From assembly GCF_001540865.1 (NCBI RefSeq), contig NC_033637.1:3553349-3617348 (forward strand): DNA of 64,000 bases, given 5' to 3'. The translations under genes and the position numbers were made by a program. The stretch comes from Ananas comosus. Taxonomy: Eukaryota; Streptophyta; Magnoliopsida; Poales; Bromeliaceae. Below, piece by piece: positions 1-64,000 of this stretch (the first letter of the stretch is position 1; the number at the start of each line of letters is the position of its first letter). The notes beneath the pieces were generated by a model, which worked only from the letters and a program-made list of their open reading frames with translations, ran no database searches and was not told the origin of the DNA.

Positions 1-115
1 TAACCTCTTCTTGAGCTTTCCTCATAATGTGGGGGTGCCGATTGAGCAAGCTCAGTCATGACCCACTCCAGAGTTGTAGAGGTGGAATCAATGCCCGCAA
101 CAAGCATGTCCTATT
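1..115 (-). pseudogene. cytochrome P450 fragment (I-helix region), frameshifted
   Basis: Read on the minus strand, this edge encodes a P450 I-helix: AGIDSTSTTLEW followed by VMTEL, matching the oxygen-binding AGxD/E-T/S-T signature of CYP71-clan (A-type) plant enzymes. After the MTELA residues the frame must shift by one base to continue as NRHPHIMRKAQEEV, the normal next stretch of the family. This is therefore a broken copy, unless there is a base error. The window begins inside it, so the heme-binding end cannot be judged. Together with the N-terminal piece at 911-1078 it looks like the remains of one minus-strand gene. Confidence 0.7.
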
Positions 116-910
116 CGTCCAATGCAGTTATAGTTTTCAAATGATATTGTTAATTTGAACGCGGAGGTAATATATTTTTAAAATGGAAAAATTTTAAATA
201 CCACTTTTATAATTTCACACTTTCTCACTTTATTATCCTGTAGTTTAAAATGTATCAATTTAGTATTTTGTAGTTTCATTTTTATCTTTTTATTATCAAT
301 TTTACTAATTTTTTTCGTTAAATCAGTGACAAAGTTAAAACTAAAAGATACTAAAGTGAATATTCAATAAATATAGATAGAATATCTGAAGTTTTTTATA
401 TATATAATTTAATAAAATATTAATGGAGGAACTGACGAAAAGATAAAAATAAAATCACATGACACTAATTTAATACACTTTAAATCATAAAATACTAAAA
501 TAAAAAAATATAAAACTAAATGGGTGGTATCTAATTAAAGCTTATCCTTTTAAAATAAGTTACTTCTTTATACATAGTAATTTTAGATGATAAAGTATTC
601 TAATGCATCATATTTGATCTTAATTTTCAAGCTGTTTGATTTACAGTATGCTTTTTAAGATGTCAGAAAATGAGACGCCGGATTAGCTATGAAATCCCAC
701 GCTGTGCTGTCACACGAATCTGACGCGACGTCGACCAAAGTTAAAAATTTTAGTAAAATCTTATAATCTCTTCAAATGTTTGAATTCAAAAATCCACCTC
801 CTCTCTTGGTATTTTTGTGGTCGTAGTTAGTAGCCTACCCTAGCTTGTCTTGTGATAGATAACAAATTATTTTAAAAAAAATTAAAAAGATAAAATGTAT
901 TTTCAAATTT
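116..910. other. AT-rich non-coding interval between P450 fragments
   Basis: No exon of a P450 or other protein could be read here on either strand. The DNA is AT-rich with short homopolymer runs. It sits where the missing middle of the P450 would lie, so it may be an insertion or scrambled intron. Confidence 0.4.
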
Positions 911-1078
911 TTATTTTTTATCATCGAGCAGGTGGAGGTGGCCGATGACGGCCGGGAGGGACGGCGGAGACCGAGGGAGGCGGCAACGACTACTACGACT
1001 ATGATTGCTATAGGTTAAGATGCAGAGCAACGACAAGATCATGATGACAATGAGGAAGGAGAGGACGATGTACTCCAT
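911..1078 (-). pseudogene. cytochrome P450 N-terminal fragment (membrane anchor)
   Basis: The minus strand from an ATG at 1078 encodes MEYIVLSFLIVIMILSLL, a hydrophobic ER anchor, then a basic stretch and the proline-rich hinge PPSLPAVIGHLHLL typical of A-type plant P450s (CYP71 clan). The frame stops soon after LLDDKK, where an intact enzyme would continue for over 400 residues. The 116-910 interval, which should hold the rest of exon 1, shows no P450 coding text and is AT-rich, so the body appears deleted or replaced. The subfamily cannot be assigned from this piece. Confidence 0.65.
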
Positions 1079-1187
1079 TATCGTTCTCCTCACAGGCAAC
1101 TGCAGGGAAGAACTATTGTGATTGAGAAAAACATTTATAAAAAGATCAGCGTTTGCATGGGAAAACAATCACAAACTAACCGACTGT

Positions 1188-1339
1188 TTATAGATCAAGT
1201 GGCAAAAGGCTTAGTGATTGATATCTGAGATTCCAAGTTCGAATCCTAGTTAATTCATATTTTTAGTTAAATTTATTTTTAAATAAAATAAACGAAATGA
1301 ATAACATGCTACCTATCTCTCTACAATAAAAAAAAAAAA
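1188..1339 (+). mobile_element. tRNA-derived SINE, copy 1
   Basis: The unit starts near a degenerate Pol III A box (AGTGGCAAAAGGCTTAG). It has an exact B-box core GTTCGAATCC, a conserved 3' half (AAATAAAATAAACGAAATGA, then ATGCTACCTATCTCTCT) and ends in a poly(A) tail running into the single N at 1340. The same element occurs at about 10295-10463 and 33800-33966 (plus) and at 43965-44115 and 48705-48850 (minus). Head-to-tail reading here is normal, so the mirror-reversed block starts after it. Confidence 0.75.
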
Positions 1340-1340
1340 N

Positions 1341-1715
1341 AATTAACGGCTACAATCGACCAACGTTCAAATTGCCACATCTTTATAAGTTTAGTACATT
1401 TTAAAACTATCTTTTAAGAAATATGATATATTTTATTCTAGTTATATAAACTAGATTTAAAAATTACAGTATAGTAGTGTAAAACACTCTAAAAATAAAA
1501 GTCGGCAACTAAAACTCGGGGAAGCTAGTGATCCGTTTACTATAACTTTTTAGCGTTTTAAATAAAAGATCCAAGAAGTTTATGAGATCTAGTTGAGATT
1601 GCCTCGGCTAGCAGCTAAGCTTTCAGGCTTATAGCTTTTGTTGAACCTTCGTGCCTCCGGAGGCACGAAGGTATTCATATGATCGGCGTGAGATATATAC
1701 ATATATATGTGTATA
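1341..1715. mobile_element. arm of a foldback MITE, written backwards
   Basis: Reversed without complementing, this stretch reads AGTGCGGCTAG, then TATGGAAGCACGGAGGC, then GTTTTCGATATTC, through TATCATTTGCCTAGTGATCG to CTCAAAATCAACGGCTG. This matches, as the opposite arm, the MITE half at 7880-8105 and both arms of the copy at 55330-55885. As printed it matches nothing on either strand. If the block is flipped in place, this arm and the one at 7880-8105 become the two ends of one complete foldback element. Confidence 0.8.
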
Positions 1716-1751
1716 TTTTTAATAGTCATTTTAAAATTTATAGCTTGGACT

Positions 1752-2041
1752 TCCCCCTTTCTAGCTTCGTCCACAACGGACTCCTTTTCGTCGCCTCTAT
1801 AGGTCGCCGCCGTTAGGCTATGGACGTCTTCGTAATTTGTGCGTTATTTTCCCCTTAATTTCGTGAAGGATAAGGTTAAGGCTATAGTTTGTTTAGTTTT
1901 CGAGTAGAGTTAAAGTAGTTTTTTAACCAAGATGGTGGCTAGGCTCTACTTTAGTTGCGTAAGCTTAGCTTAGCTTAGCCTCTCGTTCGTCTTCCTCTAC
2001 CTTTGCCCTGCGAGTGGAGCTAAGCTTCTCAGCCAGCGGTA
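1752..2041. pseudogene. ACX4: 5' end of acyl-CoA oxidase 4 (ACX4), readable only backwards
   Basis: Reading from 2041 down to 2017 gives GCC-ATG context and M-A-T-D-S-S-N-R, ending in a GTGAGC donor. From 1822 the text resumes after a TTCTGCAG acceptor with GIGLPPLDISAAFPQATPAS followed by IFPPS. LPP-x-(D/E)-(I/M)-S-(A/V)AFPQATPAS-x-FPP is the N-terminal signature of plant short-chain acyl-CoA oxidase 4, a peroxisomal flavoenzyme of the last beta-oxidation rounds. Upstream (2045-2330 reversed) reads like a CT-rich 5' UTR. The FAD and substrate-binding exons were not found in this window; a MITE follows exon 2. It may be a truncated gene or a gene split by misassembly. Confidence 0.75.
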
Positions 2042-2159
2042 CCGTTCCCTAGCCTCTTTACCTAGCTAGCCCCTCTTTGTTCTCCTAGCGCCGAAGATCC
2101 TAATCCAAAAGCACTCTCCTCTTCCTATCACTCCTTCTATACCCCTTTTTCTTCCGAAA

Positions 2160-2213
2160 TTCCCGAGCTTTCCTCCTCCTCCTCCTCCTCCTCCTCCTGC
2201 TGCTGCTGCTGCT
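2160..2213. repeat. CTC/CTG trinucleotide tracts
   Basis: A run of CTC followed by CTG triplets. Inside the reversed block this becomes a pyrimidine-rich triplet run upstream of the ACX4 start, typical of a plant 5' UTR. The glutamate/glutamine-rich ORF it seems to create on the minus strand is an artefact. Confidence 0.6.
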
Positions 2214-2356
2214 CCTGCTTCGCCTCACCCGCTACTGCAGTGCCGTGCCTAATGCTAAGAAAACAGCACAAACTCTTCTTAGTTGGGAACACGCAACCTA
2301 ATCTCCCCCGGGTGACAACTATATACAGATAACACAACATATATATATATATATAT

Positions 2357-2590
2357 ATATCTCAACTAGGTCCTATGAAAATGTTTATAGTAAGGGTACA
2401 ACGATAGTGGAAAAATCGGTAACCTAGATGAAAAACTAATGTTTATCGAGAACCTAGTTTGTGATAAGGTGGATGGTGGTGGATGGGGGTAGTAGAATTA
2501 GAGTGTAGAGAGGTAGGTTTATGATTTTTGTGTGTTCATAGTGAACCCACTATGAACATTTTCATAAGATCGGTATGAGAGAGAGAGATA
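2357..2590. mobile_element. small foldback MITE inside the reversed block
   Basis: Reversed, the left end reads GGCTAGAATACTTTTACAAG and the right end contains TTGTAAAAGTATCC, a matching inverted pair; both sides are flanked by (TA)n/(GA)n. The terminal GCTAGAATAC is shared with the normally oriented element at 55945-56425, again only when this stretch is read backwards. Confidence 0.5.
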
Positions 2591-3303
2591 TATATATATA
2601 TATATAAATTTTAAATTTTAAATTAAAATTTAACTTTAAATTTAAATGTAGCTTATAGAGGAATAAAGCTACCTAACACCCGCCCTCCCTCGCCCGCGCT
2701 CGGCCGCGCCATGCCTAAAAAAAAAACGGGAAAAAGAACACCCTGGTTGTTAGAAAAAAGAAGAAAAAAAGGAAAAGATTGAAAAAAATAATTTTAATTT
2801 TAAATAATCAACTATAAAATGTTTACCATTAGAATATAATGATTGAAATGTCAAATCCACTACAACTACTTCTGACACTTCTGTTTATAACTTGGAGAGT
2901 ATTGTCGATAATAAAAAAAAAATTTCATATCAACTTACATATTTAATTACATGATGAATACAGAAAATAAATGATATATTAAATTTTATAAAATCTTAAA
3001 TATATTTAAAAAACGGCGCATCGCGCCCGGAAGTGATCATTTTTTCTTTGGTGTCTTTTATGTAATTTGCCACACTTTTTCCAATCCTTTTTTGTTTTCG
3101 TTTCTTTTTACTTGTTTATCTATTCTTATGTTAAGTTCCCATCCTTTACTTGTTTACCTAATATGTTAAGTCCCCTCCCTCTCTCTTTATTACGTCCCTT
3201 CTTTCCAGCGTCCCCTTTTTCTGTCAATGGATGAAGAAAGCAATAAAATAAACGGCGTCAATCCCCCTTATTCTATAAAAATTTGTACATTAATCAAAGG
3301 TTG
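2591..3303. other. unassigned DNA in reversed block
   Basis: No exon or repeat end was recognised when read in any of the four directions. AT-rich with a short GC-rich patch near 2680-2710. Confidence 0.3.
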
Positions 3304-4820
3304 TCGAGGCATCTGGGTTAGTTTCTTTCAATATATATTAATATCAAGTAGCTTTCACTACCTTTTACAACAGATTAGTTGACTATAATTAATTAAACGG
3401 GTATACTAAATTTAAAAATCAAAATAAAATAAAAATATAATATGTGACAATTCATATGCAAATACAGGGGAGTTAATCTCTGAGTTAACGTTTTAAACTT
3501 TCTTCATCTTGATTATAGTATACCTCTCACTTTTGTTTTCAAGTGTTTTGACAGTTATGTTAACTTTAAATCAAAAACATTTTAAGTGTCGAAAACACCG
3601 TACTTGAATGAAGATTAACGTAATTAATTGGGAAACATCTAATAGTTCGTTGATTAATTTCGTCTTATTTCATTCTTTTTTTAATTTTTTTGTTTCACCT
3701 CTAGCAGGATAATCACTAAAAAAACGGGTTTGTTTAATTAAGACTATGAATAAAAGTAGATGTAAACATACTTGGGCTCCTAAAAAGAGAAAGAAAAAAA
3801 GAAATAAAGATCAAAGCTTAACTTATCCCCTCTAGGGATCTAGTTCCTGGTTTTAGGTTTGGGAATTTGATACCCGTATTCTATTACTTGGTTGCTTAGT
3901 CCGTATAATAATTTGTTATGTTTGACGTGTTTAATTTTACTTAGTCTCCTTTAAAAAAATTTTTCTTTAGCTTCTTCTCCCGTTGGTTGGATTACTCCTA
4001 TTCTTCTCCTTTCTAACATATCCGTCGGTTGAATTAATAAAAATAAGAATCTTTCTTAATTTTCGTGTGAATTCATTTCTATAGTATTTGACAGTGGAAA
4101 TTTAAAGTTACTGGTTTTTTTAAATAAAAGTTCGAGTACTTTCCGTGTTTGACTAATCCTAAGAAGTCCACTCCCGCGGAAGCAAGGAGTAACAGTGCGG
4201 GGCCTAATGATGCAAGAAGCCCGAGTGGTTGTCTAGGCGGCATGTGTATTTTTAAAAAGCATATATGCTTCGCTATCGACATGGACGTTTGTCTATCCTC
4301 GATGTTATTTTCATGTCTCGACGATTTTGAATTTGTATATATTCCAGGGTGACATGTTTGTACGGGGTTTTATGATGGTAGAGAGTCTAGCTATTAGTTT
4401 GTGGGTGACATACATGTACCGTGTCGGTTTTGATAGAGACTATCCCGAGGAGATCATACCACTGGCCCATCTATCCCTAGATCGAGCACTGAGGGAATGG
4501 AGCTAGTCTTAGTCGTTATCGTCGTAGTCTGTTTCTTAGACGTTTTTCCACCTTTGTTTATCCACACTGTTAATGACGTTTTGTCTCATCAAGAGTCACC
4601 CACGGCAGTGGCTGGGGTTGCCGGACAGGTGATTCAGATGTCATGTTCATACTTTGACTATCCATCTCTTATCATTTAATTCGACCTTTTTAAGATGTCG
4701 ATATACAGTGATATGATGGCGATAGGTTGGTTACGAGAGACATCTGTATTTTTACGTAGTGAACGATGTTGAGTTGATGGAACTAGGTTAGAGTTTCTTG
4801 GCGGTCGACCGATCAGGTTG
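3304..4820. repeat. tandem duplication unit A (about 1.52 kb, in reversed block)
   Basis: This unit is followed directly by a near-identical copy at 4821-6346; offsets between matching points are 1516-1527 bp. Read backwards it contains GTGAGCCCGAAGAACG and CCGGGGCGTGACAA, the style of sequence found in plant LTR-retrotransposon ends, and several TTTGCAG/GTAAGGG splice-like signals. Small ORFs seen on the printed strands (about 4079-4352) are artefacts of the reversal. Confidence 0.75.
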
Positions 4821-6346
4821 TCGAAGCATCTGGGTTAGTTTCTTTCAATATATACTAATATCAAGTAGTTTTCACTACCTTTTACAACAGTCTAGTCAAC
4901 TGTAATTAATTAAACGGGTACGCTAAATTTAAAAATCAAAATAAAATAAAAATATAATATGTGTAATTCATATACAAATATAGGGGAGTTAATCTCTGAG
5001 TTAACGTTTTAAACTTTCTTAATCTTGATTATAGTATACCTGTCACTTTTGTTTTCAAGTGTTTTGACAGTTATGTTAACTTTAAATCAAAAACATTTTA
5101 AGTGTCGAAAACACCGTACTTGAATGAAGATTAACGTAATTAATTGGGAAACATCTAATAGTTCGTTGATTAATTTCGTCTTATTTCATTCTTTTTTTAA
5201 TTTTTTTGTTTCACCTCTAGCAGGATAATCACTAAAAAAACGGGTTTGTTTAATTAAGACTATGAATAAAAGTAGATGTAAACATACTTGGGCTCCTAAA
5301 AAGAGAAAGAAAAAAAGAAATAAAGATCAAAGCTTAACTTATCCCCTCTAGGGATCTAGTTCCTGGTTTTAGGTTTGGGAATTTGATACCCGTATTCTAT
5401 TACTTGGTTGCTTAGTCCGTATAATAATTTGTTATGTTTGATGTGTTTAATTTTACTTAGTCTCCTTTTAAAAAATTTTTCTTTAGCTTCTTCTCCCGTT
5501 GGTTGGATTACTCCTATTCTTCTCCTTTCTAACATATCCGTCGGTTGAATTAATAAAAATAAGATTCTTTCTTAATTTTCGTGTCAATTCATTTCTATAG
5601 TATTTGACAGCGGAAATTTAAAGTTACTGGTTTTCTGAAATAAAAGTTCGAGTACTCTCCGTGTTTGACTAATCCCAAGAAGTCCACTCCCGCGGAAGCA
5701 AGGAGTAACAGGACGGGGCCTAATGATGCAAAAGGCCTGAGTGGTTGTCTAGGCGGTATGTGTATCTTTAAAAAGCATATATGCTTCGCTATCGACATGG
5801 ACGTTTGTCTATCCTCGATGTTATTTTTATAGCTCGATGATTTTGATTTTGTATATATATATTTTATATTCCAGGGTGACATGTATGTACGAGGTTTTAT
5901 GATAGTAGAGAGTCTAGCTTTTGGTTTGTGGGTGACATACATGTACCGTGTTGGTTTTGATGGAGATTATCCCGAGGAGATCATACCACTGGCCCATCTA
6001 TCCCTATATCGAGCACTGAGAGAATGGAGCTAGTCTTAGTCGTTATCGTCATTGTCTGCTTTCGAGACGTTTTTCCACCGTTGTTTACCCACACTATTGA
6101 TGACGTTTTGTCTCATCAGGAGTCACCCACGGCAGTGGCTGGGGTTGCCGGACGGGTGATTCAGATGTCATATTCATACTTTGACTATCTATCTCTTATC
6201 ATTTAATTCGACCTTTTTAAGATGTCGATATACGGTGATATGATGTCGATAGGTTGGTTACGAGAGACATCTGTATTTTTACATAGTGAACGATGTTGAG
6301 TTGATGGAACTAGGTTAAAGTTCCCTGGCGGTTAACCGATCAGGTC
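4821..6346. repeat. tandem duplication unit B (in reversed block)
   Basis: Second copy of the unit at 3304-4820, differing by scattered substitutions and small indels (for example an extra TA repeat near 5855). The high identity suggests a recent duplication, two haplotypes joined in tandem, or one LTR pair with a lost interior. Confidence 0.75.
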
Positions 6347-7870
6347 GGACACGGGTTTGATGTGGCGTGTGGTGGGTGCCTCCACCAGCCAGGTTCTTTT
6401 GATAGGTTTGCCCTGATGACGTTACATTTACGTTCTTTTCGGAGTGAGGCCTCGCCGTGAGCACCCACGCTGGGTTGGCTCATACGTTTGCACAGAAATA
6501 GCTCGAGTTAGTCCGAAGGTGTCCGATATCAGTTGTGTTTATCCAGTTTGACCAGATTGTTGGTTCCGACTGCACGGAAGCCGTGTTAGACTACGTTCTA
6601 CATCCTTAGACCCAAGGCAGTCGGGGCTACCGTGGGCTATCATGTTTTGTCAGATTGAGAAGACATCTTTGCTCGAGCCGAGGAGTCGTGCTCGCATTAG
6701 AGTTGGATGTGATTAGATTCATAGGTGCTGTGAGATTGTTGCCACTATGTTTTTCTTTAGTCGAGGACTTCGATTTAGACCATTGAAAAACTTTTCACAG
6801 TCCATATCCAAATTATTCAAAAGAGGATTCAGTTTAAGGTCAAGTCGTCTATTATTAAATAGATCTTAGTAATTTAATACGAGGTTTAAGTCCAAAGTAT
6901 ATTTTTGTTCGTTTAGGTACTTAAGCTCGATGATTGTTCCCTGATATTATAGGTATCTTTGTACGACTGTGAAAGATTTTGAATCCTCCTTAAGGCTTCA
7001 CAAACCAGTTATAATTGGGTGGAGTTTACGAGTACGTTTTGGCCGATCTTCATCTAGCTTCTTCGGGACGCGGCCTTGTCGGAGTTGCTTTAGTTGGTTC
7101 GACATTCTCGTTAGGAGATCTCTCTTCTTTTCTTTACTCTAGCTTGGAGTTTATTGATCTCTCTCTCTTTCTCCTCGACGATGGGACAAAGAGGTTCGAG
7201 TTGTGTATTTATATCGACCCCAGCCAGCCCCTATTTGGGTTGTCGCTTTTACTGGTTTTCTGGAGAATGGTTGAGTTTAGACGGCGGACTCATGGCCATG
7301 AGTTAAACCCATGACCATGGGACGTGAGTCGGTCGTTAGGTTTGCGACACATGGTCATGATTAGGCTACGTCATAGACATGGATCAGGATCATGGCCATG
7401 AGGGGAGTCCATGGCTATGAGTTGTGAGTTTTGGATGTTAAATGTTTTAAGTCACAGTCTCGAGGTTAGAGCGTAACGCGGCTCAAGCAAAACGCAGGTA
7501 AAGCGCGGTTTGCTGAGTTTGAGCAGGGCTGTGAGATGTCCACACAGCTGTTCGGTATCTATGATGTCAGTGAGACTGGCGATTTGGGGTCCCTATGATG
7601 TGAGTAGTGAGAAGAGATAGTAAATTCAGAGAAAGAAAAAAGGACGTTTCTCTTACTATCCCCTAATCTTTTATATTACCTTTTAGGATCTCTCTTATCA
7701 TCTCTCGTTTCTCTTCGTTCTAAGCACCTACGATTGTCCCTAGGAGGTTATAACACTCTAGCCGCTCTAAACTACCCTCGCCGCGTCCTAGATGTTGCTT
7801 AAAGTACCCTAAACTTCCTGCCCGTCACCGCGCCTAGTACTACCTAGCTGCTTCTTCGGGTCTCCTATGG
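6347..7870. other. retroelement-like sequence in reversed block
   Basis: Reversed, this reads as typical plant repeat DNA with several GGTACCGGTAC-like motifs (7270-7420), then a CT-rich stretch resembling a leader (7120-7170). No intact polyprotein could be read. The 99-residue ORF printed at 7015-7314 is not credible because the text is backwards. Confidence 0.4.
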
Positions 7871-7879
7871 GTTTAAAAT

Positions 7880-8105
7880 ATTTTGTAAGATTTTTATTTT
7901 CAACCATTAATTTTGAGCCACTTCGATCACTAGGTAAATGATATCGAAAAATCACAAAATTTATTTTCTAGATACTTCAAATACTCTAGATCAATTCTAA
8001 CGGAACCGATCGTCGATTCGAAAGTCCGAACATCGAAAACAAAGTGGAAGCACGGAGCCCTCCGTGCTTCCATAAGCATCCTAGCCGCACTCCATATATA
8101 TATAT
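7880..8105 (+). mobile_element. right arm of foldback MITE (normal orientation)
   Basis: Begins TTTTGTAAGATTTTTATTTT and runs through ATCACTAGGTAAATGATATC to GGAAGCACGGAGCCC, TCCGTGCTTCC and GCCGCACTC, ending in (TA)n. It aligns with 55670-55885 in the same orientation. Its partner arm is the backwards text at 1341-1715. Confidence 0.75.
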
Positions 8106-8109
8106 ATAG

Positions 8110-9240
8110 AGAGAGAGAGAGCGTGGCGCTAGACTTATATGCTTTTAGAAGCACAATGACTACTTAGCCATCAAGTCATATTTGATATTGAAACTTTCAA
8201 ATCGGCGATCTATTTTGTTAAAATTGATTTATAATATTTACAGTATCAAATATTTTCGACTTGTCAAGCTTGTAATTATTGAGAATCAGGCAAGGAGTAA
8301 TTAATTAATCCAATTTATGGCCTCTATATATTCATTGTAATAATGAAAGATTATGAATTTACTACAAATCTTGTGTTATCACATTATTTGATCAAAACTA
8401 TTCCTATGATTCTTTATGAGGTTCTTCTTTTGCTACAAAGTATCAAAGTCTTTTTGTTTTTTGTTTTTTGTTTTTTGTTTTTTGTTTTTTGTTTTTTTTT
8501 TAAGAGATAGATAGCATACTACCCGCTTCGTTTATTTCATTTAGCTACAAATTTTTCTTTTATGTTTGTGAAGGATAAAAAAAAATAAAAAAATTAAAAG
8601 CGTTTCTATTTTTTTTTCTAGAGAAAATTATTTATATACTTCTTAAAAATTTCAAACATTCTTATTTACCTCCCTTACAAGGCTAATATAAAAAAATATG
8701 CTTAAATGTATATATTATTAGAATTAAATTCTATTGGTGAACTATTAGAAACAACCATTATTTATGCGAAATTACTTTTTTGCCTTTAAAATATATCCTC
8801 CTATAGCCACCAACTTTTTTATTTATACTTAAGTTAATTAGGGGTTAAAAAAAATTTTAACTTTTGGCACTTTAAAATATATCCTTGGACTTTTTTTTTA
8901 ACTCTCATAGAAATTTAACCGGGATTTAATTCACGATGAGTTAACAGGCACTAACGCAGGGTTATTTTTGAATAATTGGAGAAATATACGAAGAGTATAT
9001 TTGAAATAAAAAAAGAGTAAGAATATATAAGATATTTCATAAGTTTTGAGTGATATATAAATAATTATCCCCTTTCTTATATATTATTATAAAAAAGTGG
9101 GCCGAATGTGGGCCATATTGGGTCGGCCCAGCAAATCTCAAACAACGCCCGAGTCCAACCAAGACCAATGTTGACTCACACGTGCCTGGCACGTGCTTGC
9201 TCTGTCCTCCTCCGGCAACGTACAGAAGACTCCCGAGCGT
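8110..9240. other. intergenic AT-rich DNA with SINE scrap
   Basis: (GA)n near 8109-8123 and a (GTTTTTT)n run at about 8454-8495, followed by a minus-strand 3' piece of the SINE (8500-8550: AAGAGATAGATAGCATACTA, CCCGCTTCGTTTATTTCATT). Nothing else was recognised. Confidence 0.5.
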
Positions 9241-9244
9241 CTCC

Positions 9245-9259
9245 AGAGCCTTCTCGAAA
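9245..9259 (+). promoter_or_regulatory. heat-shock element upstream of sHSP gene
   Basis: Three contiguous 5-bp units aGAGc-cTTCt-cGAAa, one mismatch from the perfect alternating nGAAn/nTTCn/nGAAn array bound by heat-shock factor trimers. It lies about 20 bp before a TATA-rich stretch (9281-9303) and 135 bp before the start codon of a small heat-shock protein, the expected arrangement for heat induction. Confidence 0.7.
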
Positions 9260-9393
9260 CGCACCCTTTCCTCTTCACATATTAATATATATATATATAT
9301 ATACACAGCAGTCTCCCTACCACATCGTCAACAAATTGATCTCACGTATCATCGTTTATTTAGTCTTTGCTTCTGGAAACAACATCTCCATTT

Positions 9394-11454
9394 ATGGCTT
9401 TCGCTCTCTCCAACCTCCACGGCTTCTCTATCCCTCCTCTCTCGTCCCATAACAAGAAAACCAAGATTTCGCACATTGGAGTCCCATTCAATGGAGTTTT
9501 TCTCTCGCCGAGTAAGTGTAAGTTAGCCATTAAGGCCATGGCTTCGGAGGGAAAAGAGAGCTTGGACCACCTCCAGAGAGCCTCCAAAGCGAAGAATCTG
9601 CAACAACAGATTCCTAAGAGCAGGATTGTTCAATCTCCCCCGCTCGGTAAACCAATCTCTGTCCCTTTCCTTCCTTCTTATTTTGCCATTTCTTTCCCTT
9701 TTCTTTTCCTTGTTGGGGTTAGAGAAATATAGCTAAATGATTGCTTTACATGTTGTTAGAATGATAATAAATACTTTTCGTCTCCACTCAAGATATTTTA
9801 ATAGATTCAGGATATGAAATTCGAATTTAGAACTTTCTCTTTCGATATCATATTAAAATGTAAGCTAAATTATAGAAATTTTTTTAAATAAATATTCGTT
9901 TTCTTACCTTTTTTTTTTTTTTTCCTTTCATAATTTTTTAAAATTTATATTTTAATATTTTAGATGGTTAGATTTAGCCTTCTCTATTAGGTCATTAATA
10001 TTCTATTTATTTCTTATAATTTATATCGAAAATAATTTTTAAAAATAATAAAAAATATATATTTTGCCATAACATCGTACTCTTTTGAAAACATTTATAA
10101 AATTTAAAAAAAGACAAAATATAAATTTTTAAAAATTAAAAAAATAAAAATAGAAATTTTTTTTTTTGTAATTTAGCTTAAAATATATGTAATAATTATT
10201 ACTCTTTGATAGCTTAAGTTACTGAAATATATTCAACGGGAGATCTAGTGTTTGTTCGACTTCTAGTATCTTTTAACCTTTCTATTGTATTACCGACCGG
10301 CTCTAGAGCAAGTGACAAAAGATTTGATGGTTGATATTTAAGATCCAAGTTCGAATTCTAATTGATTCATATTTTTCAGCTAAGTTTATTTCTAAATGAA
10401 ATAAACGAAGCGGGTAACATGCTACCTATCTCTCTCAAAAAAAAAAAAAAAAAAAAAAAAAAAGACCTTTCTGTTGTATTGTTACTGAGCTTAACGAACC
10501 CCAAAAGTACAAATCTTTCCCTCTCATCACCGCAGATTTTAGCACTATCGTAATTCCTTTTTTTTTTGGGAAGCAAATTAGTCCATAGTTTATGATGATT
10601 TCTTCTTATTTGGAAAGATGTCGATAAGTGTATGCAAATCAGATGAGTTGAAATTTGAGTTATCAATACATAGGAAGATGATGATCCAAAAAGAGAAATG
10701 CGTTGTTCGCCTTTATAGGGGTCTGTTTATCTATTCCCAAGTTCCGATACCATCTTAAATTATATGTACGAGCTAGTTAAATCTTTTATTTATCAACGCG
10801 AACATATTAGCAGTTCATAAGAACAACATTCATGAGGCTCTATAGCAATACTACCACAAAATATCTCAACTTTGAATCCAAGTTCGCTTGAATTTACGGG
10901 ATGGCAAATCAGTTCAATTCTCCCTTGCAAGCGTTGCGTAACTAAAATCTAAAACTTTGTTGGTAAATTCCTCCATTTCAGGTTTGTGGGACCGATTCCC
11001 AACAGCGAGGACGGTGCAGCAGATGATGGATACAATGGAGAGGATAATGGAGGACCCCTTTGCGTACACCGCCGTGCCGGTCCCCTCGTCCGAAGAGGTT
11101 GGCAGCGGCGGTTACCGGAGGGGGAGGACGCCGTGGGAGATCAAAGAAGGTAAAGAGGAGTACAAAATGCGGTTCGACATGCCCGGCATGACGAAGAATG
11201 ATGTGCGGGTGTGGGTCGAGGAGAACATGCTCGTCATCAGGGCAGAGAAGCAAGTCGATAAGGAAGCGGCAGAGCAGGCTGAGGGGGAGGAGGAGTGGCC
11301 GGCCAAGAGCTTCGGAAAGTACGGCACCAGGATTGCGCTGCCGGAAAAAGTCGAGGTGGAGAAGATCGCGGCGGAGGTGAAGGATGGAGTGCTTTATATT
11401 ACGATTCCGAAGGCTTCGGCTTCGAGCAGGGTTGTAGACATCAGTGTGCAGTGA
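9394..11454 (+). CDS. chloroplast small heat-shock protein (HSP21-like)
   Basis: Two exons, 9394-9646 and 10982-11454 (GT-AG intron, phase 1), encode 241 residues. Residues 1-48 are Ser/basic-rich and lack acidic residues, as in a chloroplast transit peptide. The conserved plastid sHSP stretch follows exon 2's start: LGLWDRFP, then QQMMDTMERIMEDPF. The alpha-crystallin domain (about residues 135-235) has the IKEGKEEYKMRFDMPGM beta strands, a KSFGKYGTRIALPE core and KVEVEKIAAEVKDGVLYITI-P near the end. The family forms ATP-independent chaperone oligomers that protect photosystem II and plastid transcription during heat. An HSE and TATA box precede it. A SINE sits in the intron. Length is normal for HSP21; the bulk of the protein is intact. 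Confidence 0.93.
10295..10463 (+). mobile_element. tRNA-derived SINE, copy 2 (in sHSP intron)
   Basis: CTCTAGAGCAAGTGACAAAA head, AAGTTCGAATTCTA B box, AAATGAAATAAACGAAGCGG body and a poly(A) tail of about 25. It lies inside the single intron of the sHSP gene in the same orientation as the gene. Confidence 0.75.
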
Positions 11455-11868
11455 TAGTTCCGCAAATTTCTCGGCGGTCTTTTGCTTTTCTTGTATGTGT
11501 AATAATGCTTCAATTTTGTGCTGTAACTAACTAGTTGCTTGAATTGGATAAAACTTGGTTTTTTGTGTTCATCTTCAGTATTCTAATGTGCTTGTGTTTT
11601 TCAGTGCTGACTGCACTAGATAAGTTCTCAAACCTTTTTAAGGCTTATATTGTATCAATCCTTTGAAGCCAGACTGCATTAGGTGCATACATTGTTGCGC
11701 ACAGACAGCTTGTATAAATAGAGTAAATATTATGATATATCCAACGGTAGAGAGCAGTGTAATACTAATTGGATGGACTGACTATATTTAAGCCTGAACT
11801 CCTCCTCCAACCTAAGTGTGGCAGGCATAAGTCTCGTCTACATTCCAGACTTACAGCCTGACCCAAGA
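11455..11868 (+). other. sHSP 3' flank and promoter of HemW-like gene
   Basis: A 414-bp gap. ACTATATTTAAG at about 11781-11792 is a plausible TATA box for the downstream gene. No other feature was seen. The two genes are head-to-tail. Confidence 0.4.
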
Positions 11869-13653
11869 ATGCTGAGATACGCCACTCCCCTCCTCTTCTC
11901 TTGTCGCATCCCACCTTCCATCAAAACACTCGCTCCACTTCCCAGCCCCTCTTTTTTACCAATTCCCGATCCCAAACGCCCGCCACCTGTTTGTAGATAT
12001 TCCTCTTCCACCTGCAATTACGTACACCTCCCCTTCTGCCGCCGCCGCTGCCACTACTGCGACTTCCCCATCCTCGCCCTCGGCTCCTCCGCCGCCAACG
12101 CCGCCGCCGGCGACGACGACGACGACGACCCGCGTATAGCTAACTACGTGCGCCTCCTCCTCCGGGAGATCGAGGCCACGCCCAAGCCCGGATCCGGCGA
12201 CGAACCACCTCTCCAAACGGTGTTCTTCGGCGGGGGCACGCCGTCGCTCGTGCCCCCGCGCCTCGCCGCCGCCGTGCTCGGCGCCCTGCGCGCCCGGTTC
12301 GGCGTCGCCGCGCGCGCCGAGGTGTCGATGGAGATGGACCCGGGCACGTTCGACGGGGGGAGGCTGAGGGAGTTCGTGGAGCTCGTGGGCGTGAACAGGG
12401 TGTCGCTCGGGGTGCAGGCGTTCCAGGAGGAGCTGCTGCGCGCGTGCGGGCGCGCGCACGGGGCGGCCGAGGTGCGGGAGGCCATCGGGATCGTGCGGCG
12501 GTGCGAGGGGCTGGAGAATTGGAGCATGGATCTGATATCGTCGCTGCCGCACCAGACGGCGGAGATGTGGGCGGAGAGCTTGCGGTGCGCCGTCGACGCG
12601 CGGCCGACGCATGTCTCGGTTTATGATCTGCAGGTGGAGAAGGGGACAAAGTTTGGGCAACTGTAAGTGGTTCTAAAAAATTCTTGTCCTATAATTGAAT
12701 AGAGTAGAGTGGCATCTTTAGTAGTGCGTTGGACCATGCAATGTTCCAGTTCCAAAGGTATTAGATTAGTTTAGCGCGAGGATTGTCACTCGTGCCGATA
12801 AGTCCGTGCCGCTCGTGTTGATAGCACACTGGCATGCCCTGTGCCAGCGGTATCGAGGCAATTCTTGATGCCGGGGACGGGATGATTTTCTGTGCAATTC
12901 ATAGAACTCTCCAATTTCAAAAGGAAACTCAAGTTAGTTAGTCCAAAACTTCAAATTTTTGATATTCTGCACCAATGATTGTACCTTGGTGTTGACAGAT
13001 ACACTCCGGGAGAGTTTCCTCTTCCGACAGAAAGCCAGTCGGCGAACTTCTACAAGATGGCTTCTGAGATGCTCACAGCAGCAGGTTACAGCCACTATGA
13101 GATCAGCAGCTACTGCATGGAGGGATATGAGTGCAAGCACAACCTCACATACTGGCAGAACAAACCTTTCTACGGGTTCGGCCTCGGATCAGCGAGCTAC
13201 ATCAACGGCGCCAGGTTTTCGAGACCGCGAAGAATAAAAGAGTATGCAGAGTGGGTCCAAAAGCTGGAAGAAGGGGCGGTGAATCATGAGACTAGCAATG
13301 TCGAAGTGAAGGACTTGGCCATGGATGCTGTGATGCTTTCTCTCAGAACAGCAAGAGGACTGGATCTGCAAAGCTTTCGGAGATCCTTCGGGGAGGGCTT
13401 GGCATTCTCCTTGTGCAAAGCTTTCAGGCCTTTTGTGGAGAATGGGCTTGTGGTCGCCATGGACGAAGAGCGAGGGACTATCCCGCCCCGAGATTTTATT
13501 AAGTTGCAGATAAGTTCAGACGATGAACTAGAGGACATAAGTTCAGACGATGAACTAGAGGACAGAGTCGCGTTCATTCGATTGAGCGATCCGGACGGCT
13601 TCTTGCTGTCCAATGAGTTGATTTCAATTGCATTTGGGGTTATATCCCCATAA
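11869..13653 (+). CDS. radical-SAM protein, HemW/HemN-like (oxygen-independent coproporphyrinogen oxidase-like)
   Basis: Two exons, 11869-12662 and 12999-13653 (phase 2), encode 482 residues. The start is the first ATG (MLRYATPLLF); residues 1-40 could be an organelle-targeting peptide. The radical-SAM cluster motif HLPFCRRRCHYCDF (C-x3-C-x2-C) is followed by the SAM-binding FFGGGTPS and the family motifs SMEMDPGTF, NRVSLGVQAFQ and DLISSLPHQT, then YEISSYCMEGYECKHNLTYW in exon 2. The pattern fits HemW (RSAD1-like), a heme-binding chaperone family, rather than true HemN: the region before the cluster is short and no HemN N-terminal arm was seen. Odd: a perfect 27-bp tandem repeat inserts a second acidic ISSDDELED unit near residue 440. 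Exon 1 is very GC-rich, usual for grass-type monocot genes. Confidence 0.9.
13510..13563 (+). repeat. 27-bp in-frame tandem repeat in HemW-like exon 2
   Basis: Two identical 27-bp units (13510-13536 and 13537-13563) each encode ISSDDELED. The repeat keeps the frame and lies just before the conserved C-terminal FIRLSDPDGFLLSNELIS segment, so it is likely a recent slippage expansion in a tolerant loop. Confidence 0.9.
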
Positions 13654-14561
13654 CATCAATTTGTTATTTTCTTCCACAATTCTCAGCAAATAAGTTCTAC
13701 AATAATATTCAAATTCAGTGCTGTTGCTGTGCAATTGAATACAGTTCTAAAAAATAGAGAAAGCGAAGTTCTACATTATAGTTGAATAGTTCTTCAATTA
13801 TTTGCTGGTTCTGTGCTCTTTCATCTATGTATTGATAACACATAGTTACAAGGTAGTTGCCAAATTAAACTTTTCACTGCTGTTTATACTCGGAACAATA
13901 GAAAGCAAAGACACCCGAGTTTCCAGATGACGAAAATTCCTTTCTGATGAGGAAGAAACTAGAATGTACATGATTACATGATAAATCTAGTTGAAATCTC
14001 AAGACATCGGTAAATCCTTGCCCAGACAATTCAACAATGTCATGAATAGAGTTACATTGTTACAACATGGGAACGAAATCCACGACATGTCTGCCGCGCA
14101 ACTGGACCTCTCAAATTTCAACAGGATCAAGGCTTTAACTCTTTTGAGCATGTGTTTCACCAACTAGCAGTGGTCGAGGACAACTTACGCACCAGGCCGA
14201 AGCGAAAAGAAGTAATTGCAGGAGAGAATGGAATAAATCAGCTTTACAACAGCAAACTCCACTTGTTTAGTGTGCCATCTTGCTTCGTCTACCAGAATCT
14301 GCCGTTTGCAAAGCTGATTATATTAGAGAAACTAATGCATCCGTATATGCAAAGTGGCTAAGATAACGAACAAGTAATACATCTCGTCATATTACTTGAA
14401 TATAATTTTAACTTGTTAGCACGCTATGTACAATATGAAGACTTTTCCTAATTCGAACAATTAACAAGTTTGATACGCAGTCAAATAATTGAACCAAAAT
14501 CAGTGCAAATATCAGGATGCCTGCAACACACGCGCGCACAGAGAGAGAGAGAGTACCGCTA

Positions 14562-17500
14562 TTATGAGGGCTTTGACTTACGCCCAGTTTTTGAAATGCG
14601 TTTCAGGTCTTGGACACCCTTTTTCATTTCCCTGTTGGAACAAAATAGTATCAGAGCACCATCGATAAAATTTAAAGTCTTGTTCTTAATACATACCTTC
14701 GATACAAGTAAACGAAAAGATAGAACAGCGGCACCAGCAACATTGTCAATACGCAAATAGCAAAGTAAAATATGTTTGTATGCTTCTGCATAGACAAATG
14801 GAGATAAAATAGTAAGTAAATATTAATAGCAGAAGCTTATGTTTCCTAAGTTTATGCTTATTGCTTACATTTCATTTTGTATCTCTTACAGTCATATTCT
14901 ACGAAAAAATGCCATGGTGTTTGCAGAAATTTGCAGCTACACATACATGTGATTTGTTTTGACATTAAAAGACAAAATTTAGCACTGAGTTCTTCATTTT
15001 TTATTTTTTTCCCCCTGCTTTTTAAAAGAAAAGGACAGATGACTTTGTCAGCTGACCAACAATAAAACTGAATGGAAAATCCATCTGATGACGCATTCAA
15101 TTACATAGAATTTGATTTTAAGAAATAAGAAAATTATAAACATAGTCAAATAAGGTATGAATGGTCAATGAATTTTGTATGAGCATACAGTTTAACAGTT
15201 TTTTATTGCATGGACGCCGACACTTGGTAGAATCAGCAAGAACCATTAAAGAGCCCCTTCTATTTTGGAATAAGTTAGCACAATGGTAAGATCAGCACAG
15301 CCTTTTCAGCTCCATGCCGACTGGCAAGCCAATCTTTGCTCGATTATATGACCTTTTCATGGATCCTTCCCTAGTTGCTACAAAGTCAAAATTTCAAAAA
15401 CACAAGAGTAGGTATCACTATAAAAATCCCTCACCTTGCCACCTCTGGATAAAGGTTTTTGTCCTCCATTGCATGCATGAGCATCACAGAACTGGCGCAA
15501 GAAAAGTTCTGCAAAAAAAGAATTGAATTGAAATGCATGTTATACACTTATGAAAGATACTGAAAATAAAGGTAACCAACGGCTACTGACATACTAAGCT
15601 AGATAGCAAGATACCATGAAGACGGCTTGCTATGCGACCTTGACTAACAGGAAAGCAACTATCTGCCAGGCTCTGATATAACGAACATCAAACAGTTAGT
15701 TTTCCAAACCCGTTAATGCAAAATTAAGAAGCAGACAATTGCGAATTCTATATGCAAATTAATATAATAAATTCTGTCCATTCATGATCATATTGATAGA
15801 AAGAAAAGTTTCTAGCAAATGCTTTCCTAAGCCTGCATTCATGATCATATTGATAGATTAAGCAATTTCTAGGCTCTAGCAAATGCTTTTTGTTAAGGAA
15901 AAAGCTAACTGGTGTATGACTTTCCGGTAAGTAACTGCAATGGTTGTAGTCAACTATTTTCGTAATGTAAGAATGGTGTGTCAATTTTTTTTAGAAAAGC
16001 AGACCATATTCACAATGCAGGAGACAGCCCGACCAACTTTCATTGATAACGAGATTCAAACACTAATACAAAGTGCTAGTTGGACTGAGTCTGTTCAACA
16101 GCCAAAGTATACGACAGGTATGCACAAAGCAACAGACATAACTGCATCACGCTGTATGACGTGAATAACATTATTGCCCAGTAACTAAGGCAGGAAAGAA
16201 CCTCACAAAGATGGCGATTCCTAGCAGCTGCTGCAGGATTGCATTTACTCTTGGTCTTCTTGGAGTCCATTACCAGGTCACAATGCAATGCTCCACATAA
16301 ATCTGCCAAGCATCGGCCTTGACCCTGGTTAAATATAAGACATTAAGCATTAAATATCTTGCCTTTAAACCTGTCCTCTGATCATTTATAACTTTATATG
16401 ACGTGAAGAACAAATATGACGTGTAACAAGGTTTGAGATATTGAAGAATTTGGTTTCAGACTAGGTCTTAAGAATTCAGTTTCAAAAGTTTTAGGATATC
16501 ATTTTTGGATTTCGGTCGAAAGGAATTCAAACTAATTTGAAAAAGAAAAGAAAATAAACGGATAGTGGATACAACCATAAAAACTTGTTTCATAAATTTT
16601 GACATGCTAAAGTAGTACTTTATGCAACTTTATAATTGGCAGATAGCAAACAAGCACGCTCGAATCTATCAAGATAATGACATACAACAAAAAATGCTTT
16701 CAATCACAAAAGAATCAAATTTGGTCAAAAAGCCAATTTTGGCTAATTAGTGTCGACATTTTTTTGCTGAGTCTTCTTTAAATCCTTCTAACTGAAATTG
16801 TGATGCTTTAGTTTCAGAATAAATTCACACTTAGTTTTGAATCGGCACCAACTGAAACTAAAATCTTTCAGTTCCCTTTTTGCAGTTTTGGCAGAAACAT
16901 CAAACAATGAGGTGCAAAGCATCTTTAGAAAACATACCCAGCAAGAACAGGAAAAGGTTCTGATGCTGCAGAGATTGAATATTATATAATAAGAGTAATG
17001 TACAATTTCACATGACGTTAGAAGCAATCATAACCACACAATCATATTTGGCAACTGTTCTTTGTCAGGTCAAGCAGGCCATTGTAGATAGAAATTATAG
17101 TGACAATCTTCGCTATCATGAAAGACAACCAAAAAAAAAAAAGAACATATAGATCAAAGTTGCACAGTAGGTCACTTCAGGGGAACTTCCTAAAACATCA
17201 CAACTATAATCTTATTTTGTACTCAACTTGTCATTTGCATAAAAATAAACACTAACAGCTTTAACTAGCAAGCAAATGCAAATGTTTCGTTACTACATTA
17301 AAAAGCTTACATCATTCAGAAGATTGTAGTGCCGATTGTCAAAGTGCTGATCCAAGAATTTCTCAGCACGGAAGCTCTTCTTACAAAAGTCACAGCGCCA
17401 CTCATTTGTATCGACATGAATCTTGTGCTGCTCCTGTTCGCGGAACATGTCATTGTCAGGGTGCAACCTGCACTTCGTTGAGATGTTGTATTGCTCTTTT

Positions 17501-19489
17501 TCCACAAAAGGCATTAGATACTGCACCAAAACATCAAAACCTTAGTACAGATAATACTGAAAGATACGCCCCATATCGGCGAGACCATCCAAAGCAACAT
17601 GGTACAACCTCCTCAATAATTTTCCACGCCGCCCTACTCCTTTCTCTGGAGCAATGCACCTCTGGCTTCTGTGCATCATGTTGCAAAAGATCTCTGAATA
17701 TAAAGGTCAAATTACAGATTAGTACTTATGATAATGGAACAATTACAATCACAGAGAAATATCAAAGAGATCATCATGATTATAACTGGCATCTAAATAA
17801 TTTTGGTTCTTAGATGTCAGTAATATCAATTGAAAAATATACAACAACCATATAAGCTGGCATATGGTACAAAAGAAAAGGCACTAAATTATTCAGGTAA
17901 TATGACGGTAAAAAATAATTTAAAACAAGTGAAGAAATTCATAAGACACGTTCAGAAGGGGAAACACTATCTTGATCTGAAGAGTATGTTACCTGGCCCC
18001 AGCAGCCACATGGAACTCCTAGAGAACAAAAGAAAATGATAATTAGTTGGAATTGAGATGCAGGCTAGAGACAAAAGCAATAACGAAAAAGCTCAGAAAT
18101 TTGAGGAAGCATGACAATATTCTAAGCATAAGAATGAACTGAAACAGTGACTTTAGTGGCTTCAAATCAAACAACCACCTAAGGGTTGAATAGCATTAGC
18201 TGTTACCATGGTGGACAGCCTATTTTGTTTGAAGATAAAAGGTCCACCCATCATGGCCAAGTTCAATAAGTAAACAGTAATGCAAACTCCACAGAATAAA
18301 TAAAAATGGCAGATTGATTTGGATTCATCATAAATCGTTACTGCCCACCAGTGGAATATCACTGCTAGAAATCTTGGCAAAAATTGGCAGGTATTTTACA
18401 TGAAAGACACAAAAATATTCAACAGAGGTTTCACAATCTAAGATGAGTTGTTTCACTCTATTTCATATTCTCCATATAAATAAAAATGCATTTCTCAAGA
18501 TTAATTGTAAAATTTGAATCCACAACTAATGATGAGGCCAAGCAATAAAATAATTAGCATAATTTCCTCTATATAACTAGGAATAATCAAATATATGGAG
18601 CAAAGATCTAGACGAAATTGGAGTGTGTTCAAGATCCAGTGAAAAATGATGGGTAAGACATGGACAAAGTAGCATTTTCAGTGTCTTCAGTCCCCTAACC
18701 AAAAATGAAGGATAAATTTGAGGAAGGTGCAGAACATATTACTAGAGTTTAAAGAGTGAAGTGGAGGGACGTAATGCATGCAAAATGTAACAATCAGATA
18801 CCTATAAAGCTGATGCCACTGTTAACATACATTAATTCTAATTCTTGAATCTTGCACGTAAACTCAAGATCCTGCAGACCCAAGAAACGCTGGCAAAGAA
18901 ACAATTTTTACAGATTATTCTTTTCGAAAAACACAAACTTTTATGGATTATCAGCCGCATCTTCAATAAATCATCAATTTACAACAAAAGGTGTGAACGT
19001 TATGCCTTCCTAAGCTTGATCTTACATCTCCAGATCTCCTAAATCATTCTTAAAATTCCCAATGGAATCAAATGACAAGAAAAGACAAAAAAAAATGTAT
19101 ATAACGCATCTAATACACAATGACCCCAACCAAATTTCTCAGCGTAGGATTAACTTAGCTTTGATTGAATCGCATACGATTACTTCCAAAATTTTCACAG
19201 AACAACGCCACGATACAATCGATTTACGACACCTCTCTCACGATTTTCATCAAGCAATTCGAATCGATCAAGACCACAAATATCTTAAACGGGTCAACTA
19301 GGACAGATGAATCAAAGTGCTAGAATTGAAGGCAAAACCCTAAATCGCAACAACGATTAGACGAATAGGGGCGATCGAGAGATGGGGGTTTACCTCACGA
19401 GCTCGGGCCCCATAGAGCGTAGGAGAGACGAAGGGGAGGAGGAAGAGGAAGGGGAAGGAGGAGATTTGAAGCTCTACGCGCCGCCCCAT
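14562..19489 (-). CDS. membrane-anchored C2H2-like zinc-finger protein
   Basis: Nine minus-strand exons: 19394-19489, 17993-18018, 17609-17693, 17311-17520, 16202-16324, 15615-15672, 15435-15508, 14697-14785, 14562-14631; 276 residues, all phases consistent. The N-terminus (MGRRVELQISSFPFLFLL) is a signal peptide. One canonical C2H2 finger reads CDFCKKSFRAEKFLDQHFDN-RH in a conserved context (CRLHPDNDMFREQEQHKI before; CLADLCGALHCDLVMDSKK and CNPAAAARNRHLCE after). A single transmembrane helix (FAICVLTMLLVPLFYLFVYL) lies near the C-terminus, followed by a basic tail ending GRKSKPS. Cysteine-rich, secreted and membrane-tethered, it is unlikely to be a DNA-binding factor; the family is conserved in plants but its role is not established. 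It is convergent with the HemW-like gene and divergent from the WVD2-like gene. Confidence 0.9.
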
Positions 19490-20720
19490 GCTCTCGAGGG
19501 CGGAGGACGACGACGAGGGGGCGTTTTCAAAAATATTTATTCCAACGGTGTCTCTTTTTGTAATTATCTTTCTTTACAATGGTAAAGATAGAAATGTGTA
19601 TTACCCCTTATTAGATTTTACGGCGCCGATGGATCTTACGGGATTGACGTTACAGAAGAAAAGGGTAAAATATTAGCTAATTATGAATGGAGCCCCCTCA
19701 ACTATAGGATTCTATTGAAATAACCCCTCACATATATGTGTTTTCTCGATTTTTGGATTTAAATGATTACAATCAAATAATTTATTTTTTAAAATTCAAT
19801 GCAGAAAATTATTTCTCGAATAAATAAAACTGAAATATTTAAATTTGAACAGATTCTCACGATCGTTCACGAGGTTTTTATTAGACTGATAAATTAGAAC
19901 AAATTCAAACTCAAATTTCATCAACGTGGATAGCAAATCAATTCAAAATCTCAAACATGATATTTAAAAAATTCTAATTTACAATTCCATCCAAATCACG
20001 GATTTGGAGGATTCCAAATGGATCTGAGTAACATTAAACAATAATGTTTCTTCTACTAACTTGAAAAAAAAAATAAAAAAAGACTCGAATTAAAGGGCGT
20101 GGATCTGATAATGATGCATTAACTATAATACCAAATTAAAAAGCGCACCAAAACTAGACGTTAGGATTTAAACGTTCGAAAAACATGGGAGCCACCACAT
20201 CCAATGTTTTTACCGAAAAAAAGCGCTCCTTTCCTTAATCCAAAAAGGCGTATAGAAAAAGCTTCTCCTTTTTCTCCTTTTTTAGAGCTCACCAATTCTC
20301 TCTTTTCTCCACCCAGTTTTGATTCAAATTTGAAAACACCAACCTCTTGAAGCCATTTTGAGCTTTTGGGTTTTCAAAGTCACTTGTCGAAGGAGAAAGG
20401 TAAGTAAGCGGAAGAGAGGGAACATTGAGCACAACAAATTTTGTTTCATATGATCTTCAATTTTTTTTTTTGTTAAAAGGATGACATTTTGTTTAATTTA
20501 TTCATGGTTTTTTTGCTATTTTCTCATCTTGGTTGTACCATTTTGTGGTTTTGGACTTAGAACTCATACTGAGTTTTCTTTGAGCATCTCCTTATACTAG
20601 ATTATTTTGGTATGTTCATGTGATATTATACTACATGTATGTAGTTCTCAGGTTGTTGTAGAAATAGTTCACTTTGGTGGTTGTTTTATTCTGAAAAAAG
20701 AGGAAGTTTTGGTGTTGCAG
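19490..20720. promoter_or_regulatory. divergent promoter region (zinc finger / WVD2-like)
   Basis: The two flanking genes are transcribed away from each other, so this 1.2 kb holds both promoters. Part of it, 20400-20720 (GTAAGTAAG donor to TTGCAG before the ATG), is a likely 5' UTR intron of the WVD2-like gene. Around 19690-19735 there is one end of a repeat carrying CCCTCAACTATAGG, shared with 27790 and 43600. Confidence 0.5.
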
Positions 20721-23700
20721 ATGAATCGACTCCCGGCGTTAGGCGAGTCGGTCTCATTCGGGCGGTTCTTGTCAGAGTCATTGGATTGGGGGAAGTGGTC
20801 ATCCTTCAATCACAACAAGTACTTGGAGGAAGCTGAGAGGTACTCCCGGCTGGGCGCGGTCGCGCAGAAAAAGGCATATTTTGAAGCACATTACAAGAGA
20901 ATTGCTTCTCTCAAAAAAGCTGAATCAAAAGAGCAAGAGAGTAACCACAGCTTCAATACTAATTCAACTGACATGAGCTCTTCTGATGTGAAAGCCGAGT
21001 CCGAAGAACCAAATTGCAAGGAGGCCACCGCCGAAGTACAAAACTACAAGGCGCTTGAGATTGAAACGAATAATTGTGATTTGAGTGACGAAACTAGTCC
21101 GATTACACCGGATGACGATCCTATCGATTCGTCTTTGTTGATCTCTTCGTCCGGAGTTATTGAGACTAGTCAAGATAAGAATAAGATTTCCCAGGTTGAA
21201 GTAGAAAGCACTTGCATATTGGAGAAGGAACCGCTAAAGGTGGCGCCTTTGGGCCTTTATTTTGTATTTTTGTCTAAAATGTTCAAAATTTACGGACTAA
21301 AAAGCTTGTGCATTTACAGGAAAGTTTTGTGACTAATCAGGAAAATGAGGAGAAAAGAAGAGTTCCTAAGTCAATATCGGCAGTGCACGGATCGTCGAAA
21401 CTCTCCTTTTCTCCTGGAACAAAGAGTTCGCCAGCGAGGAAGATGCCATCCTTGTATTGTGTTAAAGAGAATAGCTGTTGTAGTCCTCGGAGCAGGAATA
21501 GAGAGATGAGCTTCAATGAGAAAAAGAGATCAAGTCCAAAGACAATGCACATGTCTATGAATCTTAGGCAAGACCAAGTTGGAGTTGCCAATCCCTCAAG
21601 AATTAAGAATTCATCTCAGGAGCAATTGGATCAATTCAAAACACCAACAAGAGCAGTTAGTTCTCTACTTACTATAATAATCTTTCTTTTTTTTAAATAA
21701 TCATTGAAGGTTTTGATTTCCTGCATACTAAGATTGGTTTTATCTGAACATTGCAGAGATCTTCAAAAGGAATAGGAACACCCCAATCAGGAAAAGAACG
21801 GTAATAGTTCAAATTCTTATAATGTATTTGTGTAATCATGAACATGTGTAATCATGAACATTATGAAGACTTTTTGGACTTTTCTGCGGCAGTAATCTTC
21901 CAGTATTCTTAATTTGTTGAACATTCTTGATTCAATTGCAGAAGATGTTGCATTTATTTACTTTGTTTTGGAAACAACTTCACTTTGATTCAGGATTAGA
22001 ACACTGTCAGAGTTGACACCATCAGAAAGGACTCAATCTGCAAAAAAACACAACTTCTCGGTCGAGTTAATAACTCCTCATAATCTCTACATACAATAAC
22101 TTTTTTGAGAGAGAAAAAATATATATATCTAGTCCTGATTACATGTATATTCATGCGACAGCTACTCAAAATCAGTGGGCACCAAAGGAAGAAGATCATG
22201 TAGCACGGTCTCCTCATCTCCTCTTCGGCTTAAAATTGATGAAAGGGAAGAAAAAGGCAAGAAGGTAGTGAGATTAATCTATCATCTACAAATCCTTGGA
22301 TGTGCATACACAAGCACATTTATCTCCCTCAATTAGCATTGCGAGGAATCAAAACTCAGCTAAGAGCGAGTTGAGTGTTTTGGGAGCTTTTCTCAGAGAG
22401 AAGTTCCTGACATCCTGTTTACTGCTGAAAAAAGATCTTACATTTCTATTTGTTTACACTAAACTTGTGTTTGCAATTGCTATTGTTTAACTTTGCTGAT
22501 CCATCCTGCTAGCGAATATATAAAATAATCGCTCTTTATAGACAGTGTTGCTGCAATCAAATTGACTTGCTGTTTTTTATGCAGGAAAAAGATGCGAGCG
22601 AATTGAGAGAGTTTCGCAAGAGTCTTTGCTTTAAAGCCAGGCCATTGCCAGATTTCTACCGCAAAATTGAATGGACAAAACATGCGAATAAGAAGGTAAA
22701 GATCGTCCTATTGCTTGCTATCTTCAGTGAATAATGCAAATAAATCTCCGAGAATATTTTTTGTCGTGGGCTAGTATATTGATTTTGTCAGATATTCTTG
22801 CTGATAAAGGTCAGCTGTCTCCTTTATAATACTACTTTATTTTTCTTATTATTATATAGGCAAATCTTAAGAGATTGCAGAATATAATCATATGAACAAC
22901 CGGAACTTTTATCGTTCTACATTTAGCAGTATGATGAGCAGGTACTTCACAGAATAATGTTACCTTCATTGTAGGAGTGTTTTAACAGAAATGTTGAAAG
23001 GATCTGAAGCCAATAGCAAGGGATCAGAAAAATTGAAATAGAATGACCTCAAGGCTACACGCGATCATTATTATGCTCACCACTTATCTTTAAGAACTTT
23101 ACTGCATTCAAATGAGAAATTTGGCAGTGTGTTCTATCAACAACAGATTCGTATTTAAATAGAACAAAAGGAATGGACTAGTGAGATGATTGTCGACAAT
23201 TATTTGGACATGCATCATGCTTAATATGCTATAATACTCATTTTTTAAAAAAAAGTGAATATGCTACGATTAATCTCAACTTTTTTACGAAGCTAAATTT
23301 AGATATTATGCTTCAAGAGAACTATTCCGCATTCTTTCTCATGATCGCGGTAAGAGAAATTATCTGGTACTATTATTTAGCTTATCTTTAAGAAAGCATT
23401 GTAACTTCTTAAAGTAGTGCAAGTGTGGTCTCATCCTAAATCGGGCCGAATTGCTTCTGAAAATGTCTTTTGCTGAAATCGGGCCCAATGTCTATATCCT
23501 TCACCATGTGAGAAGCTTGAAGAACACATTGACATGGTTGTTACATGACACATCTCTATCGACTTCGAAAGAGACAAAGGAGGGACTACAATTGTACTCA
23601 AATGTAATAAAAGCCGGAGGACCCATGATGCAGCAATTCACCCTATCAAGTACTGAACTGTGCCGCGATAGCTCTTTGGAATCACATAAGGCCATATTTT

Positions 23701-23930
23701 TCAGAATTTCGATTCCCCCTCTCGTTTTTCATTATGTCTTGTGTTTGAGTTTGAAGTATCGACTTTATGCGCAGGTTACATCGGTGCATTCTCCGTCTCC
23801 TGTTGCTGGAAAGAGTAGCTACTCCAAAGCAAGTTTGGACCACAGTCCTCTACCACCACTGAAGCCTTTCTGCAAGAGTATAAGATCCACTGCACATACT
23901 ACAAAGAAGAATCATGTCACACCTAGTTAG
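20721..23930 (+). CDS. WVD2-like (WDL7-type) TPX2-domain microtubule protein
   Basis: Seven exons: 20721-21239, 21320-21655, 21757-21800, 21994-22065, 22162-22264, 22585-22695, 23775-23930; 446 residues. It starts MNRLPALGESVSFGRFLSES followed by LDWGKWSSFNHNKYLEEAER, the conserved head of the WVD2-LIKE 7 branch. The middle is Ser/Lys-rich and disordered. The TPX2-type microtubule-binding motif is PLRLKIDEREEKGKKEKDAS, LREFRKSLCFKARPLPDFY in exons 5-6. Relatives bind and bundle cortical microtubules and affect cell expansion. The KLEEK coiled segment typical of the domain is short here, as exon 5 joins directly to ELREFRKSL; an extra small exon could have been missed. The last intron is over 1 kb. 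Confidence 0.85.
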
Positions 23931-26504
23931 TCAATTACTTCAATTTTCAGAATGGAGAAAATTAAGGACCACAAGCAAATATAGTACAGTTCCCCAGTGA
24001 TCAGTTAAAACTAGTGTGGATAATCTCACTGAAAGGTGTCATAGGATTTATTACTGTGTGATTCAAGGGGTCAGTATGGTTCGACAGTCTGACGAGATTC
24101 GCGGTGGACCTGCCGCGACAATTTCCACCAATTATGAAAGAACTGATCCTTTTACAAACCTCTAGCTGTTCGCAAGTTCCGCGTTATTTGAGGGTGAGGG
24201 AATTTAGCACTTCTTCATTATGATCTTGATTGTGTAATCTCAAAAGTTTCTAAGAAGATCTATTTCCTAGTGCTCTGATCCAAACTCAGGTTGCAGTGAT
24301 GTAGATGTACAAGGAATACTACTTTGTGGTAAATTTTGTACAATTGAATATACACATGACATAAATCATACTATAACATATCAAATTAACAAAATAAGAT
24401 CAAAGATATTTCCATATCTAATATTAACCAAAAAAAACCGTATATATAACTCGAGAAAAACTGTAAGTCGATGAATGGTGGGAATTGAAGCATGAGATGC
24501 AGAATGCACGTGTAAGGATGCATTGGGTGGATACGACAACTAGTACTAATTTAGTAGTGTTTTACGGACCAAAATGAAATTATCCAATAGTTTTGAGGGC
24601 TAGTACAATTAATATCCCCTAAGAATTTTTTCCATTCATGAAGACTTTTGGGGCTATTCGCTGCACGAAATTTGACTATAAATAAATACAATTACGAACC
24701 CTACGGGCCATAAAATTAATTTCCATTCAAAACATCAAAAAAAAAAAAAAAAAAAAAAGGTTAAAAAAAAAAAAAACCATGTACTCTCTCTGGGTCATTT
24801 ACTTCGACAGCGAAGGAAATTTATTTAGTAAAAGGACTCCGCAATGATAAAAAATATTAATTAAATTGGGGGTTGTTTCGTCAATTAGGACGTGTTAAGG
24901 ACGAGCCAGGGATCGTAAACCATTTGACCAATTTTACAATTAAATACCCTATTATGTAGGTAATTAATTTAGCTCTAGAATTTTACTAAGTTAATTTCGT
25001 CAGCTCAAGCTAACTTTTTAAAATGACAGAAAAAATTAATAATATTAGGAGTCTGATGTGACTCAAATTCAGCGCCTTTTATTCTGATATCATATGAAAT
25101 AATTGTTGTACTCTGAAAATTTAAACCGTTAAAAAATAATGTTTATGTATACTTTTATATTTAACATAAATTGTTAAGTTTGGGCTGCGTAAAATGAATG
25201 CATGCAACATTCACTTGTTGATGTATTTTTCTAATACAATGTAGAAGAATCTAAAACAAATATATTTATCCAAGAAACAGAAACAATATATGTTAAATCC
25301 ATCTAAAACAATTGACCGTATATCTTAGTTTTTTATTGGGTTTTGATATGATCTCCTTGATTGTGGAGTTCAAATCCGGATCCGATATTATAGGTCCAAC
25401 ATGAATATAGTCAAACAAAAGCGATAGAGGAACCCGGGTTAAAGAATCTCATAGATAGCATAAATGTACTAGCTATATATGTTAGGGTTGGCTTTTTAAA
25501 TAGCTTTTAACTTGAATCATAAATAAAATTTTGCCACTGTAGAAGCTACAACTTGAAATTTTTATTGCTTTATTGTAGTAAAACATTGCTAAAACTCTTT
25601 AATATATTATAAACTATTTGTACTTTTTCAACCAATTCTACTTGAGCAAAGCCTAAGCTTTTAATTACTCTTTGAATTCTCTATGTGCAATTTCTCTTTC
25701 ATTAATTTGTGTAAGTGGCTTCAAAATCATCATTTACCAAGCACCAATTATAAGTGGTAGGAGAAGTACGCAAAGCGATAAGAATACTGATATTAACATA
25801 ACCGTATTTACTACAAATCAGAATAACTAAATTAGATTAAATTTACTCTGCGTTATGCTCTGTTGATAGCATCATCCAAATAATTTGACCCCCAAGTCAA
25901 GTTCAAAACCCTAAGCTCACATTGGTTTTCATATGATCTCATGAAATTTAGCAATGAGGGGTCCAAAGCTTGGAACCCCCACAACAAAAGTGGTGCCCAC
26001 ATGCTTATTACATTTGCCCTCCCTAATCAAACCCAATATCCATAAATCTTATTAAAACCCCATACGAAACCAATGGGTGGAATGATTGCTTATGCCCTAA
26101 CCTACATACATAACCCTCAAAAAAGAGGCCCCCTCTCCATTCTTAAAAGAAGAGAAAGCTCACACTTCTCCTTTAAAGGACAAGGGAAAAACATATTACC
26201 TTGCACTTTTACCATGATTTAAGTATAAATAATACCCATAATCACCAAAGTGGAATGCTAGATAGGAAAGTACATTTTAGTAGCTTAATTAATTACTCTT
26301 TGTTTGGGGCCTTTAATTATAATGCCCCAATAGTCCCACATCGAATAAAAAACTTGATTTGATTAGAATATGTAATGCCTACACGCTAATAATAATAACC
26401 GGGCATACACATTTTGGACCGGTTGTTTGGGTCCAATAAATTATTATTGCTAGCGGGTTAGATTTTACATTAATAGACCCTAATAATTTTACTATTTGAT
26501 ACAA

Positions 26505-26760
26505 ATTTGGCTGATAAAATTTCAGTGGGAAGCTCCTCAATGAGTCCATTTGATTTGGCTGATAAAATTTCAGTGGGAAGCTCCTCAATGAGTCCTCGAT
26601 CGTTGGGGAGCCCCTTGATCTGTTGTCACGTGTCAGTTTTATCTTTTAGATAGAGACATGGCTGATAAAATTTCAGTGGGAAGCTTCTCAATGAGCCCTC
26701 GATTGTTGGGGAGTCTCTTGATCTGTTGTCACATATCAGTTTTATTTTTTAAATAGAGAC
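26505..26760 (+). repeat. imperfect tandem repeats
   Basis: A unit containing GGCTGATAAAATTTCAGTGG, then GAAGCTCCTCAATGAG, occurs at about 26508, 26556 and 26661. The last two are part of a longer ~105-bp repeat also carrying TTGATCTGTTGTCAC and AGTTTTAT. The short ORF across them only reflects the repeat. Confidence 0.7.
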
Positions 26761-27254
26761 AAAACTAACATATGACAATGGATCAAGACTTCTGAACAGA
26801 GTATCGTTGGGAAGCCCCAACTGAAGGTATTTTCCTGCTTTGACCTGAAACACGGCGTGGCAAATGAAATTGATAAACTCACTCAATTTGGTCTAACTCT
26901 CCAACACTCCCATCTCATGCTATTGTTAATTGTTGTTTTCTTAAGTATATGATTATAAAAATACTATATATATATCTCATGTAAAAAATAATTAAGTTTT
27001 AAACTTTGGAGGCATCTCTAACATTTCTTTCTTTTAGGCCCGCACCTCTAACCCTTTTTTTTTTTAAAAGAATATACTTTTCAGAGCCCCACATTTTAAA
27101 ATAGCTTATTATAAAATGGTCCTCTACATCTACGCATGCAAGAGATCAAAACTTTGCATAGTACTTTCATTAATAAATTCAAAAGTATTAAACACCCCCC
27201 ACAAGTACAAAAAACATAGGTGTTGCGGTGAAGGAAAAAGTTGAGGGTAAAAAT

Positions 27255-27805
27255 GTCTGAGGACCACCTCAACTGGGGCCCGTTTTGACATAGGCCCTTA
27301 GTTTTTTTTTTTTTTTTTTCTTTAAATGTCCCCTCTTTACTCTTAATTTTTTATTCTAAAAAAAAAACTTTTAATTTTAAAAATTTAGCAATTTTAGCTA
27401 AATAAATAAAATTTGTTTATCAAATTAATCATAGATCCTCATCAAAGTTAATGATTTTTATCATTCGGTAATAAAAAAAACTAAAGAATTTAATGACTAA
27501 TAGCTAATATTAATCATCAAACCGTTTGTAGCCTATAATGATTAAAAACGTAAGCGTCGACTGTAAAATTAAATATTTAAATTTTTTATGAACTTAAATT
27601 TGGATTCTACGTTTATGATATCAGGATTAATATATAGATATTTGGATAGAAAGTTTACATAATCAAAACAAAAAAAAAAAAACTAATATCACCACCAAAC
27701 TTAACTAACTATAAATTTTCAAATTACAGGAGGGGTCAGGTTAAGGGGAAAAGGACATAAATTTGAGAGGTCTATTTCAGAATGTCTATAGTTGAAGGGC
27801 TATCC
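27255..27805. mobile_element. MITE-like element (CCCTCAACTATAG family)
   Basis: The left end has ACCTCAACTGGGGCCCG and the right end ATGTCTATAGTTGAAGGGCT, an imperfect inverted pair, with an AT-rich interior. The same terminal words occur at 43370-43655 and, as one end, at 19690. No coding capacity, and target duplication not resolved. Confidence 0.4.
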
Positions 27806-28898
27806 ATGCATATTTACCAAAAGTTTGAATAAGATAGGGATCGAATCTTGGAGCTCCGAGGGGGAACAAGAGAGAATGCTCCAAACCCAAGAGGTGAATT
27901 TTTGGCCATTTTTTTAGGGCTTTTTTTTAAAAAAAATTCATTTTTTTAGTGGCTTATTTAATTTTCCAATAAATACCCCTTTTGGTACTGTTTATGTGTC
28001 GATTGTGTAGGAGATTCCCATCATTTCCACCATCACCAATTTGTAGTAAAAAATTAATAAAATTTATTCTTGCAGTGTGTATCAGAAGATCTTTTACCAC
28101 AGTTAAAATACCAGCTGGATGTGTGTATCATTATCAACTATTGATGATTGTGTAATTTTATGACTCATATGGTTGATTATTAAAATTAATATTATTACTA
28201 TTTTAGGTTTGATTTTTCCGAGTTAAATGAGCTCTATTTTTGGGATCTTTTCATACTACATTAATGGACTTGTTATCATGAAAAGATATAGTCTTATCAC
28301 TGCATTCAATTGAAAAATTAATGTTTTCCATCAATGTAGTAAAATCTTTTTTCCTTCTCACCAGTAAACCTTAACTCTCACCATTTTACTCACAATTAGT
28401 CCACATCTATGTTTGACATATTTGGATCTCTTTTATAAGTTTCCTTACCATACATTACTCCTTGGACTTATTAGCTTCTCTCAAATTGTAGCTATATATC
28501 TTTGCTTTAATATTTTGCACTAAGTACCTCTCTTTTTTTGACTACTAGAACAACATTTCTATTTGAAAAGCAAAAGTAGATTTAACAGCAAAATACTTGT
28601 TTATTGGTCAGGTTGTAGAATTCAGTATTGTTTGTATAGTATTCATTATGAGAACTCCAACATAATAATCTTCGATAGCTTCATTCTATAACATAATCAG
28701 ATGTATTGTACTGAAGCTTCTATTTTTTAGGCTTAAATTTTTATTTATAGTTTCAGTAGATTATTTCTAACTTGAACAAGAAGCAAAGGCAGTTCTTTGG
28801 CAGGCAAAAGGTCTAAGTAGAGCTGCTCTTTAACACCAAAAACAAGCAGTCAAACACTGATAGATGTTTAGGCTTCTCAACCATCTTTACATTTAGTT

Positions 28899-28901
<3 letters not shown>

Positions 28902-28929
<28 letters not shown>
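28902..28929 (+). repeat. (GA)n microsatellite
   Basis: About 14 uninterrupted GA units. Confidence 0.9.
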
Positions 28930-28933
<4 letters not shown>

Positions 28934-30420
28934 TATGAACAAGCTTTAATCAGGATCAGTTTGCATTAATTAATTGTTTTGTTTAATCCCCAAAGTTGGT
29001 CAAATTTCATAAATCAAGAGTACATCACATCACTATTATTGTTTCTGTTGGTGTACAAAGAATTGGTTTTCCATGGACCATGCATGGGTCCTGCACCTTA
29101 CTATGAAGAAACGATTGCATGCGTGGACTTGGTCTACCACATCATGTGTGGCCCCACTAATTGGAGAACAACACTTATCCTTGAAGAAAGGATTATTGTG
29201 TTTTTATGTCCTTTTATCCGTATCCAAAAAGTTGTTTCTGAGGTCTCGTGTATTGCACCAGTTTCAGGCAATGATTTTCTACTTTCTTGCACTTATTAGT
29301 GACTAGAGCATCGGAAAATCTCAACGAAACAATTAATCGATCCTTCTTTCGGTATTCCAGGTAGAATTAATACATGCATTTCATGCACTATAAAAGACTA
29401 GTTTAATTAAAATATAATTATTTTTAAACAAATCAACTTAGCTAAAGATATGAAACAATTAGATTTTAAATTCAAAACTACGAATACCATTGCGCTAAAT
29501 ATATACAGTTGGTAAAGTTGAAATATTTTATGTTAGAGAAGCAAAAGCTTTAATTAAGATTTCAAATTTTATATTCTATAGCGGAGCAAAACAAGTTATC
29601 AAAATCAATAACATTCAATCAAGAACCTTCGCATTACAAAGTAAAAAAAAAAAGTAAACATTATTTCAATCATTATCATATTATCCGTAATTAAGCTTTT
29701 TATCATCTTACACGATAAATTGATTTGGAATATATCCTAAGCATTTTTTTTTTAATTTTTCTTTTCGTCTCAAAGGCCTAACTACCAAGTCACATTCTTA
29801 ATTTTTGGCCCCACGGACCCATCAAATCTTGAAGGGCCTTAGGTTCATGAAAACTCTGATCTTGCAACCCCAAACTAACCCATTACGTGCCATTGATATG
29901 GTGAGTCAAACTCTAAACATGATATAACATTATAAAATAATTTTAAAAGGAAAATCATGTAACCCAGCAAAAATTGGTGTAAAAAAAAAATCAAGCAGAG
30001 GTCCTTCTCAACAATTTCATGTCAGAGTAGGGATATCTCCCAAGTCATAACTCATTCTAGTACACACAAACCATAACCACAGGTCCACAGCAAACATGAC
30101 GACCCCTACAGTGGCAAAAGCCCCACACATACCAATTAATAATTGAATAACGTACACTAACCACGTACCCAAAGTTCACAGCTCCAGCTAATAACTACCC
30201 AATCGTACCTTTCCCCCGGTCCGCATATCAAACGACTGATACCCCATTGGCCCCACACACACACACTCACACTCCCTTCCTATATTAAGCCACTGCATGT
30301 ATATATTTTCACATACAATCATAGACACAACATAAGGAATTGGAAGAGATCATATAGCTAGAAACTAGAAGAAAGAGTTAAAAAAAAAAAAGAAAAAGAA
30401 GAGGAAGTAAAAAAAAAAAG

Positions 30421-32034
30421 ATGAAGGGAGGGGGCCCATGTAGGAGGCTAGGAGAGGCCTTTCGCCGGGCGGAGACCGCGGTGAACGGTGCGGTCGCAGC
30501 ATGCCGTGTGGGGAGGTACTTCAAGCTGGACGCGCGGAAGAGCTCCTTCACGAAGGAGCTCCGCGCGGGCGCGGCCACGTTCCTCACGATGGCGTACATA
30601 ATCTCCGTCAACGCCGCGATCCTCACCGACTCCGGCGGGCCGTGCACGGCGCGGGACTGCGCCGCGAGAGGTCGCAACGCGGCCCTCGATGACCAGTGCA
30701 AGTTCGGCGACGACCCCGGGTACCTGAATTGCCTGTCGCGCACGAAGGCCGACCTCGTCGTCGCCACCGCGGTGTCGGCGGCGGTCGGCTCCCTCGCGAT
30801 GGGCGCCTTCGCCAACCTGCCGCTGGCGCTGGCCCCCGGCATGGGCGCCAACGCCTTCTTCGCCTACAACATGGTCGGGTTCCGTGGCTCCGGGCCCGTG
30901 CCGTACCCGACCGCGCTGGCGGCCGTAATGCTGGAAGGCTGCCTCTTCCTCGCGCTGTCGGCCCTCGGCCTCCGGTCGAAGCTGGCGCGCATGATCCCCC
31001 GATCGATCCGCCTCGCCTCCGCCGTCGGCATCGGCCTCTTCCTCGCCTTCACGGGCCTGCAGGCCCACCAAGGGGTCGGCCTCGTCGGGCCGAGCCCTTC
31101 CACCCTCGTCACCCTCGCCGCCTGCTCCCGCACCAACGCCACCACCGGCGCCTGCCTCGGCGGCACCATGCGCAGCCCCACTTTCTGGCTCGGCGCCGCC
31201 GGCTTCGCCGTCACCGCCACGTGCCTCGCACGCGACGTCAAGGGCAGCATGATCTACGGCATCGTCTTCGTCACGCTCGTCTCCTGGATCCGCAACACCA
31301 GCGTGACGGTCTTCCCCGACACCCCGCTCGGCGACTCGAGCTTCGAGTACTTCCGGAAGGTCGTCGACTTCCACACGATCAAGACCACCGCCGGCCGGAT
31401 CGGCTTCTCCGGCTTCGGCCGCACGGACGTGTGGCTGGCGGTGATCACTCTGCTGTACGTCGACGTGCTCGACACGACCGGGGCCATGTACTCAATGGCG
31501 GAGTACGCGGGGTTCGCGGACGGCGGCGGGGGATTCGAGGGCGAGTACCGCGCGTTCATCGTCGACGCGGGGTCGACGATCGTCGGCGCGGCCCTCGGGA
31601 CGACGACGGTGACGACGTACATCGAGTCGACGGCGGGGATTCGGGAGGGCGGGCGGACGGGGATCACGGCGATCGCGGTCGGGCTGTGCTTTCTGGCGTC
31701 GCTCTTTTTCGCGCCGCTGTTCATGAGCGTGCCGCCGTGGGCGGTGGGGCCGTCGCTGGTGCTCGTGGGCGCGATGATGATGAAGATGGCGAAGGAGATC
31801 GAGTGGGGGGACGCCAAGGAGGGGGTGCCGGCGTTCCTCACCATGCTGCTCATGCCGCTGACCTTCTCCATCGCCAACGGCATCATCGCCGGCGCCGCCG
31901 CCTACGTCCTGCTGCACCTATGGGATTACGCGGTGGGGCTGTGGAGGTGGGGGAGGAGTGTGTGGAGGTTGATGGAGGAGGCGCATAACCAGGTCTCCGC
32001 GGCCGCCGCCGATATCCCCGCCGCGCCCGTTTAA
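30421..32034 (+). CDS. AZG2: adenine/guanine permease AZG2 (intronless)
   Basis: One exon of 537 residues. Plant AZG proteins belong to the nucleobase-ascorbate/AzgA transporter fold and import purines and cytokinins at the plasma membrane and ER. Family text is continuous: [40 protein letters not shown] (conserved substrate-site helix), [52 protein letters not shown] and the hydrophobic C-terminal helices. The [12 protein letters not shown] loop, the [15 protein letters not shown] segment and the EEAHNQVS tail match AZG2 rather than AZG1, which has a longer first loop. The gene is strikingly GC-rich against AT-rich flanks. TATATTAAG at about 30282-30290 is a plausible TATA box. It is isolated, with gene-poor DNA on both sides. 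Confidence 0.93.
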
Positions 32035-33719
32035 TTGAAATTAAGACGAACCAGAATTTTCTGGTCCGGACGATCCCCGATACGGGGCTGTTTGTTTTAT
32101 CTCGGCACGAATCTTAAGGTGACATGAACGACGGATAAAATAGGCTCGTACGTATTGGGAATCATCCTCACTGAATTAATTGTTTTCTGTTTTTTGAGAT
32201 ATTCTTAGATATTCCGTGTTTACTGACGTACTTAGGTTTTGGTTAGGTTATAAAACAGGGTGCGTGCTAATAAGCAACGTTGCCATATGAAGGAAAAAAA
32301 TATTAATTTGGGAAGGTATGTGACAGTTATGAGTTAATGGTCGTCATTAATTCTATCATTGGTGGAGTATTAACTTTTATTTTTCTAATATTAGTTTTTA
32401 TTTATTTGATGATAAAAATTGATATTCTTAAAGCAAATTTTTTACTCTTTAGAAAAGCAAATATATATATATATAATTTTAATACTGTAAATCCAACATG
32501 GATCGATCCAAAAAAATAAACAAACAAAAAAAAAAAAGCAAAATCCACATCCAACTCTCACTATTCCGTGAAAAAGTGATATTTCTAAAGAGGAAGGCTC
32601 CGTTCCTGGAAGGTTTTGCATGCATTTGGTGCAGATAAAATACTACTGATTGTAGAGGTAGAATTAAATGTATTTTTCGTGCCATAATCATAGAAGAAAA
32701 TATATTTATACATACTTTCGCAATGTTAGTAAATTGTCCGGACGTTACATTTGGTAGTTGGAACATGTGTTACTGGTCATAACCTAGCGCGGTTGATTAA
32801 CAGCTTAATAATTGATATATATATAAAGAGAGAGAATTATGTTACTATATTATCAATAATATCAAACGAATCGAGTTTCAGCCGTTGGATGAAAGGATGT
32901 GCGGGTTAGGATGATAGTAATTCTCTAAGGTTTAGTAAGTAGTTGATTGAATAGTATAACTTAACGAGTGAAAATGATTAAGGGATAGATCTAACGGCAG
33001 AAAACTCGATAGTACCAAGAGCTTGATATTATCGATAGCATAGTAACCACACACTATGATCACCGTCAAAGACAGGATTCGAGGCCTTTGTCCCCATTGC
33101 TTGTTAGTTAAGTAAAGAGAGAGAATGCCCCCAATTTCTTTTCTCTTTTTCACCCTAACTATCCATAAAAATTGATGAATAGTTAGAAACTAAGAAGCAC
33201 ATAGGCTACTGTGCTCTTAATAGTACAGTAACCCTGCTATTTGTGTGTGTGTGTGTAAGATTTCAAGTTCAAACTCTTGTAGCTTTACATGTCTATCTGA
33301 GTTAATTTCTAAAACATAAATAAAATAAATAATTTGCTATGTTTTTCTCTCGAGAAAAAAAGACAGCAGGAATATCTCTTGATTTAGATATGATTGGGAC
33401 TCTCTCTACCTTAGGCAAAACTTGTATGCGATAAATATTAGTAATGGAAGCTATGTGTCCTCTAGCTAGCTAGTATGTTAATTAGCTGTATATCAAACCT
33501 TCAACATGTGTGTTGCCTTATAGGTACACAGGAAACTCAATGGGTCCATAATGCATTTAATTAGATGGGTATTGTTTTCGTTCACATCAAAGGAGATCCC
33601 CAATCGTGAGTTGCTATAAGTAGTATATATGTTTATGTTTATTTGTTCAATTCTTAGGCCGTATATATGTTTGTTTGTTCAATTCTTAGGCCAATGGAAC
33701 ACAAGACTCCAACCCAAGT
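32035..33719. other. intergenic DNA downstream of AZG2
   Basis: AT-rich, with (TA)n near 32463-32476 and 32814-32825. At 33240-33360 there is a diverged SINE-like piece (CAAGTTCAAACTCTTGTAG, then AAATAAAATAAATAATTTGC). No gene was seen. Confidence 0.4.
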
Positions 33720-34310
33720 AATCAAAATTTAATAACTGGGCCCAATGTGAAGCTAAGCATATGCAATTCAATTCTAATTTTAACAATTTTCAGTACTTAA
33801 CGACCATTCCTAGAGCAAGCGGCAAAAGGCTTGATGGTTGGTACCCGAGACCCAAGTTCGAATTCTATTTGATTCACATTTCCAGCTAAGTTTATTTCTA
33901 AATGAAATAAACAAAACGGATAGAGTGCTACCTATCTCTCTCTCTCTCAAAAAAAAAAAAAAAAAATTCTGTACCTGTTTGACCCCATTTCTACTTTTAT
34001 TTTTAGCAACAATATAACAACCGGCACCATGTGAGCCTAACCATTATGTAACCAAATTCAAATTTTAACTATATTCAGGACTTGTTTGGCTCCGTTTTTC
34101 CTTCTACGTTCGGCAACACCATAATAACTATGCCCAATGTGAACCTAACCACTATGTAACCCAATTTTAATTTGAACCATATTCAGGACTTGATTGATCC
34201 CGTTTCTGCTTCAATTTGAACCTAACCATTATGTATCCCAATTCTAATTGAAACTCTATTCAGTGTTTGTTTGGTCTCGCTTCTACTTCTACTTTCAACA
34301 ATAATAGCAG
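33720..34310 (+). repeat. ~110-bp tandem repeats interrupted by a SINE
   Basis: Units built around CCAATGTGAACCTAACC, AACCCAATTTTAATTTGAAC and TATTCAGGACTTGTTTGG recur about four times with 80-90 percent similarity by eye. The first is split by the SINE at 33800-33966, so the array is older than that insertion. Confidence 0.65.
33800..33966 (+). mobile_element. tRNA-derived SINE, copy 3
   Basis: CTAGAGCAAGCGGCAAAAGG head, CAAGTTCGAATTCTATTTG B box, AAATGAAATAAACAAAACGG body, (CT)n then poly(A). GTAC-containing repeat sequence lies on both sides (CAGTAC and CTGTAC), which may be the remains of a target duplication. Confidence 0.8.
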
Positions 34311-35273
34311 CTCTAGTAGAAGAACGTTCGGCAACGAAAATAATATATATTAGACATTTTGCCAGACAAAGCAGAACTGAGTTTCTGAGGCTAAAATAAA
34401 TCTGTGTATTTCCTAACATCACTAGATAAATACTATTTTATGTACCATAGCCTACAATCGAGCCAAGCTCAAAACAATTGAGACTAAAGAGATATGTTTT
34501 GTCACAGGCCTGGGCCCAAGTGTGCTCCTTGTACTCATAATGAGTGTAGATCAAGCCCAATGTTCAAACATTGGGCTAGGATTCGCCAATGAAAATATAC
34601 CCAAAAAAAAAAAAAAAAAACAAAATCAGAAAAACAAAAACTTGCCTAAAATCTGAAATTTCAAATATCTTTTCGGGTCGGTATGTTTTAGATATTTTGT
34701 GTAGGGATGGGTTTTTATCCGTTAAGCCCAAGGAGAAAGCATAAACTAGAAAAAGATGGGTGGTTTAATGGATTGCATCACTCGCCCACTGGAATATAAA
34801 GCCTACTTTATTTATTCTCTTTCCATTCTTATCATTCTTTTTAGGACAATCTCTTTAGAAAGCATGTATTTGTGTTCATATTTGTTCATACGATACTCCA
34901 CAAAACTGCAAATAAAACTATAGACGAAAAGTCTGGAAATTATAGGACGACGACATTAAGATATTAGTAGTGGCACACTCGTTCAGAAGCAAAAGTTTTA
35001 AATTAGAGTTTTTACTTTTTAATTTAGAAATATATTTTTTAAACTTTTTGCTCCTTTTAAAAACCCCAAGAACCACTTTGCCTTCTAGAATTATCTTAAG
35101 ATAAAATAATATAAGAGACGGCAGTTCGGATAGGAAGTGAGTTTAGTGATTCGGAGGAGTTAGGAGTTGTGATTTACTGGAGGGTAGTCAGAGGGGACGC
35201 AACAGATTTTTTTTCAAACCAAATCGTATTTGATCCGAACCTAATCCTAGCGGTCTCAATAACCCTAGCTTGC
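34311..35273. other. intergenic DNA
   Basis: AT-rich with a poly(A) run at 34602-34620. No coding exon or repeat end was recognised. Confidence 0.35.
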
Positions 35274-35613
35274 TACCGTTTGGTTCGGGGTTAAGGAAAA
35301 ACTAATTATTTTAGGGATATGGTTAAGTTTAGGGTTAAGGTGGGGTTAAAGTATTTTTGTGTTTGGTTGGAGGTTAGATTTAAACCAGGATAGTGAAAAA
35401 TAGTGTTTGGTTGGAGTAGGTGGGATAAGAAGGATAATGGGTTATTATGAATAGAAAATAGTGTTTGGTTGGAATTTGATGGGGTTAGGTGGGATTAGCT
35501 AATCTGGGATAATCCATTTGAGTTGGGGTTAGCTGGGATTAGCTAACCCCACCATTTTTAGAAGTGTTTGGGATAAAATGGGGGTTAAGCCCTTGACCCC
35601 CAACCAAACGGAG
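35274..35613. mobile_element. MITE with CCGTTTGGTT inverted ends
   Basis: Starts CCGTTTGGTTCGGGGTTAAG and ends CTTGACCCCCAACCAAACGG, an inverted pair of about 20 bp with few mismatches. The 340-bp interior is rich in TTTGGTTGGA and GGGGTTAG words and has no ORF. Non-autonomous DNA transposon; superfamily unresolved. Confidence 0.7.
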
Positions 35614-35853
35614 GCGTACGAGTTTCAATACAATCTCATCTTTTTCTATTCAAATCATTCTGAGTGTTAAAAAAGTTATTCGAAAAGCCAAATAAGAACA
35701 TGCACAGCTGCATCCCACTTGGATGAAAAAATAGGAAGGAAGTGTATTTATTATCTTTGATGGTACACACACAAATGCATCACTAGACAGGGGCAAAGGG
35801 CATGAATGGTTTCATAGTTTACCAATATACATATAAAATTTCTAAGTTGATCC

Positions 35854-35863
35854 TCTATAAAAG
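35854..35863 (+). promoter_or_regulatory. TATA box of receptor kinase gene
   Basis: CTATAAAAGC lies about 255 bp before the ATG at 36112, leaving room for a 5' leader of roughly 220 bases. Confidence 0.4.
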
Positions 35864-36111
35864 CAGATTCCACAATGGAATGAGACTAGTGAAAGCAACA
35901 GGATGGAACCTCTCTAAACCCAGCCCCCCTCTTTCTGTTTTAGTGTTCATTTGTAGGGTTTGTTCCCTAGTATGTATGTATATATATATAGTTAGTGTGA
36001 GTTTTTCTGATGATGAATATATAAGGCAACCCCACATTTGCTTATTAGGCTTTGAAATGTTTGTTCACAACCAGTTCTTGTAAGGAAGGGCTTCATTTTC
36101 TTTCTTCTGGC

Positions 36112-39100
36112 ATGGCTGGTTTCTTTCCTTTGGTGGTTTTGGTTCTACATTTGTTGTCCTCTGTTGCAAGCCAAGTGGCAGGTATTGGAATAACATTTCA
36201 CTTCTTTGTTATACTTTCACTAATGTTTAATCTTATGATGACTCTTCTTCCTGGCATTAGAATTAACCCCATATAATTTTGATACAAGAACTTGTCTATG
36301 TATACTAGATTAGTTGTTGATGTTATTTTTCGCGGCTAGATTCACGCTAGTCGTTATTCATGAACAGTCTTGATTGAATTGGTCTTAATTCGCCTTCGCG
36401 TGATATATCAGCAAGTTTTTTGTACTTCCATGTGCAGATTTTGTTAGTGTTGATTGTGGAGGAGCAAGCAATTATACTGATCCAAAAACTGGATTGACAT
36501 GGGTATCTGATGCCGGGCTCATCAGACATGGTAAAGTGGCACAAGTAAATGACATAAACGAAACTCGAACACAATACAAGTCCTACAGATACTTCCCTGC
36601 CGATAACAAGAAGTATTGCTATACTCTGAGCACCACTCAAAGGAGGCGATACATTGTTCGAGCGACGTTTTTCTATGGAGACTCCGACTCTGGGAACCCA
36701 TACCCGATGTTTCAACTTTACATCGATAGCACTCAATGGTCCACCATAACTGTTAATGATCCATCTAGAGTGATTGTCGAGGAGATGATAATTCGGGCTC
36801 CATCTGATTCTATTCAGGTTTGCCTATGCTGTGCATCCACTGGTTATCCCTTTATATCGACACTCGAGCTGAGGCCATTAAACTTGTCGATGTACGCTAC
36901 AAACTATGAAGATGGTTTCTATCTGAAAGTGGCGGCGAGAGTAAATTTCGGTGCCCTGAATAGTGACCCCATAAGGTATGCTGTGTTCGGGTAAGACGTA
37001 AATTGATTGGTGTTCTAACTTTTTATAAGATTCATTGTTTATATCAGGAAAGTGTCGTGGAGTGATTTTGAATAGAAAAAGTTAAATTGATAAAGCTGAT
37101 CTGTCGAAAGGGCTTAATTTAAGAAAACATTTTGGCATACAAGCAATCAAGCTAGGCCTTGATATTTCTTTTGATTTGCTGACAGGTACCCAGATGACCC
37201 TTATGATCGAATATGGGAATCTGATTTATATAAAAGGCAGAACTATCTTGTGGGGATGGCTCCTGGCACAGTAAGGATAAGTACTAGCAAGAACATAGAC
37301 ACGAGCATCCGAGAATTTCCGCCGCTTAAAGTGATGCAGACCGCTGTTGTAGGGACGAAGGGAACCCTCTCCTACAGACTAAACCTAGAGGGCTTTCCCG
37401 GCAATGCTCGAGCTTATGCTTATCTTGCTGAGATTGAAGATTTAGGTAGAAATGAGAGTCGGAAGTTCACAATGAAGCAGCCTTATGTGCCAGGATACAA
37501 CGACATTATTGTGAATATCGCTGAGAATGCTCATGGGAGCTACGCGCTTTACGAACCCAGCTATATGAATATCTCATTAGATTTTGTACTGTCGTTCTTG
37601 TTCGCCAAGACTCCGGATTCTACTCGCGGCCCTCTTCTGAATGCGATTGAAATCAGCAAGTATGTTCAGATTATCCCAAATACTGATATCCAAGATAGTA
37701 AGTAGTAGTTCTCTTATCAAGTTCTGATTTTTATAAGAGTAAATTTCTTAGTTTTCTTATCGGAGTTGATAAATTAATTAACAAATTTGGCTTGAAGTTG
37801 CTGTGCTGGATGCATTCCGATCAATGTCAACTCAGGGAGAATGGAGGTATGACGATGGCGATCCTTGTACGCCTGCTCCTTGGGAGTGGATAAGTTGCAC
37901 CTCTAGCATACCGCCAAGGATTACGAAAATGTAATATTAAACCGTAGTTTAATAATGAAGATGCAAATGAACTTGTGAGAAATCCTTCTAAATTTACGAA
38001 TTATGCAAATTTCTCAACAGATTACTGTCCGGAAAGAACTTGAGTGGTGCAATACCAGTGGAAATAAAGCAAATGGATCAGTTGACCGAGTTGTATGTTA
38101 TGTTCCAACCTTAAAGTTTCACCATTTATTTCCTCACCCCGTTCTGACTTGATGATGGCATAGCTAATGCGATTAATAATTACTCAGGTGGCTTGATGGT
38201 AATACGTTGACAGGTCCAATCCCCGATATGAGTGCCTTGATGAATTTGGCTGTTGTGTAAGTTTTACTAGTATATATAAGCTAGGAAAAAACAAATGCAA
38301 GAGTTTTTCTCCTTTGCTATCTCTCTAATTGTGCAAATGTACAGGCATCTCGAGAACAATAAACTAACGGGCCAGCTGCCATCTTTTTTTGCCCAGCTAC
38401 CAAGATTAAGAGAATTGTATGTAATAAATTGCATGAATTGTTTATGTCTTCTCTTTCTCGGAGTTACATGATACTAAGTGTTCATTTCCCATAATTTTTA
38501 TGATTAGTTTGATTTTCTTTGGCCTTTCGAAATGTCAGATATGATCTAGTAACACTTGGCGACTGATTTAAGATACGACCTTTTGCAATTTTGTTGCAGG
38601 TATGTTCAGAACAATTGGTTAAGTGGAGACATACCTCCAGGGCTTTTAAATGGAAAGCTCATATTTAGGTGTGTATTGTCATTTTTGCTTAAAAGTATAT
38701 CAGAACATCTGTCGATTCCTTATCATCAACACTTTGTATGAATATCATGGAAAGATTGATAGCATTGTCTCCTTAGTTCTATTAATGACAAGGATAGTAC
38801 AGGAACCTGATTCTTGTAGTATAAAATCTAGCTGTTCAAGTATAGCTAATCTTTGGAGTGCATCGGATTCTGGTCCTATAAACTGGTCCTTTCTTCTTTT
38901 TGTTTTTTACTTCATGGAAGCAGTAAAATGATCGCACAACTTACACTGTTACTATCCAGTAGATATGCAAACTAATTAAGCCAGAGAGAAATTGAGAAAT
39001 TTGCAAATTTTATATGCAATACTTTAACAAAACTCCACTTTCATGGTTAACTAGATTTCTGCTAAGTGACCTATAATCATCACAGCAGTTGTTTTCTCTT

Positions 39101-41415
39101 TAGTGACTCTACAGAGAGAATTTCATGTCAAAATGCGGTTTTTATGTTCTATGTACATTTTTCATACATATACAATTTATAACATAGCATGACATTTACT
39201 ATGTCCTACTTTTTTTTCAGCTATGATGGAAACATTGGGTTAAAAATTGCTAGCCAGCATGCGAGGAGTCTTAGAATTATAGTTTTATCAGTTATTGGAG
39301 CGTTTGCTGTTTTTGTGCTACTGCTACTAGGATATTTATGTTTCCTGTGGAATCGCCTGAGAAAGCCTTTGAAAAGTGACAATTATGAGAAATGTGAGTG
39401 CTTTATAGTACTTCAATAGTACTTTTATTTTTACATCTCAAAATGACTACAATCACTTAGGTGATGCCAATTGTATCATTCAGGTAACTCTTTTCGCATC
39501 ATGTCTAAATCTTCGACACCCTACTCCATCATGCGAGGTGCATCTTTGCTTGTTGACAAAGGTCTAGATGTAGCTTACTTTATCTCGCTTGCTGAAATAG
39601 AAGAAGCAACATGCAACTTTTCTAAACAAATTGGTCAAGGAAGCTTTGGACCAGTTTTTTATGGGAAACTGAAAGACGGTAAAGAGGTAGCAGTTAAGGT
39701 CTCAGCCGATGCATCTTTTCATGGGACACAACAGTTTATCAACGAGGTGAATTTGTCCTTTCCTTTTCTCTTCATTATCTCTATTATATCCAAACATTTG
39801 GCTAGAGTATTCTGTTGATGATAACTCATGTGCCATTTAATTGAAAATGTTGTACCAAAATGTACATTAATGAAGCAGTTCTTGATGCAACAGAGTATTG
39901 GTTGTTTTGGATGCATCCATGGGTTTTAGCTTTCTCTACTTTGTGCGTAAAAACAGGTCACCCTTTTATCAAGAATTCATCACAAAAATTTGGTCCCTTT
40001 GATTGGGTATTGCGAAGAAGGATCTCAAAGAATCCTCGTCTACGAGTACATGCACAATGGTACCCTGCGTGATCACATACACGGTACTTTTACTTATGTG
40101 ACTTCTACAAACCCAGTTTACGATGCCATATCTAACTACACAACTTGCAGATACAAAATCAATCAGCTTAATTTTAAATTTTCCAAACAGATTGTATCAA
40201 GCAGAAGAGTTTGGATTGGCTATCTCGTCTGATAATTGCAGAAGATGCTGCAAAAGGTTTGATATACAAGATTTAGATATTAATGTGAGTTATACTAGAG
40301 TTGCTGAAAGTTTGTATGTGGCAATTTTTAGGCATTGCTTACTTGCATAATGGGTGCAACCCGAATGTAATTCATCGAGATATAAAGACAAGCAATATTC
40401 TTCTTGACATCAATATGAGGGCAAAGGTTTCAGATTTTGGGATTTCCAGACAAACCGACGAAAATCTAACCCATATATCAAGCGTTGCCCGTGGAACAGT
40501 TGGTTATCTCGATCCCGAGTAAGATTTTCTTATTTCCGACTAATATCATCCCCAGTACAATTTGCTTTCCTTATATTTTATTTATTTATCCGCTGAGAAG
40601 TTCCTACTTTTCAATAGGTACTATGCTAGTCAGCAGTTGACAGATAAGAGCGATGTGTATAGCTTTGGAGTAGTACTGCTAGAGCTCATCTCAGGAAGAA
40701 AGCATATATCTGTTGAAGATTATGGTGCTGAGTGGAACATCGTTCACTGGGTTTGCATCTCAATTTTTAAGTCTCTTCTGTTCCTTAATACGAATGCAGC
40801 CGACGCAATTTCCCTTTGCATGATTTGTGGTTTAGCCTCATCGACGGAACTTATTTTCTAAATGAGTAGATTTACATCTTAAACCAAAAGGGTAGATTGC
40901 TCTACTAGTCACAGAACCTTTGGTCTGTGAACTTTAAAGTGCGCCCCGTATTCTTCCTACTATTTTGTTAAAAGGGGAATGTTACTGGTATTCTTGAGAC
41001 TTAGGAATCAGTGTAGAAATATTGTTCACTGGGTCTGTATTTGCATTCTATGCATTGATGATACTACATTTATTGAAAACTTTTTTTTTCTCCTTTGCAG
41101 GCAAGGTCATTGATTCGTAAGGGTGACATAGCAAGCGTCATAGATCCATCCCTCAATGGTGCATTCAAAATAGAGTCTGTTTGGAGGGTTGCCGAATGTG
41201 CAGTTCTTAGTGTTGAGCTTCGGGGAGCCTTGAGACCAAGTATGCAAGAAGTAGAAGTTGCCATTCAAGATGCAATAAAGATCGAGAAGAGAAGCAGGAA
41301 CTTGCGTGATTCATGTTCAACCTCTTCTACCTTTCGTCCTTCGCTTGACCAATTTCCATCTGACGCTCTTGAACTTGTGAGTTCTTTGTTACAGCATAAT
41401 ATGTTTCATTTATAA
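36112..41415 (+). CDS. malectin-like LRR receptor kinase (At1g67720-like, LRR-I type)
   Basis: Fifteen exons: 36112-36181, 36438-36975, 37186-37697, 37798-37930, 38021-38092, 38188-38256, 38345-38416, 38600-38668, 39221-39393, 39484-39746, 39957-40083, 40191-40256, 40332-40518, 40618-40750, 41101-41415; 932 residues, the usual size of this class. Order: signal peptide; malectin-like domain starting DFVSVDCGG; hinge [14 protein letters not shown]; three short LRRs encoded by 69-72-bp exons; transmembrane segment; kinase. The kinase is intact: [11 protein letters not shown] glycine loop, VAVK lysine, [10 protein letters not shown] catalytic loop, SDFGISRQ, and [20 protein letters not shown] activation segment. 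Plasma-membrane signalling role; ligand unknown. The last residues ([12 protein letters not shown]) lie past a possible GTGAGT donor after 41376, so the C-terminus may be spliced differently. Confidence 0.92.
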
Positions 41416-42519
41416 CTTGATCTCTAAGAACCTGATTAAGAAGAAAATTAAACTGAGGCAGTTTGATTGGCACATTTATAGAAGCTATAATTGCATATCT
41501 TGGGTAACTAGTCAAGATTCTCATACTTTTCACATTATATTTGCTTAATATCTCTCTTTGAAATTTCTCAAAAAAAAAAAAAAAAAGTCTCTTTGAAGGT
41601 ACAATGGTTGAAAATTCTGTTGTCTCTGATTCTATTTAATCTTACTAACCAATCATGACATCTCATTAGTCTAGAAATGAAATCACTCAAAACAGTTCAT
41701 AAACTGATAGAAACAGATCAAAATTAGGACTAAGAAGATACTCTCATTGTTCATTTTACATCCTTAAGAAGTCCAAGTGTCATGGCCTGACTCGTAATGG
41801 TAATCTACTTTGATCTGTAAGGTGATTGATGCCGACATCGTCAGCGTAATTGAAGCTCGTTGAAGATGATTCATATCTCTACGAAGATATGATAAATCAA
41901 AAGGTCTACAAATGCTTACCTTACTTTTCTATGCTGATTTCTTCTATTATTCTGATTGCTCTGCATATTAAAGAGACATATTGCAGTTGTTGACTTCCTA
42001 ATTGATATTACCGTCAATCTACTTTCATTCAGATAATTAATGGCATCAATGGCAGCATCAATGGGCTTCTCTACAAGAATCAAGTTGTTAATTCGATAAG
42101 ACGACAAGTTTTCCCTCCTGATGCGACAAACTTATTTAAATCATTTTAAGTCCATATGTAAATAGGGAAAGATGTTTTACACATGCAGAACAGTATCTGA
42201 AATCAAAGGAGCAACAGAAAGAACTGGAATTGAAGTCGAAGAGATGAAAGTCTTTCTTCTTTATATGATTTGCTCAATCCAAACTTCATGTCAGTTTCTG
42301 AAAATATTACAACATGTAACCAGCCTCTCCAATATCAAGGCTGGGATTATTTTGTATGGTTATGTACAATGTTCAAATGTACAAAGTCAAGGGAGATAAA
42401 CACATCAAGCAGTGGATGATGAAACAAAGGAAATTATAGAGATAGGAAGAGATGAGAAAGAAAGAGAGCCTTCTCTTTCACTTTCTCTCTCCTCTGACTT
42501 ATTTGATTCAGTGAATTCT
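41416..42519. other. intergenic, no gene seen
   Basis: AT-rich DNA with a poly(A) run at 41570-41586. ORFs up to 75 codons lack support. Confidence 0.35.
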
Positions 42520-43149
42520 CTAAATTTCCTCCACCACAAGCCAATCCTCTCCATCTGAAAACTCCCAACCAATTCCAACCATGAAGAATCCCATGTCATC
42601 TTCCTCTTCCTCTTCCTCTTTATCATCACTAGATTCTACTATCTTATCAACAGATTCCAGTACTGCATTTTCTTCACTTCCATATTCTTGTCCATAAAAT
42701 CCTCCTTCATGTTCATAACTGCATCCTGCTGCAAACTCCTCTTCCTCTTCCTCTTCCTCTTCCTCTTCCTCTTCGTGCCACGAATTGCTCGACAGACTGC
42801 CCAGAAGAGCGGTCGCCGATATTCCTCTGAAATACTGCCCGGCCGGCCGCCCCTCGTCGACGAGCCGCCAAGAAACCAGCCGGTGGTTGAGCGCGACGTC
42901 GCAGGACTTGAGCTTGTAGGCACCTTTGGCCTTGTCCCTGGACTTGGACACAGGGTGGCAGTGGCAGGACTTGCACCGCGCCTTCCGGCACTTCCCGGTG
43001 AACTTCGAGTTGTTCGTCGGCTTCGGAAGAAGCCTGGACCGGAATCCTGCTGCCGCCGCCGCCGCCGCCGCTGCAGGCTCGGATTCGAGGTGTTTGACAG
43101 ACTTGGGATTGAATCTAACCATTCCATGCTGCCAGCCCTCTCTCTTCAT
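42520..43149 (-). CDS. uncharacterised plant acidic protein, paralogue 1 of 4
   Basis: Single-exon ORF of 209 residues. The head MKREGWQHGMVR is the signature start of a plant-specific family I recognise only as uncharacterised. Residues 26-34 are nine alanines. KPTNNSKFTGKC (43-54) leads into a cysteine/histidine cluster CRKARCKSCHCHP, then a basic segment (SKSRDKAKGAYKLKS) and LNHRLVSWRLVD. A 13-glutamate run and a second acidic run follow, and the protein ends with EDWLVVEEI. The C-x4-C-x2-C arrangement could bind a metal. It has three relatives downstream on the same strand (45621, 47170, 49144). It is the most complete in the cysteine cluster. Function unknown. Confidence 0.8.
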   Translation of the reverse strand: MKREGWQHGMVRFNPKSVKHLESEPAAAAAAAAAGFRSRLLPKPTNNSKFTGKCRKARCKSCHCHPVSKSRDKAKGAYKLKSCDVALNHRLVSWRLVDEGRPAGQYFRGISATALLGSLSSNSWHEEEEEEEEEEEEEFAAGCSYEHEGGFYGQEYGSEENAVLESVDKIVESSDDKEEEEEEDDMGFFMVGIGWEFSDGEDWLVVEEI

Positions 43150-43369
43150 CTTTCTTTCCTCTGATGCTTTTGCTTGTAAGAGGAGAATACAATGTGGCCA
43201 AAGGATTATATTGACCCAATGAATAGTGAGATAAGGCCTTGTTTTTCTTATGACAACTTTGTTGAGTATTGGAGTATTGGATGGTAGTTGGCTTGGTTGT
43301 TACTGGGAACTTTTCTATGCCTAAAATAAGAAGGAAAATAAAAAATTTTAAAAAAAGAGTACACATACC

Positions 43370-43655
43370 CCCTAAACATTAGTTCATTTTGAGACAACCC
43401 CTCAACTATTTTTGTTGGTTTTCTTTTTTAAAAAAAACTAAGTTACATTATAAATTTTATTAAATTCATAGACGATTCCATCAAATCTGATTTCTTGCCG
43501 ACGACTATATTAAAATTTTCCCAAACTATGAAAAATGACTATCTAAAATAACTCAAATAATTTAAAGTAAGAAGTGCCAAACCAAAACAATTAGGTTGAG
43601 GGACCTATTTCAAAATATCCTATAGTCGAGGGGATCTCTTTAGAACATTTGTAAC
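43370..43655. mobile_element. MITE-like element (CCCTCAACTAT family)
   Basis: ACCCCTCAACTATTTTTG near the left and ATCCTATAGTCGAGGGG near the right form imperfect inverted ends; the interior is AT-rich. Related ends occur at 27255-27805 and 19690. Confidence 0.45.
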
Positions 43656-43724
43656 CTCCCAAAAAAAAATAATGAGAGGATTTGTTTAGGTCAAGCAGGT
43701 GGAACAAGTAGGCAAGCAATGTTT

Positions 43725-43726
43725 TC

Positions 43727-43766
<40 letters not shown>

Positions 43767-43767
43767 C
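43725..43767 (+). repeat. (ATT)n microsatellite
   Basis: Uninterrupted run of about 14 ATT units. Confidence 0.9.
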
Positions 43768-43964
43768 TTTTAAATTTTAATAACTAGCCAATGGTATCTT
43801 GTGAAAGTGACATAAGGCATTGGGAAGCTTCCATTTCCATAGCACATTTTATATTTCTATGTATATAATATATAAATATACGTATACATACCTTTTATAT
43901 GTATATGTACGCATTTACATTAATATTTAAATTTTGGATTACATACATTATTTTTTTTTTTTGT

Positions 43965-44115
43965 TTTTTTTTTTGAGAGATAGGTAGCACGCTATTTGCT
44001 TCATTTATTTCATTTAGAAATAAACTTAGCTGGAAATGTGAACCAATTAGGATTCGAACTTGGATCTCGGGTACCAACCACCAAGCCCTTTGCACTTGTT
44101 CTAGGGACGGTTGGT
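43965..44115 (-). mobile_element. tRNA-derived SINE, copy 4
   Basis: On the minus strand: CTAGAACAAGTGCAAAGGGC head, CAAGTTCGAATCCTAATTGG B box, AAATGAAATAAATGAAGC body and an A-rich tail. It lies between paralogues 1 and 2 of the acidic-protein cluster. Confidence 0.8.
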
Positions 44116-45620
44116 ATTACATACATTATTGTTCCTAAAGTTTGATACGGATTTCATTTTAGTCTCTAAAAAAAATTTATTAGACTTCTTCGAAATTTAG
44201 GATGAACTTCGACGCTAAATTAATTATCGTATTTAAAATGCTGACGACGAAATTACATCTTGTTGAGGACTGGATTGTAATTTTGGATTTGTGATGGGAA
44301 TATAGAGAGGATTCACTAGAATATGCCTTATTCTACACAAATTCTTTTTTTTTTTCTCTATTTTTTTTCTTTTTCTTTTTCTTTTTCTTGCTTTTAATTT
44401 TTTGTTTGCAAAAAGAGGAAGCCACGTTGTTCCCTATCATATATTCCTTGTTAGGAAAGGGATTAGGAGCCCACCAATGTGTTTTCATGTGATGCAAAAT
44501 ATATAAATAAATAAATAAATAAACCCAAATTTTTGACTCACGAAACACCCATTCTATTTCAAATTTTTATAAAGGGTGAGTTTGAAAATGTAACGAAATT
44601 GCTTGTGTTCTCCAATTTTGGAAAAGAAAGATATATATAAAAAAAAACCCTTTTTTGGTTTTGTGTAAATTAGGATTTTTTTTTTTTCTAAACAAGAAAG
44701 ATGTTATATCAAAAGTTTGCAGGATTTTAATTCGTCTGTTGTAAAATACCAAAAAATGAAAAAAAAAAAAGGAGCATATTATATGATGTGATTGGTAAAG
44801 ATCTTACAATAATTAAAACAGATATAAATAAATAAGCGGCCAAAATATAAATTTTTTATTTAGTCCTACTTTGTAGTTTATTCTAACATTCAAGTACATT
44901 CATATCAATAATGTTACAATAATAATAAAATAATGGTTATTGGAATGTCATGGACAGGTTAAAAATCTAGAAAAATTACGGTAACACCGCAAATTAAATA
45001 TAAAAATATATTACCTCAATATAGTGGCTACAGTTGAATTTTTTAGGGTTACTAAATTAACTAGCTTATATAAGTTAATGTATGTCCTAATAATTTATTA
45101 GGGAAAATATGTCCAAATGCGTGTGAGCGAAAAAAGAAACAAAGGGGTTGCTTTTAAGCTTATCTAATGAAGCTTTATTTTTTCCCCCTCTTCTCCATTG
45201 TGTCATTGTAGGCCTTTTCTTTTTATTTAAGAATGTAAATTCCCAATCCAAAACTTCATCTTATTGCCCGCTTATGAGTTATGAGCGACGAGAACGTTCC
45301 GAACAAATATGTGTCTAAATAATAATAATCGGGTATCAACGACTTTTAACACAAGTACACTCTTCCTAAAGTCGATTTTTTATTATTTAATTTGAGAATA
45401 ATCATTGGTAAGTATCATGACAAACACATAATTCGATCGGCAATTAATTATTTAATCGACGTCGCTTAAGAAAAAAGAAAGTGTATATTACAAATTTCTG
45501 ATACTAATTCTTAAAAAACAGATTATTTATGCTTAATGAAAATACTCTCCAGGAACAGCACCAAAAAAATTAAAAACCAAAAGCAAAAACTCTCGACCAT
45601 CGTACGTGCGCCTAAAACTA
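44116..45620. other. AT-rich intergenic spacer in the paralogue cluster
   Basis: Contains a T-rich (TTTTTC)n patch at 44345-44390 and an (AAAT)n run at about 44504-44522. No gene recognised. Confidence 0.4.
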
Positions 45621-45962
45621 TCAATCAAAATTTTCTACATCACCGTCGGTCTCAGAATCAATCTTGTTATCCACGATAACCCAGTTGCCGTGAACAAACT
45701 GAACATCATCGCAGAATTCGGAGACGTCAAACATCCTGCGTTTTTGCACGCCTTTCCTGGACTTGGACTTGCAGGTTTTGTTGTAGCTGTTTCCCGTGTT
45801 TTTGGAATGGTTGGTTGGCTTGCAAGGCACCTTCACGAGCTCCTCGGCGGCGGCGCCGCGGGCCCGATAGGCTCCTGCCGAGGGGCTGTCGTCCTCGGGC
45901 TTCTTGGACCGCGGCATGACGCGGGCCGGAGCCCACCCGTGCATGCGGCCCTCTCGCCTCAT
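45621..45962 (-). CDS. uncharacterised plant acidic protein, paralogue 2 of 4 (short)
   Basis: Single-exon ORF of 113 residues. It keeps the family head MRREGRMHG, the central CKPTNHSKNTG (47-57) and a tail NWVIVDNKIDSETDGDV that lines up with DWFLVGDMIVDSDV of paralogue 4. Two of the cysteine-cluster positions are lost (GNSYNKTCKSKSRKG) and the long acidic linker is missing, so it is about half the length of its neighbours. It may be a specialised short member or a decaying copy; the open frame from head to tail argues for the former. Confidence 0.65.
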   Translation of the reverse strand: MRREGRMHGWAPARVMPRSKKPEDDSPSAGAYRARGAAAEELVKVPCKPTNHSKNTGNSYNKTCKSKSRKGVQKRRMFDVSEFCDDVQFVHGNWVIVDNKIDSETDGDVENFD

Positions 45963-46129
45963 TTTTTTTTGACTTGTCTCAGAAGATGATTCCGTCGGAT
46001 TATTTAAGAAACTAATGTGGCCAAATAACCTACAAGAATTGTAAAAGAAAAAAAAGAGAAATTATAAATATCAAATAATAAGAATTTTGGTAAAAATAAA
46101 AATAAGACGACAATATCAGATAAGACTTA

Positions 46130-46446
46130 GAAAGTGTTTGGTTCAAATAATTTTCTATAAATTTTTTTTTTTTTATATTTTGTAGCATTTGATTTGTAGC
46201 AAAAAAAAATACATTTTCATTAATATTTATTTACTTGAAAAAAAAAACCTACATTTGTTTGGTTTGCTAGAAAATAACGAAAGAGCTTGAGTTTTCGTTT
46301 TCCGTTGAAAAATAACGAAAACAAAAACTTTAATTTTTCTTCAAATTCATAAAAATATTTTTACGTTAAATCAAACAAGCAAAAAAATATTTTTCATACC
46401 TAAAATAATTTTTTGATTTGTTCTATGTTGAACCAAATAAATCCTT
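46130..46446. mobile_element. putative MITE (GTTTGGTTCA ends)
   Basis: AAAGTGTTTGGTTCAAATAA at the left and TGTTGAACCAAATAAATCCT at the right form inverted ends around an AT-rich interior. Confidence 0.4.
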
Positions 46447-47169
46447 AATTCACTAGAGAGAGAGAGAAAGAGAGAGAGAGAGGATTAATTACTTGCCTTG
46501 TGATGGTTTTTGACCACGGACGAGGGGAAAAAATAATAAAAGTAGATAAATAAAAAGTATAGCTTTTATATAGGCAATAATGAGTAGGTTTTATTATTAT
46601 TATTATATATATATATATAAAGGATTAGGAATCCTACTAGAATTTAATTAGCATATTTTAATTTATTTCGAGTTATATAATAATTTATGCTAAGTATCCT
46701 AGTCCTAGTTGTATTAGCGGTAGTACTGGGATTCTATTCTTGGGATTATTTGTTTCCAATTAAAATTTTGCAATTTTCTCAAAAAAAAAATGCAATAAAG
46801 TTCACCTCTTTAATTTCACTATCGTAATGGAAAATTGATCCCTTAAATGGGATTAGACTCAAATTAATTAATAGAATATACACTTGAGTTACCATTCTAG
46901 TCAATATAAAGCCATTATAAATTAGAATAAATGTATAATTATTAACCTGTGTCCTATTCTTCAACATGGGATTGTTAATACATATAAATCCATAAAATTT
47001 ATCAAATTGCATAAAATTTAATTACACTTCCAGGGAAAGAACTTTCTTTTTTCTTTTATTCGATAACTTATACTCTCTCTAATCCAAAAAAAAAAAAAAA
47101 AAAAATCTAAAACTTCATTCTAGCTCAATTCATCTATGCTAAGATGGATTGTTACTTCACATTTTAATA

Positions 47170-47735
47170 TCAAATTGCTCCAACCAAGCACCACCCATCA
47201 TCCTCCAAATCCCTCTCAAACTCGACAAAACAAAAATCTGTATCATCCAACTGGCCGTATTGATTACAGTAATAATAGCAATAACATAAACTATTGCAAC
47301 GATCATCCCCGTCATCGTCATCGTCCCACTCATCATCCCACTCACCGTAATAACAATCATGATCATGATCATACACAAAATCCAAGATCTCGGTGGCCGA
47401 GGCGCCGCCGAATCGGGCTACATGGGCCGGGCCCATTACATTGTGGAAGAAAAGCCCATGGTTGAGGCCCGCGTCGTGCGACCGGAGCTTGTGGGTGTGC
47501 TTGGTTTTGGACCGGGCCTTGTCGGCTGGGCGGTGGTGGCAGCCCCGGCACCGCGCGCCGGGCGCCGCACCGGCTCGTGTACCGGAGTGGTTGGTGGGCT
47601 TAGCGGGCGCCCTCGTGAAACAGGCCGTCCGTCGGCGGGCCGCGAACGCGTTAATTATTCGAGCTTTGGGCCTCGAGTACTCGGAATGATTTTGAAACAT
47701 AATACATTGCCATGTTGTCGGCCCCATCTCCTCAT
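47170..47735 (-). pseudogene. uncharacterised plant acidic protein, paralogue 3 of 4 (frameshifted N-terminus)
   Basis: An ATG at 47735 opens the family head MRRWGRQHGNVLCFKIIPS, but that frame stops after GPKLE. The rest of the protein (RPKARIINAFAARRRTACF, KPTNHS, CRGCHHRP, KLRSHDAGLNHGLFFHNV, an Asp-rich run, DDGWCLVGAI) lies in another frame. That second frame can itself be opened by an ATG at 47727, giving 185 residues without the usual head. So either one indel disrupts the gene near 47665-47685, or translation starts at the second ATG and the head is lost. The first cysteine of the cluster is also missing. The second reading frame is otherwise well kept. Confidence 0.65.
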
Positions 47736-49143
47736 AATCACAAAAAAAAAAAAAACAAAATGTGGATTAAAAGTAGAAAATTAAAAAGTCAAATTGTTTT
47801 TTTTTTTTGGGGGGGGGGGGAGGGGGAAGTTCTGTTTTGTCCTATCTCACTAAAATTGGGCATGTATTTATAGGAGGTTGGTTTCTTGGAGATCAAGTAG
47901 GTGGAGAAAGGAAAGCTTGGTGGGCAAGGATGAAGGAATTGGTTTTATAACGTGGAGCAAGTTGTTTTGTTATTATTTTATTGTTACCTTTTTTAATCTT
48001 TATAGATTATTATTTAATATTTAATGGAGACTAATAATACTCAATTGATTGATGCCACGTCACAATTCCATAATATTTCAGTGTGACATGTTGATCCTTA
48101 AACTTTAATTCAATACAAGTTTTATCTAATTTTTTAATTATTACAATTCAATTTTTTGTTTTAATTTAATTGGCTAAATAGTGATGCTTCGCTATTGCAT
48201 GATCAATTTTATTTGATTTTAAAACTTAGTTGCAATATTGTTATATCACTAGTCTACTAATTCTCCTCTATCTCCACTTATTCGTGCGCTACTTTCACCC
48301 GGATAAATGAATTTTACTCTACTCTAAATTTATATCCCACTGTATTTAATCTCCAAAAAATTTAAATTTCATATTAATGCAATTAAAATTTCACTTCAAA
48401 TCTAATCAAATCCTAACACAACCCATTACAAATTAATGTTAGTATATATATACGGATTTAAAGTTCACCAGATCCAAGCACAAGGTCGCATCTAAGTTAG
48501 CATGAATACATTTATACAGCAAATAGATAAGAAAATTTGAATATATTTTAAATGTTTAGAAATTTCTAACTGTCAAATATAAATGGGAAAAATGTACAAG
48601 AGTCAAAGATCTTTTAGACTCTAGCACCAACGCAAATGTGTTCGGACTTTTAATTTTGACAATCAAATCTTCTGAAGTTTTTTTTTATTTTATTATTTTT
48701 TTTTTTTTTTTGAGAAATAGGTAACACGTTACCCGCTTCGTTTATTTTATTTAAAAATAAACTTAGCTAGAAATGTAAATCAACTAGATTTCGAACTTGG
48801 GTCTCGAATACCAATCACCAAGCCTTTTGCCACTTGCTCTAGGAAAGATTGATAAATCTTCTAAAGTTTATTAGATAATTTAATTGACTCATCTGTTTGA
48901 GCTAAGTTGATGATATGTTTTTATAGTGAATGAAAAAAAAAAAAAACATTTAATGAATCTAAATAGTCAGCAGGAGCTAAAATGTTTATTAAACCTGATC
49001 ATTGGAATTCATGGATAATCATAGAAGTTACCAATTCTCCAAAATATACTTTACAGATTCCAATTTAACAAAAACAAAAAAGAATGAAAGGAAAGAAAAC
49101 CCATACAAATATATTTCACTCAGTGTGTGATCTTCAAGAGACC
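47736..49143. other. spacer between paralogues 3 and 4
   Basis: AT-rich. Holds a G-rich run at 47808-47827 and a SINE (48705-48850). No gene seen. Confidence 0.4.
48705..48850 (-). mobile_element. tRNA-derived SINE, copy 5
   Basis: On the minus strand: CTAGAGCAAGTGGCAAAAGG head, CAAGTTCGAAATCTAG B box, AAATAAAATAAACGAAGCGG body and an A-rich tail. Confidence 0.8.
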
Positions 49144-49728
49144 TTATTTTTCACAATCAAGTAGAGAAACACCATCGGTGCTCACTCTTAACATATCACT
49201 TAACACATCTGAGTCAACAATCATATCTCCAACTAGAAACCAATCTCCACAATCCTCAGCTTCAGTCTGATCATAAACTGCCGGTGCAATCTCCGATGCC
49301 TGTTCGATCGGAGCCTGATCCTCCTGACGGTCCAATTCAGCTCCCGATTCGATCAAATGATCGTCTATCGTCTCATCCTCTGCGCGCTCGTCGTAGTCGT
49401 CGTCCCTGAACACCCACTCTCCTCCAGCATACTCAAGCCCGTCGCCGTAGCACAAGTCGGTCCACTTGGGCCTGCGATCGTCCTTCGCCTTGCCCTTCGA
49501 CTTTGGCACGGGCTGGTCGCGGCACGACATGCACATTGCGTCGTGGCACCGGCCCGTGAACTTGGAATGGTTGGTCGGTTTCGATTGCACTTTTGCAAAC
49601 ACTCCAGCTACTGGAGGGCCTGCGAGCCGGTTTGCGCCGTTGGACTTGGACTGGATCCGGCGGGTAGCCAAAGAAGGGTCGAGGATGTGAGTCCGGACCG
49701 TGCCGTGCTGGCGCCCTTCCCGCCGCAT
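49144..49728 (-). CDS. uncharacterised plant acidic protein, paralogue 4 of 4
   Basis: Single-exon ORF of 194 residues. The head MRREGRQHGTVRTHILDPS and the PPVAGVFAKVQSKPTNHSKF segment (residues 38-57) are the best match in the cluster to the general family. The cluster CHDAMCMSC (61-69) keeps C-x4-C-x2-C, followed by the basic KSKGKAKDDRRPK. The acidic linker is Asp/Glu-rich but not homopolymeric, and the hydrophobic tail EDCGDWFLVGDMIVDSDV extends further than in paralogues 1 and 3. Probably the least degenerate member. No localisation signal is evident. Function unknown. Confidence 0.8.
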   Translation of the reverse strand: MRREGRQHGTVRTHILDPSLATRRIQSKSNGANRLAGPPVAGVFAKVQSKPTNHSKFTGRCHDAMCMSCRDQPVPKSKGKAKDDRRPKWTDLCYGDGLEYAGGEWVFRDDDYDERAEDETIDDHLIESGAELDRQEDQAPIEQASEIAPAVYDQTEAEDCGDWFLVGDMIVDSDVLSDMLRVSTDGVSLLDCEK

Positions 49729-50669
49729 CTCTTCAGCCTGCCTTAGAGAACTATATGCTTATTTTGGAAGATGACTGTGTGCAACAAGTTGCTCATATTT
49801 GTACATGCTTATGGTGTACATTCAATATCTCAGTGCAGGATCCATGAAGTTGCAAACTTGGAAAGAAAGGTGCTAGTGGAGGTCTTTAAACTTGGTGACC
49901 AAGCAATGCCCAATACTAATAACTATATTCCTGCAATAGGATTCAAGGGGATTCTTCTGTAGGTGTTATCCAAAGTCAAAGATGGGTTACTAAATAAACA
50001 TGTGTTGTGGCCTTTTTTTTCTTTTAATATTTTCCCCTCATTTCTGATCACCTTCCAAATGTCATTGTCTTTTAACACAAACATATTCCACCTTTTGACT
50101 ACAAGTGAAATATGATATTTGAATAGGATTGCATTGCATGTGGCTCAGTTAAGCATTCTTTTGAACACTCTTTGCTTTCTATTACTTAAAACCAGAGAGT
50201 GACTTAAAATAGTGAGATCTATGCGGCTGCGCAAATCTGTATGTAATAAGAGAATTCTATATGAAGAAGCAGCAAATTTTTCTTTTGGAGATTGATGGAG
50301 AAAGGAACAGTTAGTTCAGAATTAAGGCTGCTATTTAAATCGTAAAAACAGCAAAATACAAATTGGCCAAAAGCAACATATAATAGAAGAACTGATAGAA
50401 CTCTGAAACTTAAGTCACATAATCATTCAGTTACCTCAAAAGGGAGAACCATTCAGTGAAAATTCTCACATTTTAATTCCTATCCTTGTCAATTTAGTAA
50501 TCACATGAAATCACATGAAATCACATGAATGTAATATACTTTGACTGACCAACAAGAATCCACGGTTACAGTTTTTACGAATTACAACCCAATCCAACCT
50601 CTTTAAGGAGTATAAGCAATGGGAATAATTTTTACAACATTGCGCGCGGGAAGCAGGATGCAACCTCGA
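49729..50669. other. intergenic spacer
   Basis: Promoter side of paralogue 4 and 3' flank of the cystinosin homologue. A short TCACATGAAA triplet repeat lies at about 50500-50527. No gene recognised. Confidence 0.4.
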
Positions 50670-53600
50670 TCATACGTCTGGAGATTGTGGCTTATCGGTA
50701 GGTTTGATGAAGGGGGCTATAATAGGTTCAGACACTATGGTCGGGCTACTTTCGTCCTCCTTCACTGGGTAGAGGACGTAGTGCTGGATTATGAAGAGTA
50801 CATCGAAGAATACTACTTCCTGCATTTAGAAAGTTGCACAGTTTATGTCAAAAGGAACAGTGAAAGGAAGTTTAATACACGCGCACAAGAACCTGCAGAT
50901 GATTATATAGACTTTTTCAATTTTTCTATCAGTTAGAATATGGATGGTAGTTGAATGATTTTTGGCTGAAAATCAGCCTATTCTTCACTGCAAACTAATT
51001 CCATTTGGAAATGTCGGATATGGCAGGCGTCGTTTAAATGTGAAGAGGGGATACATAACCAATGACGAGATGAGGAAATTTGTTAACAACTTATACATAA
51101 CCATGAAATTATTAGCTCTAAAATTGATGGTGTGACAGTACATTAGTCCATTCATTCAATGTATATGCGCCAATGCTGGCCGAGGAATAATAGTTCCACT
51201 AGCAGATGAACCAAACACACGGTCTATATTGATAAAAAGAATCTTCTAGGATGAAAGACTAAAGAAGTAGAAGATATCACTTACCAATGAAAGTAGCGTT
51301 TTCCCAATATTTCCGTAGAAATTTACTAGGGTATCTGCATGAAAATTAGTTTGCTTGTGTAAATTAAATGTGATACATAGATTAAACAGAACAATCCATG
51401 TACGAAAATGAAACGTACGCTGATCTATAGATTGCACACCCATTTGACCAAAATTCAGCAACCCTCCCACCAGATCAAGCAAAATGTTACCAATGCTCCA
51501 ACCAACAGTGCTCTTGCGCCTAAAGTTCATGAAGGCCTAAAAATAAGGTGGAAAACAAAATTGTAAACAAGAATTATCTCAAAGAGAAAGACTAAAAGAC
51601 TTATGTATAGCATCTCTGAGCTGAAAATAACAAAAAATTTCAAGGCACAACACTAATTAAAGATCTTTGCCAGTCGTAACCAATTTCATATGCTTTCCTA
51701 AGACCATGTGATGCACAAAAACCTTGGATCATGTCCTAGTATTGTTGAACAGTAGTTTAGGGCTCACAGCCTCAAAATTTTAGTGTTCTGCATAAACAGA
51801 CATAGAGTCGACATCTTTGCCTTCATAGTTTATTATCTTGGCAGGTGGTTGGTGGAGAAGCTCAGATACTTCAGGCACATCCAAGTGACAGTCATATTCT
51901 TTTTCTGGACAACGATTAAATGCTTCTTGTTTCTCACTATATTCTTTCCACGCAAAGAGCCTTTTATCCATTAGTTGAGATGAGAAATTGTCCTTACGTA
52001 TTTGTATATTCAAATACCAAAAATGCAAGATTCTTTAATAAATCAGATTAACTAAGAATATCAAGCAACCAACTTCTTCACAAAAAGAGGCACCAACCTG
52101 TGGAATGTACTTGATTGCTGTCATTATAACTTGTATTGTGCTGAAAAGCAAGTTAACGAGGAAAGTTAATAAAAAATTCAAAGTTACACTAAATGCAGCA
52201 TCTAAAAATGGAAAATTAATTTGGATCCAAATTTTCTCTAATCCAACAGGCTTCACAGCTAATTAAGCCGATAAAAATGTTTCTCCTCCTATAATTAGTT
52301 TAAAGCTGAGACTAAACTGAGAAAATAGAAGACTTACTTGAAGAAGGAGATAAGCCAAAGCCAGGAATGGTGTGGCCAGGCAAGAATCACACAAACCACG
52401 GCAGAGACCAAAGCAATAGCGGTAATTACCCCGCAAGTTTTTGAGACTTTCTGATTTCCACGCTGTATTAATGAATAAAAAGATAAAAGAAGGAATAAAA
52501 AGTCTGTACTATTACATATGAAGGGAAAGCATAATATGGTCACCCAACTAAGAAAGGAAAAATATTCCTGAATACAGATGCTAGGACAACTCACTTCGTA
52601 TATAACGACTTGGAATAGTGTAAAAGCTGTCAATGCAACAGCGTGAATTGAGAAAGCAACATCATTTGCCGCTACGGGTATCATCTGCAAAAGAATAGGC
52701 AACATATGATGCGTGCTGTTTAAAACAAATATCAGCATAAAGGTAGGAGAGTCGTCTAACAATGAACATACAACAGTTCCTAATCAATCATGTCATTTGA
52801 AATAGTTATACTCAACATGTATTACCCGACCATTTATATTCTTATCAATTGATCAAGGAAGCATTTTGATTAGACCAATGGTTATGGCCAACTATTGAAT
52901 GGTGACAAAAAAAAGAGAGCTCATATAGACTATATTTTGGGCCAATAATGCATGAATATTATAAGGGTGAACCGGACAAAACTCCAACAGGGCAACAAAT
53001 TGAATCAATAATTAAAGCTCAACATCTGAGTGTTTCAACAAGCTACGATGACCAATAATGCAGGCTCAGCAGAAATGGACAAAGAAACATCTTTCTATAA
53101 ACATTGTGTACTACTGTAAAATACTCTCTTCTTTTCTTTTTTTTTTTTGAGAAAAACTACTGTAAAATACTTAACCTAGGAAACAGCACAATATACTAGC
53201 AACATTATGGACCCTACAAAGATAATTTGTCAGGAAGAGGCAAATACTAAAATTGTCCTTTCGAAATGAAAACTTGGTTAATTCAACACAAGCTTATACT
53301 CCAATTTCCTGGGATTTACTTGATGGAAGTTGTTACTGTGCATCAGATCTAAATTTTCTGGAATAATTGCATTACAATACCTTGTTTATTAGATTAGTAA
53401 AAGTCCATAGGTCACTTATCGGTTACGCGGATAATTCTATCCAGTTCAACAAAAGGGTCTAACCAAAAATGTAAGATTGTAAGGAATATCAAAGGTTGGG
53501 TGCCTAATTGTACCAAATGAAAGGTTGGGAACCAAACTGAGATATGCTCAAAGTTTGAGGACCCCTAGTGATTTTTTTTTTCCGAAGAAAAAAGAAGCTT

Positions 53601-54269
53601 GTTTATGCTAACACGCTTTGGAAATATAAATTATATCTGCAAAGTTATAGAATTTTTAACCTTGAAATTATAAACAATGTACGTGGTACTCCAAAAAAAT
53701 GATTAGTGGACATTAAATAATAATAATGATAAGTGAATTTATTAGTAACCTTGTGAGTTCTCAATCTCACCACACTAAAACACTAAATTTACTTATCAAA
53801 ACACCCGGAAAAAAAACCTACAGCGAACACAATTAAATCCCAAACCCAACTTAATAATAGCAAAAATCAAATCAAATCAAATCAAAACAAAGGGGCTACG
53901 AACCTCCCCAGCTCCATACTTCTCATGATACTGCCTCTGAATCTCGGGGCTAAAGAACATCGCCGCGTTGTATATGAGGTACGACGAGTGCTTCGTCATG
54001 TTGAGCACCAGGAAATCGAAGTTCAACCCCACCACGCTTCAAATCACGCAACAAATCGAACACAAAACCCGAATCAATCCGGTTTTCAGATCCCAAAATC
54101 CCACAAGAAAAAAAAACCCTAAAATCGAATCAAAATCCAATTTTTGATACCTTTTCCGCTTGTAATTGAGGATGACTTGAGGGTAGAAGCTAACGGACCA
54201 GGAGAAGAACGCGATCCATCCGAGAACTTGGTACGTGATCTCCAAGTAGAGCAAATTCCACGACGCCAT
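50670..54269 (-). CDS. cystinosin homologue (lysosomal/vacuolar cystine transporter, PQ-loop)
   Basis: Eight exons on the minus strand: 54151-54269, 53904-54036, 52595-52684, 52338-52462, 52098-52140, 51419-51536, 51285-51334, 50670-50819; 275 residues, the usual plant length. It starts MASWNLLYLEITYQVLGWIA. The two PQ-loop motifs are intact: FYPQVILNYKRKRSVVGLNF in exons 1-2 and KYIPQAFMNFRRKSTVGWS in exons 5-6. Seven hydrophobic segments are seen, and the end is QHYVLYPVKEDESS plus a polar tail. Cystinosins export cystine from lysosome-like compartments by proton symport; a vacuolar role is inferred for plants. Intron 5 contains an unexplained ORF (51780-52028). The promoter side is duplicated beyond 54338. 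Confidence 0.92.
51780..52028 (-). other. unrecognised 82-codon ORF in cystinosin intron 5
   Basis: The frame reads like real protein, with balanced composition: KRLFAWKEYSEKQEAFNRC, then PEVSELLHQPPAKIINYEGK and DSMSVYAEH before the stop. It lies in the same orientation as the host gene but is not in phase with a splice from exon 5. It could be a captured exon or cDNA fragment of another gene, or an alternative terminal exon. I do not recognise the family. Confidence 0.3.
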
Positions 54270-55281
54270 TTTTTTCGAATTATTTGGGATTTTTATTTAT
54301 TTTTTCTCTCTCCCTTTTTTCCTCTTTGCTTTTGTCGAAGAAGAAGAGGAAGAAGAAGCGTGACACTGATTGGTTGTGCGAGGAGGCGCTTTATATATAC
54401 TACCGCATAGTGGGACACTGTGACGGAAATGCCCCTGAAGTTGGCGATATCTACTAATATCTGAATTTGGTAGGAAAGGTAATTATGTTGATAGTATAGG
54501 GGCAAGAGTGGAAAATGGAATGGAAACAGGGGATGGGCATGTAGTCATGGACGTTACGGTATGAGGAAGAATCTCGCTAGAATCTCGACCAGATGCATCT
54601 CATTGTCAGAGGGATACACCCGTAAATGTCTACGGTGCGTAGGAAACTTTGAGGTTTTTTTTTTTTCTTTTTTTTTTCTTTTTTTTTTCAAGTTTTGGTT
54701 TGTCCTGGTTTCAAAAATAGAAAACTCCTCTACTATACCTGACAATCTCTATTCGTACCCACGAATATCCGTAGGTTATCCTACGAAGGTTTGCAACACT
54801 TCCCGCAGACCGGTGGAGACTTGCGGATGTTACAATAGCAACAAGCAATGTCGTGGTTATTGTTGCAACCTACTTATATTATGAGCCCAAGATTAGATTA
54901 ATATCATTGATTTACCTACTAAACTAGAATTTTGTGCTTTTTTTGTCAGATTGATTTTTTTGGATAGCATGGTATTAGAGTCATTCTAAGCTCCAGCTAC
55001 TTTGTGAGGTCGTTAGTTCGAAATTTGATCCCCACACTTTTAACAATCATCAAAACAAAAAAGTTAGAGCATTTACCGGTAATTACAAAATAATGAGATG
55101 TAGGAATAACTTTTTCGTGAGAATCGCAGAGCTTCGATTCATTGATAGTCGCCAAAATAGGCTTAGTGAAAGAGAAAAGCCCTAGGATCAACAAAAGATG
55201 AATGGCTATAGGAAGTTTATTAGTAGAAGCAAACATTATTGAACTTGTAATTCTAAAGCCATTTCTATTGGTGGGTGCTTT

Positions 55282-55283
55282 TA

Positions 55284-55344
<61 letters not shown>
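55282..55344 (+). repeat. (TA)n microsatellite
   Basis: Long TA run, the apparent insertion target of the MITE that follows. Confidence 0.85.
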
Positions 55345-55346
<2 letters not shown>

Positions 55347-55885
55347 CTACTATGCTACTGCGGAAAGCACGAAGCTTCGTACTTCCAGCTCGTTTTCGAT
55401 GTTGTGGCTTCGAATCGCTCGATCAGCTCCGTTAAATTTGATCTTAGAGTATTGGAGCTACCTAGAAATAAATTTTATTATTTTCGATATCATTTGCCTA
55501 GTGATCAAATGGGCTTAAAATCAACAAAATTTCAATGGCGTAGTGAGCCGTTTGAAGTTTAACGGTGTTAGAAGTATCCAAATCACGTGAAATTTTGATA
55601 GAAATTCTTTATATATATAAGACAAGATCAATTCTTTGATTTTAAATTTTAATATCATATTATTACATTTTGTAAGATCTTTATTTTCAGCCGTTGATTT
55701 TGAGGCCCCTTCTGTTCACTAGGCAAATGATATTGAAAAATAATAAATTTATTTTCTAGGTACTCCAAATACTCTAGATCAAGTTTAACGGAACGATCGA
55801 CGTTCGAAAGTCACAATATCGAAAACGAGCTGGAAGCACGGGAAGGCTCCGTGCTTCCGATAGCATAGAGCCTCACTCTATATAT
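55330..55885. mobile_element. foldback MITE, complete copy
   Basis: Two long inverted arms: left GGAAAGCACGAAGCTTCGTA, then GTTTTCGATGTTGTGG and TATCATTTGCCTAGTGATC; right CACTAGGCAAATGATATTG, then TATCGAAAACGAGC and GGAAGCACGGGAAGGC. It lies in TA repeats. The same family is at 7880-8105 and, backwards, at 1341-1715. No ORF of transposase type. Confidence 0.75.
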
Positions 55886-55886
55886 A

Positions 55887-55895
<9 letters not shown>

Positions 55896-55953
<58 letters not shown>
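55896..55953 (+). repeat. (GA)n microsatellite
   Basis: About 27 GA units between the two MITEs. Confidence 0.9.
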
Positions 55954-55954
<1 letters not shown>

Positions 55955-56425
55955 GAGCTAGAATACTATTGATAGCAAACGGGCTCCATTGCCACCCATT
56001 TGTTTTCGATGATGGAGCCTTCAAATCGACGATCGGAATCGTTGAACATGATCTATACTATTTAAAGTGTTTAAAAATCAAATTTCATACATTTTCGATA
56101 TTGCTCTCTTATCCATCGAGTGGACACAAAAATGAACGGCTGAAAATAAATATTTTTTAAAAAATAATGATAGGAGTCTTATAATTAAGATCAAGAGTAT
56201 AGATCTTATTTTAAATAGTTTAAAATTTTTTTTAAAATTATAAAATTTGAAACCCTTTGATCATTAGGCAAATAATGTCGAAAAGATTTGAAATTTGATT
56301 TCTAAACACTTCAAATGGTATAGATCATGTTCAACGGTGCCGATCGTTGATTTGGAGGCTCTACCATAAAAAATAAATGGATGGCAACGGAGTCCGTTTA
56401 CCATCGATAGTATTCTAGCCCAACT
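55945..56425. mobile_element. second foldback MITE
   Basis: Ends GAGTTGAGCTAGAATACTAT and ATAGTATTCTAGCCCAACTC are inverted. Further inside, GCAAACGGGCTCC pairs with GGAGTCCGTTTACC and TCAAATCGACGATCGG with CCGATCGTTGATTTGG. About 480 bp, non-coding. Confidence 0.75.
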
Positions 56426-57175
56426 CTCTATATATATATATTGAGCCTTCCACTAATTTTTTTTTTTATTTAAACGGTCATTTTATAAGTGGAGAGTAGG
56501 AGAGTGGAAGAGACTTTTCCAACTATATATTAATTTCTCTTTGTGCAATGATTAATGAATTATTTAATTAATAATTATTGTATTAGTTTTTTAGTTATTA
56601 TTATTATGTATATGTATATTAAATTTTGTTCAGAGCCTTTGGTAAGTTGGATTTTGTTGCGTTTATTTCCCGCACTACAAGTATCCACGTGAAATGCATG
56701 TGCTGATCAAAATGTGGCGAATATAAATTATTGGTGATGGCCATTGCATTAATTGAACAATATTATTTGCATAATTTCTTTGAAAATTGGATGATATACA
56801 TAATCTATAAATTTTATTTTAAAATTATTTAAGGAATTTTTTGATGTTAGTATAATTTTTTTTTTGATTTAACACGCTGTTACTAATAGATCTAGCTATA
56901 AAATTAACACTATGAATATGAATTTATTTATTAAATCTAGTCATTAGTTGATTGAATTCATTGAAATTCAATTAAAATTATAAAAAAAAACTCCTTGGTC
57001 TACGCAAGTTTAAGAATGAGGGTTTTTTTTTTCCTTTTTTTTTACAAAAAAAAAAAGAAATCCTGTCAAATCCTAGCCGTTGACTGGATTGAGGATCTGA
57101 CGTCAGCGCAAACCGAAACGGGCAGGCCCTTATCGGGTCAACGGATCCATCTCCACCGACCCACCCTCAACGAAG

Positions 57176-57605
57176 ACTAGGGGTGGAAACGAGCCGAGCT
57201 CGAGCGAGCTTATGTCAGTTCAAATTCGGCTTGAAATTAATTTCGAGCCTAAATCTAGGCTCAAGCTTGGCTTGAAATTAATTCGAGCCGAGCTCGAGCG
57301 AGCCTAATTTCTAGTCGAGCCGAGCTCGAGCTCTAAACGAGCCGATTGAAATTCTCGACATTATATAATCAATAGTTTAATTTTATAGAACATTACCTAC
57401 AATTTGATATAACACGTCCAATAGTTCAAAATACAAAATAATTATAAGAAATGTGAGCTAGGGTGACTTCTTGACTGGATGAGGGTCTGAGAGAGAGAGA
57501 GAGGAAAAAAAAGTAGGGATTTGAAAATTTGAATGTTATCATGTTTTAGGGTTATGTGCAACAATGAAAGTCTGAAAGAGAGAGTATGTTATGTAAATTT
57601 AGAGT
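57176..57605 (+). mobile_element. end of a hAT-like transposon (truncated at N)
   Basis: CTAGGGGTGGAAACGAGCC, then CGAGCTCGAGCGAGC, is the widespread TAGGGGTGxxAACGAGC terminal pattern of plant hAT elements with subterminal GAGCCGAGCTCG repeats. It interrupts the sequence exactly where copy B continues into the AAMP-like 5' UTR. The other end is not present; the contig stops at the N at 57606. Confidence 0.5.
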
Positions 57606-57606
57606 T

Positions 57607-59282
57607 NAAGAAGAAGAAGAAGAAGCGTGACACTGATTGGTTGTGCGAGGAGGCGCTTTATATATACTACCGCATAGTGGGACACTGTGACGGAAATGCC
57701 CCTGAAGTTGGCGATATCTACTAATATCTGAATTTGGTAGGAAAGGTAATTATGTTGATAGCTTAGGGGCAAGAGTGGAAAATGGAATGAAACAGGGGAT
57801 GCGCTTGTAGTCATGGACGTTACGCTATGAGGAAGAATCTGGCTAGAATCTCGACCAGATGCATCTCGTTGTTAGATGGATACACCCGTAAATGTCTACG
57901 GTGCGTAGGAAACTTTGAGGTTATTTTTTTTACCTGTTTTCTTATTTTGTCTTTAAGTTTTGGTTTGTACTCATTTCAAAAATAGAAAACTCCTCGATTA
58001 GACCTGCCAATCTGTATTCATATTCACGAGTACCTACAGGTTACCCTACGAAGGTTTGCAACACTTCTCACAGATCGGTGGGGATTTACGGATGTTACAA
58101 TAGCAGCAAGCAATCTCGCAGCTGTTGATGCAACCTACATATTAAGATACAAGCCCAAGATTAGATTATAATCATAGATTCACCTACTAAATTAGAATTT
58201 TGCATGTTTTTTGTCAAATTAATCTTTTGAATATATAGCATAGTATTAAACTCATTCTAAGCTTCTGCTATTTTGTGAGATCGTTGGTTCGAAATTTGAT
58301 AACAATCATCAAAATAAAAGAGAGTTAGAGCATTTACCAGTAATTACAAAATAACGAGATGTAGGAATAACTTTTTCGTGAGAATTACCGAGCTTCGATT
58401 CATTGATAGTCGCCAAAATAGGCTTTGTGGAAGAGAAAAGCCCTAGGATCAACAAAAGATGAATGGCTATAGGAAGTTTATTAGTAGAAGCAAACATTAT
58501 TGAACTTGTAATTGTAAAGCCATTACTATTGGTGGGTGCTTATGCATATATATTGAGCCTTCCACTATTTTTTTTTTTATTTAAACGGTCATTTTATAGG
58601 TGAAGAGTAGGAGAGTGGAAGAGACTTTTCCAACTATATATTAATTTCTCTTTGTGCTATAATTAATGAATTATTGTTATTAATAATTATCGTATTAGTT
58701 TTAATTATTATGTTTATTAAATTTTGTTCAGAGCCTTTGGTAAGTTGGATTTTGTTGCTTTTATATATCTCTCGCACTACAAGTCTCCACGTGCAATGCA
58801 TGTGCTGATCAAGATGTGGAGAATATAAATTATTGGTGATGGTCATTGCATTAATTGAACAACATTATTTGCATAATTTCTTTAAAAATTGAATGATATA
58901 CATAATCTATAAATTTTATTTTAGAATTATTTAAGGAGTTTTTCGATGTTAGTATATATATATATTTTTTGGCTTAACACGCTGTTACTAACGGATCTAG
59001 CTCTAAAATTAATAATATGAATATGAATTTATTTATTAAATCTAGTCATTAGTTGATTGAATTTACTGAAATTCAATCAAAATTATAAAAAAAACTCCTT
59101 GGTCTACGCAAGTTTAAGAATGAGGTTTTTTGTTTTCTTCTTTTTTTTTACAAAAAAAAAGAAGAAATCCTGTCAAACCCTAGCCGTTGACTAGATTGCG
59201 CATCTGACGTCAGCGCAAACCGAAACGGGCAGGCCCTTATCGGGTCAACGGATCCATCTCCACCGACCCGCCCTCAACGAAG
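57607..59282. repeat. haplotype-like duplicated segment, copy B
   Basis: Second copy of 54338-57175, beginning directly after the N and lacking the MITE insert. It leads straight into the 5' UTR of the AAMP-like gene. Differences are substitutions and short indels, as expected between alleles. It does not include cystinosin exon 1. Confidence 0.85.
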
Positions 59283-59382
59283 AAACGGAAAAATAAAAAA
59301 ATAAAAAAAAGCAAAGCAAAGCAAAGCAAAGCAAAAACCCTCCACAAAACCTCTTCGTTTCTCTCCGAGTTTTCTCTCTCCC

Positions 59383-59390
<8 letters not shown>

Positions 59391-59419
<29 letters not shown>
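59391..59419 (+). repeat. (CT)n in 5' UTR of AAMP-like gene
   Basis: About 14 CT units, 30 bp before the start codon; preceded by (GCAAA)n at 59311-59335. Pyrimidine tracts like this are common in plant leaders. Confidence 0.85.
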
Positions 59420-59422
<3 letters not shown>

Positions 59423-59449
59423 CCTCGATCCTCGATCTCCTTGAGAGAG

Positions 59450-62400
59450 ATGAGCATCCACGACGGCGACGGCGACGAATCCGACGACGGAGAGGTCTTC
59501 TTGGAGGACGACGACATCGTCCATGAGATCCCCCTCGACGAGGAAGGTATCATCATCTCTCATCATCATCATTATCGTTAGCATCGTTGTCATCATCATC
59601 GTTTGCTATTGTTCTGTGTAGATCTCCCCGACCAGGACGAGGATGATGTGGATTCGGAGGCCGATGATGGTAAGTGGTGTCGGTAATTGATTCGCGATTC
59701 CTTTGATGCGAATTTCTTTGCGTGTAGCGGCGGTGCGAGAGATATGTGTTGAGTTGGTTACTTAATTTTTTTTATTTTTAAGCGCAAATTGTTATCTTTG
59801 TATTGTTGTGAAAGTTAGTTATGTTCTTTTTTCTGATTCTGAAAAAAAAGTTTTTTTTTTTTTTTGAAGTTCTGCTTCCTAATAGTTGTTCTTTGCAATG
59901 AGTGATGCAAGAGGAATCTTGTCGACAAAATAGGCCCCCTGCAGTTTCTTTTTAATGATCTGAGTAGTCATAATTGGAAGAAGCAGCCAAGGAAAGTTCA
60001 ATGCAAATAGTTTTTTCTGGAGAGTTGGATATTTGATAAAAATTTCATTTGTGCCGCCGAAAGGGTATAAGCATGGTAAGGTATTCGTATAGGTTTAGGC
60101 CAATCGAATTAAAGATCTTGACTTTTCGTGATCACTACATGAAAATTGGGTAGTTTGATTAACTGTTGTTGAAGTATGAATCTTTCAAATAAGCTTCTAT
60201 TAGGGACACTGTTTTTGACATACTACGATTATTGTTCAATCGAGCAGGAAATTTCGTTGATAGATTGGTGGGTGAGCTTCGAGAATGGACATTGGATAGT
60301 GTCAATTGCTTTTTACCTGTCATTGATACGCTGCCAACTGTTGTGCATTAGCAATAGTTTTGTTTATGTCCTATTTCAGCGAGCAGCAAATAACTTGCAT
60401 TATCTTTCTTGCAGAAGAAGCTGATGATTCCATATATGCATTCAGGGGACATTCAGGTAAGCTCGTTTCCATATTATCCACGGGATTACCAGTGGGCCAA
60501 AAAGCACGTTCAAATACTTGCGTTTTAGTCGATGCTTGTTTCTGGGTCCATCTTTTGGAAACAGTATTGTTGGTGATATGACATTATGCTTAGTTAAAGG
60601 ATGATTTGAATGCAGGCTATTGGCCCTTTCAGTTCATAATATGATAGCTAACTCACTGTTGATCAAATACTGTTGCTTCTAGGAATATTATTTTTCTATT
60701 TATCTTCTACTAGGTCTTTATGTATTTAAGTGCACAACAACAACAGTGTTTTGAAGATTTCAAAAGAAGTATACCTATAACTCTTTATCTGCAAGGACGT
60801 TGAATAGAGATTCTAAGCTTGGAAATCCAAAGCTCCAATATGGAATCTACACTGCTAAATTCTTGCTGTTGGTCGAATACTTATCTGACTGCTAAATTTG
60901 TTTGACGCAGATGAAATCTACACTGTTGCTTGCAGTCCGGTGGATTCATCCCTTGTTGCTACTGGAGGTAAAGATGATAAAGGGTTCTTGTGGAAGATTG
61001 GATCTGCAGAGGCAGTCCTGGAGCTCCAAGGTTAGTGTTTTTTGTGGTCTATTGGCTTTTAGTTTGATTTCTATCTATAGCAATGCTTGAAATATATGTT
61101 AGCTTCATTTTCTGAATGTCCAATGGAATTATTTAAAAGGTCATCTCCTAACTCATTTAAATTATTTCTAGAGTAGAGTTACTCCCCCCTTTTGATACTC
61201 TTATACTTACAAGTTATATACCAACCTTCCAGGTTAACGTCATATTCTCCTTTGTGCTTCCTATGCAGGCCACCAGGATACTGTCTCTACTGTTGCTTTC
61301 AGTTCTGATGGCCAATTACTAGCTTCTGGAAGTTTTGATGGAGCTGTACACATTTGGGACACAACTTCAGGTAGTCTTAAGTGTACTCTTGAAGGTTCTG
61401 GGGAGGGTTTTGAGGTGAGATTTGATTCATATCTGAGCTTATCTTGCAAAGTCAATTTTTGAGATTATTATTTCTCTTTCCTCATAATCTATGCCTGATG
61501 TGTCTAAATATATACTCAAACCGTTTAGTGGCTCAAATGGCACCCAAGAGGTCACTTGCTATTGGCTGGCTCAGAAGATGCTAATGTGTGGATGTGGAAT
61601 GCTGATAAAAGTGCCTGTCTCAATACTTTCTCTGGTCATGGTGGCAGTGTAACGTGTGGTGATTTTACCCCAGATGGTACTAAATTTATATCTGTGAAAA
61701 CAATTCATTTTAGTATTTTGTTTTTACCTTTTAAGCCTACTGAACTTGGGTTTTTTTTACCTTGAAGGTAAGACTATATGTACTGGTTCTGATGATGCAT
61801 CATTGAGGATATGGAACCCGAAAACAGGGGAAAGCATCCATGTTGTTAGAGGTAAGATGTCTTGCGTAATCACTATATGTAACAATTTGTACATCATTTT
61901 CTTGATTAATAAAATTATGATTTGAAGAATGGTATGATACGAAGAATGGTAGCATATTGTGAGTGTTTTTGATTAGCGTGATAGGCAATGTTATGGTGTT
62001 TTGATTTGGATTTTTTTGTCATTTACACCTTTGCGCAATTATATATAATTCTTGTATACTTGTGAAAACAATACAATATTTTTGAAGTGTCTAAATAGGT
62101 GTGACATGTCTTCCCTGGGTTAGCTATTATCTAATATACTTGTGAAGTGTTTTGCTAATTCAACTTTACTGTGTTCCTACTGAATTTTGAGCCTTCCTCT
62201 TCTTAATGTTGTTTTTCTTGTTTCAGGGCATCCATATCATACTGATGGATTGACGTGCTTAGCTATAACTGCTGATTCAACCATTGCTATTACTGGCTCA
62301 AAAGATAGCTCTGTCCACATGGTGAACATTGCTACTGGACGGGTCTGCTCTCTTTCCTTAATGGTGTCTTATTTTACTCCTTTATTTTCAAATGTAGAAT

Positions 62401-63143
62401 GCGCAATTTGAGATGATGTTTGAAATATCATAAAGTGATCTCTAATGCATGACGAGATCTCTCTGTAGGTTATCAGCTCGTTAATTGCTCACTCCAACTC
62501 TGTTGAGTGCATTGGCCTTTCGCCAAGGTACGTTCCCATTCCTCAACAGGATGCTCTCTTTTCCAGTTAATGTACAAAATTTACATTTCCAGATGTTCAT
62601 CGTGCTACTTATAATGTGAAACAAATGGATTAGATAAAGATGATATAAGAAGCATCGATAAAATGTATAGCCTATTATATAACATTGTTAATTGATATTA
62701 ATTTATAAGAAATTTATGTACCCTCATGCAGTTTCCCTTGGGCTGCGACCGGGGGAATGGATCAAAAGCTCATCCTTTGGGATCTGCAACGTTCTTCAGC
62801 GCGATGCACGTGTGATCATGAAGTCAGTATACAGTCCATCTCATTCCTAACAAGAATTACTATTGTCTGTTCTTTCTTTTAATAAAGCAACATTTTGTAT
62901 GGTTTGATTGGACAGGAGGGTGTGACCAGTCTTGCGTGGATTGGTGCAACAAAATATGTTGCAAGCGGTTGTATCGATGGGAAGGTTAGAATTTGGGACA
63001 GTCTCTCCGGGGATTGCTTAAAAACTTTCAGCGGTCACGTCGACACCGTCCAATCTATAGCCGTTTCTGCTGATGGGAATTCTCTTGTTTCCATTTCAAG
63101 TGATGGCACCGCCCGCGTCTTTGGTATCTCGGAATTCAGATGA
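59450..63143 (+). CDS. AAMP-like WD40-repeat protein
   Basis: Eleven exons: 59450-59546, 59622-59669, 60415-60456, 60911-61030, 61269-61414, 61529-61676, 61768-61851, 62227-62342, 62469-62527, 62732-62822, 62916-63143; 392 residues. The N-terminus is strongly acidic (DDDIVHEIPLDEEDLPDQDE). WD40 blades follow from YAFRGHSDEIYTVACSP onward, with repeat ends such as DGAVHIWDTTSG, DANVWMWNADK, DASLRIWNPKTGE, QKLILWDLQ and DGKVRIWDSLSG, closing with FSGHVDTVQSIAVS and ARVFGISEFR. The acidic head and repeat order fit the angio-associated migratory cell protein family, conserved in eukaryotes and reported as a ribosome-biogenesis scaffold in animals and yeast (Sqt1-like); the plant role is inferred. 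It is divergent from the cystinosin homologue; without the duplication they would be about 1.9 kb apart. Confidence 0.92.
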
Positions 63144-63960
63144 AAGAAGACCTTATCATCTGGATAGCTCAGCTTATTTATCCTCCGTATCATTCCCTTG
63201 TACCTTTGCTCGTGTGTAACAGATGTTTAATTTTCCATAAGAAAAATATATGTTCTGATGTATACTACGAGTTTGCCTGATATGAGAATATTGAACTCTT
63301 ATCTCTTTTGAAGACTCGCAATTTTTCAATATCATGATCTGGAAACATTGAAATCTGTGGTAAAAACCTTCCAATTTAAATTGTTCGATCGGGTATTTGC
63401 TATTATAATTTTCTGCTAGGGCCTTTTATCAGTCCATTAAAATTTGGTTTTGGATTGATCTTTGATAGCATTAACGTGTTTGGCGATGCTGTAGGTTTAA
63501 TGAAGATCCCAGCCTAGATGTTGATTGAAAAGACAATGATATAACAAGATAACCCCTAGTTCTAAAGATCCATGTATTTCTTTTTCCTAGCTTGTCAATC
63601 AGAAGCTAACGTGTCTATGATTAACCGAGATCTATCAATGCTCTAACATCATTTTTAACCATAAATCAACACTTAGTATTGTACCTTTTCATGGTAACCC
63701 AAACAAAAAAGTGCCATTTATAGTGTTATCTTCTCGAAAAATCATAAAAGATTCATAAATAAACAAGAGCAGAATCACTGTAATGTGGAACCTCACTAGT
63801 TCAGATAACCTCCAGAGTGTTTCTTGCTTAAATTTATAAAAGAAGGTATCACCATACATCAGAGGATTCACAATTGTTACAACTTGTTGCCAAATTCATT
63901 GCAACATTAATTGAAAAAAGGAGGTTCCTCCTTGCAGTTGGTTCAGCGCTCATCATCACA
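63144..63960. other. 3' flank of AAMP-like gene
   Basis: No coding sequence was recognised; AT-rich. Confidence 0.4.
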
Positions 63961-64000
63961 TCAAAATGATTGGTCTTCTGGCGAAGAAAATGATGTTAAA
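63961..64000 (-). other. possible 3' end of a minus-strand gene
   Basis: The minus strand reads LTSFSSPEDQSF followed by a TGA at 63963-63961. This looks like a protein C-terminus, but only 12 codons are visible before the window ends. Confidence 0.25.

Follow-up and report, generated by a model that had tools for sequence, protein, structure and literature searches.

A 6.5 kb stretch of pineapple C17 that reads, letter by letter backwards, as C14 DNA placed at a gap

The stretch analyzed here (the window) comprises 64,000 nucleotides of C17 of Ananas comosus, from a 382 Mb assembly for which we take Ming et al. 2015 to be the source paper. A single N at 1340, a gap placeholder, adjoins the left edge of a block at 1341-7879 that makes sense only from right to left; the features inside it are given without a strand. 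The first, at 1341-1716, is the arm and loop of an inverted-repeat (MITE-like) transposon written backwards, whose end at 1341 corresponds to C14 4859783; on C14, the second arm follows 5 bases further on. When the block is reversed, blastn within the window matches 1353-1716 to 55543-55901 at 84.5% and 1501-1708 to 7901-8108 at 90.9%, and the claim of an earlier note that the arm at 1715-1341 has normal copies in the window therefore stands. Next come two backwards exons of acyl-CoA oxidase 4 (ACX4): exon 1 at 2017-2041, with its ATG at 2041 (MATDSSNR), and exon 2 at 1748-1822 (GIGLPPLDISAAFPQATPASIFPPS), the limit at 1822 being set by script and that at 1748 counted by eye. In the reversed string, a GT donor follows exon 1 and a CAG acceptor precedes exon 2, as had been proposed for a start codon, splice sites and a known protein N-terminus in reversed 2041-1752, and the first 18 coding bases of ACX4 occur on neither printed strand within bases 1-9000. 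A second transposon is written backwards at 2357-2590. The arm proposed at 2590-2357 is indeed in order in the C14 copy, but its supposed window copies give short terminal matches only (best 34 bases, 91%), and the resemblance to window elements is thus confined to the termini. Finally, 3298-6345 holds, again backwards, two direct copies of a unit of about 1.5 kb (3298-4816 and 4817-6345) that are about 94% alike; this duplication is also found on C14.

The origin of the block is apparent from the same assembly. String-reversed without complementing, window positions 1341-7879 correspond to C14:4853249-4859783 on the plus strand, with 6507 of 6539 alignment columns identical; 25 of the 32 differing columns over the whole length lie at C14 4857566-4857599. 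The C14 source locus carries ACX4 exons 1-2, and the gene goes on there past the end of the block. The block starts at 1341, directly after the lone N, as the earlier note had seen, whereas the right edge that it placed at 7870 is moved to 7879 by the C14 alignment. Blind two-state segmentation of the window returned a backwards segment at 1246-7873 or 1236-7873. As printed, the block matches C14 in three short stretches only (33, 31, and 52 bases) and nowhere beyond 52 bases; these lie beside the two lone Ns of C14, in places where C14 is itself written backwards. The comparison of the two sequences confirms that this stretch of C17 reads as C14 DNA written letter by letter backwards and placed at a gap, and it shows that the block is out of place as well, being sequence of a C14 locus inserted on C17.

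Tests of polarity within the window lead to the same reading. The reversed block gave five blastn matches in the rest of the window and the printed block none, as the earlier note would have it, and eight other 6.56 kb window blocks, reversed as controls, gave none each. In the k-mer test, the reversed string was favored in all seven kilobases of the block, whereas outside it the printed string scored better in 56 of the 57 kilobases; the log-likelihood ratio (LLR) of the block was -38.5 per kb, and 50 overlapping placements in the remainder of the window gave +21.9 to +94.5. Dinucleotide ratios at 1341-7870 (CG 1.01 versus GC 0.83; GT 1.00 versus TG 0.86) are opposite in order to those at 12000-64000 (CG 0.82 versus GC 1.12; TG 1.06 versus GT 0.81). 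The asymmetries are therefore swapped in the block, but the swap of CG and GC is not uniform, as 1341-3000 alone has the normal order (CG 0.96, GC 1.22). The window also contains a second N, at 57607, beside which no reversed stretch was seen either by homology or by k-mer bins (at 55501-60000, cut into 250-base bins, the printed string is favored in 17 of the 18).

The other haplotype lacks the block. Genuine plus-strand sequence lies on both sides: positions 1-1336 of the left flank (1-1339) match haplotig C1221 5004-6336 at 93%, and the right flank (8244-10800) matches C1221 from 7179 on at 88-90%. In the haplotig, these flanks are only 842 bp apart, and the block occupies the space between them; compared with C1221:1-10000 at a cutoff of E 1e-5, the block itself gave no match. 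This bears directly on whether the block could be a real biological rearrangement, either an ordinary inversion or a printed strand that is genuine. An inversion yields a reverse complement, unlike the block; because the strands of DNA are antiparallel, they cannot give a bare reversal. The reverse complement of the block is not collinear with the rest of the window, with C1221:1-10000, or with C14 beyond 52 bases, and the printed block has no match on either strand in the rest of the window or in C1221:1-10000; it is the bare reversal, and neither the printed strand nor its reverse complement, that matches independent sequence. A genuine printed strand might be argued from the relatives that printed pieces have in the genome, namely 24 matches, including itself, for 6900-7870 and, for the backwards transposon at 1341-1716, 44 further long ones. 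However, k-mer polarity shows backwards segments in all 12 of the places examined, which are part of these two sets, though only weakly in C24 (-9.3); the loci examined for 6900-7870 (C2916, C458, C9, C1222, and, weakly, C24) are thus backwards themselves, and their matches were rejected as proof of a genuine printed strand. Both forms of a biological origin are ruled out by the C14 copy, the polarity and the haplotig, and such an origin is scarcely conceivable. The backwards block is not biology, and the earlier interpretation, a string reversal in assembly, is supported by the near-identical, correctly polarized C14 copy together with k-mer polarity, an exon structure present only in the reversed string, and an allelic haplotig without the block.

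Nor is the block alone. On C14, a lone N is followed on its right by 33 bases that, string-reversed, agree exactly with what the block reads, the correct sequence there, and the right-hand contig matches on from the very next base; a leftward extension of that contig stands reversed, at its proper locus, between N and contig, in the order seen in the window (N, then reversed fill, then contig). Contig-end errors had been considered for the differences that C14 shows next to this N, but these differences are an in-place string reversal. To the right of the other N, at C14 4851465, bases 2-70 hold part of a MITE written backwards (97.1%), and on C3, in a stretch picked arbitrarily (L055), the 310 bases directly to the left of an N are bases 122-431 to its right in reverse (310/310). 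By the k-mer model, 12 of 13 other places matching a backwards query contain backwards segments. The model called L050 (C16) normal, although homology shows a backwards stretch to the right of its N; this and the weak call on C24 indicate that the model misses short stretches. At loci of normal MITE copies, it found backwards segments in none of eight, one of which (L009) overlaps its training sequence. Printed matches totaling 67-135 bases lie inside backwards stretches at 5 of 9 loci.

Gaps accompany most of these places. An N run lies at or near the edge in 9 of the 13 (C2, C10, C18, C1, C22, C9, C1222, C24, and C16), and none was found at the edge, within the part examined, in the other four (C2864, C521, C458, and C2916). 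Backwards homology ends exactly at the N run on C2, C18, and C1222, the last being backwards on both sides of a 25-N gap, and normal homology restarts on the first base after the N run on C10. Among 20 N runs in stretches not picked for backwardness (that at 57607 included), three adjoin a backwards stretch, most of the runs lacking a reference copy that would reveal one, and eight sampled stretches of 8 kb gave one weak k-mer call and the 310-base case. These sequence comparisons show that the reversal error recurs at other gap edges of the assembly, among them the C14 edge where the 33 reversed bases stand where they belong.

The block and its recurrence on C14, on C3 and among the transposon matches point to a gap-filling step that pasted contig-end extensions reversed, a feature seen directly on C14, and it is almost certain that we are dealing with this kind of assembly artifact, the C17 block having been recruited from the ACX4 locus on C14. 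Such a step would extend contig ends into gaps, and each extension, laid down from the contig-nearest base outward, would be pasted without being turned round. On C17, a long and accurate sequence from the ACX4 locus, presumably a read or a read contig, would have been recruited, probably through the likeness of its MITE arm to the one at the contig end, and its outward part (C14 4853249-4859783) would have been pasted reversed beside the leftover N. The probable anchor of this false fill is genuine C17 sequence at 7880-8108, a minus-strand arm of a same-family MITE, which matches the first C14 arm at 91% (minus) and, over 7906-8085, the second C14 arm (4859788-4859967, plus) at 93.9%. The anchor is nevertheless not proven, because the native C17 contig continues for about 25 bases past the point where the plus-strand arm match starts, and the minus-strand match (229 bp at 91%) extends right up to the junction. 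On C18, the native flank showed no match to the source loci. One program may well lie behind all the backwards fills.

Two other technical origins must be weighed against reversed gap filling. A faulty scaffolding script that reverses without complementing (for example, with a complement table ignoring lower-case letters) might have mis-oriented whole contigs or BAC pieces; the block is a single piece as accurate as a contig, the C1222 gap is backwards on both sides, and four of the 13 other places have no N at the edge. However, N-abutting pieces of 33 and 310 bases are too short for contigs, the 33-base one stands at its correct locus, and the C17 flanks belong to a single allelic region, as its two sides, which means that a gap between them received an insert; we consider such a script unlikely. 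That the backwards strings arose only while the public record or the window was being prepared is highly improbable: although the analysis rests on one copy of the genome, backwards pieces stand directly against N runs. In addition, where the finished C14 has an N, the C17 block continues across it with correct letters that C14 lacks, and so the block was not copied from that finished sequence.

With such fills, some sequence of the pineapple reference is unreal DNA. There is about an even chance that the fault is systematic, with reversed contig-end extensions of tens of bases to several kilobases throughout this widely used reference, perhaps hundreds or more, and in other genomes made with the same tool and version. 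Long backwards fills seem to be unique DNA because neither strand aligns to the source; they would mimic lineage-specific sequence, and could receive spurious gene models or duplicate real loci, here ACX4 exons 1-2. Users may possibly be misled about gene content, orphan genes, repeats and variant calling near gaps. Such fills would be found by a polarity scan (k-mer versus reversed k-mer) combined with a search for mirror matches next to each N, and these simple tests could also be applied to other genomes with filled gaps.

The block can be compared with known assembly errors from the literature considered (PMC3504050, PMC6733440, PMC6022998, PMC8774480). Among the matches listed, the titles and abstract openings of open-licence PMC papers do not describe fills that are reversed but not complemented, for pineapple or otherwise. 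The pineapple F153 assembly combined Illumina, Moleculo, PacBio and BAC data (PMC6022998). Chimeric regions have been reported for F153, and the passages considered make no mention of string-reversed sequence. PBJelly takes reads of any technology and extends contig ends on alignments of about 200 bp (PMC3504050), and gaps are inflated to exactly 25 N (PMC6733440), behavior that resembles the 25-N gaps present in this assembly. False or overfilled gaps of PBJelly and similar tools share with the block the extension of a contig end into a gap and the leftover N run, but ordinary ones keep the correct polarity, whereas the block is reversed without complementing, which none of the passages considered describes. 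An assembly inversion caused by a mis-oriented contig is similar in that a contig-sized piece stands the wrong way between two edges; however, such a contig, as a reverse complement, can still be matched in databases, whereas the block matches its source only when string-reversed.

The letters of window positions 1341-7879 (the block) are printed backwards, that is, reversed as a string without being complemented, and the block is a false insertion from another contig, C14, with no biology behind it. When a five-mer log-likelihood (printed minus reversed) was computed with the window outside the block as training sequence, its sign was negative throughout the seven one-kilobase bins between 1001 and 8000, of which the first and last also take in part of the flanks. 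Outside them, 56 of 57 window bins were positive, the exception being 32001-33000 at -2.9. As a single 6539-base unit at 1341, the block scored -38.5 per kb versus +21.9 to +94.5 at 50 overlapping placements elsewhere in the window. Reversed, it gave five blastn matches, each with a transposon arm of the window outside the block; the printed block gave zero matches there, as did eight other window blocks of about the same size that were reversed as a control. Both k-mer polarity and blastn of the reversed string therefore uphold the observation in the earlier note that a block here is reversed. The swap of dinucleotide asymmetries predicted there is seen over the whole block, but fails for CG/GC within 1341-3000, and the second transposon arm proposed at 2590-2357 finds weak support within the window.

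The source lies on C14. Reversed, 1341-2300 gives a 960-base match to C14:4858824-4859783 at 100% by the tool's rounding (three bases differ base by base), and for 1341-7879 reversed against C14:4853249-4859783, 6507 of 6539 alignment columns are identical; 25 of the 32 differing columns fall at C14 4857566-4857599, three at the window-N end, and four are scattered. Within the block lie the first two exons of the gene for peroxisomal acyl-CoA oxidase 4 (ACX4); spliced to reading frames farther downstream on C14, they encode a peptide that matches ACX4 of Arabidopsis (2ix5, E 2.6e-38). The later ACX4 exons on C14 sit past the block's end; on C17, the contig of which the window is 3553349-3617348, what lies to the left of the block is an N and then flank common to the haplotig C1221. 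This haplotig is allelic to both window flanks at 88-93% identity, window 1-1336 corresponding to C1221 5004-6336 and window from 8244 to C1221 from 7179, with 842 bp between in C1221, and a search of C1221 bases 1-10000 at E 1e-5 found no match to the block in printed or in reversed form. At the left end of the window, the minus strand of 1-120 resembles, by eye, the conserved cytochrome P450 helix.

C14 itself is reversed in place beside a lone N at 4857566. The reversed block and C14 are in accord to the left of this N, and again from 34 bases to its right. The intervening 33 bases (C14:4857567-4857599) are what the block reads at that locus with the letters in exactly reversed order, and they occur in that reading only when reversed, which indicates that the right-hand contig had been extended leftward with the correct bases, but that these were pasted in unturned and an N was left. 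The window and this site share the same layout of N, reversed fill, and contig. The string-reversal assembly error suggested in the earlier note is thus supported by the C14 copy, the haplotig, and the in-place C14 reversal, and can be extended: the gap-filling fault recurs, and the block is one case of it.

C14 has another lone N at 4851465, and a backwards piece of a MITE, an inverted-repeat transposon, occupies bases 2-70 rightward of it (97.1% over 69). Eight chromosomes were each sampled with one stretch starting at 5,000,001; in the stretch from C3 (L055, C3:5000001-5008000), the 310 bases immediately leftward of an N (3571-3880) and bases 122-431 rightward of it (4003-4312) are exact string reversals of each other, 310/310. 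Where sequence had been chosen on grounds other than being backwards, 20 N runs were examined, window 57607 among them, and these three have a backwards stretch as neighbour; at the remaining 17 no backwards neighbour was seen, and most of these are without a reference copy able to reveal one. Position 57607 is the window's second lone N, and no backwards sequence was seen alongside it.

Longer cases occur across the assembly. Besides itself, printed 1341-2300 has at least 44 long matches, spread over many chromosomes and contigs, that cover its transposon part at 79-92% identity over ~290-380 bases; initial candidates numbered 295 with the string backwards and 4345 with it correct, and 40 from each set were scored. 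A second backwards transposon, from C2, has at least 40 other long matches, with 40 of 265 candidates scored; one of these, on C16 (L050), was fetched. Among 13 other loci selected by matching a backwards query, a k-mer model whose training sequence came solely from C17, C14, and C1221 found backwards segments in 12, weakly so in C24 (-9.3), and found none in eight normal transposon loci or in six others (L003-L008). This model scores the C16 locus as normal over its whole length, yet by homology ~540 bases to the right of its N are backwards. In nine of the 13 (C2, C10, C18, C1, C22, C9, C1222, C24, C16), the backwards stretch has an N run at an edge or close to it; in C2864, C521, C458, and C2916 none was seen there.

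Homology without the k-mer model gave much the same partition at nine loci: in C2, C18, and C1222 the reversed-string match extends to the base adjoining the N run, and in C10 the printed match restarts at the first base past it. Printed matches, 67-135 bases in all, do occur inside backwards stretches at five of the nine. Once reversed, the C18 block shares 726/726 bases with C15 and has 99.3% identity with part of C1, and a FAR1 DNA-binding domain appears only in the block's bare complement (Pfam E 7.9e-06; 27 bits, below the 28.1 cut-off). The C15 stretch (L053, C15:4267076-4270262) holds three lone Ns within 1 kb, with the pieces around them ordered differently from the contiguous C18 backwards block, and may be wrongly joined too. 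On C1222 (L032, 1934-8726), a 25-N gap is flanked by backwards sequence on both sides.

In the eight arbitrary stretches, 571 of 63,895 bases are backwards by the k-mer model, in a single weak segment without N. Mirror matching brought out the 310-base case in L055, which the model had passed over, so that one of the six N runs in these stretches has backwards sequence against it; because short fills escape the model, there could be many cases even with a small share of bases affected. The assembly comprises 381,958,007 bases in 3128 contigs, those numbered up to C25 being megabase-sized where seen and C36 measuring 49.7 kb. Two papers give a pineapple chromosome number of 25 (PMC8774480) and an F153 assembly of 382 Mb built from Illumina, Moleculo, PacBio, and BAC data (PMC6022998).

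As for mechanism, a C14 MITE has its second arm at 4859788-4859967, starting five bases past the block's N-side end (C14 4859783), and this arm matches the C17 flank at 7906-8085 with 93.9% identity in plus orientation. C14 sequence could have been anchored at the C17 flank via this arm, and the block would then be the outward overhang of the anchored sequence, written anchor-outward, as at C14 4857567-4857599; where the N is on the right, the contig may later have been turned over. Against this anchor, the native C17 contig runs ~25 bases beyond the plus-strand arm match, a 229-bp match on the minus strand extends to the C17 junction, and no such anchor was found in the C18 case when the native flank was compared with the source loci. 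That contigs were instead mis-oriented by a faulty script is quite improbable. For a gap-filling fault, PBJelly offers a comparison: it is described in PMC3504050 as extending contig ends with reads of any technology, and in PMC6733440 as inflating short gaps to 25 N. Gaps of 25 N are present in this assembly too.
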